Below, in pieces: positions 1-64,000 of a stretch of 64,000 nt of DNA (the first letter of the stretch is position 1; the number at the start of each line of letters is the position of its first letter). The notes beneath the pieces are model-generated. The model saw nothing but the letters and a program-made list of their open reading frames with translations. It was not told the DNA's origin and did not search any database. The DNA lies in assembly GCF_000612545.2 (NCBI RefSeq), contig NZ_CP097800.1, positions 1,860,001-1,924,000 on the forward strand. The letters are read 5' to 3'. The DNA is from Streptomyces sp. PCS3-D2. GTDB taxonomy: Bacteria; Actinomycetota; Actinomycetes; Streptomycetales; Streptomycetaceae. The position numbers were made by a program, and so were the translations under genes.

Positions 1-3000
1 ACGGTCTCCGGGCCGACGCCGAGGCCGGTCAGGTATCGCGCCAGGCGGTTGGCCCGGGCGTCCAGCTCGGCGTACGTCAGCTCCTCGCCGCCGGCGACGA
101 CGGCTACCGCGTCGGGCGTACGGGAGACGTGCGCCGCGAACAGCTCGGGCACGGTGCCGAACGGAACCTCGGCCGCCGTGTCGTTCCAGGCCTCCAGCAC
201 CTGGTGGCGTTCGCCCTCGTCGAGCACGTCCAGCCCGCCGATCCGGGTCTGCGGGTCGACGACCAACTGACCCACCACCCGGGCCAGGCGTGCGGCCAGC
301 CGGGCCGCGGTACCCGCGTCAAACAGGTCCGCCGCCGCGGTCACCGTGCCGCGCACACCGGCCGGGGCGCCGTCGGCCTCGAACACCTCGCCCACTATCA
401 CGTCGAGGTCGAACTTCGCCACCGACGTACCCGCCGGAAGCATCTCGACATCGAGTCCGGGCAGGTCGAGGACGGCTCCGGCCGCGTTCTGGAGGGTGAG
501 CATCACCTGGAAGAGCGCGTGGCGCGCCATGGAACGGCTCGGCGACAGTTCCTCGACGAGCCGCTCGAACGGCACGTCCTGGTGCGCGAACGCCGACAGG
601 CTGGTCTCCCGCACCCGGGACAGTACCTCGCGGAACGTCGGGTCGCCCGACAGGTCCGTCCGGATCACCAGGGTGTTGATGAAGAAACCGACCAGGTCGT
701 CGAGCGCCTCGTCCGTACGCCCGGCGATCGGCGATCCGATGGGTACGTCGGCGCCGGCGCCCATCCGGGACAGCAGCGCCGCCAGCGCGGCCTGCAGCAC
801 CATGAACACCGTCACGCCCTCGGCCCGGGCCACCTCCACGAGGCGCGCGTGCACCTCGGCCGGGATCTCCACGGGGACGCGGTGACCGCGGTGGCTCGCC
901 ACCGCGGGCCGCGCGTGGTCGGCGGGCAGGTCCAGCTCCTCGGGCGCGCCCTCCAGGGCTTCGCGCCAGTAGGCCACCTGCCGGGCGATCACGCTGTCCG
1001 GGTCCTGCTCGTTGCCGACCAGCTCGCGCTGCCACAGCGCGTAGTCCGCGTACTGCACCGGCAGCGGCTCCCACGTGGGGGCCAGGCCCTCGCAGCGGGC
1101 GGCGAACGCAGTGGAGATGTCGCGGGCCAGCGGCGCCATCGACCAGGCGTCACCGGCGATGTGATGGACCGTCACCATGAGCACGTGCTCGTCGGGGCCG
1201 GTGGCGAACAGCCACGCGCGCACCGGAGCCTCGTGCGAGAGGTCGAATCCGTATCCGGCGGCCTCGGTGATCGCGTCGGTCAGGTCGGCCGGGGCCACCT
1301 CGGTCACCGACAGGTCCCAGCCGAGGTCGTCGAGTTCCGCGACGTGCTGGTACGGCTCGCCGTCGCCGACGGGGAAGACCGTCCGCAGCACCTCGTGGCG
1401 GCCGATGACGTCCCGCAGCGCCGCGTCCAGCGCGGCGACGTCCATCCGGCCCGACAGCCGCAGGGCGACCGGGTCGTTGTAGGTGGAGCTGGGGCCTTCG
1501 AGCTGCCCGATGAACCACAGGCGGCGCTGCGCGAACGACAGAGGCACCCGCTCGGGACGCTCGCCCGCCGTCAGCGCCACCCGCGCCCGGTCGGCGCCGT
1601 CGAGACGCGCCGCCAGCCGCGCCACCGTCGGCGCCTCGAACAGCGCGCGCAGCGGAACCTCGACGCCCAGCACCGCGCGCACCCGGCTGATCAGCCGCGT
1701 CGCCAGCAGCGAGTGACCGCCCAGCGCGAAGAAGTCGTCCTCCACACCGACCCGGTCCACACCGAGCACCTGCGCGAACACCCCGCACAGGATCTCCTCC
1801 TGGAGCGTGGCCGGGCCCCGCCCGGCGCCCGCCACGGCAGTGTAGTCGGGAGCGGGCAGCGCCTTGCGGTCGAGCTTGCCGTTCGGCGTCAGCGGCAGCG
1901 CGTCCAGCACCACCACCGCGGACGGAACCATGTACGCGGGAAGGGACTCGGCCGCGACCTCCCGTACGGCGCCGCCGAGGACAGCCGCGTCGGTGTCCGG
2001 GCCGGCCGGGACGACGTAGGCGACCAGCCGCTTGTCACCCGGGACGTCCTCGCGCACCACGACCGCGACCCGGCCGACCGTGGCGTGCGAGGCGACGACC
2101 GCCTCGATCTCCCCCAGCTCGATGCGGAAGCCGCGCACCTTCACCTGGTCGTCGGCGCGGCCCACGAACTCCAGCGTGCCGTCGACCGACCAGCGCACCG
2201 TGTCTCCGGTGCGGTACATCCGCTCGCCCGGCCCGCCGAACGGGCACGCCACGAAGCGTTCCGCCGACAGCCCCGGACGGCCCAGGTAACCGCGGGCCAG
2301 GCCCGCACCCGCGATGTACAGGTCGCCCGCCACCCCGGCGGGCGCCGGAGCGAGGGTGGTGTCGAGCACGTACACCTGTGTGTTCGCGATCGGGGCACCG
2401 ATCGAGGACACCCCGCCGGAGACCGTCGCCACCTCGGTGGCCGTCGACCAGATGGTCGTTTCGGTCGGGCCGTACAGGTTCGTCACCGATGCCGTCCTGG
2501 CCCGCAGGGTGCGCGCCAGCTCGGCCGGCAGCGCCTCGCCGCCGACCAGGGCGCGGACCCCGGCCAGGACGTCCCCGGCCGCGCGGGTCTCCTCCCCGGT
2601 CTCCTCCGCAGGCTCGGACACCAGGGCGTGCCACAGGCTCGGCGTGGCCTGGAGCGTCGTCGCGCCCGAGGTCCGGATCAGCGCGCGCAGCGCCCGCGGA
2701 TCCCGTACGACGTCCGGGGTGGCCAGTACGACGCGCGCGCCGGCCAGCAGCGGAAGGTAGAGCTCCAGTCCCGCGATGTCGAAGCCGATCGTGGTCACGG
2801 CCAGCAGCCGGTCGTCCGCGTCCAGCGCGAAGCGCTGCTGCATGGAGGCCAGGAAGTTCACCAGCGACCGGTGCTCCACCACCACACCCTTGGGGCGTCC
2901 GGTGGATCCCGAGGTGTAGATCACGTACGCCGGGTTCGCCGGGGCCGGCGAGCCCACGAGCTCGTCCGCCGTCAGCGGCCGGTCGTCCAGGCCCGCCGAC

Positions 3001-6000
3001 TCGGCGATCACCGCGTCGTCGTCCAGGGCGATCGCGGGAACACCCCCGATCCCCTCGAATCCCGCCAGCCGCTCGATCAGATCCGCGCCGGTCAGGACAC
3101 ACCGCACGCCCGCGTCGGCGAGGGTGAAGGCGATGCGCTCGGACGGGTACTCGGGGTCGATCGGCAGGTACGCGGCACCGGACTTCAGCACGCCCAGCAG
3201 CGCCACCACCAGGTCGATGCCGCGTTCCATGCAGACCGCGACCACGGACTCCGCACCGACGCCCCGGCCCGCCAGGAGCCGCGCCAGGCGGTTCGCCCGA
3301 GCGTCCAGCTCCGCGTACGACACCTCGGTGTCCTCGCACACCACGGCGATGGCGTGCGGGGTGCGCGCGGCCTGCGCCGCGAGCAGTTCGGGCAGCGGTG
3401 CCCCCGGCACGTCCAGACCCGTCTCGTTCCAGCGCGTGAGCATCCGCTGCCGGTCGGCCTCGTCGAGGACGCCGACCGTGTTCAGCGCCGGGTCCGCGCC
3501 GCCGTCCAGGACCGCCTCCAGCGCGGCCACCAGGCCGTCGGTGGCGGTACGGACCATCGCCGCGACCGAGGCAGAATTCACCGGCGCCACCGCGTCCACG
3601 ACCAGGGTCAGACCCTCGCCGTCGTCATCGACCGCCACGGCGAGCGGGTAATTGGTGCGCTCGCGGTTGAAGACCAGGCGCGCTCCCCCCACCCCGGAGG
3701 CGGGTCCCTCGTCCCCGTCGCCAGGGTTGTGGCGGTAGTTGAGCATCGAGGCGAAGAGCGGGGTGTCCCCCGACACGCCGCTGACCTGCTGGGCCACCGC
3801 GAGGGGTGCGTGCTCGTGTTCCAGCAGCGCCGCGAGCTGACCACGCATCGCGGTGACCGCCGCCAGCGCGCCCGTCGAGTCGAGCCGGGCCCGTACCGGA
3901 AGCATGTTCATGAACGGGCCGGCCACGCGGTCGGATCCGGCGCCCGCGTTCATGCGTCCGAAGAGGACGGTGCCGAAGACCACGTCGTCACGGCCGCTGA
4001 CCGCGGACAGCACCCGCGCCCACGCCACGTGCATCACCGTCGCCGCACTGACACCCAGGCGACGGACGACCTCGCGGACCCGTCCGGACAGCTCCGCCGG
4101 GAACTCCAGCCGCGCCTCGACGGAGTCCATGCCGTCACCGCGCACGTCCACGAGTCCGAACGGCGCCGTCGGCTCCGTCACGTCGCCCAGCAGCTCCGCG
4201 AAGAACCGCTCGTGCACCCCGCTGTCCAGGCCGGCACGGGCCTGTACGACGAAGTTGCGGAACGGCAGCGGCTCGGGCAGCTCCGCACCCCGGCCGCCCA
4301 GGACCGCCGCGACCTCGCCGAGCATGACCTCCAGCGCGGTGTGGTCCTGCACCATGTGGTGCACGCGCACCAGCAGCAGCCAACGGCCGTCGGCGACCGC
4401 CGCCGCGTGCAGCCCGATCAGGGGTGCCCGGCCGAGGTCCATGGACAGGCCGACACCGGTCAGCAGCTCCTGCACCGGATCCGCGGCCCGCTCGTCCAGC
4501 GCCACCTCCGCCACGGACAGCGTCGCCCGGCGCCACACGACCTGCACGGGCTCGCGCAGCCTTCCCTCCCACACGATGGAGGTACGGAGGATGTCGTGCC
4601 TGTTCACGACCTGCTGCAGCGCGTCGGTGAAGGCGTCCAGGCGGTCGCGGGAGTCGAACTCCATGACCGTCGGGGTGACGTAGGTGTCCTCGCCGCCGTC
4701 GGCGAGGAGGTGGTGGAAGAGCAGACCCTCCTGGAGCGGGGCCAGCGGGTAGACATCCGCCACGTTCGCGGCGCCGCCGTCGACGGTGGCGACGATCCGC
4801 TCCACCTCATCGGCGGTCAGGTCCACCAGCGGCAGCATCTCCGGCGTGATGGTCGTGGTGCCCTCGGGGATCGCGTTCGCCGCGACCACGATGTGGTCCG
4901 CACCCGCTTCCACCGCCAGCCGCGCCACGGTCGGCGTCTGCAACAACGCCCGCACCGAAACCGACACCCCACGACCCCGCAGGATCTCGACCAGGCGGAT
5001 CGCCAGCAGCGAGTGACCGCCGAGTGCGAAGAAATCGTCGTCGACGCCCACGCTCTCCAGGCCCAGGACCTCAGCGAAGGCAGCGCACAGGATCTCCTCA
5101 CGGACCGTGGAGGGGCCACGGCCCGAACCCGTCGAGTACTCGGGAGCCGGCAGCGCCTTGCGGTCCAGCTTGCCGTTCACCGACAACGGCAGCGCTTCCA
5201 GGACCACGATCGCCGACGGAACCATGAACTCCGGCAGATGCTGACCGGCGAACCGGCGCACCCCATCGGCCAGTTCCTCCTCGTCCACCTCGCCTGCGGG
5301 GACGACGTAGGCGACCAGACGCTTGTCACCCGAAACGTCCTCACGCGCCACCACAGCAGCCTGCGCGACCAGCGGATGCCCGACCACAACAGCCTGGACC
5401 TCACCCGGCTCGATCCGGAAACCACGGATCTTCACCTGCTCATCAGCACGACCCAGATACTCAACCCGACCCTGCGCATCCCAACGAGCAAGATCACCCG
5501 TGCGATACAGACGCTCACCCGAACCGAACGGCGACGCAACAAACCGCTCAGCCGTCAGACCAGCACGACCCGCATAACCACGCGCCAGCTGAACACCAGC
5601 GAGATACAGCTCACCACCCACACCCACCGGAACCGGAGAAAGACAACCGTCAAGGACATAAACCCGCGTGTTCGCGATCGGAGCACCGATCGGAACCACC
5701 GCCACGTCCTCACCAGACGGGCACTCCCAGGCCGTGACATCCACAGACGCCTCAGTCGGCCCGTAAAGGTTGTGCAGCTCCACACCCGAACCGAAAACCT
5801 CGAAGAAACGAGCCACCACAACCGGCGAAAGCGCCTCACCCGAGCAGATCACCCGCCGCAGACCCGTGCACCCAGCCGCAGCCGGATCCCGCAGGAACGC
5901 CTCCAGCATCGACGGCACGAAGTGCAACGTCGACACACCCTCCCCACACACCAGCGAAGCCACATACCCCGGATCACGATGACCACCAGGACGCGCCACA

Positions 6001-9000
6001 ACCAACGACGCACCCTCCAGCAACGGCCAGAAGAACTCCCACACCGACACGTCAAACCCGAACGGCGTCTTCTGCAACACCCGCTCACCAGAGACCAGCC
6101 CATACCGGGACTGCATCCACCCCAGCCGGTTCACGATGCCCGCATGGGACACCACAACACCCTTCGGACGCCCCGTCGAACCCGACGTGAACAGCACATA
6201 CGCCGGGTGACCCGGGAGCACCTCATCCCGCTCCGCGTCCGAGAACACACCACCAGAAACACCGGCCAGCTCCGCAACCGTCACCTCGTCATCGAGCACC
6301 ACCACAGCCGTGCCCTCAGGCAGCACGCCCGCCAGCTCGGCCGAGGTCACCACACACGCCGCACCCGAATCCGCCAGCATGAACCCCACACGCTCCGACG
6401 GCAGATCAGGATCGACCGGCACATACGCGCCACCCGCCTTCACCACCGCCAACAGCGAAACCACCAGGTCGACACCGCGCTCGAGGCACACCCCGACCAC
6501 GGACTCCGCACCCACACCACGGCCGATCAGCACCCGAGCCAGACGGTTCGCACGCTCATCCAACTCCGCATACGACACCTCCACACCCTCGAACACCACA
6601 GCAACCGCACCCGGAGACCGCACCACCTGAGCCTCGAACAACCCACCCAGCGTCCCCACCGGCAACTCAACCGCCGTGTCATTCCACCCCGACACCAACT
6701 CATACCGCTCAGCAGCACTGAGCACCCCGACCTCTCTCAACGGCAGGTCAGAGCCACCCTCCAGCGCCCCCTCCAGCAGCGAGACCAGGCTCTCCGCCGC
6801 CGTCACGACCAACGCCGCAACCGCTCGGGGATCAACCGGGGCAACCGCGTCAACGACCAGCCCCAGACGGTCCCCGTCGTCGTCGACGACCACGGCGAGG
6901 GGGTAGTTGGTGCGCTCCCGGAAGAACACCACCTCAATGCCATCGAAGATGGCGGCTACGCCTCGGCTGAAGCCGGTGTTGTGCCGGTAGTTGAACATCG
7001 ACGTGAACAGCGGCGCATCACCTGCCACTCCGCTGGCACTCTGGGCCACGGCCAACGGCGCGTGCTCGTGCTCAAGAAGGGTCGCGAGCTGTCCACGCAT
7101 CGCGTTGACGGCGGCCACCACGGTGATCTCGTCGGTCCGCACCCGGACCGGAAGCATGTTCATGAACGGCCCGGGCACCCGGTCCGCCCCTGATCCGGCG
7201 TTCATCCGGCCGAAGAGGACGGTGCCGAAGACCACGTCGTCACGGCCGCTGACCGCGGACAGCACCCGCGCCCACGCCACGTGCATCACCGTCGCCGGGC
7301 TCGCACCCAACTGCCGTGCGACCGTGCGCAGTCTGGCCTCCACGTCCGACGGAATGTCGAGCCGCGCCTCGGCCGCGTCCATGCCGTCGCCACGCGCGTC
7401 CACGAGCCCGTACGGCGTGGTCGGCTCGTCGACGTCGCCCAGCAGCTCGGCGAAGAACCGCTCGTGCTCCGACCGTTCGACCCCGGCACGTGCCTGAGCC
7501 ACGAAGTTGCGGAACGGCAGCGGCTCGGACAGCTCCGCACCACGCCCGGCGAGGATCGTCTGCACTTCCTGGAGCAGCAGCTCCAGCGTCGTGTGGTCCT
7601 GCACCGTGTGGTGCATGCGCAGCAGAGCCAGCCAACGACCGTCCGCCACCGAAGCCACGTGGAGTCCGAGCAGAGGCGCCCGGCCCAGGTCCATGGACAG
7701 TCCGACCTCAGCGAGCAACTGCCCGATCGGCTCGGTGCTGTTCGGGTCCAGCCGCACTTCCTCGACGGGGAGGGCGGCCTCGCGCCACACCACCTGGACC
7801 GGCTCCCGCAGCCCCTCCCACACGATGGAGGTACGGAAGGTGTCGTGCCTGTTCACGACCTGCTGCAGCGCGTCGGTGAAGGCGTCCAGGCGGTCGCGGG
7901 AGTCGAACTCCATGACCGTCGGGGTGACGTAGGTGTCCTCGCCGCCGTCGGCGAGGAGGTGGTGGAAGAGCAGACCCTCCTGGAGCGGCGTCAACGGGTA
8001 GATGTCCGCGACGTTCGCGGCGCCGCCGTCGACGGTCGCGACGATCCGCTCCACCTCATCAGCGGTCAGGTCCACCAGCGGCAGCATCTCCGGCGTGATG
8101 GTCGTGGTGCCCTCGGGGATCGCGTTCGCCGCGACCACGATGTGGTCCGCACCCGCTTCCACCGCCAGCCGCGCCACGGTCGGCGTCTGCAACAACGCCC
8201 GCACCGAAACCGACACCCCACGACCCCGCAGGATCTCGACCAGGCGGATCGCCAGCAGCGAGTGACCGCCGAGTGCGAAGAAATCGTCGTCGACGCCCAC
8301 GCTCTCCAGGCCCAGGACCTCAGCGAAGGCAGCGCACAGGATCTCCTCACGGACCGTGGAGGGGCCACGGCCCGAACCCGTCGAGTACTCGGGAGCCGGC
8401 AGCGCCTTGCGGTCCAGCTTGCCGTTCACCGACAACGGCAGCGCTTCCAGGACCACGATCGCCGACGGAACCATGAACTCCGGCAGATGCTGACCGGCGA
8501 ACCGGCGCACCCCATCGGCCAGTTCCTCCTCGTCCACCTCGCCTGCGGGGACGACGTAGGCGACCAGACGCTTGTCACCCGAAACGTCCTCACGCGCCAC
8601 CACAGCAGCCTGCGCGACCAGCGGATGCCCGACCACAACAGCCTGGACCTCACCCGGCTCGATCCGGAAACCACGGATCTTCACCTGCTCATCAGCACGA
8701 CCCAGATACTCAACCCGACCCTGCGCATCCCAACGAGCAAGATCACCCGTGCGATACAGACGCTCACCCGAACCGAACGGCGACGCAACAAACCGCTCAG
8801 CCGTCAGACCAGCACGACCCGCATAACCACGCGCCAGCTGAACACCAGCGAGATACAGCTCACCACCCACACCCACCGGAACCGGAGAAAGACAACCGTC
8901 AAGGACATAAACCCGCGTGTTCGCGATCGGAGCACCGATCGGAACCACCGCCACGTCCTCACCAGACGGGCACTCCCAGGCCGTGACATCCACAGACGCC

Positions 9001-12000
9001 TCAGTCGGCCCGTAAAGGTTGTGCAGCTCCACACCCGAACCGAAAACCTCGAAGAAACGAGCCACCACAACCGGCGAAAGCGCCTCACCCGAGCAGATCA
9101 CCCGCCGCAGACCCGTGCACCCAGCCGCAGCCGGATCCCGCAGGAACGCCTCCAGCATCGACGGCACGAAGTGCAACGTCGACACACCCTCCCCACACAC
9201 CAGCGAAGCCACATACCCCGGATCACGATGACCACCAGGACGCGCCACAACCAACGACGCACCCTCCAGCAACGGCCAGAAGAACTCCCACACCGACACG
9301 TCAAACCCGAACGGCGTCTTCTGCAACACCCGCTCACCAGAGACCAGCCCATACCGGGACTGCATCCACCCCAGCCGGTTCACGATGCCCGCATGGGACA
9401 CCACAACACCCTTCGGACGCCCCGTCGAACCCGACGTGAACAGCACATACGCCGGGTGACCCGGGAGCACCTCATCCCGCTCCGCGTCCGAGAACACACC
9501 ACCAGAAACACCGGCCAGCTCCGCAACCGTCACCTCGTCATCGAGCACCACCACAGCCGTGCCCTCAGGCAGCACGCCCGCCAGCTCGGCCGAGGTCACC
9601 ACACACGCCGCACCCGAATCCGCCAGCATGAACCCCACACGCTCCGACGGCAGATCAGGATCGACCGGCACATACGCGCCACCCGCCTTCACCACCGCCA
9701 ACAGCGAAACCACCAGGTCGACACCGCGCTCGAGGCACACCCCGACCACGGACTCCGCACCCACACCACGGCCGATCAGCACCCGAGCCAGACGGTTCGC
9801 ACGCTCATCCAACTCCGCATACGACACCTCCACACCCTCGAACACCACAGCAACCGCACCCGGAGACCGCACCACCTGAGCCTCGAACAACCCACCCAGC
9901 GTCCCCACCGGCAACTCAACCGCCGTGTCATTCCACCCCGACACCAACTCATACCGCTCAGCAGCACTGAGCACCCCGACCTCTCTCAACGGCAGGTCAG
10001 AGCCACCCTCCAGCGCCCCCTCCAGCAGCGAGACCAGGCTCTCCGCCGCCGTCACGACCAACGCCGCAACCGCTCGGGGATCAACCGGGGCAACCGCGTC
10101 AACGACCAGGACGATCCTGGTGCCGTCGTCATCAACGGCGATCGACAGCGGGTAGTTGGTGCGCTCGCGGAAGTACTCCAGCTCGACGCCGTCGAGGATC
10201 GTGGTGGTTTCCCGATTGAGTCCGTTGTTGGGGCGGTAGTTGAGCATCGAGGTGAACAGCGGACTGTCCCCCGACACGCCGCTGACCTGCTGCGCCAGCG
10301 AGAGCGGCGCGTGCTCGTGCTCCAGCAGGGCCGCGAGCTGACCGCGCATCGCGGTCACCGCCTCGACCACACCCAGTTCGTCGACGCGCACCCGGACCGG
10401 AAGCGTGTTGATGAACGGGCCGGGCACCCGGTCCGCCCCGGGGCCGGCGTTCATGCGTCCGAAGAGGACGGTGCCGAAGACGACATCGTCACGGCCGCTG
10501 ACCGCGGACAGCACCCGCGCCCACGCCACGTGGATCACCGTCGCCGCAGTGGCACCCAGGCGACGGGCGACCTCGCGGACTCGTTCGGACAGTTCCGGTG
10601 CGAGACCCATCAGCGCTTCGACGGAGTCCATGCCGTCACCGCGTGCGTCCACGAGGCCGTACGGCGCCGTCGGCTCGTCGACGCCGCCCAGCAGCTCGGC
10701 GAAGAACCGCTCGTGCTTCCCGCTGTCCAAGCCGGCACGGGCCTGTACGACGAAGTTCCGGAACGGCAGCGGCTCGGGCAGCTCCGCACCCCGGCCGACG
10801 AGGATCGACTCCACTTCACCGAGGAGGATCTCCAGCGCGGTGTGGTCCTCAACGATGTGGTGCAGGCGCAGTAGCGCCAGCCAACGGCCACCCTGCGGCG
10901 CCGCCGCAACGTGCAGCCGGGCGAGCGGGGCCTCGCGCAGGTCCATGGACAGTCCGACCTCAGCGAGCAACTGCTGGATCGGCTCGGTGCTGTTCGGGTC
11001 CAGCCGCACTTCCTCGACGGGGAGGGCAGCCTCGCGCCACACCACCTGGACAGGCTCCCGCAGCCCCTCCCACACGATGGCAGTACGGAAGATGTCGTGC
11101 CTGTTCAGCACCTGCTGGAGTGCGTCGATGAACGCGTCCAGCCGGTCCCGTGAATCGAACCCCAGCACGGTGGGCGTCACGTAGGCGTCCTCGCCGCCGT
11201 CGGCGAGGAGGTGGTGGAAGAGCAGACCCTCCTGGAGCGGCGTCAACGGGTAGATGTCCGCGACGTTCGCGGCGCCGCCGTCGACGGTCGCGACGATCCG
11301 CTCCACCTCATCAGCGGTCAGGTCCACCAGCGGCAGCATCTCCGGAGTGATCTCCAGCGCACCCTCGGGGATCGCGTTTTCCGGGACCGGAACCAGCTCC
11401 GCGCCGGTTGCCTCCGCCAGCTCCGCGACCGTAGGCGACTCGAACAGCGTCGGCACCGAGACCGACACGCCGTGGCCGCGCAGGATCTCGACCATCCGGA
11501 CCGCGAGGAGGGAGTGACCGCCGAGTGCGAAGAAGTCGTCGTCGACGCCCACGCTCTCCAGGCCCAGGACCTCAGCGAAGGCAGCGCACAGGATCTCCTC
11601 ACGGACCGTGGAGGGGCCACGGCCCGAACCCGTCGAGTACTCGGGAGCCGGCAGCGCCTTGCGGTCCAGCTTGCCGTTCACCGACAACGGCAGCGCTTCC
11701 AGGACCACGATCGCCGACGGAACCATGAACTCCGGCAGCCGGCCGGACAGGAACACCCGAAGCCCAACGGTCAGTTCATCGGCATCCACGTCGCTTGTGG
11801 GGACGACGTAGGCGACCAGACGCTTGTCACCCGAAACGTCCTCACGCGCCACCACAGCAGCCTGCGCGACCAGCGGATGCCCGACCACAACAGCCTGGAC
11901 CTCACCCGGCTCGATCCGGAAACCACGGATCTTCACCTGCTCATCAGCACGACCCAGATACTCAACCCGACCCTGCGCATCCCAACGAGCAAGATCACCC

Positions 12001-14522
12001 GTGCGATACAGACGCTCACCCGAACCGAACGGCGACGCAACAAACCGCTCAGCCGTCAGACCAGCACGACCCGCATAACCACGCGCCAGCTGAACACCAG
12101 CGAGATACAGCTCACCACCCACACCCACCGGAACCGGAGAAAGACAACCGTCAAGGACATAAACCCGCGTGTTCGCGATCGGAGCACCGATCGGAACCAC
12201 CGCCACGTCCTCACCAGACGGGCACTCCCAGGCCGTGACATCCACAGACGCCTCAGTCGGCCCGTAAAGGTTGTGCAGCTCCACACCCGAACCGAAAACC
12301 TCGAAGAAACGAGCCACCACAACCGGCGAAAGCGCCTCACCCGAGCAGATCACCCGCCGCAGACCCGTGCACCCAGCCGCAGCCGGATCCCGCAGGAACG
12401 CCTCCAGCATCGACGGCACGAAGTGCAACGTCGACACACCCTCCCCACACACCAGCGAAGCCACATACCCCGGATCACGATGACCACCAGGACGCGCCAC
12501 AACCAACGACGCACCCTCCAGCAACGGCCAGAAGAACTCCCACACCGACACGTCAAACCCGAACGGCGTCTTCTGCAACACCCGCTCACCAGAGACCAGC
12601 CCATACCGGGACTGCATCCACCCCAGCCGGTTCACGATGCCCGCATGGGACACCACAACACCCTTCGGACGCCCCGTCGAACCCGACGTGAACAGCACAT
12701 ACGCCGGGTGACCCGGGAGCACCTCATCCCGCTCCGCGTCCGAGAACACACCACCGGAAACACCGGCCAGCTCCGCAACCGTCACCTCGTCATCGAGCAC
12801 CACCACAGCCGTGCCCTCAGGCAGCACGCCCGCCAGCTCGGCCGAGGTCACCACACACGCCGCACCCGAATCCGCCAGCATGAACCCCACACGCTCCGAC
12901 GGCAGATCAGGATCGACCGGCACATACGCGCCACCCGCCTTCACCACCGCCAACAGCGAAACCACCAGGTCGACACCGCGCTCGAGGCACACCCCGACCA
13001 CGGACTCCGCACCCACACCACGGCCGATCAGCACCCGAGCCAGACGGTTCGCACGCTCATCCAACTCCGCATACGACACCTCCACACCCTCGAACACCAC
13101 AGCAACCGCACCCGGAGACCGCACCACCTGAGCCTCGAACAACCCACCCAGCGTCCCCACCGGCAACTCAACCGCCGTGTCATTCCACCCCGACACCAAC
13201 TCATACCGCTCAGCCTCATCGAGGAGGTCGGCCCGGCCGACGAGTTCCTCGGGCGCCGCCGTGCCGAGCCAATTCACCACGCGCAGGAAGCGTCGGAGTA
13301 CATCGGAGACCGATGCCGGGTCGTGGACGTCCGGGTTCGCATCGACGTTGATCTGCAGGCCGGACCGGTCGTAGACGTCGATCCGGACGCCGTCGACGGG
13401 GCCGGTGGAGAGGTTGCGCGCGGTGGCGGGGGCATCGCCGAACTGGAGGTCGTAGTCGAACGACATGACGTTGATGTGCAGCCCGCACAGGACGCGGTCG
13501 ACCATCTTCAGGTCGCGGAGGATTTCCTCGTGGCGGTACCGCTGGTGGCGCAGGCCCTCGCGGACCGCGCGAGAGGTCTGGCGGACGGCGTCCGCGACCG
13601 TGGTCCGCGGGTCGATCGTCAGGCGGAGCGGGATGATGTTGGAGGTCATGCCGGGGATTCCGGCTTCCCGGTGTCCCGCCCGGCCGCGCACGGGCACGCC
13701 GATCACGACCTCCCGCGCGCCGGTGACGCGGTGTTCGTACAGGGCTGCGGCGGTGATCAGCAGCCCGGCCATGTTGGTCTTCAGGCGCCGCGCGGCCGTC
13801 TTGAGGGCGGCGGCTCCCTGGGTGCCGATGCCGTCGGTGTGCCGGGTCGGGGCGATCTTGGCCCGGCGGGCCCGGCCGGCGTTGCCGGTGAGGGTCTCCT
13901 TCGACAGGTCCGAGAGGACGGCGTTCCAGTACTGGCGGTCCTGTTCGGTCTCGGAGGAGTTCCGGTAGGCGTGGTCGGCGTCGAGCAGTACGGAGACCGG
14001 CTCCAGGGCGCCGGCCTCAAGGTCGCGGCCTTCCAGGAGCGCGTTGTAGATCTCGGCGCCGCGGGTGGCGAGCACCATTCCGCCCAGACCGTCCATCACC
14101 AGGTGGTGGACGCGGGTGTACCAGAAGTAGAGATCGTCGCCGAGCTTGATGATCGCGTTGGTGGACAGGGGGGCGCCCACGAGGTCCACCGGGCGGCGCA
14201 GGTCGGCGCGCATCCAGTCCTCGGCGGCCGTGCGCGGGTCGGCGTCGGCGCTCACGTCGACGACGTCGACGGGGTAGTCCCGTTCGTCGTGCACGTACTG
14301 CCAGGGCGTTCCGTCGACCAGGCGGACGCGCAGGCGCAGGCTCTCGGCCTCGCTCAGCCTGCGCCGCGCGGCCTCCACCAGCAGTTCGGGATCGGCCGCG
14401 CCCCTGATCTCCAAGTATTCGGCGATGCTGAATCCCCGATTGTCCGGCGCGAGCTGCTGTGCGTACCAGACCGCGAGCTGCCCGGCCATCAGTTCCCGGA
14501 GTTCGCCCTCAGACGCAGCCAT
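1..14522 (-). CDS. Non-ribosomal peptide synthetase, 3' end beyond the window
   Basis: About 4,840 residues are visible and the frame is still open at the left edge. Start ATG at 14522. Approximate order by residue: starter C 1-430 (HHLVMDG; resembles the EntF N-terminus, including RHQRY), A1 435-930, T1 945-1015 (LGGHS), C2 1060-1505, A2 1515-2015, T2 2028-2098, C3 2145-2590, A3 2600-3100, T3 3110-3180, C4 3228-3675, A4 3690-4200, T4 4225-4290, C5 4308-4750 (HHIAGD), start of A5. The A1-A3 pocket reads DVWHISLV, the serine family of codes; A4 reads DILQLGLI, a glycine code. C2-C4 start with GGAANVAD[IV]YPL[TA]PLQEGLLFHHLLADGGED, given here in pieces: an HHL-x4-GE variant of the elongated His motif of dual C/E domains. 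They also carry HHxVxDHT. There is no separate E domain. Predicted start of product: acyl-(D-Ser)3-Gly; the stereochemistry and the acyl group are inference. Confidence 0.95.
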   Translation of the reverse strand, partial: MAASEGELRELMAGQLAVWYAQQLAPDNRGFSIAEYLEIRGAADPELLVEAARRRLSEAESLRLRVRLVDGTPWQYVHDERDYPVDVVDVSADADPRTAAEDWMRADLRRPVDLVGAPLSTNAIIKLGDDLYFWYTRVHHLVMDGLGGMVLATRGAEIYNALLEGRDLEAGALEPVSVLLDADHAYRNSSETEQDRQYWNAVLSDLSKETLTGNAGRARRAKIAPTRHTDGIGTQGAAALKTAARRLKTNMAGLLITAAALYEHRVTGAREVVIGVPVRGRAGHREAGIPGMTSNIIPLRLTIDPRTTVADAVRQTSRAVREGLRHQRYRHEEILRDLKMVDRVLCGLHINVMSFDYDLQFGDAPATARNLSTGPVDGVRIDVYDRSGLQINVDANPDVHDPASVSDVLRRFLRVVNWLGTAAPEELVGRADLLDEAERYELVSGWNDTAVELPVGTLGGLFEAQVVRSPGAVAVVFEGVEVSYAELDERANRLARVLIGRGVGAESVVGVCLERGVDLVVSLLAVVKAGGAYVPVDPDLPSERVGFMLADSGAACVVTSAELAGVLPEGTAVVVLDDEVTVAELAGVSGGVFSDAERDEVLPGHPAYVLFTSGSTGRPKGVVVSHAGIVNRLGWMQSRYGLVSGERVLQKTPFGFDVSVWEFFWPLLEGASLVVARPGGHRDPGYVASLVCGEGVSTLHFVPSMLEAFLRDPAAAGCTGLRRVICSGEALSPVVVARFFEVFGSGVELHNLYGPTEASVDVTAWECPSGEDVAVVPIGAPIANTRVYVLDGCLSPVPVGVGGELYLAGVQLARGYAGRAGLTAERFVASPFGSGERLYRTGDLARWDAQGRVEYLGRADEQVKIRGFRIEPGEVQAVVVGHPLVAQAAVVAREDVSGDKRLVAYVVPTSDVDADELTVGLRVFLSGRLPEFMVPSAIVVLEALPLSVNGKLDRKALPAPEYSTGSGRGPSTVREEILCAAFAEVLGLESVGVDDDFFALGGHSLLAVRMVEILRGHGVSVSVPTLFESPTVAELAEATGAELVPVPENAIPEGALEITPEMLPLVDLTADEVERIVATVDGGAANVADIYPLTPLQEGLLFHHLLADGGEDAYVTPTVLGFDSRDRLDAFIDALQQVLNRHDIFRTAIVWEGLREPVQVVWREAALPVEEVRLDPNSTEPIQQLLAEVGLSMDLREAPLARLHVAAAPQGGRWLALLRLHHIVEDHTALEILLGEVESILVGRGAELPEPLPFRNFVVQARAGLDSGKHERFFAELLGGVDEPTAPYGLVDARGDGMDSVEALMGLAPELSERVREVARRLGATAATVIHVAWARVLSAVSGRDDVVFGTVLFGRMNAGPGADRVPGPFINTLPVRVRVDELGVVEAVTAMRGQLAALLEHEHAPLSLAQQVSGVSGDSPLFTSMLNYRPNNGLNRETTTILDGVELEYFRERTNYPLSIAVDDDGTRIVLVVDAVAPVDPRAVAALVVTAAESLVSLLEGALEGGSDLPLREVGVLSAAERYELVSGWNDTAVELPVGTLGGLFEAQVVRSPGAVAVVFEGVEVSYAELDERANRLARVLIGRGVGAESVVGVCLERGVDLVVSLLAVVKAGGAYVPVDPDLPSERVGFMLADSGAACVVTSAELAGVLPEGTAVVVLDDEVTVAELAGVSGGVFSDAERDEVLPGHPAYVLFTSGSTGRPKGVVVSHAGIVNRLGWMQSRYGLVSGERVLQKTPFGFDVSVWEFFWPLLEGASLVVARPGGHRDPGYVASLVCGEGVSTLHFVPSMLEAFLRDPAAAGCTGLRRVICSGEALSPVVVARFFEVFGSGVELHNLYGPTEASVDVTAWECPSGEDVAVVPIGAPIANTRVYVLDGCLSPVPVGVGGELYLAGVQLARGYAGRAGLTAERFVASPFGSGERLYRTGDLARWDAQGRVEYLGRADEQVKIRGFRIEPGEVQAVVVGHPLVAQAAVVAREDVSGDKRLVAYVVPAGEVDEEELADGVRRFAGQHLPEFMVPSAIVVLEALPLSVNGKLDRKALPAPEYSTGSGRGPSTVREEILCAAFAEVLGLESVGVDDDFFALGGHSLLAIRLVEILRGRGVSVSVRALLQTPTVARLAVEAGADHIVVAANAIPEGTTTITPEMLPLVDLTADEVERIVATVDGGAANVADIYPLTPLQEGLLFHHLLADGGEDTYVTPTVMEFDSRDRLDAFTDALQQVVNRHDTFRTSIVWEGLREPVQVVWREAALPVEEVRLDPNSTEPIGQLLAEVGLSMDLGRAPLLGLHVASVADGRWLALLRMHHTVQDHTTLELLLQEVQTILAGRGAELSEPLPFRNFVAQARAGVERSEHERFFAELLGDVDEPTTPYGLVDARGDGMDAAEARLDIPSDVEARLRTVARQLGASPATVMHVAWARVLSAVSGRDDVVFGTVLFGRMNAGSGADRVPGPFMNMLPVRVRTDEITVVAAVNAMRGQLATLLEHEHAPLAVAQSASGVAGDAPLFTSMFNYRHNTGFSRGVAAIFDGIEVVFFRERTNYPLAVVVDDDGDRLGLVVDAVAPVDPRAVAALVVTAAESLVSLLEGALEGGSDLPLREVGVLSAAERYELVSGWNDTAVELPVGTLGGLFEAQVVRSPGAVAVVFEGVEVSYAELDERANRLARVLIGRGVGAESVVGVCLERGVDLVVSLLAVVKAGGAYVPVDPDLPSERVGFMLADSGAACVVTSAELAGVLPEGTAVVVLDDEVTVAELAGVSGGVFSDAERDEVLPGHPAYVLFTSGSTGRPKGVVVSHAGIVNRLGWMQSRYGLVSGERVLQKTPFGFDVSVWEFFWPLLEGASLVVARPGGHRDPGYVASLVCGEGVSTLHFVPSMLEAFLRDPAAAGCTGLRRVICSGEALSPVVVARFFEVFGSGVELHNLYGPTEASVDVTAWECPSGEDVAVVPIGAPIANTRVYVLDGCLSPVPVGVGGELYLAGVQLARGYAGRAGLTAERFVASPFGSGERLYRTGDLARWDAQGRVEYLGRADEQVKIRGFRIEPGEVQAVVVGHPLVAQAAVVAREDVSGDKRLVAYVVPAGEVDEEELADGVRRFAGQHLPEFMVPSAIVVLEALPLSVNGKLDRKALPAPEYSTGSGRGPSTVREEILCAAFAEVLGLESVGVDDDFFALGGHSLLAIRLVEILRGRGVSVSVRALLQTPTVARLAVEAGADHIVVAANAIPEGTTTITPEMLPLVDLTADEVERIVATVDGGAANVADVYPLAPLQEGLLFHHLLADGGEDTYVTPTVMEFDSRDRLDAFTDALQQVVNRHDILRTSIVWEGRLREPVQVVWRRATLSVAEVALDERAADPVQELLTGVGLSMDLGRAPLIGLHAAAVADGRWLLLVRVHHMVQDHTALEVMLGEVAAVLGGRGAELPEPLPFRNFVVQARAGLDSGVHERFFAELLGDVTEPTAPFGLVDVRGDGMDSVEARLEFPAELSGRVREVVRRLGVSAATVMHVAWARVLSAVSGRDDVVFGTVLFGRMNAGAGSDRVAGPFMNMLPVRARLDSTGALAAVTAMRGQLAALLEHEHAPLAVAQQVSGVSGDTPLFASMLNYRHNPGDGDEGPASGVGGARLVFNRERTNYPLAVAVDDDGEGLTLVVDAVAPVNSASVAAMVRTATDGLVAALEAVLDGGADPALNTVGVLDEADRQRMLTRWNETGLDVPGAPLPELLAAQAARTPHAIAVVCEDTEVSYAELDARANRLARLLAGRGVGAESVVAVCMERGIDLVVALLGVLKSGAAYLPIDPEYPSERIAFTLADAGVRCVLTGADLIERLAGFEGIGGVPAIALDDDAVIAESAGLDDRPLTADELVGSPAPANPAYVIYTSGSTGRPKGVVVEHRSLVNFLASMQQRFALDADDRLLAVTTIGFDIAGLELYLPLLAGARVVLATPDVVRDPRALRALIRTSGATTLQATPSLWHALVSEPAEETGEETRAAGDVLAGVRALVGGEALPAELARTLRARTASVTNLYGPTETTIWSTATEVATVSGGVSSIGAPIANTQVYVLDTTLAPAPAGVAGDLYIAGAGLARGYLGRPGLSAERFVACPFGGPGERMYRTGDTVRWSVDGTLEFVGRADDQVKVRGFRIELGEIEAVVASHATVGRVAVVVREDVPGDKRLVAYVVPAGPDTDAAVLGGAVREVAAESLPAYMVPSAVVVLDALPLTPNGKLDRKALPAPDYTAVAGAGRGPATLQEEILCGVFAQVLGVDRVGVEDDFFALGGHSLLATRLISRVRAVLGVEVPLRALFEAPTVARLAARLDGADRARVALTAGERPERVPLSFAQRRLWFIGQLEGPSSTYNDPVALRLSGRMDVAALDAALRDVIGRHEVLRTVFPVGDGEPYQHVAELDDLGWDLSVTEVAPADLTDAITEAAGYGFDLSHEAPVRAWLFATGPDEHVLMVTVHHIAGDAWSMAPLARDISTAFAARCEGLAPTWEPLPVQYADYALWQRELVGNEQDPDSVIARQVAYWREALEGAPEELDLPADHARPAVASHRGHRVPVEIPAEVHARLVEVARAEGVTVFMVLQAALAALLSRMGAGADVPIGSPIAGRTDEALDDLVGFFINTLVIRTDLSGDPTFREVLSRVRETSLSAFAHQDVPFERLVEELSPSRSMARHALFQVMLTLQNAAGAVLDLPGLDVEMLPAGTSVAKFDLDVIVGEVFEADGAPAGVRGTVTAAADLFDAGTAARLAARLARVVGQLVVDPQTRIGGLDVLDEGERHQVLEAWNDTAAEVPFGTVPELFAAHVSRTPDAVAVVAGGEELTYAELDARANRLARYLTGLGVGPET
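4811..6860 (-). repeat. Near-identical NRPS repeat, copy in module 3
   Basis: This stretch covers the C-domain start, T domain and A domain of module 3. It reappears at 8060-10109 with a constant offset of 3,249 bp, and every line I compared was identical. Identity stops sharply at 6860, after gaccag. Within it, about 5300-6720 uses T-ending codons (GGT, CGT, GTT) far more than the rest of the gene, so the A-domain core looks as if it came from a different source. Confidence 0.9.
8060..10109 (-). repeat. Near-identical NRPS repeat, copy in module 2
   Basis: Second copy of the module-3 stretch (offset 3,249). Similarity to module 3 continues with scattered differences to about 7820, into the C domain. 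The unusual codon usage spans about 8550-9965. Confidence 0.9.
11799..13214 (-). repeat. Near-identical NRPS repeat, copy in module 1 (A domain only)
   Basis: Third copy, offset 3,252 from the module-2 copy. I saw one substitution (near 12752). It breaks off at 13214 in the C-A linker and at 11799 near the end of the A domain. The T domain at 11523-11735 is again shared with the other modules, but 11736-11798 differs, so module 1 is a mosaic. The borders match those of the odd-codon segment. Confidence 0.88.
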
Positions 14523-14734
14523 CCCCGCACACTCCAATCGGTTCGAGTCATCGACTGGAACAGCAGGGCCCGCCGCCTTCAGGGCATGCCGCATTACCGC
14601 CCAGCTCTCTGGATCAAAGCTGTGACCTGGTGGTTCACGCTTCTTGGGCGATCTGGGCCGATACGACCGGCAGATCACATGTCGCCCGAGCGGCGATCGT
14701 CGCCGTGCCCAGGGCAGTTCTCATCGCAGCGGAT

Positions 14735-14764
14735 ACCCGGGACCGGCCACTGCCGATCCCGGGT
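14735..14764 (-). terminator. Hairpin between the MbtH-like gene and the NRPS
   Basis: Inverted repeat ACCCGGGA / TCCCGGGT with a 14-nt loop in the 316-bp gap after the MbtH-like gene. It has no T tract. It could terminate or attenuate transcription before the NRPS. The rest of the gap (14523-14838) shows no gene; GGTAC recurs several times at 14800-14840. Confidence 0.4.
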
Positions 14765-14838
14765 CCGCCGTGCTACCGCTAACTGTTTCGCTACAGGTAC
14801 CAACGGTTGTGCCATCGGTACTAGTCGTGTTACGGGTA

Positions 14839-15051
14839 CTACTTGGCCTGCATGGCGTCGATCAGGCTCTTGGGGCGCATGTCGGTCCAGTTCTGCTCGA
14901 TGTGGTCGAGGCACTCCTGGCGTCCGGCCTCCCCGAAAACCTTGTTCCAGCCTTCCGGTACGTCGACGAACACGGGCCAGAGCGAGTACTGACCCTCATC
15001 GTTAACCAGGACCAGGTAGTTGGCATCGGGGTCGTCGAACGGATTCGTCAT
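14839..15051 (-). CDS. MbtH-like protein
   Basis: A 70-residue protein of the MbtH family, small partners that bind A domains and are often needed for their folding or activity. It begins [18 protein letters not shown] and keeps the family's conserved Trp residues (SLWP, GWNKVF, NWTDMRP). The ATG at 15051 was chosen over an upstream in-frame start because it follows a GAGAGG ribosome site and matches family length. It is the first gene of the leftward unit ending in the NRPS, so it probably serves those A domains. Confidence 0.93.
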
Positions 15052-15563
15052 CACGTTGTCCTCTCTGGGCAATGACATTGACGCATTCTCAGTGGCTCTC
15101 ACCAACGCAATTTCCTTCGGCAGGTGTGCACATGGCGACATAGGGCCGAATCGGTTGGCTGCGGTGGTGATTCACTATGACCCAGGCCGGCGCAGTTGCT
15201 CAATGCTCCGGGCCCCGATTCCGGAGGGACCGCCGGGAAGCCTCCGACCTGCGGCTCCTTCCCCATGAGCGGGAGACTCGGCACGGCGGGGCACACAGTT
15301 CAACTGCGCTGTCGCCGCAGTTGGACACCTGCTCCGGGGTGGCCACCGGGTCCCGCCCGGTGCAGCAACGTCGCGCTTATCGCACGATGTTGACGCCTTG
15401 GCAAGGCGTGCGCCCCCGTGAAACCCTCGTAGAGGAATGCCCATCTGCTCCGCCCTTGAGAAGCACGATCGGGCTTGAAGCCGCATACCTCCATCGACTC
15501 TGATGCGTCGTATACCTATCGCATTCCTGCTCTTGTAATCCAGAAGACTTGTGAGGCATCCGC
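15052..15563. promoter_or_regulatory. Divergent promoter region between the MbtH-like/NRPS unit and the P450
   Basis: 512 bp without a convincing gene between divergent starts. It must carry the promoters for the leftward MbtH-like/NRPS unit and the rightward P450. The part near 15500-15550 is more AT-rich than its surroundings. I could not fix -35/-10 boxes or an operator. Confidence 0.45.
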
Positions 15564-16766
15564 ATGCGCAGTGAGACGGCCGATCAGCCGCCGGAGATCA
15601 ATCTGGTGGATCCCACGCTCTATTCGGATGGCGACCCGTTCGTGCAGTGGCGATGGCTCCGCGCCAACGAACCCATGTACTGGCACCCACCCACGGATCT
15701 GCCGGGATTCTGGGCGCTCACCAGGTACGACGACATCCGCGCGGCGTACCGCGACTCGGAGACCTTCAGCTCGGCCCAGGGAATCCTCCTGCGGCCGGCG
15801 GATCACGGGGCCGACCCGGGCGGCGGTCGCACGCTGGCCCTCACCGACGCGCCCCGGCACGGGCAGCTCCGCGGACTGGTCGACACGTGGTTCGCGGTCC
15901 GGTCGGTGCGCGCCATCGAGGCGGAGATGCAGGACGTCGCGCGCGGCGTGATCGACGAGGCCCTGGAGCGGGGCAGCTGCGATTTCGTGGCGGACATCGC
16001 CGCGCGCGTGCCCCTGTACGTGATCTGCAAGATGATGGGCGTTCCGCAGGCCGACTGGGACCGCCTCTACACGCTGACGAGCCAGGCGTTCGGCGCCGGG
16101 GACGCGGCCACCCGCAGGTACGCCCACCTCGACATCCTCGGATACTTCGAGGAACTCCAGGAGGAGAAGGCGGACGATCCGGCCGACGACCTGGTGAGCG
16201 TGCTGGCGACGGCGAGCGTGGACGGGAAGCCGCTGAGCGCCGAGGACATCATCCTCAACTGCAACAACCTGCTCGTCGGGGGCACCGAGAACACACGGAT
16301 CGCCGCGGCCGGCGGCATGTTCGCCCTCCTGGAGCACCCCGAGCAGTGGCAGCGCCTCTCCGCGGACCAATCGCTCCTGCCGGCGGCCGTCGAGGAGATC
16401 CTGCGCTGGACCTCCACCGCCACGCACATCATGCGCACCGCGGTGCGCCCGGCGGAGATCCACGGCCGCCGCGTGGAGGTCGGCGACCGCGTGACCTTCT
16501 GGCTGCCCTCGGCCAACCGCGACGAGACGATCTTCGATGACCCCGACCGGTTCGACATCACCCGCCAGCCGAACCGTCACCTGTCGCTGGGATACGGCGA
16601 GCATTTCTGCCTCGGCAGCATGCTTGCGCGGGTTGAACTGCGGCTACTGTACAGGGAGTTGCTGTCCCGCTCGATCGGTGTCGAACTCGACGGGCAGCCG
16701 AAGCTGCTGGACTCGATCGTCGTCAACGGACCGGAGCTCATGCCGGTCAAACTGATCGCTCCGTAG
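15564..16766 (+). CDS. Cytochrome P450
   Basis: 400-residue soluble bacterial P450. The heme-binding loop reads LGYGEHFCLGS, with Cys as thiolate ligand. The I-helix has GGTENT in place of the usual AGxET/D, and the ExxR helix is EEIL.R. The ATG follows GTGAGG. It is divergent from the NRPS and convergent with the dioxygenase gene, with a shared terminator. In such clusters P450s hydroxylate or cross-link carrier-bound residues; which reaction occurs here cannot be read from sequence. Beta-hydroxylation of an amino acid is one option among three candidate oxygenases in the locus. Confidence 0.92.
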   Translation: MRSETADQPPEINLVDPTLYSDGDPFVQWRWLRANEPMYWHPPTDLPGFWALTRYDDIRAAYRDSETFSSAQGILLRPADHGADPGGGRTLALTDAPRHGQLRGLVDTWFAVRSVRAIEAEMQDVARGVIDEALERGSCDFVADIAARVPLYVICKMMGVPQADWDRLYTLTSQAFGAGDAATRRYAHLDILGYFEELQEEKADDPADDLVSVLATASVDGKPLSAEDIILNCNNLLVGGTENTRIAAAGGMFALLEHPEQWQRLSADQSLLPAAVEEILRWTSTATHIMRTAVRPAEIHGRRVEVGDRVTFWLPSANRDETIFDDPDRFDITRQPNRHLSLGYGEHFCLGSMLARVELRLLYRELLSRSIGVELDGQPKLLDSIVVNGPELMPVKLIAP

Positions 16767-16779
16767 CCGCTGGATACGC

Positions 16780-16816
16780 GACCGCCCCGGCTCCCCGTGG
16801 GGGAGCCGGGGCGGTC
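16780..16816. terminator. Bidirectional terminator hairpin
   Basis: Perfect 17-bp inverted repeat (16780-16796 with 16800-16816) and a 3-nt loop, midway between the convergent P450 and dioxygenase genes. It has no T tract, as is common in Streptomyces. It should end transcription from both sides. Confidence 0.85.
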
Positions 16817-16854
16817 GTGCCCAACGGCGGGATCAGCGGACACCGGGACCGGTG

Positions 16855-17625
16855 TCACCTGGCTCCGGCGCGGCCCTTGTCCTGGCGCATGGTCTCGAAC
16901 TGCTTCTCCCAGGCGGAGTGCTTGTCCTTGGCGTCCCGAACGAACGGCGTACTGGCGATGTACTTGAGCGCCAGCCGGTTGAGGATCGCGTACGGGAACT
17001 TCAGCGGGCGGACGATGTCCATGAACAGGACCACCCGGTCCTCGTCGGTCTCGTTCCAGGCTTCGTGCGGGAAGGTGTCGTCGAACACCATGCTCCGGCC
17101 CTCCTCCCAGTGGGCCGTCTCACCCCCTACGCGAATGCCGCAGGCGTCCTGCGGGTCGGGGATCTTCAGCGCCAGGTGATAGCGCAGTACGCCCTTGTAG
17201 GGGCCGCGGTGCTCGTGCAGCCGCTTGCCCGGGCCGAGGATCGAGAAGAAGGCCGTGGACAGGCCGTCGACGTTCTTCAGCAGCTCGATCGTGCGCGGGC
17301 AGCGCTCGCGATTGGTCTCAAAGTCGATGCCGTACCCGGCGAAGAAGTACGTCTTCCACTGGTCGTCCTGGGTCAGGCTGCGCTGCGCGAGGGAGATGTC
17401 CTGGAAGTTGGGCAGCTCGTCCCGGTGCACCAGCAGCTCGTCCAGCTCCCGGCGGATGTCGCGCCAGTTCTCCTCCAGGACCTTGGCCCACGGGAAGGTG
17501 TCATCGGGGAAGAACGGCTTGTCGCCGACGGGCGACGTCGCCGCCATGCGCCGCTCCAGCCAGGTGATCGATTTCCAGATGCGCCTCGTCGCGAACTGGC
17601 CGACGCGGACCCGCACGTTGGGCAC
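16855..17625 (-). CDS. Aspartyl/asparaginyl beta-hydroxylase-type dioxygenase
   Basis: A 256-residue protein of the AspH family of non-heme Fe(II)/2-oxoglutarate enzymes (animal Asp/Asn beta-hydroxylase, LpxO). Family marks: RLHEHRGPYKG and the later FDDTFPHEAWN, which supply the two His iron ligands typical of AspH, where the usual carboxylate ligand is missing. The GTG at 17625 was chosen because GGAGG lies just upstream; a longer in-frame start adds a Pro/Arg-rich stretch without family resemblance. It sits between the P450 and dpgC. Likely role: side-chain hydroxylation of a residue or precursor of the peptide (inference). Confidence 0.82.
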   Translation of the reverse strand: MPNVRVRVGQFATRRIWKSITWLERRMAATSPVGDKPFFPDDTFPWAKVLEENWRDIRRELDELLVHRDELPNFQDISLAQRSLTQDDQWKTYFFAGYGIDFETNRERCPRTIELLKNVDGLSTAFFSILGPGKRLHEHRGPYKGVLRYHLALKIPDPQDACGIRVGGETAHWEEGRSMVFDDTFPHEAWNETDEDRVVLFMDIVRPLKFPYAILNRLALKYIASTPFVRDAKDKHSAWEKQFETMRQDKGRAGAR

Positions 17626-17746
17626 GGTACCTCCATGATTCAATCGTGGTCCCGACGGCGGGGTTCGCTGGAACTCCCGCCCGCCGCCGGGCTTCGGTGG
17701 GACTGCGTGGGGACGTCGAACGCGGCGGTCGGCCGGCCGGCCGGGG

Positions 17747-19859
<2,113 letters not shown>

Positions 19860-19866
<7 letters not shown>

Positions 19867-21023
19867 TGCACCAGCGCTGTCTCGATGGTCGACCCAGGGC
19901 CCATGGTCATCAGGACGCCGTAGTCGCCGGCCTTGGTGGCCGCTTCCTGAAGCAGTCGTTCATAGGAGAACAGAAACGATCCGCTCGACAGGTTCCCGTA
20001 GTCGCGCAGCACCCCTGTGGTGTGGCGGACGTCGTGCCGGGTCAGGCCGAGGTTCACGCGGACCGCGTCGATGACCTTCTTGCCGCCGGAGTGCACCAGC
20101 CACTGGCTGATGTCGCTGCGGCGCAGTCCGGCGTTGTTCAGCAGCCGGTCGACCACCTGTTCCGCGTGGGCGCCGACGACGTAGGGGACTTGCGGGTCCA
20201 GGTAGAAGCTGAACTTCCCCTGGTCGTCGTCCCAGTCGTAGCGCATCGCGTCGATGGCGTCGGTGATCAGGTGGCTGGCGAAGCCCAGGATCCGCGGTCC
20301 GCCGGGCGAGGCCGGTATGTCGGCCGCGGCGTGGGCGGTGTCAGGGGAGTCGGCGACCAGTACGATCGCTGCGGCGCCGTCGCCGAACAGGCTGTTCACG
20401 ACAGCGGTGCGCATGCTCCCGTCGATCACGTAGGCGGCCGAGCACGCTTCCGCGCAGAGCATGACGGCGACCTTGCCGGGGTTGGCCACGGCCCAGCTCG
20501 AAGTGGCGTTCAGCGCGTTCAGTCCGGCGTTGCAGCCCATGCCGACGACGTCCACCCGGCTGGTCTTCGCTGAGATGCCCATCTCGCGGATGAGGTGGGC
20601 GCTCAGGCCCGGGGTGAGGAAGCCGGTGGTGGTGGTGCAGCACAGGTAGTCGATGTCCTCGATGTCGAGGCCGACGTTCTCCAAGGCGGCGCGCACCGCC
20701 CGGACGCCCATGTCGAGGGCGACCTGCTTGTGCTTGGCGAGGAGTTCGCCCTGGGCCTCGGTGAGCAGGGTGCCGTCCTCGGCCCGCGGAGGCAGGGTGA
20801 GGAAACGGCGCTCGATCGCGCTGTTCAGGAACACCGACCGGACCCTGGGGTCCGTGATCGCGCAAATGTCGAGGAGTTCCCGCTGGCTGTAGGAGGTTTC
20901 GGAGACGGCGGTGGCGACGCCCGTGATCCGGGCCGCGCCGAGGGTCTTCCTTCGGTCGTGCTCCGGTATGTCGAAAACGTCGACGCCGGGAGCGGTCAGG
21001 CTGATGGTCATCGGAATTTCCAT
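19860..21023 (-). CDS. dpgA: DpgA, type III polyketide synthase
   Basis: About 387 residues. DpgA condenses malonyl-CoA units to 3,5-dihydroxyphenylacetyl-CoA. The chalcone-synthase-type triad is visible: Cys in GMGCNAGLNAL, His in WLVHSGGKK, Asn in DYGNLSSGS. The sequence is very close to DpgA of glycopeptide producers through YSQRELLD, RRFLTLPP and TTGFLTPGLS. Start choice is open: a GTG at 21029, ATG at 21023 (GGGG upstream) or ATG at 21011 are all in frame. First gene of the dpgA-B-C run, with hpgT just upstream. Confidence 0.95.
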
Positions 21024-21139
21024 CCCCACATACGAGGCTTGCTGCGGACAAGGGACTGTGGTGCCAGCACGTCGATCGCTTTCCGTCGGACGGTGGGTGA
21101 GGGTTGGATGAGGGTTCGGCTCGCGGTGCGGCGCGCGGC

Positions 21140-22447
21140 TCAGCGCGCCCGCCGGGACTCCTCCCGGATGAAGCGCGCGAGCCGGGCGACTCCTTCGACG
21201 ATTTCTTCGTTGCTCAGGTAGCTGACGGACAGGCGGAGACTGTGGTCGCCGCCGTCTCGGGGATAGAAATAGGACATGGGCGTCCAGATGACTCCGTACT
21301 CCTCCGCCGAACGCACCAGCGCGGCGTTGTCCGCACGGAACGGAACGTCGACGGTCAGGAAGAACCCGCCGCTCGGTTCGTTCCAGCGCACGCCGACGTC
21401 CTCCCTGTCGGAGGCGGCGAAGGCCGAGTCCAACTCCTGGAGGATGGCCCGCATGGCGCTGCCGTAGTAGGCGGATGTCTCGGTATTGAGATCCGAGGTC
21501 CGCCCGTCGGCGGCGAGCAGCATGCCCGCGACCGCGGCCTGGCCCAGCGGGGAGGTGTTCACCGTGATCATGCTCTTGATCTTGGTGATCTCGTCGGCCA
21601 GCAGGCCGGTGTTCCCCTCCTGGTCCACGACGGGCTGGTCGGCGACGGCGAACCCGACCCGGGCGCCTGGGAAGAGAGTCTTGGAGTAGGAGCCCAGGTG
21701 GACGACCCGCTGCGCCCGGTCGAGGGACTTGAGGGTCGGCTCCTGGGGCCCGGGGCTCACGAGGCGGTAGGGGCTGTCCTCCAGGATGAGGATGTCCTCC
21801 CGGGCCGCCAGTGCCACCAGGGCGTGGCGCTCGTCGAGCGACATCGTGTTGCCGGAGGGATTGGCGTGGTCGGGGACCACGTAGAACGCGCGGGGCCGGC
21901 GGCCGCGTGCACGTTCCGCCGCGAGCACTGCTTCGAGGTCGGCGCAGTGGAAGCCGTCGGGGCGTTCCTGGACGGGAGCCGGTTCGAAGCCGAGCACGCG
22001 GGCGGCGCCGGTGATGCCGACGTAGCAGGGGCTGGAGACGAGGAGTACGTCCTCGGGCGCCGAGAGGACCGCGCGCAGGGTGAGGAACATCGCCTCCTGA
22101 CAGCCCACCGTGACCACGATGGCCTCGGGTGCCACGTCGATGTTCTCGTCCTTGCGCAGCGAGTCGGCGATCAGCTCGCGGATCCGGCCGCTGGTCGGTC
22201 CGTACTGGAAGAGCGCGTCGCGGATATCGGCGGCCGAAGCGCCGTTCTCCTCGAGGTGGCTCAGGTACTTGCGAATGTGCGAGAAGATCTGCTCGGTGTG
22301 GAAAAATCCGTCGTAGGGACGGCCCGGCGCAAATGAGACCGCCTCGGGATAGCGGTGGGTAATCCCATTGAGGAAATTCATGGTGTCGAGCACCGGGTCA
22401 GAGACGCTGGCGTGCAGCTCCTCCTTCTTCAGCCGGGTCGCGGCCAT
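21140..22447 (-). CDS. hpgT: Aryl-glycine aminotransferase (HpgT/DpgT)
   Basis: 435-residue class I/II PLP aminotransferase. The PLP lysine lies in GSYSKTLFPGARVGF; NPSGNT and the late RLSVSYL Arg region fit the fold. Homologues transaminate 4-hydroxy- and 3,5-dihydroxyphenylglyoxylate to Hpg or Dpg. With dpgABC next door and no Hpg-pathway synthase or oxidase in the window, its product here is most likely (S)-3,5-dihydroxyphenylglycine. The ATG at 22447 is preceded by GGGAGG. It probably starts the transcript that continues into dpgA-B-C. Confidence 0.93.
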   Translation of the reverse strand: MAATRLKKEELHASVSDPVLDTMNFLNGITHRYPEAVSFAPGRPYDGFFHTEQIFSHIRKYLSHLEENGASAADIRDALFQYGPTSGRIRELIADSLRKDENIDVAPEAIVVTVGCQEAMFLTLRAVLSAPEDVLLVSSPCYVGITGAARVLGFEPAPVQERPDGFHCADLEAVLAAERARGRRPRAFYVVPDHANPSGNTMSLDERHALVALAAREDILILEDSPYRLVSPGPQEPTLKSLDRAQRVVHLGSYSKTLFPGARVGFAVADQPVVDQEGNTGLLADEITKIKSMITVNTSPLGQAAVAGMLLAADGRTSDLNTETSAYYGSAMRAILQELDSAFAASDREDVGVRWNEPSGGFFLTVDVPFRADNAALVRSAEEYGVIWTPMSYFYPRDGGDHSLRLSVSYLSNEEIVEGVARLARFIREESRRAR

Positions 22448-22535
22448 GGGAGTGCCTCCCGGGAGGTGGACGACCGGTCCGGTCGTCCACCTCAGTAGTG
22501 GGGAATGGGTGTGGTGACGCGACTACGCGAGTCGA

Positions 22536-24119
22536 CTACCAGCGCCATTCCTGCTGGCGGTAGAGGTGACCGGCCTTGATGTCCCGGTCCTTGCACCAGG
22601 TCATGAATTCTTCGATCTGCTTGATCTGGTACGTGTCCTCGGTGTAAGTCGTCGCCATCACGTGTCCCAGCCAGGGCTCTTCACCCATCGCGTACACGTA
22701 CGCCTCGTGCGCACCGAGTTCCGTCATGATCGCCGCAGCCTGCTCCGCGTTCGACCCCGACAGCTTCCGCGAATTGCTCAGCTTCTTCGACACCGGGATC
22801 GTCAGCAGCGCCTGGTACAGCCACGTCAGCGGCGCACCATCACACTCCATTCCCAGGAACGCGATGTCAGCCGTCCCCAGATGACCCTTGATCCGCCGGT
22901 ACAGCATCGGGTCGATACCCGAGGAATCCGCACCGACGAACACCTTCTTGCCCGCGAGCTCCACCCAGAAAGTGGACTTCGCCCGGATGTCCAGGTCACA
23001 GTGCTCACCGAGGAACGGCGTCGCCGTGACCTTCCCGCCCGGGAACTCCACCTCGTCGAAATCGTCGACCTCGACGACCGGGAAACCCTGCTGCCGCAGC
23101 ATCAGGGCCATCGACGGGTCCGCCAGGTTCCCGCGCGAAGAACGCGGCACCACGATCGCACCGACCCGACCGCGCAGCTGCAGCAGCGTCTCGAGCACGA
23201 TGTGGTCCTGATGCCCGTGCGTGATCAGCACCAGATCGATGAAATCAGGAAGATCATCCAGCGTGTACCGGTCACCGGCGGAACTGTCCGCACTGATGAA
23301 CGGGTCCGTCACGATCGCCGCCTCGGGCGTCTGCATCACCAGACACGCGTGCCCGAAGTACCGGATCCGCCCGCCCCCATCGATGTGCCGGTCCGGCGCA
23401 CCGCTGGGACGGTCCGTCAGCAGCCCCGACAACTGCTTGGCCTGCGCATCGTCCAGCTCCAGCGCCTCCCGCAGATGCGACAGCGTCGCCGGACTCACCC
23501 GCGCCTTGAACAGCTCCTCCAGACCCGCGTGACGGAACGGCACCGCCAGCTCCAGGACATCCGGCGACGGCAGCCGCGGCGTACTCAGAATGAACGGACG
23601 CTCATACCCCGGCTCCAGCGACAGCTGCACCGACTGCCGCGCCTCGGAATACACACTGCTCTTGTAGACCAGCGGCTCCATGAACCGCATCTGCGCCTGG
23701 TTGTCCGTGTCGTACGCCAGCTCCACCAGACCGTTCAGCTCCGCCGGCATCTTCGGATACAACGGCGTCAGGTCGAACCCCGTCGCGTTCGCCCGCAGGA
23801 TCTCCTGACCCGCGGCGATCGCCTCCGCGAACCGCAGCATGTCCACCCGGTCCCGCTTGATCCCCTCCAGAAGATCACGCACCTCATCGGCACGCTCCTC
23901 CGGAATGTTGATGAAATACCCACCCCGCAGCTCAGGATTGTTACTCGCCGCGACATGCACCTTCGGGGACTGCAGATACGACTCCAGCATCGGCACCTGC
24001 AAAAACGCCAGATTCATCGCCGCCTGCACCGGCGCCAGCGTATGCGGCCACGCGAAGAACCGGTCAACCAACGGCTCCACAATGGCCTTCGAACGCAGAA
24101 ACAACGGCTCCTCAGCCAT
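22536..24119 (-). CDS. CmlA-like diiron beta-hydroxylase
   Basis: 527 residues, close to CmlA (532) of chloramphenicol biosynthesis, a diiron enzyme with a metallo-beta-lactamase fold that hydroxylates the beta-carbon of an amino acid held on an NRPS carrier domain. An N-terminal helical docking domain (about 1-245) is followed by the lactamase-like domain with the metal motif THGHQDH (about residue 295) and later FLGEHCD and GADSSGID. Homologues act in several peptide pathways that use beta-hydroxylated residues. Which residue is the target here is not evident. It is 88 bp upstream of hpgT on the same strand. Confidence 0.9.
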   Translation of the reverse strand: MAEEPLFLRSKAIVEPLVDRFFAWPHTLAPVQAAMNLAFLQVPMLESYLQSPKVHVAASNNPELRGGYFINIPEERADEVRDLLEGIKRDRVDMLRFAEAIAAGQEILRANATGFDLTPLYPKMPAELNGLVELAYDTDNQAQMRFMEPLVYKSSVYSEARQSVQLSLEPGYERPFILSTPRLPSPDVLELAVPFRHAGLEELFKARVSPATLSHLREALELDDAQAKQLSGLLTDRPSGAPDRHIDGGGRIRYFGHACLVMQTPEAAIVTDPFISADSSAGDRYTLDDLPDFIDLVLITHGHQDHIVLETLLQLRGRVGAIVVPRSSRGNLADPSMALMLRQQGFPVVEVDDFDEVEFPGGKVTATPFLGEHCDLDIRAKSTFWVELAGKKVFVGADSSGIDPMLYRRIKGHLGTADIAFLGMECDGAPLTWLYQALLTIPVSKKLSNSRKLSGSNAEQAAAIMTELGAHEAYVYAMGEEPWLGHVMATTYTEDTYQIKQIEEFMTWCKDRDIKAGHLYRQQEWRW

Positions 24120-24498
24120 CTGCTCCCCACCTCTCTTCGAGATCCAACGTCACATATCGCCCCGGGAGTGCGAATGCCAACTCACCGCTGGCGGAACGCT
24201 GGACCACGGAGACGACAAAGGAAGTGCAGAGGTTGGACGGTCTCGCACACCTCACTCCACAGCGCACCCAAGCGCTCAGTCAGCACTATGACGCGGGTTG
24301 ACGCATTCGATCAATAGTGTCCGGCAGCCCGTGAACTGAACACCCCGGAGTGACTTCTTTAGGTCGGGCGCCGCTCAACTGCGGCAGCGCATCAGTTGAA
24401 CACAGAAGGGGCTGCCGGTATGCACTGACTTCACGTAAAAATCACTCGAAAAGTCGGACGGCTCTCGCCGCTTCATCCAGAAATGAGGTATCGCCTCG
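24120..24498. promoter_or_regulatory. Divergent promoter region, CmlA-like gene and dpgD
   Basis: 379 bp between divergent starts with no convincing gene. It should contain the promoter of the leftward CmlA-like/hpgT/dpgABC unit and that of dpgD. GAGAGGTGGGGAG just before the CmlA-like ATG is its ribosome site. No clear operator was found. Confidence 0.4.
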
Positions 24499-25305
24499 GT
24501 GACTGGCACAGAAGAGTCCGGCGTGCGCTACGAGAAGAAGGGTCACATCGCCTACGTCACACTCGATCGGCCCGCAGTGCTCAACGCGATGAATCTGCGC
24601 ATGCACGAGGAACTGGCCCGGGTCTGGGACGACGTCGAGGCGGACGACGACGTACGGGTCGCCGTACTGACCGGCGCCGGCGACCGGTCCTTCTCCGTCG
24701 GACAGGACCTGCGCGAACGCTCCCGTCTCGACGGGCAGGGAGTCCCTCCGTCGACGTTCGGCAGTCGCGGTCAGCCGGGGTGGCCGCGACTGACCGAGCG
24801 GTTCGGCCTGTCCAAACCGGTTGTCGCCCGGGTGAACGGCTATGCCCTCGGCGGGGGCTTCGAACTCGCCCTCGCCTGTGACCTCATCATCGCCTCCGAC
24901 CAGTCGGTCTTCGCACTGCCCGAGGCGACCCTGGGACTGGTGCCCGGTGCCGGAGGGGCCTTCAGACTCGCACGACAGATACCTCTGAAGATCGCCATGG
25001 GCTATCTGCTGACCGGCCGCCGGATGAGTGCAGACGTGGCGCTGCGCCTGGGGCTGGTCAATGAGGTCGTGCCTGCCGAGGAGTTGGATGACGCGGTCAC
25101 CGCATGGACCGATGCGCTGCTCTGCAGCGCTCCCCTGGCCGTGCGTGCCATCAAGGAGGCCGTGATGCGCTCTGTCGACATGCCCCTGGAGGAAGCGTTC
25201 GTCACCCCCTTCCCTTGGGAGCAGCAGCGAAGGCACAGCGCGGATGCCGTCGAGGGCCCGCGCGCCTTCGCGGAGGGGCGTGAACCCGTGTGGCGGGGGC
25301 GCTGA
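24499..25305 (+). CDS. dpgD: DpgD, enoyl-CoA hydratase of the Dpg pathway
   Basis: 268-residue crotonase-fold protein. DpgD helps DpgA and DpgB to dehydrate and aromatise the tetraketide to 3,5-dihydroxyphenylacetyl-CoA. Hallmarks: GQDLRERSR, the oxyanion-hole segment [15 protein letters not shown], and [14 protein letters not shown] with the conserved Glu. GTG start with GAGG upstream. In most known clusters dpgD lies in line behind dpgC; here it is alone on the opposite strand. A generic enoyl-CoA hydratase is the alternative, but the position favours DpgD. Confidence 0.85.
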
Positions 25306-25556
25306 CGGCAGGTACCCGACACCTCACGCGCTGACCCCGCCGCGGGACGGCCCCACGGGCCACGGGTTCCCCTCAGGAGCGCTGTGGGACCGCCGCGGCG
25401 ACGGGCAGCCTCCGGCAGCTCGTCCGCCCGGCCCTCCAGTTCGGCATGGCGGTGTCCATGGTGACCTCGGCCCGCTCGGGAGGCTGAGGTCGCCGCCCTC
25501 GCGGAGGTCGGTCACCTTCTGACCAGCGTGACCGTCTCCGCCGACTCGCGGACGCG

Positions 25557-25980
25557 ATGGCACTCAGCCGCACCACCCTGAGCGCCGCCTCGGCCGTCGC
25601 GACGCTAAATGCCGTCGACACCCCCTCGAAGGTCCTGCACCTCACCTACTGGGAGGTGGACGACGAGGAAGCCGCGCATCTCGCCGACCTCGTAGCGGGA
25701 ACGGGGATCGACGTTCAGCTCAGCCCCGTGCTCCTCTCCGAAAGCGCCCTGCGCCGGGACAGCCGATCGGTCCAGCACTCGCTGATCCAGAGAGCGCGCG
25801 ACACGGACTCGACCAGTACTTCCGCCTGTCCAACGGATACCGCTCCTACCTCGACGACCTGCGGCAGCTGCAGCTGTCCAAGGAGGAGAGCAACCCTTGC
25901 CGGTCGGCCACCCCCTACATGTCGGCTGACGGCGAGGTGCGGCCCTGCCCCTACAGAGCATCGAGGTCAGTGTCCATGCC
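25557..25980 (+). pseudogene. Remnant of a radical-SAM/SPASM-type protein
   Basis: Two consecutive frames read like parts of one protein. The first (from 25557) has VLHLTYWEVDDEEAAHLADL and the second (from about 25805) has GLDQYFRLSNGYRSYLDDL, then NPCRSATPYMSADGEVRPCPY. The C-x6-Y-x4-G-x-V-x-P-C-P pattern is that of a SPASM domain. No N-terminal CxxxCxxC radical-SAM motif was found, so the front is missing and a frameshift joins the halves. The rest of 25306-26265 holds nothing else I can support. Confidence 0.4.
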
Positions 25981-26305
25981 CCACGTACCGAGATCCGAGC
26001 CTTCCTCGACGCGCCGACCACGGCTCGCATTGTACCCGACTGCGCCGCCATCTGCCGCCCTGCGTCCCGCGACTGCGCGGCAGCCTGACCTTGGGGGTCC
26101 ACGGGCAACGTGTGGATCACCCAGCCCTCCAGGGGCGTCGTCATGATCCCTTGGAAGCGTGGGCGAGAAGGGTACTCGCGGTGCCATCACACCTTGCCAC
26201 CGCCAGACGGCGGCGTCCTCATTCAGCCCGATGACGGGGGCAAACAGGCGGGGCATTGGACCTTAGAGGGCGTTTGATCTAGGCAGATTGCCGCTTATGC
26301 CCTAG

Positions 26306-27747
26306 TAGGGCTTGGTCAGGTTCAGTCTTTGGTGGCGTGTCCAGTTGAGTGGCTGTGTCGTTGATCGGGTGTGACGCCTGAGGACTTGGCCGCGGTGCGG
26401 TGTGATCTGGAGGATTTCGCGGCGGAGGTTTTCGAGCCGTTCGCGCGGAATGATCAGCGTCGGTGGGGGCGGGTCTACCTGCGTGGGCTGCTGACCGACG
26501 GGCAGCGCAAGTCGGTCGAGCCGATGGCCGCCCGGCTGGGCGAGGACGGGAACCGTCAGGCCCTGGCCCACTTCATCACCACCAGTCCGTGGGATCCGGC
26601 GCATGTGCGGGCCCGGCTGGCCTGGAGGATGGAAAGGGCGATCCGGCCCACCGTGCTGGTCTTCGACGACACCGGGTTCCTCAAGGACGGCAATGCCTCG
26701 GCGTGTGTGTCGCGGCAGTACACCGGCACCGCGGGCAAGGTCACCAACTGCCAGGTGGGCGTCTCCCTGCACATGGCTTCGGATCATGCCTCGGCGGCGG
26801 TCGACTGGCGGCTGTTCCTGCCCGAGACCTGGGCGCCCGGGTCGGTGAAGGCGGATCCGGACAAGGTCGCCCGCCGCACCGCCTGCGGTATCCCCGACGA
26901 CATCGGGCATGTGGAGAAATGGCAGCTGGCCCTGGACATGCTGGATGAGACCCGCTCGTGGGGCATCGAGGTGCCGCTGGCCATTGCGGACGCCGGATAC
27001 GGCGACGCCGCGGCCTTCCGGCACGGCCTGCAGGCCCGCGGCCTCAACTACGTCGTGGGCATCTCCACCACCCTCTCGGCCCAGCCCGGCCCCGCGGTGC
27101 CGGTCGCCGAGCCGTACTCCGGGACCGGGCGCCCGCCGGTGGCGAAGTACCCCGACAAGCCGCAGTCGGTGAAACAGCTGGTCATCGCGGCCGGCCGGAA
27201 GGCGGCGAAGCCGGTGCAGTGGCGTGAGGGATCCCGGCCCGGCACGGGCCGCAGCGGCTTCAAGCGGATGTACTCGCGGTTCGTGGCCTTGCGGATCCGG
27301 CCTGCCGGACGCGAGGTCCGCCAGACTGTTGACGGACCGGAACTGCCGGAGTGCTGGCTCCTGGCCGAGTGGCCAGCAGGCCAGGCCGAGCCGGTCCAGT
27401 TCTGGCTCTCCGACCTGCCCGCCGACACCCCGCTGACCACCCTGGTCCGCCTGGCCAAGCTCCGCTGGCGCATCGAACACGACTACCGCGAGATGAAGCA
27501 GGCCCTGGGCCTGGCCCACTTCGAGGGCCGCACCTGGAACGGCTGGCACCACCACGTCACCCTCGTCTCCGTCGCGCACGCCTTCTGCACCCTGCAACGA
27601 CTGGCCAGAGCCCCAAAAGACACGGCGCTGGCCTGACCCTCTACCGGATCATCCGCGAGCTACAAACCCTTCTCGCGACATGGAACGGCGCCTGCCCCAC
27701 CTGTCACCGCGACATACCCACCCCAATACGGACCTGACCAAGCACTA
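26306..27747 (+). mobile_element. IS701-family element, nested
   Basis: 1,442 bp. Inverted ends TAGGGCTTGGTCAGGT (left) and TAGTGCTTGGTCAGGT (right, reverse complement) agree at 15 of 16 positions. The target duplication CTAG lies at 26302-26305 and 27748-27751, matching the YTAR target of the IS701 family. It sits just behind the end of the IS5-type transposase gene inside the older element. Confidence 0.9.
26371..27636 (+). CDS. IS701-family transposase, C-terminus shifted
   Basis: 421 residues of a DDE transposase. The acidic residues lie in VFDDTGFLKDG, IADAGYGD and KLRWRIEHDYREMK (Glu). The frame closes at 27636, but the expected C-terminal tail with a CPTC pair (LTLYRIIRELQTLLATWNGA, then CPTCHRDIPTP) is in another frame up to 27737. 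A one-base shift near 27610-27640 has therefore cut about 35 residues. It is probably impaired, unless the tail is dispensable or reached by frameshifting. Confidence 0.88.
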   Translation: MTPEDLAAVRCDLEDFAAEVFEPFARNDQRRWGRVYLRGLLTDGQRKSVEPMAARLGEDGNRQALAHFITTSPWDPAHVRARLAWRMERAIRPTVLVFDDTGFLKDGNASACVSRQYTGTAGKVTNCQVGVSLHMASDHASAAVDWRLFLPETWAPGSVKADPDKVARRTACGIPDDIGHVEKWQLALDMLDETRSWGIEVPLAIADAGYGDAAAFRHGLQARGLNYVVGISTTLSAQPGPAVPVAEPYSGTGRPPVAKYPDKPQSVKQLVIAAGRKAAKPVQWREGSRPGTGRSGFKRMYSRFVALRIRPAGREVRQTVDGPELPECWLLAEWPAGQAEPVQFWLSDLPADTPLTTLVRLAKLRWRIEHDYREMKQALGLAHFEGRTWNGWHHHVTLVSVAHAFCTLQRLARAPKDTALA

Positions 27748-28614
27748 CTAGTAGGTTCCTCGCCAGGTTGGTGTGGTCTCGTCCGTTATGCGTTTGGCGC
27801 GGTTGTCGATCGAGGCGATGTGAATCATGGCTTCGGAGCTGGCGGTGAGAGTCTCGTAGTCGCGGGCGAGGCGGCGGTGCATCATGATCCAGCCGATACT
27901 CCGCTCTACTACCCAGCGCCTTTTCAAGACCTGAAAGCCGCGGGTTTCAGGGTTCCTGTTGACGACTTCGACATCGATTCCGAGGGTGGCCCCGTGCTCG
28001 ACCACGGATTTCTTGAAGCCGGTGTCGACCCAGCTCTTCGCGATGGTCGGGTAGGCCGCTTTCGCCTGTTCGAGGAGGCGTATTCCCATGGCATTCTCGG
28101 AGAGGCCGGCGCCGGCGACGGTCACGGCGAGGATGAGGCCGATGGTGTCGGTGAGGATGCCGCGCTTCCTGCCCACGATCTTCTTCGCGGCGTCGGTTCC
28201 CTGGCTGGTCAGGGGCACATTGATGGAGGTTTTGACGCTCTGGGTGTCGATGACGGAGGCGGTCGGCTCGGGCTTTCGGCCTTCCTTGACGCGGGCCAGT
28301 CCGGTCAGGTCGTAGTTGATCTGGGCGAAGATTCCCTCGTCGCGCCAGGCCGCGTAGTAGGCGTAGACGGTGCCGTGGCTGTAGTAGGCGTAGACGGTGC
28401 CGTGGCTGGGGAAGTCGTGCGGAAGGTATTTCCAGGGGATTCCCGTGCGGTTGATGTAGAGGAGCGCGTTGAACACATCGCGTAACTCAACCTTGGCCGG
28501 CTGGCCCGTGGGTCTGCGTTCGAGCCGGGCATTCCGCCAGGCCGTCAACGTCGGCTCGATCAGGGCCCACCGGGCGTCGGACAGGTCGCTGGGGTACGGC
28601 TTGCGCTCGCTCAC
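27748..28614 (-). CDS. IS5-family transposase with a 9-residue internal duplication
   Basis: 288 residues from the GTG at 28614 (an in-frame ATG at 28662 would add 16). Insertion-element domain RWALIEPTL...GIPWKYLP is followed by a DDE domain with VIDTQSVKT, SWVDTGFKKS and RRWVVERSIGWI. The segment SHGTVYAYY occurs twice in a row, from a 27-bp tandem duplication at 28354-28407. Family members have one copy in this region, so activity is doubtful. The stop codon overlaps the CTAG where the IS701-type element entered. Confidence 0.85.
   Translation of the reverse strand: MSERKPYPSDLSDARWALIEPTLTAWRNARLERRPTGQPAKVELRDVFNALLYINRTGIPWKYLPHDFPSHGTVYAYYSHGTVYAYYAAWRDEGIFAQINYDLTGLARVKEGRKPEPTASVIDTQSVKTSINVPLTSQGTDAAKKIVGRKRGILTDTIGLILAVTVAGAGLSENAMGIRLLEQAKAAYPTIAKSWVDTGFKKSVVEHGATLGIDVEVVNRNPETRGFQVLKRRWVVERSIGWIMMHRRLARDYETLTASSEAMIHIASIDNRAKRITDETTPTWRGTY
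28354..28407 (-). repeat. 27-bp tandem duplication inside a transposase gene
   Basis: Two exact head-to-tail 27-bp units, 28354-28380 and 28381-28407, in frame, each coding for nine residues around TVYAYY. Confidence 0.95.
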
Positions 28615-28837
28615 GGCACAGCGTGAGCATGGACATGCCGGAAGATGTCGTTCCGCTGGCAACTGGGAGGTTCTGCGGTATCTCTACGCCAGACGGGTTT
28701 CCGGGCAAAGAAGCGGATGAGACGGGCAGGAGGGTTCTCGGTCTGCCGGGTGACATTCCTCCTCTACAGGCTGAACCGCATCAAAGCAGGGCAGTCGCAT
28801 AAGCGGCATAATGCCCTTGACCTGGGTAAACGCCCTC

Positions 28838-30170
28838 TAAGGAAGGTCGATGTCGAACCCCTGCGGGGTCGGCAGGGTCCTGAAGCCGAGGGTCTCGACG
28901 GCGACCTTCAGTTTTCCTCCCCCCTTCTCCCTGCGGAACCTGTTGTAAGCGTCCATTCCGAACAAGGTCTGCAATGCCTTGCCCAACTCCAATGAGGTCA
29001 GGCGGCGTTCCTCTCCCCGGGCTTGCTTCAGAAGGTCGTGAATGGCCTTCTGGAAGTCCCCAGCCCCCGTGGCCGCGCTGGCGGCCAGCGAGGGAACGCA
29101 GCACCGCCGGATCGACCCCGATAGGGCCCAGGAGCGGGAGCGGGTACCGCGGGCCCGGCTTCAGGCTCGTCCGGTTGTGGTTCGGGCACCGGTGCCATGC
29201 CCGTGTGTGCAGGTACGGAGGAGACGACTGGACTCGACGTGCCCAAGGGCCCGACCACCTTGGGAGGCGCGGCGTTGATCAGCGCGTCGGGTGTCTCGCC
29301 AGGGTAGGTGGGTTCCCAGGCACGCAGTTCCTCGTAGCTGAAACCGAGGTAGAACTCAACGGGCTCGTTAATGTCACGGGTCTGCCAGAACTGGTTCCGG
29401 GGAGCGAAGAAGGCCGACAACTGGCTGCGGGCGATCCTCAGCCGTCCGGACTGGGGACCCTTGATTTCCTCAATGATTCCGCTGACACGTACCAGCTCCT
29501 GTGGGTGACTCCAAAAGCCTGTTGGCCCGTGGTGCCAGCGGCCCAATTCGCCGAAGTGCACTAGCGGATGCGGGCGGGAGCTACCTCCGAGCCACTCGAA
29601 GCTCCACTGCCTGCGGTGCTGGCGGCTCAGACGCTTGCATTCCTCTAGGTAGTAGCGGATGCCCTCTTCGTCCCGCGCGTCGCCCCGGTACCAGATGAGG
29701 AAGTTCAGGATGTAGCTGTAGTAGTTCGCATCGAGGCTGTCTCGCTCGGAGGCGAACCATGCTAGCCGCTCAAGGGCATGGGTCTCGGAATACTCGGGGA
29801 GTCTCCTGTAGGATTGGAACCATAGCCGTAGGTCGGCGTCGGTGGCCTGGCCGTTGTTGATCCGCCCTTCGGTCATCTCGGCGATGGTCCGCGTCTGCTC
29901 CTCAGTCAGACGCGACCAGTCCCGACCGGCCTTCGCGTACAGGGTGCGGGCGATGGCTAGATCCACTTCGGGGTTGTCGCCGCGGCGGCGCACCTCCTGC
30001 CACTGCTCGACGAGCCTCTCGACGTCGCCATAGAGTGCGGTCAGTCGCCGATCGAGCTTCCGGTAGTACTTGCCTTCGGCGTTGACATTTCGGAGGTTGT
30101 CGAGCAGTTCCTCGGCCCGCCCGATCTGCTCCGTTACCCATACGGCCGCCACGAGGACGACGCCTAACAC
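28838..30170 (-). pseudogene. Membrane-anchored protein with a LOTUS-like C-terminus, frameshifted
   Basis: The first frame (GTG at 30170 to 29028) starts with a hydrophobic stretch (VLGVVLVAAVWV), then a charged helical region (AEELLDNLRNV...LDRRLTAL) and a globular domain rich in Trp, Tyr and Arg (for example NYYSYILNFLIWYRGDARDE), ending in a Pro/Ala linker. About 29100 the sense moves to another frame that reads GDFQKAIHDLLKQARGEE, LTSLELGKALQTLFG, LKVAVETLGFRTLPTPQG, and stops at the IS5 border. The second part resembles small winged-helix/LOTUS-type domains (tentative). Natural decay or a sequencing slip are both possible. Function unknown. Confidence 0.55.
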
Positions 30171-30222
30171 CGAACCACCATGACAACCTCAGACCACCGC
30201 CATCACCGAGCAGCAAGCCCGC

Positions 30223-30700
30223 TCAGGCAGCCTCGTAACTCATTCGCAGCAGCGGCTCAGCCCGCAGAAGGTCAGCTTCGCTTCGCATCCGTACCTCGAC
30301 ATCACCGGTGCCGTGGTGGCCGATCTGGCGGGCGTGGCTGACGCACGCGAAATTTCGTAGGCGCGGTACGCGCGGGACTGCTTGCGGTCGACGCTGCTGA
30401 CGTCCTCTCCGAACCCACGCACCAGCGGGCCGCTGGCCGTCGCTCCGGGCGGGCGTCGCCGTCACCTTAGCTACCGGCTCAAGCGCGAGAAGGCCGGTGC
30501 CGAAGAAGCTGTAGCGGACCAGGTCGATGGTGCGGCGGGTCTCGCGCACGGCGTGGACGTCGTATCGGGTGAAGTCCTCCGCGATGCAGATCAGCCGGGG
30601 ACTGCTCCACAGCACCTGGGAAGCGGCGTCCGCCCCGAGCCGGTCGCGGACCAGCTGCTGGAACTCGGCCCCGTGGTCGGTCAGCCACGCCAGCGAGCGT
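30223..30700 (-). pseudogene. Fragment of a DUF5655-like protein
   Basis: An open stretch reads DHGAEFQQLVRDRLGADAA, LICIAEDFTRYDVHAVRETR and YSFFGTGLLALEPVAKV, which resembles the nuclease-like DUF5655/DUF91 group. It has no start codon in reach, is truncated at its N-terminal side directly beside the island boundary repeat, and loses sense near 30430. Looks like a gene cut by an insertion. The family name is from memory of motifs only. Confidence 0.4.
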
Positions 30701-30727
30701 CAAATGAGCGTCACGAGCGTCATCTCA

Positions 30728-30857
30728 GCGTCAAGATATCGCCCGTAACGCCCACAGTGCACATAATGCGCACCGGCAAAACCGCAGGTCAGGCGCCCTT
30801 CGCGATCGGTTCAAGGATCGCGACGCACTCCACGTGGTGGGTCATAGAAATAAGATC
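30728..30857. repeat. Left boundary repeat of the island (att-like)
   Basis: Imperfect direct repeat of 60267-60397. Shared blocks include gcgtcaagatatcgc, gtaacgcc, gcaggtcag, aggatcgcgacgcactccac and gtcat. Read on the minus strand, 30857-30789 encodes DLISMTHHVECVAILEP plus IAKGA and a stop, a near copy of the last 22 codons of the RNA methyltransferase at 60329, with changes mostly at silent positions. This is the picture left by an element that integrates into, and restores, the 3' end of that gene. Confidence 0.75.
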
Positions 30858-30879
30858 TAGCGAAAACATGTGAAAGGAA

Positions 30880-30965
30880 ACCGCAGGTCAGCGGCCTGGA
30901 CGGCGCAAATTGGACAGGGTACCGGTGTGCGTTACGTGCGGAGTGGGCGTTATGTGCAGCGCGCT
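30880..30965. repeat. Extra short repeats beside the left boundary
   Basis: Another copy of the block gaaaccgcaggtcagcggcc (30877-30896) is followed by gcgttacgtgcgg...gggcgttatgtgc, whose reverse complement resembles the gcacgtaacgcccataacgcac block of the right boundary. Direct and inverted copies close together could be recombinase arm-binding sites or rearrangement scars. Confidence 0.45.
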
Positions 30966-31080
30966 GACGCTTCTTGGCTGCCTCTGGCCGGGCGAACAGG
31001 GCCCGGGCAGCCGAGTGCGTCGCCGCCTGCCCCACCGGACCTTGCGGTCCACCTGAGCCCCACACTTCGTCGATGCCGGT

Positions 31081-32487
31081 CTACCCACACGTGATCAGAC
31101 GGCCTGCGTCGAGGGCCGCGGTGCGGTCGGCCAGGGCGTCGGCGGCTACCCGGTCGTGGGTGATGAACACCAGGCTGAGCGATGCCCGGTCGCGGAGCCC
31201 CGTCAGGACGGCGAGGATGGCATCGCGCGTGGCGGGGTCGAGGCCGGAGGTGATCTCGTCGCATATCAGGACCTTGGGCTCTGCCAGCAGTGCCCGGGCC
31301 AGGGCGGCCCGCTGGAGTTCGCCGCCGGACAGTGCACCGGGGCGGCGCAGGGTCAGGTCCTCGGCCAGTCCCAGTTCCTCCAGGGTTCGGGTGGCGGCTT
31401 GGCGTGCGGTGTCCCGGTCGGCTCCGCGGAGTCGGGCCGCCGTGCGGGCGACCTGGTCGATGACCGGCCGGTGTTCGTCGAAGGCTGCCTTGGGGTCCTG
31501 GAACACGTACTGGACGGCGGCCAGTTCGGCGGGGGTGCGGGCGCGGAGGCTGCGCGGCAGCGGGTTCCCGTCGAGCAGGACCGTCCCCTCGTACGCGGAG
31601 TGCAGTCCGGCCAGGCACCGGCCGAGGGTGGTCTTGCCGCTGCCGGAGCGGCCGACCACGGCCAGGCACTCCCCCGGCGCGACCGACACCGTGATGTCGT
31701 GCAGTACCGGAACGGTGCCGCGCGTGGTCCGGTGCCGTGCGGTCAGGTCCCGTACCTCCAGACGCCCTCCGCTCCCGGGTGCGGCAGGGCGGGGCCGGTG
31801 GGCCGCCGGCTGCGCGGGGGTGGGCAGCACCTCGTCCACCGATCCCTGGGCCACAACCCGGCCGGCGCGCAGTATGACCGCGTCGTCGGCCAGCTGTCGT
31901 ACGACGTCCAGGTCGTGGCTCAGCAGGACAATGGCGATGCCTTGCCGGGCGACGTCGGCCAGGGCCTCGACCACGCCCTGTTTGGTGGCCGGGTCCTGGC
32001 CCGTGGTGGGTTCGTCGGCGACGATCACCTTGGCGCCGAGGAGCAGGGCCTGGGCGATGACGACCCGCTGCTGCTGGCCGCCGGAGAGCTGGTGGGGGTA
32101 GCGGCGCAGCACCATCGCGGGGTCGGGCAGCTGGGCCAGGCGCAGGGCGTGCTCGACGCGGTCGTGGATCGCGCGGCGGGTTCCGCCCCGGCGGGCGGCG
32201 ATGTCCCACAGCAGTGCTCCGGCGCGCCGGGCGGGGTTGAGGACGGCGGCGGGGTGCTGGGGTACGTACCCGACGGCGCCACCGCCCGGGGTGCGGATTC
32301 GGCCGTCGATGCGGGCGCCGGGCGGAAACTCGCCGAGCAGGGCGCGTCCGGTGGTGGTCTTGCCACTGCCGGAGGGCCCGATGAGGGCGGTGACGCGGCC
32401 GGCGCGGGCCGTCAGGCTCACTCCGTCGACGAGCGTGCTGCCCGCCACCTCCACGCGCAGGTCCTCCACTTCCGCGACCGGGTTCAT
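31081..32487 (-). CDS. ABC importer ATPase, two nucleotide-binding domains fused
   Basis: 468 residues with two complete ABC domains of the Dpp/Opp/Nik type. Domain 1: Walker A GPSGSGKTT, signature LSGGQQQR, Walker B VIVADEPTT. Domain 2: Walker A GRSGSGKTT, signature LSGGELQR, Walker B VLICDEITS. Fusions of the D and F subunits are common in actinobacteria. Its ATG overlaps the stop of the permease gene before it. It powers uptake of whatever the adjacent binding protein captures, probably a metal-ligand complex made by the upstream genes (inference). Confidence 0.93.
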   Translation of the reverse strand: MNPVAEVEDLRVEVAGSTLVDGVSLTARAGRVTALIGPSGSGKTTTGRALLGEFPPGARIDGRIRTPGGGAVGYVPQHPAAVLNPARRAGALLWDIAARRGGTRRAIHDRVEHALRLAQLPDPAMVLRRYPHQLSGGQQQRVVIAQALLLGAKVIVADEPTTGQDPATKQGVVEALADVARQGIAIVLLSHDLDVVRQLADDAVILRAGRVVAQGSVDEVLPTPAQPAAHRPRPAAPGSGGRLEVRDLTARHRTTRGTVPVLHDITVSVAPGECLAVVGRSGSGKTTLGRCLAGLHSAYEGTVLLDGNPLPRSLRARTPAELAAVQYVFQDPKAAFDEHRPVIDQVARTAARLRGADRDTARQAATRTLEELGLAEDLTLRRPGALSGGELQRAALARALLAEPKVLICDEITSGLDPATRDAILAVLTGLRDRASLSLVFITHDRVAADALADRTAALDAGRLITCG

Positions 32488-33302
32488 CCTCGACCTTCTT
32501 TCCTCGTGGCTTTGGCGGCCGGTGTGTGCAGGGCGGCGTCGAAGAGCAGGTTGGTGCCCATGGACAGAGCGGCGATGAGGAGTGCGGGCACCACCACGGC
32601 CCACGGCTGGAGGAACATTCCCGTGCGGTTGCGGTCCACCATCACCGCCCAGTCGGCGGCATCCGGCTCGACTCCGATCCCGAGGAAGGCGGCCGTGGCC
32701 ACCAGGTAGAGCGCGCCGGTCAGCCGGATTCCGGCGTCGGCGGCCAGGGTGCGGCGCATGGAGCGGGCGACGTAGCCGAAGGCCGTACGCCACCAGGACT
32801 CCCCCTGCATCCGCAGGGCCTCGACGGCGGGCCGGGAGGAGATCTCGGCCGCCGCCGCGTGCACGACCCGCGCGGCCTCGGGTACGGCGGCCAGCCCGAC
32901 CAGGACGGCCAGCCCGGCCGGCCCCGGGGTCAGGGTCGCCGCGACCAGCAGGACCAGCAGGAGGGACGGCACGGCGATCAGTACGTCGAGGGGCCGCATG
33001 AGGGCCTCCTCCAGCCAGGTGCGGTGGGTGAGCGCGGCGGTCAGCCCGAGGGGGACGGCCACCAGATAGGCGAGGCCGGTGGCCGCGAGGGCCACGAGGA
33101 CCACGGAGCGTCCGCCGAGCAGGACCTGCCGCCAGACGTCCCGGCCGCTGAAGTCCGTGCCGAGCCAGTGCCCCGGGCCCGACGCGAAGGAGACCGAGCG
33201 CGGCCCGGCCGGTCCGGCGAGGAGCGGTCCGAGGACGGCCAGCAGCAGGGGGACGGCGATGAGCCCCACGGCGAGCGCGTACCGGGGCAGACGGGGCTTC
33301 AC
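32484..33302 (-). CDS. ABC importer permease 2 (DppC/NikC type)
   Basis: 272 residues with about six membrane helices and the N-terminal GTDFSGRDVWRQVLLGGR region typical of the DppC/NikC branch. The EAA loop is near EALRMQGESWW. GTG start at 33302 overlaps the preceding permease stop; the 3' end overlaps the ATPase start. Partner of the next permease. Confidence 0.92.
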   Translation of the reverse strand: MKPRLPRYALAVGLIAVPLLLAVLGPLLAGPAGPRSVSFASGPGHWLGTDFSGRDVWRQVLLGGRSVVLVALAATGLAYLVAVPLGLTAALTHRTWLEEALMRPLDVLIAVPSLLLVLLVAATLTPGPAGLAVLVGLAAVPEAARVVHAAAAEISSRPAVEALRMQGESWWRTAFGYVARSMRRTLAADAGIRLTGALYLVATAAFLGIGVEPDAADWAVMVDRNRTGMFLQPWAVVVPALLIAALSMGTNLLFDAALHTPAAKATRKEGRG

Positions 33303-34246
33303 GCGACCACCTCCGCACGCGGAGCGAACCGGCGGGCGACGAGGTCGGCCCCGAGATTGGCCAGGACGGTGACCACGCCGAAGACGACGGCCATGCCCTG
33401 GACGACGGGTACGTCCCGGGCGGCGACGGCGTCGATGAGCACGGTCCCCAGGCCCGGGATGACGAAGAGGGCCTCGACGACGATGACCCCGCTCAGCAGC
33501 CAGTCGCAGGTCCGGGCCAGCTGCTGGGCGGCCGGGGCGAGGGCGTTGGGCAGGGCGTGCGCCCAGCGCACGCGCCCGCCGCCGACGCCGTAACGCAGCG
33601 CCTGGGCGACATACGGCGAGGCCATGGCGTCGATCATCCCGGCGCGGACGAGACGGCTGATGGTGCACACGGGCCGGGAGATGAGGACGAGGACGGGCAG
33701 GACCAGTACGGCCGGGTCGGTGAGCGGGTCCGCGCCGACGGCGGTGGGCGGCAGCCAGCCCAGCCACAGTCCGAACACGGTGGCCAGCAGCACGCCGAGG
33801 GCGAATTCGGGTACGGAGTGCACCGCCAGGGTCAGCGCGCTGAGGGTGCGGTCCAGTGGGCCGCCCTCGCGGCGGGCGCAGAGCACGCCGAGCCCGGCCG
33901 ACAGCGGGAGCAGGACGACGAGGGTGGCGGACGCGAGCAGCACCGTGGGCCCGAGGCCGCCGGCCAGGTAGCCGGAGACGGGCCGTCCGCTGACCAGGGA
34001 GGTGCCGAGGTCGCCGTGGAGAAGTCCGGCGGCCCAGTCCAGGAAGCGTTCGGCGGTGGGCCGGTCCAGGTCCAGGGCCGCGCGGATACGGGCGATGCGC
34101 TCGGGGTCGGGCTGGTCGCCGGCCAGGGCGACGGCCGCGTCCCCGGGCAGGGCCTCGGTGAGCGCGAAGACGAACAGGACGACGGCCGCCGTCTGCCCCA
34201 GGCCGAGGAGCAGGCGGCGGCCGACCCAGTGGAGGTGGAGGGTCAC
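33299..34246 (-). CDS. ABC importer permease 1 (DppB/NikB type)
   Basis: 315 residues with a short cytoplasmic start, a first helix, the LPGDAAVALAGDQPDPERI loop typical of DppB/NikB, and five further helices. EAA loop near YVAQALRYGVG. GTG start overlaps the binding-protein stop by four bases. Confidence 0.92.
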   Translation of the reverse strand: MTLHLHWVGRRLLLGLGQTAAVVLFVFALTEALPGDAAVALAGDQPDPERIARIRAALDLDRPTAERFLDWAAGLLHGDLGTSLVSGRPVSGYLAGGLGPTVLLASATLVVLLPLSAGLGVLCARREGGPLDRTLSALTLAVHSVPEFALGVLLATVFGLWLGWLPPTAVGADPLTDPAVLVLPVLVLISRPVCTISRLVRAGMIDAMASPYVAQALRYGVGGGRVRWAHALPNALAPAAQQLARTCDWLLSGVIVVEALFVIPGLGTVLIDAVAARDVPVVQGMAVVFGVVTVLANLGADLVARRFAPRAEVVA

Positions 34247-35823
34247 GCGATCCAGATCTTGTCGAAGCGGGCCCAGTCGAGGGTGTTGGCGGGGGCCTTC
34301 GCGTCGACGCCGTGCACGGTGGGCGCGGTGGCGACGATCCAGTCGGCGAAGCCCCAGATCAGGAAGCCGCCTTCGTCGTACAGGCGGCGCTGCATGCGCT
34401 CGTAGAGGGCGGCCCGCTCCTTCTCGTCACGGGTGGACTGGGCCTGCTGGTACAGGTCGTCGAAGTCCTTCTGCTTCCACTTGGTGGCGTTGGTGGTGGA
34501 GCCGGTGAGCAGGCGCTGCGAGATGTGGGACTCGATGGGCATGGACCCGGACCGGTAGGAGGCGAAGGTCCCGTTGTCGAGGATGTCCTTCCAGTACGTG
34601 TCCTTGTTGCCGACCTTGACCTCGACGGTGACCCCGGCCTTTGCCGCCTGCTCCTTGAAGATCCCGGCGGCCTCGACAAAGCCGGTGGCGGCGGGAGCGG
34701 TGTCGAGGGTGACCTTGAGGTTCTCGGCGCCGGCCTCCTTGAGGAGGGCGCGGGCCCGCTCCAGGTCCTGGGTGCGCTGGGGCAGGCCGGAGGCGTAGTA
34801 CCGGTACCCCTTGCCGAAGAGGTCGTTGCCGACCTCGCCGGCGCCGGAGAGGGCGCCGTCGACGAGTTCCTTGCGGTCGGCGATGAGGAAGAAGGCCTGG
34901 CGGACCCGCGGGTCGTTGAACGGAGGCCGGTCGGTCTTCATCACGAAGCCCTGCATGGAGCTGCCGGGCAGCCGGATGACCTCGATCTTCCCCTTGCCCT
35001 CGTGGGTGCGGGCGGTGGCGGGGCTGAGCTCGTGGGCGTACTGGACCTGCCCGCCGAGCAGTGCGCTGACGCGGGCCGACTCCTCGGAGGCGACGACGAA
35101 TTCGACCTGGTCGAGGTGGGGGGCGCCCTCCCAGTAGGCGTCGTTGCGCTTGACGACGAGGGACTTGCCGGGGGTGAAGGCGGCGAAGGTGAACGGGCCG
35201 GAGCCGACGGGCTTGTCGAAGGAGGTGGTGTCCTTGGGGATGATGTACGCACCGAACGCGGCGAGGACGTTGGGGAATTCGGCGTAGGGGCGCTTCAGCT
35301 TGAACTCGACGGTGGACGCGTCGAGGGCGCGGCTGGCCGCGAGGTCGATGGGCTCCAGGGAGGCCTTGGCGCGGAAGGTGCCCTTGGGGTCGGCGATGCG
35401 GCGGTAGCTGTAGAGGACGTCCTCGGCGGTGACCGGGCGGCCGTCGTGGAAGGCGGCCTTACGGAGGGTGATCTTCCAGGTGTCGAGGCTCTCGTTGGGC
35501 TCCCAGCGCTCGGCGAGGCGCGGTACGGGGGCGAGGTCGGCGCCGAAGTCGGCGAGCTTGTCGTAGAGGGCCTTGGCGCGGGCGGCGTCGACGAACAGGT
35601 TGGCGGCGTGCGGGTCGAGGGTCTCGCCCGCGCCTCCGCCGGGGAAGGCGGCGCGCAGCGTGCCGCCGCGCTGGGGGGTGCCGGCCGCTGCGGCGTTCTT
35701 GGGGTCGGCGGTCTTGCCGGTGTCGCCGGCGCAGCCGGCGGTGAGGGCGAGGGCGGCGGCGGTGGCCGTGGCGGTGGCGAGGAGGAATCCTCTGCGGGCG
35801 AAGCCGGAGCGGGGGTTGTTCAC
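34243..35823 (-). CDS. Substrate-binding lipoprotein, family 5 (peptide/nickel type)
   Basis: 526 residues. The N-terminus has a twin-Arg-like RRGFLLA, a hydrophobic core and the lipobox LTAGC, so it is a lipoprotein, probably Tat-exported. The family-5 fold is seen in ETLDPH, VPRLAERWEP, PVTAEDVLYSYRR and PVGSGPFTFAAF. GTG at 35823 has GGAG ten bases upstream. Family 5 proteins bind peptides, nickel or metal-chelate complexes. The operon context suggests a small zinc chelate (inference). Confidence 0.92.
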   Translation of the reverse strand: MNNPRSGFARRGFLLATATATAAALALTAGCAGDTGKTADPKNAAAAGTPQRGGTLRAAFPGGGAGETLDPHAANLFVDAARAKALYDKLADFGADLAPVPRLAERWEPNESLDTWKITLRKAAFHDGRPVTAEDVLYSYRRIADPKGTFRAKASLEPIDLAASRALDASTVEFKLKRPYAEFPNVLAAFGAYIIPKDTTSFDKPVGSGPFTFAAFTPGKSLVVKRNDAYWEGAPHLDQVEFVVASEESARVSALLGGQVQYAHELSPATARTHEGKGKIEVIRLPGSSMQGFVMKTDRPPFNDPRVRQAFFLIADRKELVDGALSGAGEVGNDLFGKGYRYYASGLPQRTQDLERARALLKEAGAENLKVTLDTAPAATGFVEAAGIFKEQAAKAGVTVEVKVGNKDTYWKDILDNGTFASYRSGSMPIESHISQRLLTGSTTNATKWKQKDFDDLYQQAQSTRDEKERAALYERMQRRLYDEGGFLIWGFADWIVATAPTVHGVDAKAPANTLDWARFDKIWIA

Positions 35824-35860
35824 GGTGTGGTGTCTCCGTTTGCTGCTGGGGAGGGTGGTT

Positions 35861-36655
35861 CTAGTGGTGGAGCCGGGCGACGAGGTGCAGGCGGTCGGAA
35901 CTCGTGGTCCCGGACGGGGAGTCGCCTTCGCGCCACGGCGGTTCGGTGCGCGGGCCGGGCCGGTCGTACAGGTCGAGGACCTCGAAGCCGGCGGTGGTGA
36001 GGAAGTACCGCAGCTCCTGGGGGAACAGCAGCCGCCAGGCGGACTGCTGCTCGGGCTGCTCCTTGGACGGGCTGCCGTCGTCGGCGCTCCAGGTGCGGTG
36101 GCGGCGCAGGAGTTGGGCGCCGTGATCGATCCACAGGGTGGTGTGGGAGGTATGGATGGTGCCGCGCCAGTCGAAGGAGGCGGTGCGCGGGCCGTCGAGG
36201 AGCTCGGTGTTGCCGAGGAAAAAGGCGCCGTTGCGCATCTCCGCGACGAGCAGGCCACCGGGGGCGAGGTGGGCGCGGCAGCGGTCGAGGAACGCCGTCA
36301 GGTCGTCGTTGGTGTGGCAGTAGAGGAGGGCGCTGTCCAGGCAGATGACCGCGTCGAAGGTGGCCCCGAGGTCGAAGTCCCGCATGTCGGCGCGGTGGTA
36401 GTCGGGGCCTGGGTGGGCGCGGCGGGCGTGGGCGAGCATGGTCTCGGCGGTGTCGATGCCGGTGACTCGGCGTCCGGCGTGGCGGTGCAGCCAGGCCGCG
36501 TCCCGGCCGGTGCCGCAGCCGACGTCCAGGACGCGGGGTCCCGCGCCGTGACGGCGCAGGGTGTCCTCGGCCCAACGGGCGGCGAGGTGGTCGGGGTCCG
36601 GGAAGCGCTCTTCGTAGAGCTCGGGATGGTCGGTGAGAAGGTTGCCGTTGCTCAT
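35861..36655 (-). CDS. Class I SAM-dependent methyltransferase
   Basis: 264 residues. Motif I is VLDVGCGTGRDAAWLH; motif II acidic residue in VTGIDTAETM; later DAVICLDSALLY and LAPGGLLVAEMRNG. Substrate unknown. Its ATG overlaps the stop of the MFS gene, so it belongs to the same unit. It may methylate the putative chelator or an intermediate. Confidence 0.88.
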   Translation of the reverse strand: MSNGNLLTDHPELYEERFPDPDHLAARWAEDTLRRHGAGPRVLDVGCGTGRDAAWLHRHAGRRVTGIDTAETMLAHARRAHPGPDYHRADMRDFDLGATFDAVICLDSALLYCHTNDDLTAFLDRCRAHLAPGGLLVAEMRNGAFFLGNTELLDGPRTASFDWRGTIHTSHTTLWIDHGAQLLRRHRTWSADDGSPSKEQPEQQSAWRLLFPQELRYFLTTAGFEVLDLYDRPGPRTEPPWREGDSPSGTTSSDRLHLVARLHH

Positions 36656-38001
36656 CGGGTCTCGCTTAGGGAGCGGGGGTCGCGGTTCGGAGCGGCGGAT
36701 GCCGCGTCCGCACATGGGTCCGGGTCCGGGTCCCGGTCCGGGTCCCGGGTGTCCGGGACGGTGGGTGCCTCCGCGGTGACGGGAGCGTCGGGCAGGAACC
36801 GGCGCCGGTGCAGCCGCGCAACAGCAGCCGCCGAGACGAAGCCGAGGCCCGTGCAGCAGGCGTAAGGAAACCATGCCGGGCCGGTGCGGGTGGCGGTGTC
36901 CATGGCCCACCCGACCCCCGCCCCGGCGCCCGCGGCGGCTACTCCGGACACGGCATAGAAGAGGCCGTAGAACGTGCCGGTCAGCTCCCCGCGGCCGAAC
37001 GCGGGAATCAGCTCCATCACGAACGGCCCGGCGGTCATCAGCCCGAGGTGCAGCAGCAGCGCCCCGGCCAGCACCGGCAGCAGCCGCCCCGGGTGCTCCC
37101 CCGCCGCGCCCGCCACCAGCATGGGCGGTACGAAACCAAGCGCGCTGACGGCCAGCCCGGCGGCGATCCAGCGGCCGCGGCCGCCGCCCCGTGCGGACAG
37201 CCGGTGGGTCAGGCGCAGCTGGAACAGCAGGTTGGCAAGCGTCCCGGCGGCGAAGAGCAGCCCGACGGCGCCCGCCCAGCCGGTGGCCTGGCGCGCGGCG
37301 TGCGGGAGCAGCAGGTAGAGCTGGCTCTCCATGCCGTACATGCCGACCATGGCCAGGGCGAAGGCGACGAAGCGGCGGTTGCCCGCCACCTCCCGCCAGT
37401 CGCCGAGGACGGACCCGGCCGGACGCGGCACCGCACGAGCGGGCAGCACGACGGCCTGCGCAACGGTGAGCACCGCGAACACGCCCGCCGCTGTGAGCGC
37501 CGCCACCCGGAAACCGCCGAACAGCAGCAGGCTGCCCAGCAGCGGTCCGAGCAGCGCCCCGGCCGTGGCGAACACGTTGAACAGCGCGAACGCCTCGGCC
37601 TTGCGGTCGCCGGACTCCTGGGCGACGTACGTCCGTACGGCCGGGTTGAACAGGGCGCCGGCGAGCCCGCTCAGCACCGAGGCGGCGATCAGTACGGGCA
37701 GGGCGTCGCCGAACGCGAACAGCGCGAAGCCGAGAGTACGCAGTCCACAGCCCGCGATGATCACGCCGCGGGCGCCGAGGCGGTCGGCCGCCGAGCCCCC
37801 GATCAGGAACATGCCCTGCTGGCTGAGGTTGCGCAGGCCCAGGACCAGGCCGACCAGCGCCGCCGACATGCCGAGGTCGTCGGTGAGGTGGGTGGCCAGG
37901 TACGGGATGAGCACGTAGAAGCCGGTGTTGACGCCGAGCTGGTTGATCAGCAGGAGCCGCACGGCCGGCGGGAAGCCGCGCACCGCGGCGAGGGTTCTCA
38001 C
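36652..38001 (-). CDS. MFS transporter, probable exporter
   Basis: 449 residues, 11-12 hydrophobic segments. Motif A-like loop GGSAADRLGARG after helix 2. A hydrophilic Asp/Pro-rich tail carries (DP)n runs. The GTG start overlaps the epimerase stop. In metallophore operons an MFS protein beside an ABC importer usually exports the free ligand; that role is inferred. Confidence 0.9.
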   Translation of the reverse strand: MRTLAAVRGFPPAVRLLLINQLGVNTGFYVLIPYLATHLTDDLGMSAALVGLVLGLRNLSQQGMFLIGGSAADRLGARGVIIAGCGLRTLGFALFAFGDALPVLIAASVLSGLAGALFNPAVRTYVAQESGDRKAEAFALFNVFATAGALLGPLLGSLLLFGGFRVAALTAAGVFAVLTVAQAVVLPARAVPRPAGSVLGDWREVAGNRRFVAFALAMVGMYGMESQLYLLLPHAARQATGWAGAVGLLFAAGTLANLLFQLRLTHRLSARGGGRGRWIAAGLAVSALGFVPPMLVAGAAGEHPGRLLPVLAGALLLHLGLMTAGPFVMELIPAFGRGELTGTFYGLFYAVSGVAAAGAGAGVGWAMDTATRTGPAWFPYACCTGLGFVSAAAVARLHRRRFLPDAPVTAEAPTVPDTRDPDRDPDPDPCADAASAAPNRDPRSLSETR

Positions 38002-39062
38002 CGTGCGGCCCCTGCGGGTATGTGGGCCCGGCGCAGCACTCCCAGGCCGCCGCGCGGGGCGGGGCGTACGGTGCCGTCGGCGCCTCCGATCCCGGTCCAC
38101 GGGTCGTCGGCGAGGAGCAGGTGCCCGTCGAGGTCGACCCAGCGGGCCCGGTCGACGAGGTGGACGGCGGGGGCGATGCCGAGCGAACTGGCCGTCAGGC
38201 AGCCGAGCATGAGGTCGGTGCCGCTGCCTGCCAGCGCGGCGTGGATGCGCAGCGCGGCCCGTACGCCGCCGCACTTGGCGAGCTTGACGTTGACCCCGTG
38301 GACCCGGCCGGCGAGGGCCACGGCGTCCTCGTAGGAAACGGCGTCCTCGTCGGCGATCACCGGAATCGGGGAAGCGATCGCGACCCGGGCCAGCGCATCG
38401 GGCCGGCCGGCCGCGATCGGCTGCTCCACCGCCGTGACGCCGAGGGCGGCGAAGCGCGGCAGCAGTGCGTGGGCCTGGTCCTCGGTCCAGGCGCCGTTGG
38501 GGTCGAGCAGCAGATCCGCGGCGGGCGCCCCTTCGCGGACGGCCTCGACCCGGGCAAGGTCCTCGGCTGGGTCGGGGGACCCCGCCTTGACCTTCAGGAC
38601 GGTGAACCCGGCCACGGCGAGCCGACTCGCCTGGGCGGCAGCGGAGACAGGCGGGACGATACCAATGGTGCGGGCCGTGGCCGCCGACGGAGGCAGAGGA
38701 CTGCCGAGGAGTTGGTGAGCGGGTTCGCCGGCCCGTTTGCCGGTGAGGTCCAGTACGGCGGCCTCGACCGCGGCAAGGACTCCCGCGGGCAGGTCGGCGC
38801 CGAGGGAGCCCGCAGGTGCCAGCTCGGCCCAGGCGGTCTCGGGGTCCGGCAGGCGCTCGAACGCCGGGCGTACGGCGCTCAGGTAGCGCAGGATGCGCTG
38901 GGTGGGCAGCCCGAGATAGTCGCTGCTGACAGCCTCCCCCCAACCGCGCAGCCCGCCGTGCTCCAGACAGACCCAGACGGCGTCGCGGCGGGCCATGACG
39001 GAGCGGGAGATCCGCAGCGGTTCCGCCAGTTCCAGCGAGGCGGTGTGCCAGGTGAGTCTCAT
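37998..39062 (-). CDS. Dipeptide epimerase-like enolase-superfamily enzyme
   Basis: 354 residues of the muconate-lactonising/dipeptide epimerase subgroup. Active-site series: KxK base in FTVLKVKAG, metal ligands in LLLDPNGAW, VEQPI and VIADEDAVS, second base Lys in VNVKLAKCGG. The N-terminal capping domain has RISRSVMARRD. Known members flip the alpha-carbon of one residue in dipeptides (for example L-Ala-D/L-Glu); o-succinylbenzoate synthase is a related alternative. It lies between ligand-forming enzymes and a transporter, so an epimerised dipeptide product is suggested. Confidence 0.85.
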   Translation of the reverse strand: MRLTWHTASLELAEPLRISRSVMARRDAVWVCLEHGGLRGWGEAVSSDYLGLPTQRILRYLSAVRPAFERLPDPETAWAELAPAGSLGADLPAGVLAAVEAAVLDLTGKRAGEPAHQLLGSPLPPSAATARTIGIVPPVSAAAQASRLAVAGFTVLKVKAGSPDPAEDLARVEAVREGAPAADLLLDPNGAWTEDQAHALLPRFAALGVTAVEQPIAAGRPDALARVAIASPIPVIADEDAVSYEDAVALAGRVHGVNVKLAKCGGVRAALRIHAALAGSGTDLMLGCLTASSLGIAPAVHLVDRARWVDLDGHLLLADDPWTGIGGADGTVRPAPRGGLGVLRRAHIPAGAAR

Positions 39063-40189
39063 ACGGCACCTCCGGGGGCCGGAACGCGGGTGGCAGGGGT
39101 TCCGCCACGGGGCGCGGCGACGGGATCGAGGACGGTGCGGCAGCGGACCCAGCCAAACGCCTCAGCCGCACGCGGGTGCGGGATCTCCAGCGGGCGGGTG
39201 GCCAGGGCAGCGGCGGTCAGTCCGTGGGCGTGGCAGAAGTCGTCGTCGTACACGGTGCCGAGGTAGCGGTGCGGGCCGTCGGGGAAGACGGTCGCGACGA
39301 CGGCGCCGGGCTCGGCCCGAGCCGCCCACGCGGAGACCAGGGCGACGGCGCCGGTGCTCCAGCCGCCGCTGACGAAGCTGCCACGGGCAAGCCGGCGGCA
39401 GGCGTCGACGGCCTCGGCGGGGCCCACCCAGTGCACCTCGTCGAACGCTCCGTGGCGGACGTTGCCGGGGTGGATGCTGCTGCCGAGTCCGCGCATCAGG
39501 CGCGGCCGGGCGGGCTGGCCGAAGATGGCGGAGCCGACGGAGTCGACGCCCACCACCTTCAGCCGGGGCCAGCGACGGCGCAGCGGGCCGACCAGTCCGG
39601 CGCTGTGACCGCCGGTTCCCACGCTGCACACCAGGACGTCCAAGTGGTCGAGCTGGCCGATCAGTTCTGCGGCCATCGAGCGGTAACCCGCGGGATTGTC
39701 GGGGTTGTTGTACTGGTCAGGCCAGTAGGCACCGTCAGTCCGCGCCAGGACCTCGCGCAGCCGGGCGATACGGGCGGCCTGCCATCCGCCCTTGTCCGCG
39801 GGTCGGTCGACGAGCTCCAGGCGGGCGCCGTAGGTACGCAGCAGCTGCCGCATGGACGGTTCGAGTTCGGTGTCGCCGACGAGGACGACGGGATGACCGA
39901 GCGCCTGTCCGGCGAAGGCCAGCCCGACGCCCATCGTCCCGGAGGTGGACTCCACGACCGGCGCGCCGGGGCGCAGCTCACCGCGCCGTCGGGCACCGGC
40001 CAGCATGGACATCGCCGCGCGGGCCTTCATCCCGCCGGCGCTGAGGCATTCGAGCTTGGCCCAGAACCCGGGATGGGGGTGGGGAAGGTCGGTGCGGATA
40101 CGGGCGAGCGGGGTGCGCCCCAGCAGGGGCAGCAGATCGGGGTTGGCGGCAGCGGCGTCGGACCGGTGCATGGGCGGAGCCAGGGTCAC
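39059..40189 (-). CDS. Cysteine-synthase-like PLP enzyme (SbnA type)
   Basis: 376 residues, fold type II. It begins near LLPLLGRTPLARI. PLP lysine is in LSAGGMKARAAMS; the substrate loop is ESTSGTMGVGLA; the phosphate-binding loop is GTGGHSAG. The family includes cysteine synthase, cystathionine beta-synthase and SbnA, which makes a diaminopropionate precursor for staphyloferrin B. No SbnB homologue is in the window, so the exact product (2,3-diaminopropionate or another beta-substituted alanine) is open. GTG start overlaps the DUF364 gene's stop. Confidence 0.85.
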   Translation of the reverse strand: MTLAPPMHRSDAAAANPDLLPLLGRTPLARIRTDLPHPHPGFWAKLECLSAGGMKARAAMSMLAGARRRGELRPGAPVVESTSGTMGVGLAFAGQALGHPVVLVGDTELEPSMRQLLRTYGARLELVDRPADKGGWQAARIARLREVLARTDGAYWPDQYNNPDNPAGYRSMAAELIGQLDHLDVLVCSVGTGGHSAGLVGPLRRRWPRLKVVGVDSVGSAIFGQPARPRLMRGLGSSIHPGNVRHGAFDEVHWVGPAEAVDACRRLARGSFVSGGWSTGAVALVSAWAARAEPGAVVATVFPDGPHRYLGTVYDDDFCHAHGLTAAALATRPLEIPHPRAAEAFGWVRCRTVLDPVAAPRGGTPATRVPAPGGAV

Positions 40190-41067
40190 GGACAACCTCC
40201 GTAGCGGTGGATGACCCCGGGGCCGCCGTCGAGCCAGAAGAACGGGTACGGCTCGGCGGACACGGCGCTCACCCCGGCTCCGAGGAAGCGGGGCAGGACG
40301 GCGCTTCCGGTCTGGGCGAACATCACAAGGGGCTTGCCCGTCCGGGCGGCGTGGTCGAGCAGGCTCTGGAAGGTGCCGTTGCCGAGGGTCATGCCGGAGG
40401 CGAGGACGGCGCCGCAACGCTCGAGCTGAGCGGCCGTATCGGTCAGGACGGGCTCGCCCCACTCGGTGGTGCCGCCCTTGAGGTCGCACGGCAGGTAGTC
40501 GAGGCCCCGCGCATGCAGCTGCTCCAGGAGCGAGTTCACCACTCCGACCACCAGGACCGGGCGGCGCTCGTAGGGCCCCGGGGCCTCATCGGGCAGGAGG
40601 TCGACGACGGCACGGGCCCGGGCCTTGGAACGGCTCAGGGAACTGCCGGCAGGCAGCGGATACGGGTGGGCGCCGTTGCCGGGCGTGTGCGGGCGTACGT
40701 GAGCCAGGTAGGCATCGAGGGCCGCGATCCGCACCGGCAGGAGCGAATGGCCGAGCAGGTCGGCGACGGTGGCGCCCACGCAGTCGTCGAGGGTGCCCCC
40801 GGGCAGCGCCCCGGGCTCCACGGCGCAGGACCCGACGGCCGCGTCGAGGCGCAGGCTCAGCACTTCGTTGCGGTAACCGCTGCTGCGCCCGTGGTGCCGG
40901 ACGGCCTGGGCTGTGGTGAACGCGAGCGAGATCCGCTCGTGGGCGGGGTCGGGGCCGTACGCCCCGTCACGGACGGCATCGAGAAGCTGGTCAACGGTCC
41001 GGATCACGGGGTCTCCGTGCCCGGACCCTTCTGTGCCGCGCGTGTGCAGGGCAGGCAGGGACGTCAC
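40186..41067 (-). CDS. DUF4213/DUF364 putative metal-chelation protein
   Basis: 293 residues. An N-terminal domain (about 30-130) with SLAFTTAQAVRHH and GTLDDCVGATVADLLGHSLL is followed by a Rossmann-like DUF364 domain with RPVLVVGVVNSLLEQL, ASGMTLGNGTFQSLL and VMFAQTGSAVLPRFL. Pfam names DUF364 a putative heavy-metal chelation domain; no biochemical role is settled. ATG overlaps the ATP-grasp stop. Its presence in this operon supports a metal-linked pathway. Confidence 0.82.
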   Translation of the reverse strand: MTSLPALHTRGTEGSGHGDPVIRTVDQLLDAVRDGAYGPDPAHERISLAFTTAQAVRHHGRSSGYRNEVLSLRLDAAVGSCAVEPGALPGGTLDDCVGATVADLLGHSLLPVRIAALDAYLAHVRPHTPGNGAHPYPLPAGSSLSRSKARARAVVDLLPDEAPGPYERRPVLVVGVVNSLLEQLHARGLDYLPCDLKGGTTEWGEPVLTDTAAQLERCGAVLASGMTLGNGTFQSLLDHAARTGKPLVMFAQTGSAVLPRFLGAGVSAVSAEPYPFFWLDGGPGVIHRYGGCP

Positions 41068-42338
41068 GCGGGCACCGCCGCGGAGGGTTCGTAACAGGGG
41101 CGCAGGCCGGCCAGCAGCCGCTCGGCAGCAGCGCGGGCGCCGCCGCCCTCGGTGTCGGCCGTCATGACATGCCCGAGGTATTCGTTGTTGCTGGTGGCGG
41201 CCCGCACGGTGCGGCCGGGCTCTGCGAGGGTGAGCTCCAGCACCTCGGGCCGGGCGCGGACGTCTTCCTCACCCTCGATGCCGACCAGGGTGCCGGTGGT
41301 GTCGGTCAGCAGGAACGCGATGGCGGCGCTGCGCACTCCGGTCTCTCGCGGTGCGAGGTCCGGCACGTGGCCGAGGGCCACGTCCACGCAGGCGGTCGCC
41401 AGGTCGACGCCCGTGACGTGGCGGACCAGTTCGGTGATGCGGTTGCCGGCCGGGCGCGGGTTGACCTCCACCAGCCGGGGGCCGTCGGGCGTCAGTTTGA
41501 TCTCGGTGTGGCAGACCACCTGATCCAGGCCCAGTGCCTTGACCGCCCGCAGCGCGGTCTCGGCGGCCTCCGACGCCAGGGCCTTGTCGAGACCGGCCGG
41601 GAACATGTGGCCGGTCTCGATGAAGGCGGGCGCCCCACCGATGCTCTTGTCGGTGACGCCCACGACATGGGTGGCACCGCCGAAGGATACGGTCTCCACG
41701 CTGACTTCGGGCCCGTGCAGCAGCTCTTCGAGGAGGATGACGGGCGTACGGTCCTGGCCACGGGCGTTGACCGGGAACTCGGCGAGGGCCTGGCAGGCGA
41801 GTTCCAGTTCGCGCTCGTCGCGCACCGCGCGGACCAGCATGCCCGCACACAGGTCCACCGGCTTCACGACGAGCGGGTAGCCGATCTCACGAGCCGCTGC
41901 CGCCGCCTCCCCCGCGCCCTCGCAGAGCGCGAACCGAGGCCCGGGCACTCCCGCTTCAGCGAGCACACGGCGCGTCAGGTCCTTCCGGCACGCCGCCTCG
42001 ACGGCCTCCGGAGTAGGCCCGGGCAGGCCGAGCCGCCGGGCGGTGTGCGCGACGGCCGGCAGGTAGTAGTCGCACGAGGAGACCACCCCGTCGAAGCTGA
42101 GTACGGCATGCAGCCCCTCGAGCCGCTCAAGCAGAGCGCCCGTGTCGTTGGTGTCCGCCGCGATGACGTTGCGGGCCGTGAGCAGCGGGTGCGGCCCCTC
42201 GCCTGCCTGGTTCGAGCGCAGGTAGTGGTGCAGGTCGCGGGTGACGAAGGTGAACTCGTGCCCGTCTTCGCGGATCGCCCTGGGCAGCAGCCTGCTCATC
42301 GACCCCACCCAGCTTTCGATCACCAGCAGATGTCCCAC
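41064..42338 (-). CDS. ATP-grasp ligase
   Basis: 424 residues of the carboxylate-amine ligase type. N-terminal domain MGHLLVIESWVGSM; ATP-binding part with YPLVVKPVDLCAG; catalytic core with CHTEIKLTPDGPRLVEVNPRPAG, including the Mg-binding Glu and Asn. Such enzymes join two amino acids or an acid and an amine at the cost of ATP, as in dapdiamide-type or L-amino acid ligase pathways. First gene of a leftward run of ten overlapping or tightly packed genes, 50 bp behind a Zur-like box. Confidence 0.88.
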   Translation of the reverse strand: MGHLLVIESWVGSMSRLLPRAIREDGHEFTFVTRDLHHYLRSNQAGEGPHPLLTARNVIAADTNDTGALLERLEGLHAVLSFDGVVSSCDYYLPAVAHTARRLGLPGPTPEAVEAACRKDLTRRVLAEAGVPGPRFALCEGAGEAAAAAREIGYPLVVKPVDLCAGMLVRAVRDERELELACQALAEFPVNARGQDRTPVILLEELLHGPEVSVETVSFGGATHVVGVTDKSIGGAPAFIETGHMFPAGLDKALASEAAETALRAVKALGLDQVVCHTEIKLTPDGPRLVEVNPRPAGNRITELVRHVTGVDLATACVDVALGHVPDLAPRETGVRSAAIAFLLTDTTGTLVGIEGEEDVRARPEVLELTLAEPGRTVRAATSNNEYLGHVMTADTEGGGARAAAERLLAGLRPCYEPSAAVPA

Positions 42339-42387
42339 CGGAACTTCCTCCCAGACTGCCGTCGGCTCTGTGCGACGCAGACGTTAT

Positions 42388-42402
42388 CTGAAATCGTTTT
42401 CA
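42388..42402. promoter_or_regulatory. Zur-like box in front of the ATP-grasp operon
   Basis: Reads TGAAAACGATTTCAG on the minus strand, 11 of 15 matches to the actinobacterial Zur palindrome TGAAAATGATTTTCA. It lies in the AT-rich 124-bp gap between the divergent ATP-grasp and GNAT genes and could control both. It is the weakest-conserved of the set but sits in the right place. Confidence 0.6.
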
Positions 42403-42462
42403 TTTCCAATACGACAGTTTTCCGATAGCCTGCGGCCCCCGGAGCATGAGAGGCGGAGTGTG

Positions 42463-43092
42463 ATGACAGAGCTGACGCGAGATCAGAGGGTCGGGCCCTA
42501 CACGGTGCGGCACGCGAGAAGCGAGGACGTGCCCGGTGCCCGGAGCGTCATGCTGGACACCTTCTACCGGGAATTCGACTACGGGTACGTGCCCGCCTGG
42601 CACCCCGACGTCGTCGACCTCGACGGCACATATCTGCGGCATCCGCGGCACACCCTCGTCGTGGCCGTAGGCGCCGACGGCGAAGTGGTCGGCACCACCG
42701 CACTCAACTCACGCGGCCCCGCCCACCCTCCGCACCCGCTCAGCCTCGTCGAGCGATACCCCTCCGGACGGACCGCCCAGCTGCTCCGCGTGTACGTACG
42801 CCCCGAGCACCGGCGCCACGGGCTGGCCCGCGCCATGGTGCACACCGCCTGCGCGTTCGCCGCGTCCGTACCCGGCTACGAGCGCATCTACCTGCACACC
42901 AACGTCGACATCCCCGGCGCGGAAGGCTTCTGGCGGAGCATCGCCACCGAGGTCTTCGACGCCCGCACCACCGGCGAGCACGGCGGATACGGGACCGTCC
43001 ACTTCGAGATGCCGCTCCCGGTGCCGGAAACCGGTCCCGGGCCGGTGACGGGACCGACCGGACCCGACCGCGAGCCGGCCGGCGTCATGTGA
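42463..43092 (+). CDS. GNAT-family acetyltransferase
   Basis: 209 residues. Acetyl-CoA binding region LRVYVRPEHRRHGLARAMV matches the Q/RxxGxG/A motif of GNAT enzymes; YERIYLHTN and GAEGFWRSIATEVF follow. A Pro/Gly-rich tail ends the protein. ATG at 42463 with GAGGCGGAG upstream. Divergent from the ATP-grasp operon across the Zur-like box, so it may be co-regulated. Substrate unknown. Confidence 0.85.
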   Translation: MTELTRDQRVGPYTVRHARSEDVPGARSVMLDTFYREFDYGYVPAWHPDVVDLDGTYLRHPRHTLVVAVGADGEVVGTTALNSRGPAHPPHPLSLVERYPSGRTAQLLRVYVRPEHRRHGLARAMVHTACAFAASVPGYERIYLHTNVDIPGAEGFWRSIATEVFDARTTGEHGGYGTVHFEMPLPVPETGPGPVTGPTGPDREPAGVM

Positions 43093-45271
43093 CCCGTCGC
43101 TCCTCCAACGGCGCCGGCCTGAGCGTGTCCTCCTCCACCCGGGGCAGGTGCGGAGTGTGGTTGACCAGGCGGGCGGAGTTGCCGACGACCGCGATGCTGC
43201 TGGTGTTGTGCAGCAGCGCCGCCAGCACCGGATTGATGGAGCCGCCCGCGCCCGCGACCAGCCCGAGCAGGTTGACGCCGATGGCGAGCCCGTAGTTCTG
43301 CCGTACGACGCGCAGGGTGTGCCGGCTGAGCTCGACCACGGCCGCGACCTGGCGCAGGTCGTTGCCCGCGAGTGCGATGTCCGCGGTCTCCAGGGCCACA
43401 TGGGAGGAGTGCTCGCCCATCGTGATGCCGACGTCCGCCAGAGCCAGCGCGGGGGCGTCGTTCGTGCCGTCGCCCACCATCGCCACGATGTGGCCCTCGG
43501 CCTGGAGGTCGCGGATCAGCTGGAGCTTGGCCTCCGGCAGGGCGTGGGCGTGGACTTCGGTGATGCCGAGGGCGTCCGCCACGACCTGGGCGGTTTCCGG
43601 GGCGTCACCGGTGAGCAGGACCAGCCTCGAGACGCCCAGGTCACGCAGTTGCCGGACGACGATGTCGGCGCCCGCCCGGACGGCGTCGGAGACCCCGAGC
43701 AGGCCGATGAACTCCTCGTCCTGGGCCAGGCAGATGACGGTCTCGCCACCGCGGCGCAGGTGGTCGGTCCAGCCCTGGGCGTCCTCGGTGAGCTCGATGC
43801 CGTGCCGGCGCAGCAGGGCGGGGCTGCCCACCAGGAGGCGAGTGCCGTCGAGTTCGGCGCGCATGCCCATGCCGAGTACGACCTCGCAGGCCTGGTGGAG
43901 GGGGACGTGCAGGTGCTGCTCCGCGGTGTGGGCGACGATGGCCTGGGCGAGCGGGTGGCGGGCGTGGAGCTCGCCGGAGGCGGCCAGGCTGAGCACCTCG
44001 TCGGCGCCGAAGCGCTCGCTGAGGGTGACGACGCTGGTGACGAGGGGCTTGCCGAAGGTGAGGGTGCCGGTCTTGTCGAAGACGACGGCGGTGACCCGGC
44101 CCACACCTTCGAGGTGGGTGCCGCCCTTGATGAGGGTGCCGCGGCGGGCTCCGTTGCCGATGGCGGCGCTGATGGCGGTCGGGGTGGCCAGGCCCGCGGC
44201 ACACGGGCAGGCGATCAGCAGCATCGTCATCGCCCGGCGCGCGTCGCGGGTGACGACGTACGTCAGGGCGGCGAGCGCGAAGGAGACCGGCACGAAGCGC
44301 TGGGTGAAGCGGGTGGCCACCGTCTGGATCGGGGCCCGGTCGGTCTGGGCCTCCTCGACCCGGGTGATGATGCGGCCGACCGTGGTGTCCCGGCCCACGG
44401 AGTCGGCGCGCACGGTCAACGAGCCGGAGGTGACGATGGTGCCGGCGTAGACGTGGGAACCCGCCCGGGCGTAGACCGGCAGGGCCTCGCCGGTGACCGC
44501 GGCCTGGTCGACCAGGGCCTCGCCGCCGGTCACGTGCCCGTCGACGGGGATCCGGTGGTGCTCGTACACGGCGACGACATCACCGGGTGCCAGCTCCTCC
44601 AGCGGGACCTCCACCTCCACGCCCTCCTCCCGGACCAGCCAGACCCGCTCCTCGCCGATGGTGAGCAGGTCCTCGATGGCGCGGCGGGTGCGGCGCAGGG
44701 TGAGGGTCTGGAGGAACTCGCCGATGTTGAGCAGCCACAGCACGGTCAGGGCGACCACGTTCTCGCGCAACACCAGCGAGATCACGGTCGCGGCGGTGAC
44801 CAGCGTGTCGGTACCGGGATGACCCCGGCCGCGCAGCGTGCGCAGGGCTCCGCGGAAGAACGGCAGCCCCGTGAAGACGGTGACGACGCCCAGGAATCCG
44901 GAGGAGCCGATACCGATGCGGGGCCGGGCCAGCAGGCGGCGCACGGCCACGAACGCGAGGACCGCCCCGCCGACCACGAGCCGGGCGATCTCACCGGTGG
45001 AGGAGTCCGGGGCCGACCTGGTCGCCTTCGCCGGGGCCGATGCGGGCGGCGCCTCCTCCAGCGCGCGGACCAGCGCATCCACATCCAGATCGCCGGGCTC
45101 CATCCAGATCACGACACTGCCCGTGCGCGGGAAGATCCGCAGGGCACGGAAGCCGCCAAGATGGGTGAGGCGGTCGTCGACGAGTCCGGCGCAGCCGGGA
45201 CGGTCCCGCAGCCACGGAACGGTCAGCCGGGCACGCCCCGTGGCGACCGACCGCACGAGTACCGCGGACAT
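43085..45271 (-). CDS. ctpC: CtpC-like P1B-type metal ATPase
   Basis: 728 residues. N-terminal soluble region without CxxC sites, transmembrane helices, phosphatase motif TGEALP, the metal-binding CPC in LLIACPCAAGLATPTAIS, phosphorylation site DKTGTLT, and GDGTNDAPALALADVGI. It closely resembles mycobacterial CtpC, linked to Zn/Mn efflux. It starts 2 bp after the PacL-like gene and its 3' end overlaps the GNAT gene's end on the other strand. Confidence 0.9.
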   Translation of the reverse strand: MSAVLVRSVATGRARLTVPWLRDRPGCAGLVDDRLTHLGGFRALRIFPRTGSVVIWMEPGDLDVDALVRALEEAPPASAPAKATRSAPDSSTGEIARLVVGGAVLAFVAVRRLLARPRIGIGSSGFLGVVTVFTGLPFFRGALRTLRGRGHPGTDTLVTAATVISLVLRENVVALTVLWLLNIGEFLQTLTLRRTRRAIEDLLTIGEERVWLVREEGVEVEVPLEELAPGDVVAVYEHHRIPVDGHVTGGEALVDQAAVTGEALPVYARAGSHVYAGTIVTSGSLTVRADSVGRDTTVGRIITRVEEAQTDRAPIQTVATRFTQRFVPVSFALAALTYVVTRDARRAMTMLLIACPCAAGLATPTAISAAIGNGARRGTLIKGGTHLEGVGRVTAVVFDKTGTLTFGKPLVTSVVTLSERFGADEVLSLAASGELHARHPLAQAIVAHTAEQHLHVPLHQACEVVLGMGMRAELDGTRLLVGSPALLRRHGIELTEDAQGWTDHLRRGGETVICLAQDEEFIGLLGVSDAVRAGADIVVRQLRDLGVSRLVLLTGDAPETAQVVADALGITEVHAHALPEAKLQLIRDLQAEGHIVAMVGDGTNDAPALALADVGITMGEHSSHVALETADIALAGNDLRQVAAVVELSRHTLRVVRQNYGLAIGVNLLGLVAGAGGSINPVLAALLHNTSSIAVVGNSARLVNHTPHLPRVEEDTLRPAPLEERRVT

Positions 45272-45273
45272 GA

Positions 45274-45573
45274 TCAGTGCTCGTGGCCGTGGTCGTCGTG
45301 GTCGACCTTGACGGCCGAGGGCGGCGGGACCTCCTCGCCGAGCGAGGTACGGGCCTCCGCGAGCATGTCCCCGGCCTTGAGCCGGGCCTCCTCGGCGGCC
45401 GAGGACAGCCACCGGCTCGCCACGATGCCGCCCGCGAGCCCGCTCACCAGCGCCTTGCGCGCGGCGGGCTGGGCATCGGGGAGCTTCTTGATGATCAGTG
45501 CACCCACCACGCCGGACACCGCGTAGTGGGCCAGCTTGCCGGCGGCGGCGCCGACGATGGCGAGGGGATGCAT
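45274..45573 (-). CDS. PacL-like (DUF1490) metal-ATPase partner
   Basis: 99 residues. Hydrophobic N-terminal segment (HYAVSGVVGALIIKKL), a helical middle (ASRWLSSAAEEARLKAGDMLAEA) and a metal-binding tail VDHDDHGHEH. Same layout as mycobacterial PacL1, a membrane chaperone that stabilises CtpC and binds zinc through a C-terminal Asp/His motif. Strong ribosome site GGAAGGAGG before the ATG. Two bases separate it from the ATPase gene, as in the mycobacterial operon. Confidence 0.88.
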   Translation of the reverse strand: MHPLAIVGAAAGKLAHYAVSGVVGALIIKKLPDAQPAARKALVSGLAGGIVASRWLSSAAEEARLKAGDMLAEARTSLGEEVPPPSAVKVDHDDHGHEH

Positions 45574-45666
45574 GAACGCCTCCTTCCGTGCGCGCCCTGC
45601 CCGGGCACGACGGACCTCTCCTTCCAGTCTGGACCGGGGCGCGTACGAGGTCGAGCCGGGCCGCGG

Positions 45667-46602
45667 TCACCTGCTGGCCACGGGCCGGCGTTCGGGAAGA
45701 ATCGCGGCCCGGGTGGCGTACCCGGCCCGCCGGGAGCCCACCAGCCGGCAGCCGAGGTAGATCAGGAACGCGAGGGTCGTCACGTACGGGCTGATGGGAA
45801 TGCTGCTGCCCAGCGCGAGCAGGATGCCGCCCTCCATGGCGACCAGCGCGAAGAGCACGCTCAGTACGGGCAGCAGCACCGGGGACGCGGTGACCCGGGC
45901 CGCTGCTGCCGCCGGGGTGACCAGCAGGGCCAGCACCAGCAGGGCGCCCACGATCTGCACGCACAGAGCCACCGCCAGCCCGAGGACCAGCATGAACGCC
46001 AGCGACAGGGCCCGGACGGGCACCCCGCGGGACTCGGCCACGTCGGGATCGGCGCTGGCGAAGGTCAGCGGCCGCCAGACCACCGCGAGGGCCGCCAGCA
46101 CGACGACGGACGTACCCACCAGCCAGGCCGTCTGGGGGGTGTCGACGGCGACGATCTGCCCGGTCAGGATGCCGAACTTGTTGGCCGCCCGGCCCTTGTA
46201 GAGGGAAAGGCACAGCACGCCCAGCCCCAGCCCGAACGGCATGATGATCCCGATCACCGAATTGCGGTCGCGGGCCCGGACCCCGAGCAGACCGATCGCG
46301 GTGGCCGCCATCAGCGAGCCGACGATCGACCCGGCGACGATGTTGAACCCGATCAGGAGCGCGGCCGCCGCGCCCGCGAAGGACAGCTCGCTGATACCGT
46401 GCACCGCGAACGGCAGGTCCCTCATGATCACGAAGACCCCGACGAGACCGCCCACCAGCCCCAGCAGGGCCCCGGCCAGCAGCGAATTGTGGACCAGTGC
46501 CAGCAGCTCCCCGTAGTTGTCGAAGTTGAAGATCTGCTGCCAGATGCCCGGATCCGCGCCGTCGCCGGCGACCGGCGCGACCAGGGCTGTCGCTGCCCTC
46601 AT
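45667..46602 (-). CDS. znuB: Zinc ABC transporter permease ZnuB
   Basis: 311 residues, ABC-3 family, about eight helices. Typical stretches: LLGLVGGLVGVFVIMRDLPFAVHGISELSFAG (read in parts) and VQIVGALLVLALLVTPAAAA. ATG overlaps the znuC stop (ATGA). Works with ZnuA and ZnuC in zinc import. Confidence 0.92.
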   Translation of the reverse strand: MRAATALVAPVAGDGADPGIWQQIFNFDNYGELLALVHNSLLAGALLGLVGGLVGVFVIMRDLPFAVHGISELSFAGAAAALLIGFNIVAGSIVGSLMAATAIGLLGVRARDRNSVIGIIMPFGLGLGVLCLSLYKGRAANKFGILTGQIVAVDTPQTAWLVGTSVVVLAALAVVWRPLTFASADPDVAESRGVPVRALSLAFMLVLGLAVALCVQIVGALLVLALLVTPAAAAARVTASPVLLPVLSVLFALVAMEGGILLALGSSIPISPYVTTLAFLIYLGCRLVGSRRAGYATRAAILPERRPVASR

Positions 46603-47492
46603 GGCGGTCCGCCCCCGTTCGGCCGGGCGCCGAGGTGGTGGGCGGGAGCCGCCGCGTCGGGTGCGCCGACGACCACGATCCGGCCCCGGACGCGTACGAC
46701 GTCCACCTGGATCCCGTACAGCTCGGACAGCACGGCGGTCGTCATCACCTGCTCCGGCGGGCCGACCCGGAACCCGCCCCCGGCCAGGTAGAGCACCCGG
46801 TCCGCCGGCCCCAGGACCGGATTGATCTCGTGGGTCACGAAGACCACGGCAGTGCCTGCGACCCGGCGCCGCCGGTCCACCAGGTCCGTCACCGTGCGCT
46901 GGTGCTGGAGGTCGAGGGAGAGCAGCGGCTCGTCGCACAGCAGGATCCGCGGGTCCGTGGCCAGCGCCTGCGCGACCCGCACCCGCTGCTGCTCCCCGCC
47001 GGAGAGCCGGCCGACCGGGACGTCGGCGTACGGCAGCGCGCCTACGGCGTCGAGAAGTTCCTCAACCCTCCGACGGGCGGCCCGCCGGCCGAGCGGCAGC
47101 CCCCAGCGGTGCCCTTCGAGGCCGAGCCGTACGAGGTCCCGGGCGCGCAGCAGCGTGTGCGCGGGCAGCGACTTCTGCTGCGGGACGTAGCCGATGAGCC
47201 CGGCGGAGCGGTGCGGCGGGCGGCCGAGGACCGAGACGTATCCCGCGGTGAGCGGCTGCCGGCCCAGCAGGACGCGCAGCAGGCTGGTCTTGCCCGATCC
47301 GTTCGGTCCCAGCACGGCCAGGAACTCCCCCGGCCGCACATCGAGGTCCAGATCCTGCCACAGCACGCGGTCACCGTAGGCGAGTGCGGCACCACGAAGG
47401 CTGATCACCGGCGGGAGGTCGCCTCGATCGGCCGCCCGTACCGGGAACGGCTGCGGGGCGAGCGAGTCGGTGCCCTCGTGGGTGCGCGCCAT
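46599..47492 (-). CDS. znuC: Zinc ABC transporter ATPase ZnuC
   Basis: 297 residues. Walker A GPNGSGKTS, Q-loop YVPQQKSLP, signature LSGGEQQR, Walker B ILLCDEPLL (Leu-Leu after Glu-Pro), switch His in VTHEINP. About 28 residues precede the usual domain start. ATG shares its last base region with the znuA stop, so znuA-C-B are coupled. Confidence 0.93.
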   Translation of the reverse strand: MARTHEGTDSLAPQPFPVRAADRGDLPPVISLRGAALAYGDRVLWQDLDLDVRPGEFLAVLGPNGSGKTSLLRVLLGRQPLTAGYVSVLGRPPHRSAGLIGYVPQQKSLPAHTLLRARDLVRLGLEGHRWGLPLGRRAARRRVEELLDAVGALPYADVPVGRLSGGEQQRVRVAQALATDPRILLCDEPLLSLDLQHQRTVTDLVDRRRRVAGTAVVFVTHEINPVLGPADRVLYLAGGGFRVGPPEQVMTTAVLSELYGIQVDVVRVRGRIVVVGAPDAAAPAHHLGARPNGGGPP

Positions 47493-48397
47493 TACCGCTC
47501 CAGGGCACGGTCGAGGGCGGTGATGTTGTCCGTCATCCAGCCGAGGTAGTCCTTGCCCTGCGGAAGGGTCTCCGTCACGGGCACCACGGGAATCCGGTTC
47601 TCCTCGGCGGCCTTTCTGACCTTCTCCGTCTGCGGTCCGCTGGTCTGCTCGTTGTAGACCAGGGCCTGCACGTGCCGGCCGGTGAACAGGTCGAGCGTCT
47701 CTCGCAGAACCCGGGGTGGGACCTCGTCGCCCTCCTCGACGGCCTCGCTGAAGGCCGCGGGCGTCTTGTTCACCAGGCCGCAGGCCTCGGTCAGGTAGAG
47801 CGGGACGGGCTCGGTGACCGCTACGGAGGTACCGGCGCGGCGAGCCTCGATCCGGTCCGTCCGCGCCTCCAGCCCGGCCAGCTCGTCCTTGAAGACCTGC
47901 GCGTTCTTCCGGAAGGCGTCGGCGTCGGCGGGTGAGACCCTGCCGAGGGCCTGGGCGATCCGGTCGGCGAGGCGGCCCATCGTCGGCAGGTCGTACCAGA
48001 CGTGCTCGTTGAACTCCCCCGCGACATTGGGCTCCATGCCCGAGACCTTCACGGCATCGATCACCTCGGCCGAGGAGTTGTCCGAGCTCCGCAGCATCCG
48101 GCCGACGAACTCGTCATAGCCGCCGCCGTTCTCGACGACCACCTGGGCACGGGAAAGCTGCAGCTGGGTGCGCGTGCTGGCCTCGTAGGAGTGCGGGTCC
48201 TGTGCGGGATCCCTGATGATCGACACGACGGCGACACGCCCACCCCCGACCTGCCGGACGAGGTCCCCGTACACATTCGTCGAGGCGACCACGGGGATCG
48301 GGGACGGGGCCGCGTACCCGGGCCCGCCCCCTGCGCACACCAGCGCCAGTGACAGGCCAAGAACCACCCCCGGTGTGCGGGCTGACACGCCGCGCAT
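47492..48397 (-). CDS. znuA: Zinc-binding lipoprotein/periplasmic protein ZnuA
   Basis: 301 residues of the cluster A-I metal-binding proteins. Signal peptide: RTPGVVLGLSLALVCAGGG then GYAAPSP; no clear lipobox follows, so the mature end is uncertain. Ligand regions: DPHSYEAST, FNEHVWYDL and AVTEPVPLYL. ATG at 48397 was chosen over one twelve codons upstream because GGGAGG precedes it. A Zur-like box lies about 30 bp upstream. Confidence 0.92.
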   Translation of the reverse strand: MRGVSARTPGVVLGLSLALVCAGGGPGYAAPSPIPVVASTNVYGDLVRQVGGGRVAVVSIIRDPAQDPHSYEASTRTQLQLSRAQVVVENGGGYDEFVGRMLRSSDNSSAEVIDAVKVSGMEPNVAGEFNEHVWYDLPTMGRLADRIAQALGRVSPADADAFRKNAQVFKDELAGLEARTDRIEARRAGTSVAVTEPVPLYLTEACGLVNKTPAAFSEAVEEGDEVPPRVLRETLDLFTGRHVQALVYNEQTSGPQTEKVRKAAEENRIPVVPVTETLPQGKDYLGWMTDNITALDRALER

Positions 48398-48427
48398 ACC
48401 GTCCTCCCTGCGCGAGGGAAACCGAAA

Positions 48428-48442
48428 TGGCAATCACTTGGA
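48428..48442. promoter_or_regulatory. Zur-like box in front of znuA
   Basis: TCCAAGTGATTGCCA on the minus strand matches 10 of 15 positions of TGAAAATGATTTTCA, with the conserved TGATT core. It lies in an AT-richer patch upstream of znuA. Confidence 0.55.
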
Positions 48443-48511
48443 TTATCCTCCCGCGCGGCCGGACCCTCCAGTGGAGACCCGGGCCGGCCACCCCCGGATC
48501 CCCTTGCCGGT

Positions 48512-48748
48512 TCAGCGACCGGCGTACGGCAGCAGGGCCATCTCACGCGCGTTCTTGATGGCGGCGGCGAGGGCCCGCTGCTGCTGGGCGGTCACTCGGG
48601 TGACGCGGCGGCTGCGGATCTTCCCGCGGTCGGAGATGAACTTCCGCAGCAGGTCGGTGTCCTTGTAGTCGATGTAGGTGATCCTGGCCGCGTCGAGCGG
48701 GTTGGGCTTGGACTTGGCGGGCTTGTGAGGAACGGGGCGTCGGGCCAT
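48512..48748 (-). CDS. rpsR: Ribosomal protein S18, zinc-free paralogue
   Basis: 78 residues, [19 protein letters not shown], then [22 protein letters not shown] and [22 protein letters not shown]. It lacks the Cys residues that bind zinc in the housekeeping form. Such paralogues replace the zinc protein during starvation and are Zur-repressed in actinobacteria. ATG at 48748 with GGAGAAG upstream; last gene of the leftward run from L33. Confidence 0.93.
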
Positions 48749-48820
48749 GGCGGCTTCTCCTTGCACGGAACGTTTCGGTGACGGCCTCGGCAGGCCGTGA
48801 ACAGGTGGTGGGGACGGGGG

Positions 48821-49972
48821 TCAGGCGGCGTCGAGGAGGGAGTCGAAGGCGGCGGGCAAGTCCTTCCAGGCCTCGCGCCCCGACAGGTACTCCGCGTCCG
48901 TCAGCAGGCAGGAATCGAGGAGCTGTTCCAGCCCGTCCCGGTCGAGACCGGGTGAGGTGAAGACGAGGTGCTGGCAGCAGTCGCCGTGGTCGGGGTGCCA
49001 GTCCAGGGCCGCGGCGGCCCGCCGCATCGGCGGGACCATCTCCCAGGCGGCGTCGGGCAGTGACGCCAGCCACGGGCCGGCGCTCTCCACGCACAGCGCG
49101 CCGCCCGCGGCGTCCCAGGCCAGCAGGGTGTCGGGGCGGTCGGCGAGCCAGAACCTGCCACGGCTGCGGGCCGCCGCACAGCACAGGTCCTCCAACGCCT
49201 CGTAGAGACGCTCGGGATGGAAGGGCCGTCGGCGGTGCCAGACCAGGGTGGTCACCCCGGCCTCGTCCGCCTCCTGCGGCAGCAGCGCACACGCCGGGTG
49301 CTGGGCTGCTGCCGCGGCCTCGACGTCGAAGCCGGCGAACGCGGCCCGGGCGAGGTCGACTGAAGCGGCCGCCACGCGCCGTGCGGTGGGATGCAGTTGA
49401 GCCAGCAGCGCCCGATCCTCGTCGTCGGCTTCCTCGCTGTCGACGAGCGCGAGTACGGGGGCGTACTCCAGCTGGCGCGCCCAGGTGTCGCCGACGGTCC
49501 GCTGGTCGGTGGGGGCGGCGGCGAGGCCGGCGTCGGCCAGGTCGTCGCCGTTGGCGAGGCAGGGCAGGACGAGCGCGGGGTCCACGGCGGTGATCACGTT
49601 CGTCACCACCAGACGGTCCGCGCCATGACCGGCGACGACCTCCGCCATGGCCTTCGGTTCGACCGAGTCCCACAGCTCGACCACGGCGAGCCGGGTCAGG
49701 CCGCTGTCCGCCATCCGCTCCAGCTCCGGGACGAGGTCCTCGCGCAGTGCGCAGCACGCGCAGTCGTTGACCAGCGGTGCCTCACCTCGGGAGAGGGTGC
49801 CGGAGGCGTCGCGGATCAGGCGGAGCACGGTGCCGTCGGGCGCCGCGGACAGGTCGTGGTGCAGCGCCACACTCCCGGGAACGGTCCGCAGGAGCTGCTC
49901 GACGACCTCCTTCCGGGCTTCGGAGTGCATCCCGGCGACGATCACGACGGGGAGCTGGTGCTCGCGGTCCAT
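48821..49972 (-). CDS. COG0523-type protein with a degenerate P-loop
   Basis: 383 residues resembling CobW/COG0523 metallochaperone GTPases. The CxCC metal motif is kept as NDCACCALREDLVPEL, and the C-terminal domain (about 255-380) has FHPERLYEAL and the His/Cys-rich DWHPDHGDCCQHLVF. The Walker A site is not: the place of GxxGxGKT reads AGMHSEARKE. So it probably cannot bind GTP normally. ATG overlaps the L31 stop. It may act as a metal-binding partner of the intact homologue at 51402. Confidence 0.85.
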   Translation of the reverse strand: MDREHQLPVVIVAGMHSEARKEVVEQLLRTVPGSVALHHDLSAAPDGTVLRLIRDASGTLSRGEAPLVNDCACCALREDLVPELERMADSGLTRLAVVELWDSVEPKAMAEVVAGHGADRLVVTNVITAVDPALVLPCLANGDDLADAGLAAAPTDQRTVGDTWARQLEYAPVLALVDSEEADDEDRALLAQLHPTARRVAAASVDLARAAFAGFDVEAAAAAQHPACALLPQEADEAGVTTLVWHRRRPFHPERLYEALEDLCCAAARSRGRFWLADRPDTLLAWDAAGGALCVESAGPWLASLPDAAWEMVPPMRRAAAALDWHPDHGDCCQHLVFTSPGLDRDGLEQLLDSCLLTDAEYLSGREAWKDLPAAFDSLLDAA

Positions 49973-50217
49973 CAGCGGGCTCCGTAGCGGCGCTCGAACT
50001 TCTCCACGCGGCCGGCCGTGTCGAGGACGCGCGCAGTGCCGGTGTAGAAGGGGTGGCTCGCGGAGGAGATCTCCACGTCGACCACCGGGTAGGTGTTGCC
50101 GTCCTCCCAGTCGACGGTCTTGTCGCTGGTCATCGTGGAGCGGGTGAGGAAAGCGGTGCCGGAGGCGGTGTCGCGGAAGACGACGGGGCCGTAGGCGGGG
50201 TGGATTCCGGGCTTCAT
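49972..50217 (-). CDS. rpmE2: Ribosomal protein L31 type B, zinc-free
   Basis: 81 residues, [20 protein letters not shown], then [27 protein letters not shown]. Type B L31 lacks the CxxC pair of the zinc form. GGAACC..T ribosome site upstream of ATG 50217. Stop overlaps the COG0523 start. Confidence 0.95.
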
Positions 50218-50257
50218 GGCAGGAACCTTTCGGTGGTGGAGCGGGGTTGCGGGGCGG

Positions 50258-50422
50258 TCAGCGCTCTTCGCGGAAGTCGACGTGGCGACGGGCGACGGGG
50301 TCGTACTTGCGCAGCACCAGCCGGTCGGGGTCGTTGCGCCGGTTCTTGCGGGTGACATAGGTGAACCCGGTGCCCGCCGTGGAGCGGAGCTTGATGATCG
50401 GGCGGATCTCGTTGCGTGCCAT
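50258..50422 (-). CDS. rpmG: Ribosomal protein L33, zinc-free paralogue
   Basis: 54 residues, [41 protein letters not shown]. No Cys, so the zinc ribbon is absent. ATG at 50422 chosen to match the family; first gene of the leftward unit behind the divergent Zur box. Confidence 0.95.
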
Positions 50423-50434
50423 GGCGCTAGCATA

Positions 50435-50449
50435 TGACAATGATTTCCA
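50435..50449. promoter_or_regulatory. Zur box between L33 and L28
   Basis: TGACAATGATTTCCA matches 13 of 15 positions of TGAAAATGATTTTCA. It lies in the short AT-rich gap between divergent ribosomal genes and should repress both units when zinc is plentiful. Confidence 0.85.
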
Positions 50450-50488
50450 TTACCAACATGCCCACCCACTGAGAGAGGCGGCAGATCC

Positions 50489-50725
50489 ATGTCGGCCCAC
50501 TGCCAACTGACCGGCGCCAAGCCGGGATTCGGCAACAACATCTCCCACTCGCACCGGCGCACCTCACGCCGCTTCGACCCGAACATCCAGCACAAGCGCT
50601 ACTGGCTGCCCAGCGAGGGGCGCCACGTCCGCCTGACGCTGAGCACCAAGGCGATCAAGACGGTGGACACGATCGGCATCGAGGCCGCCGTCGCCCGGAT
50701 CCGAGCCCGCGGGGTGAAGGCCTGA
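50489..50725 (+). CDS. rpmB: Ribosomal protein L28, zinc-free paralogue
   Basis: 78 residues, [33 protein letters not shown]. The CxxC-type start of the zinc form is reduced to a single Cys. GAGAGGCGG upstream of the ATG. The stop overlaps the S14 start (TGATG). Confidence 0.95.
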
Positions 50726-51030
50726 TGGCGAAGAAGAGCAAGATCGCGCAGAACGAGAAGCGCAAGGAGATCGTCCAGCGGTACGCCGCCCGCCGGACCG
50801 AGCTCAAGGAGATCATCCGCCGACCGTCATCCAGCGCGGCCGAACGCGATGCCGCCCTCGCCGAACTGCGCCGGCAGCCGCGCAACGCCAGCGCCACCCG
50901 CGTACGCAACCGCGACAGCGTGGACGGCCGCCCCCGCGGCTACCTGCGCAAGTTCGGACTCTCCCGCGTACGGACGCGACAGCAAGCCCACGCGGGGTTC
51001 CTGCCCGGCGTGACCAAGTCGTCCTGGTAG
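50725..51030 (+). CDS. rpsN: Ribosomal protein S14, zinc-free paralogue
   Basis: 101 residues, [17 protein letters not shown], then [21 protein letters not shown]. The longer Cys-free S14 type that replaces the zinc-ribbon form. Translationally coupled to L28. Confidence 0.95.
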
Positions 51031-51067
51031 GCGAACCCAGCCGCGCGCACACCCGAAAGCCCTCTAT

Positions 51068-51082
51068 TGAAAATGATTACCG
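51068..51082. promoter_or_regulatory. Zur box in front of L32
   Basis: TGAAAATGATTACCG matches 12 of 15 positions of the Zur palindrome, 145 bp upstream of the L32 start. A GC-rich inverted pair, GTCCGCGTGCGGCACCCC and GGGGTGCCGCACGCGGAC, follows at about 51104-51162 in the leader and could form a long hairpin in the mRNA. Confidence 0.8.
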
Positions 51083-51226
51083 TTAGAGGTTAGGGTGCAT
51101 CGGTCCGCGTGCGGCACCCCTACGGGCAAGCAAGGGGGGCTCCGCGGGGTGCCGCACGCGGACTCACGAATCAGCCGTGCCATCACGGCGGAACAGCATC
51201 AACCAACCGAACCGAGGAACTTCACC

Positions 51227-51397
51227 ATGGCCGTCCCCAAGCGGAAGATGTCCCGCAGCAACACCCGTCACCGCCGCGCCCAGTGGAAGGCGACCACTCC
51301 CCAGCTGGTGCCGGTCACCGTCGACGGGTCCGTCTACCAGGTCCCTCAGCGCCTGGTGAAGGCGTACGAGCGCGGCCTCATCCACCCCGAGGGCTGA
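51227..51397 (+). CDS. rpmF: Ribosomal protein L32, zinc-free paralogue
   Basis: 56 residues, [20 protein letters not shown]. The usual CxxC...C zinc site of L32 is absent. ATG at 51227 follows GAGGAA. Next gene starts 5 bp later, so both share one message. Confidence 0.95.
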
Positions 51398-51401
51398 TCC
51401 C

Positions 51402-52574
51402 GTGGCGTCGCACGACCTCCTGCCGGTGACCGTCCTGTCCGGTTTCCTCGGCGCGGGAAAGACGACCCTGCTCAACCACGTCCTGGGCAACCGCGAGGGC
51501 CTGCGCGTCGCGGTGATCGTCAATGACATGAGCGAGGTCAACATCGACGCGGCGCTCGTGCGCGGTGGCGAGGCGGCGCTCTCGCGTACCGAGGAGCGGC
51601 TGGTCGAGATGACCAACGGGTGCATCTGCTGCACCCTGCGCGACGACCTGCTGGAGGAGGTCGACCGGCTCGCCCGCGAGGGCCGCTTCGATTACCTGCT
51701 CATCGAGTCAAGCGGCATCTCCGAGCCCATGCCGGTCGCCGCGACCTTCTCCTTCCCCCGGGACGACGGCGCCACCCTCGGCGACCTCGCCCGCCTCGAC
51801 ACCATGGTCACCGTCGTGGACGCCGCGAACTTCCTGCGGGAACTCGAAGGCGGGGACGAACTGGCCGCGCGTGGCCTCGCCGCCTACGAGGACGACGAAC
51901 GCACCATCAGCGACCTGCTCGTCGACCAGGTCGAGTTCGCCGACGTCATCGTCCTCAACAAGCTCGACCTGGTGAAGCCGGACCAAGCCGCACGCCTGCG
52001 GGCCGCGCTGACCCGCCTGAACCCGGCCGCCCGAGTCGTGCCCGCCGTACGCGGACACGTGGCCCTCGAACACGTCCTGGGAACCGGCCTGTTCGACGTC
52101 GAGAAGGCCCAGCAGGCGCCGGGCTGGGTTCAGGAGCTCAACGGCGACCACGTCCCCGAGACCGAGGAGTACGGGATCTCCTCGGCCGTGTTCCGCGCCG
52201 ACGCGGCCTTTCACCCCGGTCGGCTGTGGACGTTCGTCACCAAGGGCCTCGACAGCGGCACCTTCGGGCGGATCCTGCGCTCCAAGGGCTTCTTCTGGCT
52301 CGCCAGCCGCCCCCGTGTGACCGGCCTGTGGTCGCAGGCCGGCGCCGTGGCCCGCTTCGAACCCTCCGGCACCCGCGGACCCGGCACCGCACAGGGCCAG
52401 GAACTGGTCTTCATCGGCACCGGTATGCGCCACGAAGCCCTCCTGGCGGCGCTGGACGCCTGTCTGCTCGCGCCGGGCGAACCCGTGCCGGACGGCGACG
52501 AGTTCCCGGCCTGGGAGACGTACGGAGCCGACGACGCCTGCGACATCCACGAGCACGCCGCAGAGGCGGCTTGA
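51402..52574 (+). CDS. COG0523-family metallochaperone GTPase (intact)
   Basis: 390 residues. Walker [15 protein letters not shown], metal motif [11 protein letters not shown], switch region [19 protein letters not shown] base motif, C-terminal domain from about 255. Family members deliver zinc to essential enzymes in starvation (ZigA, YciC, ZNG1). GTG at 51402 follows the L32 stop by 4 bp. The His/Asp-containing tail [13 protein letters not shown] may bind metal. Confidence 0.92.
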
Positions 52575-52578
52575 GACT

Positions 52579-52621
52579 CCGGGCTGGGCGGTGGTCGCAG
52601 CCACGGCACCGCCCAGCCCGG
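52579..52621 (+). terminator. Terminator hairpin after the COG0523 gene
   Basis: Perfect 15-bp inverted repeat CCGGGCTGGGCGGTG / CACCGCCCAGCCCGG with a 13-nt loop, starting 5 bp after the stop. No T tract. Confidence 0.8.
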
Positions 52622-52793
52622 TCCCGCCCGGGAACCGGGGTCGCGCACGGCCCCAGCGACCGAGGCCGTGCCGGCGAGACCGTCGCGATCGCTGGCTGCG
52701 GAACCTTGCTGAGCACTCCGCCGGGGACACGGAAGGTGCCGCGCTCGCAGTTTGTGCGTACTGCAAGGCCCCGGGTTCGGGCATGCTGGTGAC

Positions 52794-53120
52794 ATGAGCA
52801 GCAGGTACGCACAGCTTCGGCCGTACACCCTGCCGGACTCGCTCGCGGAGCTGAGCGGGCCGGTGGACGGCCGCGTGGTCCTGCCCCGGCACCTGGACTG
52901 GGGCCCGCACTACGAATACGACCTGGCCGACGATGCAGACGCGCGTCTGATGTACGAGCGGGTGATCCGCGAGGCGCAAACGCCCGAGGACCTGCACGCC
53001 CACCTCAATGCCGACGTACTGCGGAGCCACTGGCGGACCCTGTTCCTGCCCGGCCCCGCGAGGGCCGCCTGGGAAGCCCGGTTCCCCGAACTCGCCAGTG
53101 CGTCTGCGGCGGCCGCGTAG
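52794..53120 (+). CDS. Conserved hypothetical protein upstream of AbiEii-like gene
   Basis: 108 residues, MSSRYAQLRPYTLPDSLAEL, HLDWGPHYEYDLADDAD, MYERVIREAQTPEDLHAHLNA. I do not recognise a domain. Its stop overlaps the GTG of the next gene (TAGTG), like a two-gene toxin-antitoxin-type unit, so it may be the partner of the nucleotidyltransferase-like protein. It is not an AbiEi-type regulator by sequence. Confidence 0.7.
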   Translation: MSSRYAQLRPYTLPDSLAELSGPVDGRVVLPRHLDWGPHYEYDLADDADARLMYERVIREAQTPEDLHAHLNADVLRSHWRTLFLPGPARAAWEARFPELASASAAAA

Positions 53121-53851
53121 TGGAAGACCTGCACCACGGGCTCATCCGCATCGGCCTGGAAGCACTCGCCAAGGCCTTCGGCTACCGGCTCGCCGGCGGA
53201 TAGGCCGTCCAGGCCCACCACCTCGTCAGCCGAGTCAGTGACGACGTCGACCTCTTCACCCCGATCGGACGTGCCGAAGGGGAGCTACCGCAGGCGATCG
53301 CGCGTCTCGCCGAGGCCTACCGGAAGGCCGGGTACCTGGTCCAGGTCACCCAGCAAGCACAGGTGTATGCGCGCCTGCACCTCACCGATCCGGACTCCGG
53401 CGCCCAGTCCAAGGTGGAGCTGGTCGGCGACCTGCTGCACCATCCACCGGTCGAATCGGAACTCGGACCGGTCCTCCACCTCGACGACCTCGCCGCGGCC
53501 AAGACCGGTGCCCTGTTCGGTCGCGCCGAAGTCCGGGATGCGATCGATGTCCACGCACTGCGGAAGGCCGGCTACACGCGCGCCCGGCTGTTGGAACTCG
53601 CCGCGCAGAACGAGGCCGAACCCAGCCTCGACGAGTACACGTCCGCCCTCGCCCGCGTCCAGCACCACGCCGACCGACAGTTCGCCGCGTACGGCCTCGA
53701 CGCCCAGGCCGCAGCCGCCATCCGCGAGGAATTCGCGGCCTGGCACCGCGAGCTCACCGACCAAGTCCACGCCGAGGCCGCCAGCCCACTCCCCGACACG
53801 CCCCCGCATCCGGACCCGGACCCGGACCACGACAGACCTACCGGGCGGTAG
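53120..53851 (+). pseudogene. AbiEii-like nucleotidyltransferase interrupted by an amber codon
   Basis: GTG at 53120 opens a frame that would give 243 residues but has TAG at 53201-53203, exactly in the conserved GG-x-AV-x-AH motif (LAGG-stop-AVQAHH), where the family usually has an aromatic residue. Downstream the frame is intact and well conserved: SDDVDLFTP with the catalytic-type Asp pair, HLDDLAAAKTGALFGR, and a helical C-terminus. One base change from a Tyr codon explains it. The remaining gap, 53852-54222, holds no gene I can support. Confidence 0.75.
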
Positions 53852-54188
53852 ACGAAGCGGAGGCACTCGCGCCAGGCCACGACGCGGCCAAGAAGGCACC
53901 GATGCCGTACGCGGAACGGCCTGTGGCCCAGGCGCGGTGCGCCGAGTGCCGTGAGCCTCGCGACCAGCTGCGGCTGCCGCAAGCTCGCTGCAAGGAGGAC
54001 GATCTCTTGGGGCGCAAGGGCCTGGTGCGCGACGCGCAACGGGCACCGCCCCGGCGGGAGCAGGACCTCTCCCTTTCCGGCGCCTGCTGCGGGCGCGACC
54101 TCGTCGACTCGGAGTTGGACTGGTAGACCTGGAACCGCGATGAACAAGGGATCATGTGCGGAATATTCTTAGGCATAAAATCGTGTAT

Positions 54189-54215
54189 CCTCTAGGGAGT
54201 TGACATCGCTAGAGG
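54189..54215. promoter_or_regulatory. Inverted repeat in front of the XRE-ImmA gene
   Basis: CCTCTAG (54189-54195) and CTAGAGG (54209-54215) form a perfect 7-bp inverted repeat with a 13-bp spacer, 8 bp before the GTG. Position and symmetry fit an autoregulatory operator for the HTH protein encoded next. Confidence 0.55.
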
Positions 54216-54222
54216 GCTGGAG

Positions 54223-55341
54223 GTGGACGTGAGCGACCAGAGAACCCTGGTGGCGGATCCCGCCATGCTGACGTTGGCCCGCGACTCGCGTGGCTGGACA
54301 CAGTCCGACCTCGCTGGCGAGTTGTCACGCCTGGAGGGCACCCGCATCACTCAGGGGTACGTGAGCCGAGCTGAAGCTGGCCGCATTCCCGTCAGGGACG
54401 GGCGTGTCCAACTGTTCGCCGACGCGCTTCGGTATACCGCCGACATGCTGTGCCGCACGTCTGATACGGCCGGGGCAGGCGTCGGGCTGGTCCATCACCG
54501 CAAGCGCGCCTCCATGGGCGCACCCGCCCTGCGTCGAATCCATGCAACGCTGGCGATCACCCGCCTCCAGGTGGAATCCGTCACCCAAGCGGCAGACTTC
54601 CGTCGCCCTAGCCAGTTTCGGCGCATTGAGGTAAACGACTTCGACACCCCTGCGGACGCGGCAGAGACGGTGCGTGCGGAATGGAGCGTTCCCGCAGGGC
54701 CCATCGATGACGTGGTCGCCCTACTCGAAGGCGCCGGCGCACTGGTCGTAGTCCGCGACCTCTGCACCACCGAACTCGACGCAGTAAGCCAGTGGCCTGC
54801 GGGCAAGGCGCCGCTGATTCTTCTCAATTCCAGTGCCCCCGCAGACCGTTCCCGATTCAGTCTCGCGCATGAGCTGGGCCACCTGGTGATGCACGGCGAG
54901 CCCGGCGAGGGGCGCGTACAGGAGGAACAGGCCAATCGGTTCGCTGCCGAATTCCTCATGCCCCACGACGCCGTCCTGCCCGAACTGAAACCAGGTATCG
55001 ACGTATCCCGCCTGCTCGACCTCAAGGCGAGGTGGGGAGTGTCCATGGCAGCGCTCATCAGACGGGCCATGGACTTGGGGGTTGTCAGCGAATGGCAATA
55101 CCGCACGATCATGGTCGAGTTGTCCGCCCTGGGCTATCGCACCAACGAACCGACAACCATCCGGCGCGAATCCCCGCGCCAGCTCGCTCAAGCCGTCACC
55201 CGGCTTGAGGAGCAGCTCCACCTCAGTCCGACTGAGACCGCCCACCTGGCGGGCCTGGGTCGCGAGGAGTTCCACGAGATCTACTTGTGCGCTTCTTCTC
55301 CGTCCGGACACAAGGATGTGCCGGACCCTTCTGCGAGGTGA
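54223..55341 (+). CDS. XRE-type HTH regulator with ImmA/IrrE metallopeptidase domain
   Basis: 372 residues. An HTH domain at about 14-70 (DSRGWTQSDLAGELS, ITQGYVSRAEAG) is followed by a zinc peptidase domain with SLAHELGHLVMH (HExxH) and the third ligand region EEQANRFAAEFLMP. Such proteins act as regulators whose partners are controlled by proteolysis, typical of phage- or island-borne systems. The GTG at 54223 was taken; a GTG at 54229 with GGAGG five bases upstream is an equally good start. The next gene begins 3 bp after its stop. Confidence 0.9.
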   Translation: MDVSDQRTLVADPAMLTLARDSRGWTQSDLAGELSRLEGTRITQGYVSRAEAGRIPVRDGRVQLFADALRYTADMLCRTSDTAGAGVGLVHHRKRASMGAPALRRIHATLAITRLQVESVTQAADFRRPSQFRRIEVNDFDTPADAAETVRAEWSVPAGPIDDVVALLEGAGALVVVRDLCTTELDAVSQWPAGKAPLILLNSSAPADRSRFSLAHELGHLVMHGEPGEGRVQEEQANRFAAEFLMPHDAVLPELKPGIDVSRLLDLKARWGVSMAALIRRAMDLGVVSEWQYRTIMVELSALGYRTNEPTTIRRESPRQLAQAVTRLEEQLHLSPTETAHLAGLGREEFHEIYLCASSPSGHKDVPDPSAR

Positions 55342-55344
55342 TTC

Positions 55345-56508
55345 ATGAGCGACACCCCCTCCCCGAGGCGGCAACCGCCCGCCTTGAAGACGCTCGACCA
55401 CACCGTTGCCGCCGTGCCTCTTCTGCAGGGGCGGGTATTGCTCCATGAAAACGCCCTCAACCTTCCGCGGCCGCGCCACGCCCTTGATGACGATCTCAGC
55501 GGCGTGGTGATGACCGGAGCCAAGGCCGACGAGCGGGCCTTCCAACTTCGCAGCACTGCAGGTTACGAGGGCACCCTGCTGATCGACAGCGCCCCCTACA
55601 CGACCTACGTCGCGACGGCAGACGAGCCGTTCATGGTGCCCACCGACGAGCTGTTCGCCTCCGTGGACACCTCACTGGCCTTCCAGAAGGCTCGAGGAGC
55701 GAGCGCGGCACTGACCCCGACCGGCTACATTCCGCCGGCGGACTCCAAGACGCTCAAAGCAGTGATGCGCGAGGCCAACCAGATCGAACGCGCCGACACC
55801 GTCGTGGCGCTCCCGATCGACGTCACGTGGCTCAACCGCGAGAACATCGGTCAGCTCATCGCGGTCTGCACGAAGATCCGGCACCCGAAGGCCATCATCC
55901 TCTTCCGCCAGTTCGACCCCCTGGAGCAGACCAAGGACATCCCGGCCAATCTGCGCAGCCTGTTCAACGAGGTCGAACACATGGCGCTCCTGCGGACTGA
56001 TCTCGCAGCGCTCGACGTCATGGCACATGGCGCTTTCTGCGCCGGCATCGGCGTTCAGAGCTCGCTCCGCCACGCGATCCCGCCCGGCGAGAAGGCGCAA
56101 GTCAACAAGCCCGGGGGTGGACCCACTTACCCGAACGTGCTGATGCCGGAGCTCATGTGTTTCAAGGGCGCCGCGTCCCTCGCCAGGCTGTACAGCAACA
56201 TCGATCCCGCGACCTGCTCCTGCGAGGAGTGCGACGGGCGTGGTCTCGATCGGTTCTACCTGGCTGACGGCGAAACCCGACGCGAGGCCGACAACCACAC
56301 CGTTCTCACGTGGAGCGACTGGGTCACCGAAATGGCCGGATACCGACCCGGCCTTCCGCGCAAATCATGGTGGCGGGACAAGTGCGCGGCCGCCATCGAC
56401 CGCTACGCGTTGGAAAACCAGCGCATCGGCCTGGGCGCCAGCCCCAGGTCCGGTTTCCAAGCGCCCCCGCCACTCAAAGCGTGGGCAACACTCCCCGTCG
56501 CCGCGTAG
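55345..56508 (+). CDS. tRNA-guanine-transglycosylase-like protein
   Basis: 387 residues, the length of bacterial Tgt. The late motif CSCEEC...H (Cys-x-Cys-x2-Cys, then His 22 residues on) matches the zinc site of Tgt/DpdA-type enzymes. Upstream stretches such as HGAFCAGIGVQSSLRH and the alternating hydrophobic strands (ADTVVALPIDVTWLN, PKAIILFRQFDP) fit a TIM barrel. Family assignment is mine from the motif; I cannot confirm the nucleophile Asp residues. No preQ0 genes are nearby, so the substrate may differ. It is cotranscribed with the ImmA regulator. Confidence 0.6.
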   Translation: MSDTPSPRRQPPALKTLDHTVAAVPLLQGRVLLHENALNLPRPRHALDDDLSGVVMTGAKADERAFQLRSTAGYEGTLLIDSAPYTTYVATADEPFMVPTDELFASVDTSLAFQKARGASAALTPTGYIPPADSKTLKAVMREANQIERADTVVALPIDVTWLNRENIGQLIAVCTKIRHPKAIILFRQFDPLEQTKDIPANLRSLFNEVEHMALLRTDLAALDVMAHGAFCAGIGVQSSLRHAIPPGEKAQVNKPGGGPTYPNVLMPELMCFKGAASLARLYSNIDPATCSCEECDGRGLDRFYLADGETRREADNHTVLTWSDWVTEMAGYRPGLPRKSWWRDKCAAAIDRYALENQRIGLGASPRSGFQAPPPLKAWATLPVAA

Positions 56509-56527
56509 CGAGCCGCGGGCGGGACGC

Positions 56528-57145
56528 TCATGGGAGCTGGCGGTGAACGTCTTCCAGGAACTTCCAGCCGGCGACGGTATGCCGTCTGCGTACGAAGGGG
56601 CGCGGTGGCACCACGACTTCCACCGCGTCTCCCTGGACCGTGAGCAGTCCGATGCCGTAGAAGTCCGCGCGCATGACTGCGTCATCCTTGCGCCGCAGTG
56701 ACCCGTCCACCACCACCGTGCGGGAGCAGAATGGAGTAAATCGCTCGGCCTTCTCCATCGCCGACTCCCAGCTACGGCCGGGCACGAAAGCCATGTCGAT
56801 ATGGACAGGCTGCGTCGCTCGGCGGGTAATCGACCCGTCTCTGCGGACCGCTGCACCCGTCGGCAGGGCCCTCAGAACCCGCCGCTCCTTCTCACTCAAG
56901 GAACTGGCGGGAACCGGCTCGCCGAGGGGAAGCGCCATAAGAAGATTCAGCACATCCGGCCGCGTCAGCGGCGGCATCCCATCAACTGCCCGCCGCTCGC
57001 GCTCTCGCACGTCATACCGGTAGGCCACAACGGCTTCCGTGCCGAAGACTTCGACGGGCGCGAGCTTCGCCTCGCGGGGCACGAGGTCGCAGGGAGCCAC
57101 CGCACCGGCGACGACATCCATCGGCTCTCGCGCCACGACCGACAT
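56528..57145 (-). CDS. Hypothetical protein
   Basis: 205 residues from the ATG at 57145: MSVVAREPMDVVAGAV, PPLTRPDVLNLLMALPLGEP, SLSEKERRVLRALPTGA, PPRPFVRRRHTVAGWKFLEDV. No domain recognised. The C-terminal region is basic and may bind nucleic acid. It converges on the Tgt-like gene with a 19-bp gap. A longer frame to 57478 gives low-complexity sequence and was not used. Confidence 0.6.
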   Translation of the reverse strand: MSVVAREPMDVVAGAVAPCDLVPREAKLAPVEVFGTEAVVAYRYDVRERERRAVDGMPPLTRPDVLNLLMALPLGEPVPASSLSEKERRVLRALPTGAAVRRDGSITRRATQPVHIDMAFVPGRSWESAMEKAERFTPFCSRTVVVDGSLRRKDDAVMRADFYGIGLLTVQGDAVEVVVPPRPFVRRRHTVAGWKFLEDVHRQLP

Positions 57146-57891
57146 GGACCAACCTGCTCTCGTTTCGAACCGACACCCGCGCTTGCGGTGCGTCTGCACG
57201 CCCATGCTTACCCGCCGGCACCCGCCACCGGAAGCACGAGCGGGCCCACATCTACATGATCCGCTCGCCGGTGCCCCTCTTTGCCGTAACCTGAGCGGGA
57301 TCGGTACGCCTAACCAGCCTGCCCCTGCACTGGACACGGGGAGCCTCCGCACGGATGCCCAGGCTAGTACGACGCTCGTCCGCCCGAAGGTCACCTCCGC
57401 GGATGACCGCAGAACGGTCAGTGGCCGTCGCACACTGACCGGAAGCGGCCACGGACGAACGACTGCGAGCGCAGCCACAACGAGCAGCCATGCCTACGTC
57501 CGTCCGAAACCTCCTCGCAGTCTGCCGGCCCTTGAACCCCTCTCCAGCCCGCAAGCCGGGTGCCGTGACTGAGAAGGGCCATGGGATTGGCGGCTGCGTG
57601 AGTCTGCGCCTGGCGACGGCTTGACCGGGACCGTCCAGCACATGCTCACTTCAGAGCGGATCTCGCCCCCGCACCACGCGAGCCCACGCGGCTGGCCTCG
57701 AAGCGTACGCAACACCGCCCGCAGCGACTCGTGCGACCAGGAATCCGATCAACCGTAAGCGGCATCATGGAGACCGGCCCATCTGGGCCAGTACGCACCC
57801 CAGCGGTCACTCATGGGCAGAATCCGCAAGCTGGCTGGCCAGGACCGTTCTCCCCCACGGCCGCGTAGTCGCCGCTTCTACGCTGACCGTC
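57146..57891. other. Intergenic stretch without a recognised gene
   Basis: 746 bp. Several short open frames exist on both strands, but none has a good ribosome site, family resemblance or the codon bias of the neighbours. It probably includes promoters for the flanking divergent genes. Confidence 0.5.
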
Positions 57892-58416
57892 ATGCACGAA
57901 GTCGGGTACCGGAGCAGCGGCGTTCCATTGGAGGGGTATGAACTCACCCGCAGGGACCACAGCCGTCAGAAGCAGAGCGAGGAGATCAGCGAGTGGGCTC
58001 GGCGTCAGGTCGAGGAGGACGACGCCGAATGCCGGGCAGACCCGGTGAGGGCGGAGCGTCGCCGCCAGGCGTTCGAGAACGTCGCGAAGCTGATGCAGTC
58101 CTTCAAGAAGGCCGACCACGAGATCATGCGGTGGCGTGTCCGGCTGTACTGCGGCCACATCATCGAGACGGAGGCGCACTACACGTACACCGACCCCCTC
58201 TCCGCCGGGTCATACGGCAGGCGATGCTCGGAGTGCGGGGAAGACCGGCAAACGATCGTGGCCTTCGAACCCATCGGACTGCGTGGCGAGCCACAGGAAG
58301 CAACAGAACCCCTGCCTCCGCCGCCGCCGAAGAAGCCGACACGAGCCGAACTCGAACGACGCATCAAGAAGCTGGAGAAGGAGAACGAACGCTTGCGCGC
58401 GAAGTTCAGTGGCTGA
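57892..58416 (+). CDS. Hypothetical protein with a zinc-ribbon-like middle and coiled-coil end
   Basis: 174 residues. A charged helical N-terminal half is followed by LYCGHIIETE...RRCSECGE, a possible Cys/His metal site, then a Pro run and a C-terminal heptad-like helix (LERRIKKLEKENERLRAKF). Unknown function; resembles proteins common on Streptomyces mobile DNA. Confidence 0.65.
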   Translation: MHEVGYRSSGVPLEGYELTRRDHSRQKQSEEISEWARRQVEEDDAECRADPVRAERRRQAFENVAKLMQSFKKADHEIMRWRVRLYCGHIIETEAHYTYTDPLSAGSYGRRCSECGEDRQTIVAFEPIGLRGEPQEATEPLPPPPPKKPTRAELERRIKKLEKENERLRAKFSG

Positions 58417-58626
58417 AGGTCCCGACCGAAGCCACTGGGCTGACTCGCCAGCAGGTCACGGAGGCCGAGCAGACGGCAACGGTGAAGACGCCGCCCGCAC
58501 GGACAGAGACACGGTCCACATCACCCCCGCTCGTTCGAGCGAAATTGTTTCGAACCACCCGTCGCTGACGAACGGAACTGACAACATGCCGCCGTCGTAC
58601 GTCAACCTCGACTCGAAGGCGGGCCA

Positions 58627-60036
58627 TTGGAGCGCCAGGTCAATGAGCGGCAGCTTTCGGTGCTGCAGTGGGTGGGAGCCGGGTGCCCTGCCGACGTTTG
58701 GGAGACCAGCTCCTACAAGACCACCTGTCAGGCGCTGCAGAACCGAGGCCTGGTCGCGGTCTCCCGGAAGGGCGGGCAGTGGAGTGTCGCTCTGACGAGC
58801 GCCGGCCAGCACTATCTGGCGCACGGCACGTTCCCTCCCCGCGGCTCTCTCCCGCGGAAGGCTCAGGCCGCTGCTCCGCAAGCCCCGCCCGCTCGAGCGC
58901 AGGAAACCCCGGCCGCCGGGCGGAAGCCAGGCAGCCCTCCATCACAGCCTCGCGTGACGTTCACGGAGCAGCTGTTACAGGAGCTCGCAGAGGCCGGCGG
59001 CCGGATCGTCAAGAGCGGCAGCGGTCCGGACTTGGAGAAGTGGCCGTCCCGCGTCGCTGCGGCACGCAGGTCCGAAAGGATCCCGGGGACGAAGGAGCTG
59101 TACGGGGGCTGGTGCCGTGGCGGGTACGAAATCAAACTGGTCGACATCCCCGCCTGGCGCCTCGCCGTCCTCGCCCCCGTCCTCGTTCCCTCTCGGCTCA
59201 CGCGGCCTCACGCCGTGGTCCGGGCCATGCAGAACGAACCCCAGCCGCTGGGCCTGACCAAGCCCGTCCAAGGACGTGCCCTCCGGCTCATCCAGGCGCT
59301 GATCACCGCCACCGAGGCCGAAGGACACTCCAGTTCGGCAGGACGGACCGGCTCCGCGCCCCCGTCTCATCGCCGCCGCAGAGAAACGCCTCACTTCACC
59401 ATCACCGCACAGGGCCAGCCAGTGGGGTTCCTCGTCCTCCAGGAACAGGACCGGACCGAGCACGTCGCCACCGAGAAGGAACTCGCCGAGGCCAAGAAGA
59501 ACTCCTGGACCAGGATCCCGCGCTTCGACTACACCCCGTCCGAACGCCTCCGCTTGGTCCTCAGCGGCGGCCAGCCGCACCGGGCGGGCGAATGGGCCGA
59601 CGCCCCCGGCCGCCCACTCGAAGAGCAGCTCGCCGAGATCGCCCAGGAGGTCACGCTTCGCGGCGAAGCCGCCGAACGCAGACGCCTGGAAGAGATCGAA
59701 GCGGCACGCCGGAAGCGCATCCGCTGGGAAGCCGCCATGGAAGAGGCTCGCGTCCAGTACGCCGAGGCGTACCGCGTCAGATGCTTCGAAGCCCAGGAAG
59801 CAGCTTGGCGCCACGCCACCCGGCTGACCGAGTACGTGAGCGCCGTACGCACGCGCGTCGAGACCATACCGGCGGGGCAGGCCAGAACCGAAGCCGAGGC
59901 ATGGGTCAGCTGGGCAGCGGCCGCTGTCGAGCGCCTCGACCCGCTGAGCACACCACCCCGGCTGCCTGACATCCCCGAACCACGAGGCGACGACCTCAGG
60001 CCATTCCTCGGACACTGGAGCCCCTACGGCCCCTGA
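58627..60036 (+). CDS. Hypothetical protein with winged-helix-like N-terminus
   Basis: 469 residues if the TTG at 58627 is the start. Residues 5-65 (LSVLQWVGAGCP, CQALQNRGLVAVSRKGGQW) look like a small winged helix; the rest has a long Arg/Glu-rich helical stretch (TLRGEAAERRRLEEIEAAR). One in-frame TTA codon at 58975-58977 could make translation depend on the bldA tRNA. Last gene before the island's right boundary. No recombinase motif (no catalytic Arg-His-Arg-Tyr or Ser set). Confidence 0.6.
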   Translation: MERQVNERQLSVLQWVGAGCPADVWETSSYKTTCQALQNRGLVAVSRKGGQWSVALTSAGQHYLAHGTFPPRGSLPRKAQAAAPQAPPARAQETPAAGRKPGSPPSQPRVTFTEQLLQELAEAGGRIVKSGSGPDLEKWPSRVAAARRSERIPGTKELYGGWCRGGYEIKLVDIPAWRLAVLAPVLVPSRLTRPHAVVRAMQNEPQPLGLTKPVQGRALRLIQALITATEAEGHSSSAGRTGSAPPSHRRRRETPHFTITAQGQPVGFLVLQEQDRTEHVATEKELAEAKKNSWTRIPRFDYTPSERLRLVLSGGQPHRAGEWADAPGRPLEEQLAEIAQEVTLRGEAAERRRLEEIEAARRKRIRWEAAMEEARVQYAEAYRVRCFEAQEAAWRHATRLTEYVSAVRTRVETIPAGQARTEAEAWVSWAAAAVERLDPLSTPPRLPDIPEPRGDDLRPFLGHWSPYGP

Positions 60037-60266
60037 CACGACATCCGCCCGACACCCTGGCCGGCGTCACGGTACGTCACTACCGAAAGCGGGCCAGGGG
60101 GTCGGCCACCGACTCACCAGTCGGCCTCCCCACACCTTCGGAGGGCCCACCGCAACGCGACTGTGAACTCCGCCGACTGCCGCCAAACCGCGCATGACGA
60201 CCCATCAGAAATCGCGCCGCTCGTGCGTCAAACGTGCGTCAAACTTGCCGCTCGTGCGTCAAACAT

Positions 60267-60397
60267 GCGTCAAGATATCGCACCTAACGCACGTAACGCC
60301 CATAACGCACAATCAGAGAAACGGCAGGTCAGCGGCCCTTTTCAGCAGGCTCCAGGATCGCGACGCACTCCACATGATGCGTCATCGGGAAGAGGTC
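60267..60397. repeat. Right boundary repeat of the island (att-like)
   Basis: Direct-repeat partner of 30728-30857, covering the end of the RNA methyltransferase gene and about 60 bp beyond its stop. The outer part has several gcgtcaaac and taacgc units (60225-60310), a typical picture for multi-site recombinase binding. Everything from 60037 to 60328 is otherwise free of genes. Confidence 0.72.
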
Positions 60398-61660
60398 GAA
60401 GACGCGGAGGGTGCGGGGCTTGTAGCCGTATTCCCTGAAGTAGCCCAGGTCGCGGGCCAGGGCCGCCGGGTCGCAGGCGACGTAGGCGATGCGGCGGGCC
60501 GAGAGGCCGGCCACGTGGCGGACCGTCTGCTTGCCCGCGCCCGCGCGCGGCGGGTCCAGGACGACCAGGTCGCATTCCGTGATGCCGGTTTTCGGGAGGA
60601 CCGTCTCGACCTTGCCCTGCTCGATGCGGACCCGGGGGAAGTCCGCGAGGTTGTGCCGGGCGTCCTCCACCGCGCGCTTCGTCGACTCGATGCCGAGCAC
60701 CGCGCCCGTTTCGCCGAGGCGTTCGGCGAGCGCGCCCGCGAAGATGCCGACGCCGCAGTACAGGTCGAGGGCCATCTCGCCCTTGCGCGGCATCAGGCCC
60801 TGCATGACGGCCTTGATCAGGGTGTCCGCGGCCTGCGGGTGGACCTGCCAGAAGCCGCCCATGCCGACGCGGTACGTACGGCCGTCCGCGCGCTCCCGTA
60901 CGAAGGGGCGGCCGTGGACGCGGTGGACGCCGCCGTCCTTCTCCCCGACGCGGAGGACGGAGACCGGCTTGTCGAGCTCGACGAGCGGGAGGCGACCGCC
61001 GGGGCGAGGGGTGAGGACGACCTGGCGGTCGCCCGAGCCGGATGCGGCGATCGCCTCGACCGTGGCCATCTGGGGCCAGTCCTGCTTCTCGATGCCGAGC
61101 TCGCTGACGCCGGGCGCAGCGATCATGCAGTGGTCGATCGGCTCGATCTCGTGCGAGCGGTGCTTGCGCAGCCCGACGGTACCGTCGGCGTCGACGGCGT
61201 ACTGCACGCGCGTGCGCCACTGCGGCACCTGCCCGGCCGGCAGCTTGTCGCCCTCGGCGGGCATCACGGTGCCGTCCCAGCCGGCCTCCTCCGCGGTCAG
61301 CCCGGCAAGCCGCTTCAGCTGTTCGGCGACGACCTCGCCCTTGAGCCGGCGCTGTGCGCCCGGCTTGGCGTGCTGCCAGTCGCAGCCGCCGCACCTGCCG
61401 GGGCCCGCGTAGGGGCAGGGGGCCTCGACCCGGTCCTTGGAGGCTTCGAGCACGGTGATCGCGTCGGCGCGCAGGAAGCGGGAGTCGACGTCGCCCTCGG
61501 TGACCTTCGCGACGACCTTCTCACCGGGGAGGGTGTGGCGGACGAACAGGACGCGGCCCTCCGCGGTCCGGGCGATGCAGTGCCCGCCGTGCGCCACGGG
61601 TCCGACCTCGACCTCGTACTCCTCCCCGACCAGTGACTGCTTCTCGTTCTGCTCCGTCAT
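60329..61660 (-). CDS. TrmA/RlmC-type RNA uracil-C5 methyltransferase
   Basis: 443 residues. An N-terminal TRAM domain (EYEVEVGPVAHGGHCIARTAEG, read in parts), iron-sulfur Cys set CPYAGPGRCGGC with a fourth Cys later, SAM site ALDLYCGVGIFAGALAE, catalytic Cys in RRIAYVACDPAALARDL. Modifies a uridine in rRNA or tRNA. Its 3' end forms the island attachment site; the C-terminal residues HVECVAILEPAEKGR would be supplied by the element. Confidence 0.93.
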   Translation of the reverse strand: MTEQNEKQSLVGEEYEVEVGPVAHGGHCIARTAEGRVLFVRHTLPGEKVVAKVTEGDVDSRFLRADAITVLEASKDRVEAPCPYAGPGRCGGCDWQHAKPGAQRRLKGEVVAEQLKRLAGLTAEEAGWDGTVMPAEGDKLPAGQVPQWRTRVQYAVDADGTVGLRKHRSHEIEPIDHCMIAAPGVSELGIEKQDWPQMATVEAIAASGSGDRQVVLTPRPGGRLPLVELDKPVSVLRVGEKDGGVHRVHGRPFVRERADGRTYRVGMGGFWQVHPQAADTLIKAVMQGLMPRKGEMALDLYCGVGIFAGALAERLGETGAVLGIESTKRAVEDARHNLADFPRVRIEQGKVETVLPKTGITECDLVVLDPPRAGAGKQTVRHVAGLSARRIAYVACDPAALARDLGYFREYGYKPRTLRVFDLFPMTHHVECVAILEPAEKGR

Positions 61661-61694
61661 GGCGGGGAGGCTCCAAGGCTAAGAAAGACCAAAA

Positions 61695-61751
61695 GTGAAA
61701 CGGCCGGACGACCGACCCACCAGTTTACGTGGATCTCGTCCGGCCGTTCAC
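61695..61751 (-). terminator. Terminator hairpin of the permease gene
   Basis: Long inverted repeat: GTGAAACGGCCGGACGA pairs with TCGTCCGGCCGTTCAC (one bulged A) across a 24-nt loop, 9 bp after the permease stop. It separates the permease from the methyltransferase gene. Confidence 0.8.
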
Positions 61752-61759
61752 CAACCTGC

Positions 61760-63814
61760 TCAGCCCTTGCCGGTCGGCGCCTTCGGCGGTCGCGGGGTGT
61801 CCACGGGACCGCGGCGCACCGAGCCCGGCGCGTTCCAGTCCTGCCGCTTCTTGGCCCTCCGCTTGGCGAGCTCCGAGGATTCGAGCTGGTACGGCACCGA
61901 GGTGACCATCACACCGGGGGTGAAGAGCAGCCTGCCCTTGAGGCGCAGCGCGCTCTGGTTGTGCAGCAGGTGCTCCCACCAGCGGCCGACGACGTACTCG
62001 GGGATGTACACGCTGACCGCGTCGCGCGGGTTCTCGCTGCGCAGGCCCTTGACGTACTCGACGACCGGGCGGGTGATCTCGCGGTACGGCGAGTCGAGGA
62101 TCTTGAGCGGGACGTTGATCCTGCGCCGGTCCCACTCCTCGCGCAGGGCCTTGGTCTCGGCCTGGTCGACGCTGATGCTGAGTGCTTCCAGGGTGTCCGA
62201 GCGGGTGAGCTTGGCGAAGGCCAGGGCGCGCAGCGTGGGCTTGTGCACCTTGGAGACCAGGACGATGGAGTGGACCCGGGAGGGGCGCACGCTGTCGTCG
62301 CTGGGGCCCTCGGCGGCGGCGATCTCGGCGGAGACCCGGTCGTAGTGCTTCCGGATCGCCGTCATCGTGCCGTAGAAGATCACCATGCCGAGCAGGGCGA
62401 CCCAGGCGCCATGGGTGAACTTGGTGGCCAGGACGACGACCAGAACCATGCCCGTGAAGAAGGCGCCGAAGGTGTTGATCGCCCGGGAGCGGTGCATGCG
62501 CCGGCGGGCGGCCACGTCGCGTTCCGTCCTCAGGTGCCGGTTCCAGTGCCGGACCATGCCGATCTGGCTCAGCGTGAAGGACACGAAGACGCCGACGATG
62601 TAGAGCTGGATCAGCTTCGTCGAGTCCGCGTCGTAGATCCAGACGAGCAGGATGGCGGCGCCGGCGAGGAGCACGATGCCGTTGGAGAAGGCGAGCCGGT
62701 CGCCGCGGGTGTGCAGCTGGCGCGGCAGGTAGCGGTCCTGCGCGAGGATCGAGCCGAGCAGCGGGAAGCCGTTGTACGCGGTGTTCGCGGCCAGGAACAG
62801 CACCAGCGCGGTGGCGGTGGCCAGCAGGACGAAGAGGATGCTGCCGTTGCCGAAGACGGCCTCGCCGACCTGGGAGATCACCGGGTCCTGGACGTACTCG
62901 GGGCCGACCGGGACGCCGTCGTGCAGCAGGTCCACGGCCGGGTTCTCGGCCATCCGCACGTTGGTGGCCATGGCCAGGCCGATGATGCCGCAGAACATGG
63001 TGACCGCCAGGCCGCCCATGAGGGCGAGCGTGGTCGCGGCGTTCTTGCTCTTGGGCTTGCGGAAGGCGGGGACGCCGTTGCTGATCGCCTCGACGCCGGT
63101 CAGCGCCGCACAGCCCGAGGAGAAGGCGCGCAGCAGCAGGAAGACCATGGCGAAGCCGGCCAGGCCCTTCTGTTCTGGTTCGATCTCGAAATCGGCCGTC
63201 GGCGCCGACATGGTCTCGCCGAGGACGATGCCCTTCCAGGCACCCCAGCCGATCATGACGAAGACCGCGGCGACGAAGACGTAGGTCGGGATCGCGAAGA
63301 GCTTGCCGGACTCCTTCACGCCGCGCAGGTTCATCAGCGTGAGCAGAAGGATCATGACGATCGCCGAGAGCACCTTGTGCTCGATGACGAAATGCACCGC
63401 GGAGCCGAGGTTCTCGACCCCGGAGGAGATCGACACGGCGACGGTCAGGACGTAGTCGACGAGCAGGGCGCTCGCGACGGTCAGGCCGGCCCGGGGCCCG
63501 AGGTTGGTGTTGGCCACCTCGTAGTCGCCGCCACCGCTGGGGTAGGCGTGGACGTTCTGCCGGTAGGAGGCCACCACCGTGAACATCAGCACCACGACCG
63601 CGAGGGCGATCCAGGGGCTGTAGTGGTAGGCCGAGACGCCCGCGATCGACAGGACCAGCAGGACCTCACCCGGTGCGTAGGCCACCGAGGAGAGAGGGTC
63701 GGACGCGAAGACGGGAAGGGCGATCCGCTTGGGAAGGAGGGTTTCCCCGAGGCGGTCGCTGCGCAGCGCCCGGCCGATCAGGATCCGTTTGGGCACGTCG
63801 GTCAGTTTGGACAC
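61760..63814 (-). CDS. APC-family permease, KimA-like
   Basis: 684 residues. About twelve membrane helices in the first 460, with FASDPLSSVAYAPGEVLL and YPSGGGDYEVANTNLG typical of the APC branch that contains the potassium importer KimA, then a cytoplasmic USP-like domain (SRVHSIVLVSKVHKPTLRAL). The GTG at 63814 (VSKLTDVPKRIL) was chosen over an upstream start with low-complexity sequence. Probably core genome. The last 186 bp of the window contain no gene I can support. Confidence 0.88.
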   Translation of the reverse strand: MSKLTDVPKRILIGRALRSDRLGETLLPKRIALPVFASDPLSSVAYAPGEVLLVLSIAGVSAYHYSPWIALAVVVLMFTVVASYRQNVHAYPSGGGDYEVANTNLGPRAGLTVASALLVDYVLTVAVSISSGVENLGSAVHFVIEHKVLSAIVMILLLTLMNLRGVKESGKLFAIPTYVFVAAVFVMIGWGAWKGIVLGETMSAPTADFEIEPEQKGLAGFAMVFLLLRAFSSGCAALTGVEAISNGVPAFRKPKSKNAATTLALMGGLAVTMFCGIIGLAMATNVRMAENPAVDLLHDGVPVGPEYVQDPVISQVGEAVFGNGSILFVLLATATALVLFLAANTAYNGFPLLGSILAQDRYLPRQLHTRGDRLAFSNGIVLLAGAAILLVWIYDADSTKLIQLYIVGVFVSFTLSQIGMVRHWNRHLRTERDVAARRRMHRSRAINTFGAFFTGMVLVVVLATKFTHGAWVALLGMVIFYGTMTAIRKHYDRVSAEIAAAEGPSDDSVRPSRVHSIVLVSKVHKPTLRALAFAKLTRSDTLEALSISVDQAETKALREEWDRRRINVPLKILDSPYREITRPVVEYVKGLRSENPRDAVSVYIPEYVVGRWWEHLLHNQSALRLKGRLLFTPGVMVTSVPYQLESSELAKRRAKKRQDWNAPGSVRRGPVDTPRPPKAPTGKG

Positions 63815-64000
63815 GCAGAGGATCGTAAGCGTTCGAAATGAGACTGACGAACCCCCACCCCCTGATGCCGCCATCCCGTTGCTTTTCCTCCCCGAGCGCA
63901 CCACGAACGTGACACGAACGTGCTGCGGATACGTCCATGGAAGCCCCGAGGGGTCACACCGGCGACCACCCGTGTGTAGCTTGGGCCGTGGTCTGAGACC

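Follow-up and report, generated by a model that had tools for sequence, protein, structure and literature searches.

Few zincophore pathways have been described, and for Streptomyces the available excerpts of the literature name coelibactin. In Streptomyces coelicolor this compound is presented as a Zur-repressed putative zincophore (PMC5472717) and as the product of an NRPS (PMC3430247). EDDS of Amycolatopsis japonicum is reported to be under Zur control (PMC9252823, PMC4993170), and EDHA to be iron-responsive and encoded by a four-gene operon, AesA-D (PMC10702961). Opine zincophore clusters are described as combining an MFS or EamA exporter with an Opp-type or FecCD importer (PMC7438024). 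A structural study of DUF364 proposed, from other genomes, a role in metal chelation or as part of siderophore systems (PMC2954201).

The ten-gene operon described here lies in a 64-kb stretch of DNA from Streptomyces sp. PCS3-D2, the whole of which is referred to as the window. Judged from its sequence, it is probably a complete kit to make, export and re-import an undescribed small zinc-binding molecule. We consider it likely that the operon is a Zur-repressed, NRPS-free zincophore system making a dipeptide-like aminopolycarboxylate.

Operon layout and predicted enzymes

The genes form a leftward, minus-strand run (31081-42338; Table 1), with 4-base overlaps at eight of the nine junctions and a 37-base gap at the ninth, between the methyltransferase and lipoprotein genes. 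Pfam and NCBIfam comparisons of all ten proteins bear out the order, strand and families first described in the sequence-only reading, which had noted ten tightly overlapping leftward genes. Because the operon proteins score below the curated NCBIfam cut-offs, none can be assigned with certainty to a named subfamily; the lipoprotein reaches 66.5 bits against the CntA model (cut-off 800), and the importer proteins score best against nickel and Opp models.

Table 1. Features of the ten-gene operon and its promoter region (positions in the window)
Feature	Position	Strand	Basis
ATP-grasp ligase with LAL_C2 domain, dipeptide-forming type	41064..42338	-	Pfam, NCBIfam, 3vot match
DUF364 (PF04016) protein	40186..41067	-	Pfam; group A and B profile against 3npg
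SbnA-like PLP enzyme, beta-replacement type	39059..40189	-	PALP (Pfam), NCBIfam, 5d84 match
Dipeptide-epimerase-like enzyme (MR/MLE)	37998..39062	-	Pfam, NCBIfam, solved relatives
MFS transporter (MFS_1), putative exporter	36652..38001	-	Pfam, NCBIfam
SAM methyltransferase	35861..36655	-	Pfam
Family-5 solute-binding lipoprotein (SBP_bac_5)	34243..35823	-	Pfam, NCBIfam
BPD/ABC permease, Opp/Nik type	33299..34246	-	Pfam, NCBIfam
Second BPD/ABC permease, Opp/Nik type	32484..33302	-	Pfam, NCBIfam
Fused double ABC ATPase, NikD+NikE-like	31081..32487	-	Pfam, NCBIfam
Zur-like box before the operon (TGAAAACGATTTCAG)	42388..42402	-	Matrix, conservation, genome-wide pattern
Divergent GNAT acetyltransferase across the box, accessory	42463..43092	+	Neighbour annotation

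The ATP-grasp protein carries the LAL_C2 domain (PF18603, 59.0 bits; cut-off 29.4), and its nearest solved L-amino acid ligase is 3vot (E 6.4e-29), with BacD the next solved relative. Six probed residues, which we take to have ATP and Mg roles, are invariant in 80 of 80 sequences including the window's, so that the ATP-grasp core, the LAL C-terminal domain and the conserved residues of an L-amino acid ligase are all present. The DUF364 protein falls within PF04016 (24.9 bits; gathering cut-off 23.0). A profile combining group A with group B, a second DUF364 family, matches the DUF364 entry 3npg of the PDB (E 2.8e-6); the single sequence had no PDB match at E 1. The PLP enzyme has the SbnA family as its best NCBIfam match, at 248.8 bits and under the cut-off of 350, and is matched by the SbnA structure 5d84 (E 5e-44). 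Its Lys55, Arg140 and Tyr160 are found in 78 of 78 sequences, the window's included, and the position of SbnA Ser185 is occupied by Gly in the window's enzyme. MR/MLE dipeptide epimerases are among the nearest solved relatives of the epimerase-like protein, in which the KxK, D-E-D, K and DxD motifs of such enzymes are conserved (76 or 77 of 77 sequences, with the window) at scores below the NCBIfam equivalog cut-offs. Presumably DxD contacts the dipeptide amine, D-E-D is the metal triad and the Lys lies opposite KxK.

A route in which the enzymes make, ligate, epimerise and methylate had been suggested from the sequence. The conserved active-site residues of the ligase, the epimerase and the SbnA-like enzyme agree with it; no methyltransferase was detected in two otherwise full relatives (L145, L148).

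SbnA-like chemistry is a feature of EDDS-type pathways. The scheme proposed here combines the gene set, its conserved order, the Zur-type box and the conserved active-site residues, all found in the sequences, with predicted substrates, step order, product and metal. When zinc is sufficient, Zur would occupy the box and keep the operon off; when zinc is short, the ten proteins would be co-produced. The SbnA-like enzyme would join an amino acid to an O-activated serine (probably O-phosphoserine), with the DUF364 protein acting at an unspecified step. Since the operon has no SbnB-like or lyase gene, the substituent would be retained, giving an N-substituted diaminopropionate, an aminopolycarboxylate. 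To this the ATP-grasp ligase would attach a second amino acid, after which the epimerase would invert one stereocentre in the dipeptide and the methyltransferase, where present, would cap the product. The MFS protein would export it, and the zinc complex would be re-imported by the family-5 lipoprotein, the two permeases and the double ATPase.

The Zur-like box and its conservation

A search for the palindrome TGAAAATNATTTTCA with up to three mismatches did not pick up the operon box, and a weight matrix was therefore built from 30 rpmB2-rpsN2 upstream regions of same-genus genomes, located via the window's S14 protein. Ribosomal-protein promoters of this type are known to be Zur-controlled; promoters of the ten-gene operon were excluded from training. 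Since the window itself supplied one of the 30 regions (L081), the high score of site 50435 cannot count as independent. L084 yielded no site and does not contribute to the matrix, and in L109 and L110 the matches lay at different distances. ZnuA loci were set aside as further training material: proteins at least 59% identical to the window's ZnuA are rare, occurring in 8 of 61 genomes including its own.

With this matrix the box in front of the operon, as claimed in the sequence-only reading, is located exactly at 42388-42402. It scores 16.6 bits and ranks third in the window, where the next best site has 11.3, and it lies 49 bp from the chosen ATP-grasp start and 60 bp from the chosen start of the divergent GNAT gene. 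By reading, it deviates at four positions from the published tGaNNatSatNNtCa; taken alone the box is imperfect, and the case is carried by conservation and the matrix. Among the best 80 of 573 confirmed relatives, 76 of 78 scored operon promoters (L173 and L193 were left unscored) have a box of at least 12 bits, and in 52 of the 78 it is stronger than the window's. As background, the remaining sequence (1.55 Mb) contains 28 sites of this strength, or 0.004 per 220 bp. A whole-genome pattern scan gave six sites, and its reversed control gave zero; two belong to ribosomal genes, one to znuA-zur, one to this operon and one to a second DUF364 cluster, and one lies inside an open frame. In silico, the operon promoter thus carries the 7-1-7 box of the Streptomyces Zur regulon. 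Matrix, relatives' promoters, low background and genome-wide pattern together support the suggested Zur link; as a sequence-based conclusion, Zur control of the operon is well supported, and Zur would be expected to bind the box.

The box also bears on the metal. The nickel and Opp models favored by the importer would suit a metallophore mainly for nickel, cobalt, copper or iron, and a Nik-type importer fits nickel or peptides as well. DUF364 genes elsewhere are reported to adjoin other metal systems (PMC2954201), and EDHA, a related idea, is the iron-responsive case (PMC10702961). Such a preference is nonetheless unlikely, given that the box fits a matrix derived from ribosomal-protein promoters and recurs at znuA-zur.

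Relatives, neighbors and a second DUF364 family

ZnuBCA-type genes lie at 45667-48433 and ribosomal-protein genes at about 48512-51397 (S14 by Pfam; S18, L31B, L28 and L32 named from reading the translations). ZnuABC and zinc-free ribosomal proteins had been placed next door to the operon; both are indeed nearby, but the GNAT gene and the genes for a P-type ATPase and a DUF1490 protein intervene. Eight nearby genes (zinc, metal-chaperone or ribosomal) were used as queries against the fetched stretches of the best 80 of 573 relatives, and nine relatives matched at least one of them. This neighborhood is poorly conserved, so that the zinc link of the operon rests on the box.

The operon itself is far more constant. 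All ten genes, in the same order, occur in 68 of the 80 relatives, a count that favors the window's own operon type because the loci are the best 80 of 573. Presence of a gene required at least 40% identity and 30% of the length, a threshold that would overlook divergent replacements. The 12 incomplete loci run into a contig end (L152, L171, L209, L219), show part of the gene set (L141, L142, L146, L173), have no methyltransferase match (L145 and L148, the former with an extra ATPase match), have no MFS match (L157), or have no matches beyond the lipoprotein (L208). In a separate set of 19 group A loci the ten genes are complete in 16 (exceptions L042, L044 and L047); these loci overlap the 80 (for instance L042/L141, both on contigs of 133656 bp, and L052/L183, both on contigs of 10677137 bp), and the two sets are therefore not independent. 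More widely, a DUF364 gene of the window's type is present in 99 of 393 sampled same-genus genomes. ATP-grasp relatives at E 1e-30 or below were found in 14 of 296 genomes of a phylum sample, three with the 70-100% identical type and eleven with only 30-43% relatives.

A dipeptide epimerase with an Opp/Dpp-like importer is, as general knowledge, typical of murein peptide recycling, and the operon might import or recycle peptides or cell-wall dipeptides and have been placed under Zur. This reading was rejected as very improbable: the ligase builds dipeptides, the SbnA-like enzyme and the exporter are ill-suited, Pfam finds no peptidase among the ten proteins, and the gene set travels with the box across the best 80 of 573 relatives. 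Regular occurrence of homologous operons in a non-metal setting such as cell-wall recycling, named beforehand as counter-evidence, is made less likely by these relatives, in which the ten genes (68/80) and the box (76/78) are retained. A dipeptide-type antimetabolite or signal made in zinc-starved cells, in which the MFS protein would give self-protection and the ABC system would import unrelated peptides, is somewhat less remote though still improbable. An L-amino acid ligase with tailoring enzymes recalls bacilysin-type dipeptide routes, BacD being the solved relative that follows 3vot, and the GNAT acetyltransferase is the divergent neighbor in 29 of the 80 best relatives. However, a dedicated importer belongs to the same gene run in the 68 complete loci, and in group B the DUF364/SbnA-like pair is combined with importers of Fec or Nik type.

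Group B clusters, one of which is in this genome, contain DUF364 and SbnA-like matches in 20 of 20 loci, with partners that differ from those of the ten-gene operon. A site of at least 14 bits occurs within the 20-kb stretch in 19 of the 20 (L079 is without one), where about 0.2 per 20 kb would be expected (17 outside promoters in 1.55 Mb). It is an even call whether DUF364 and the SbnA-like enzyme form the core of an undescribed NRPS-free zinc-metallophore family of the Streptomycetaceae with two Zur-controlled branches. Equally balanced is the proposal that one branch is the dipeptide type (ligase, epimerase, methyltransferase) and the other combines a kinase or methyltransferase with Fec- or Nik-type uptake, both being present in this genome. 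As both would occur together, DUF364 would serve as a marker for zincophore mining.

A further module, in L267-L271, was met while seeking EDHA-like loci, and no EDHA production is claimed for it. It consists of SbnA-like, ATP-grasp and argininosuccinate-lyase-like genes, with a GHMP kinase confirmed in three loci. Its SbnA-like and ATP-grasp proteins are 38-42% and 36-40% identical to those of the window, and its kinase is 46% identical to the group B kinase. Unlike the ten-gene operon, the module has a lyase-like gene (by Pfam in L270 only) and adjoins frames reading as NRPS. Matrix sites there are two weak ones, of 12.5 and 14.7 bits.

Comparison with described metallophore systems

In the titles, abstract starts and passages of open-licence papers, no recognisable description of the ten-gene operon was found. 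Coelibactin shares Zur repression and the host genus with it, but Pfam identifies no NRPS gene among the ten proteins, in line with the earlier remark that the gene sets differ. Likewise, Pfam and NCBIfam detect no SbnB-type or IucA/IucC domain among them, leaving of staphyloferrin B an SbnA-like enzyme alone, below its cut-off.

EDDS and EDHA are NRPS-free like the ten-gene operon. Production of a known aminopolycarboxylate (EDDS, EDHA or another) through a variant gene set would agree with the operon's SbnA-like and ATP-grasp enzymes and its Zur box, EDDS being Zur-controlled (PMC9252823, PMC4993170). This is nonetheless very improbable: the EDDS structure, as we read it, offers no role for a dipeptide epimerase, and Pfam finds no lyase or SbnB-like domain in the operon. 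The dipeptide ligase, dipeptide epimerase and DUF364 protein set the operon apart from EDDS and EDHA as these are described in the literature. Dhaf4260 and 3npg share PF04016 with the operon's DUF364 protein; theirs is a predicted siderophore or metal role, whereas here DUF364 is the constant partner of an SbnA-like enzyme, which gives this orphan family a concrete metabolic setting.

A zincophore operon of this kind would provide a short pathway that lends itself to testing in laboratory strains; if the proposal is true, a single soil bacterium would run two zinc-scavenging chemistries in parallel. In transport there is a resemblance to the opine zincophores (staphylopine, pseudopaline, bacillopaline), whose exporter and importer types are those of the operon (PMC7438024), as the suggested roles in ligand export and import would have it. 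No protein of the CntL or CntM type (nicotianamine-synthase-like, opine dehydrogenase) is found among the ten by Pfam or NCBIfam. On the best reading of the sequence, the ten-gene operon would work like the opine zincophores and EDDS, yet without opine genes.

The operon and its Zur-type promoter

The ten-gene operon is well supported by sequence as a Zur-controlled metallophore operon. Ten minus-strand genes were found in the order given by the sequence-only reading, and were assigned by Pfam and NCBIfam to an ATP-grasp ligase with LAL_C2, a DUF364 protein, a PALP/SbnA-like enzyme, an MR/MLE protein of dipeptide-epimerase type, an MFS protein, a methyltransferase, a family-5 lipoprotein, two permeases and a double ATPase. 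It is likely that all ten share a single transcript, given that adjacent genes have four bases in common at eight of the nine junctions and are 37 bases apart at the other. A frame shortly downstream of the operon end reads as a transposase.

Features discussed in the text (window coordinates unless marked; scores from the weight matrix)
Feature	Coordinates	Remarks
Transposase-like frame	27748-28662	from its translation
Ten-gene operon	31081-42338	minus strand
Operon box (genome site 4)	42388-42402	16.6 bits
GNAT gene	42463-43092	plus strand, across the box
P-type ATPase gene	43085-45250	
DUF1490 gene	45274-45573	
ZnuA gene	47492-48433	
Zur-type site	50435	26.3 bits
Zur-type site	51068	18.6 bits
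Genome sites 1 and 2		ribosomal-protein region of window
Genome site 3	5120764 (genome)	immediately before ZnuA gene; ZnuC, ZnuB (both by reading) and Fur-family genes behind
Genome site 5	1947064 (genome)	second DUF364 cluster
Genome site 6	1067383 (genome)	within open frame
Second DUF364 cluster	about 1947.1-1953.1 kb (genome); L041:6565-12565	
Distant DUF364 locus	L080:355-4688	

The Zur motif published for S. coelicolor is given as tGaNNatSatNNtCa (PMC5472717). Searching the 64-kb window for a simple palindrome with three mismatches allowed returned only two sites, the operon box not among them. A symmetric weight matrix was derived from 30 regions upstream of rpmB2-rpsN2-type genes (a site was present in 29, including the region from the window itself; DUF364/SbnA-like operons contributed none). 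With this matrix the Zur-like box earlier proposed ahead of the operon was confirmed, ranking third in the window; the next site below it scores 11.3 bits. All 20 promoters tried from loci of the window's operon type (group A, the window and 19 others) carry a site of at least 12.2 bits. Promoters were scorable in 78 of the best 80 of 573 relatives, and 76 of these reach at least 12 bits, the other two scoring 11.0 and 11.9; of the 78, 52 score above the window's box, six match it and 20 score below. Across the 1.55 Mb of these loci, 106 sites reach at least 12 bits: 78 in the 76 operon promoters and 28 elsewhere, the latter giving an expected background of 0.004 per 220 bp. Several of the 28 exceed 20 bits and may be genuine Zur sites of neighboring genes.

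Scanning the whole 7.6-Mb genome with a pattern allowing one mismatch yielded six sites, and the reversed control none. Only the znuA and second-cluster sites are independent, because the pattern was derived from relatives of the operon and from the ribosomal sites.

Genomic neighbors and distribution

The interval that separates the operon from the ZnuBCA-type genes contains a P-type ATPase gene adjoining a DUF1490 gene, a pairing familiar from mycobacterial zinc efflux. The window's ZnuA is of a less common type, present at 59% identity or more in 8 of 61 genomes (its own included), and a better ZnuA match lies elsewhere in the same genome, beside a Fur-family gene. Among loci of the best 80 of 573 relatives, only nine gave a match to at least one of the eight zinc, metal-chaperone or ribosomal genes taken as queries from the operon's surroundings, 29 have the GNAT gene as divergent neighbor, and 68 hold the complete ten-gene set in identical order. 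Gene content of the partial loci suggests a core of ATP-grasp ligase, DUF364, SbnA-like enzyme and epimerase.

Of 393 same-genus genomes, 172 carry a DUF364 relative and 99 the window's type (best E 1e-108 or better, counted from the match table); the match ranked after these has E 1e-61, and other matches listed are mostly 40–46% identical, a few weaker. A phylum-wide sample gave 7 of 396 genomes, six within the genus, and a profile search 5 of 296. Holders outside Streptomyces among the matches listed include Kitasatospora, Embleya and Wenjunlia.

A second DUF364 family

A second cluster in the same genome, approximately 45 kb from the operon and 23 kb past the window, encodes a periplasmic binding protein, FecCD, an ATPase, DUF364, a GHMP kinase and an SbnA-like enzyme, and is preceded by a site of 14.5 bits. 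All 20 loci fetched for this family (group B) have DUF364 and SbnA-like matches; Pfam domains were checked in L041 (the second cluster), L062 and one L061 protein. Four loci (L062, L063, L066, L079) have a Nik-type importer (43–54% identity), and 15 of the remaining 16 a ZnuC/Fec-type ATPase match. A site of at least 14 bits lies somewhere in 19 of the 20 stretches; in L041, L062, L067 and L070 the coordinates place it at the front of the gene run. That the core pair and box type are shared while importers differ is the strongest reason to regard DUF364 and the SbnA-like enzyme as putative metallophore makers. The Nik-type importers of both groups look specifically related, since no other family-5 lipoprotein found in the genome exceeds 35% identity to that of the window. 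In L080, a 33% G+C contig of a same-phylum genome, the frames flanking a distant DUF364 gene comprise two that read as ATP-grasp and one that reads as a decarboxylase-like PLP enzyme.

Putative biosynthetic enzymes and comparison with known metallophores

The closest solved structure to the ATP-grasp ligase is the L-amino acid ligase 3vot (E 6.4e-29), followed by BacD. Those closest to the epimerase are MR/MLE proteins, L-Ala-D/L-Glu epimerases among them; of 77 sequences, all or all but one keep its KxK motif, D-E-D triad, opposite lysine and DxD pair, DxD being the mark of dipeptide substrates. The PLP enzyme is closest to SbnA (5d84, E 5e-44). The PLP lysine, Arg140 and Tyr160, residues with functional roles in SbnA, are kept in 78 of 78 sequences; SbnA Ser185 is replaced by Gly, and the same substrates should therefore not be assumed. 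DUF364 proteins of groups A and B share the motifs C-D, W, G-M-T-L-x-N-G, A-Q-x-G-S-A and A-E-P, and their joint profile matches the DUF364 protein 3npg, which a single-sequence search of the PDB did not recover.

Five further same-genus loci (L267-L271) have SbnA-like, ATP-grasp and argininosuccinate-lyase-like matches (the last Pfam-checked in L270), with a GHMP kinase confirmed in three and NRPS-like frames adjoining. Identity to the window's enzymes is 38–42% for the PLP enzymes of these loci and 36–40% for the ligases; the kinase of L270 shares 46% identity with the group B kinase. This recurrent set is perhaps a diamino acid module. By Pfam, no lyase is present among the ten window proteins, and the amino-acid substituent would thus be expected to stay on the product, for which our best guess is a dipeptide-like aminopolycarboxylate with putative zinc binding.

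Opine zincophore clusters, as far as described in PMC7438024, resemble the operon in exporter and importer types and differ in enzymes. Coelibactin is an NRPS product. EDDS is NRPS-free and under Zur control (PMC9252823, PMC4993170), and EDHA, from operon AesA-D, is described as iron-responsive (PMC10702961); the operon is compared with both through these descriptions. Aminopolycarboxylic acid and opine-like metallophores are among the types included in antiSMASH 7 (PMC10320115).
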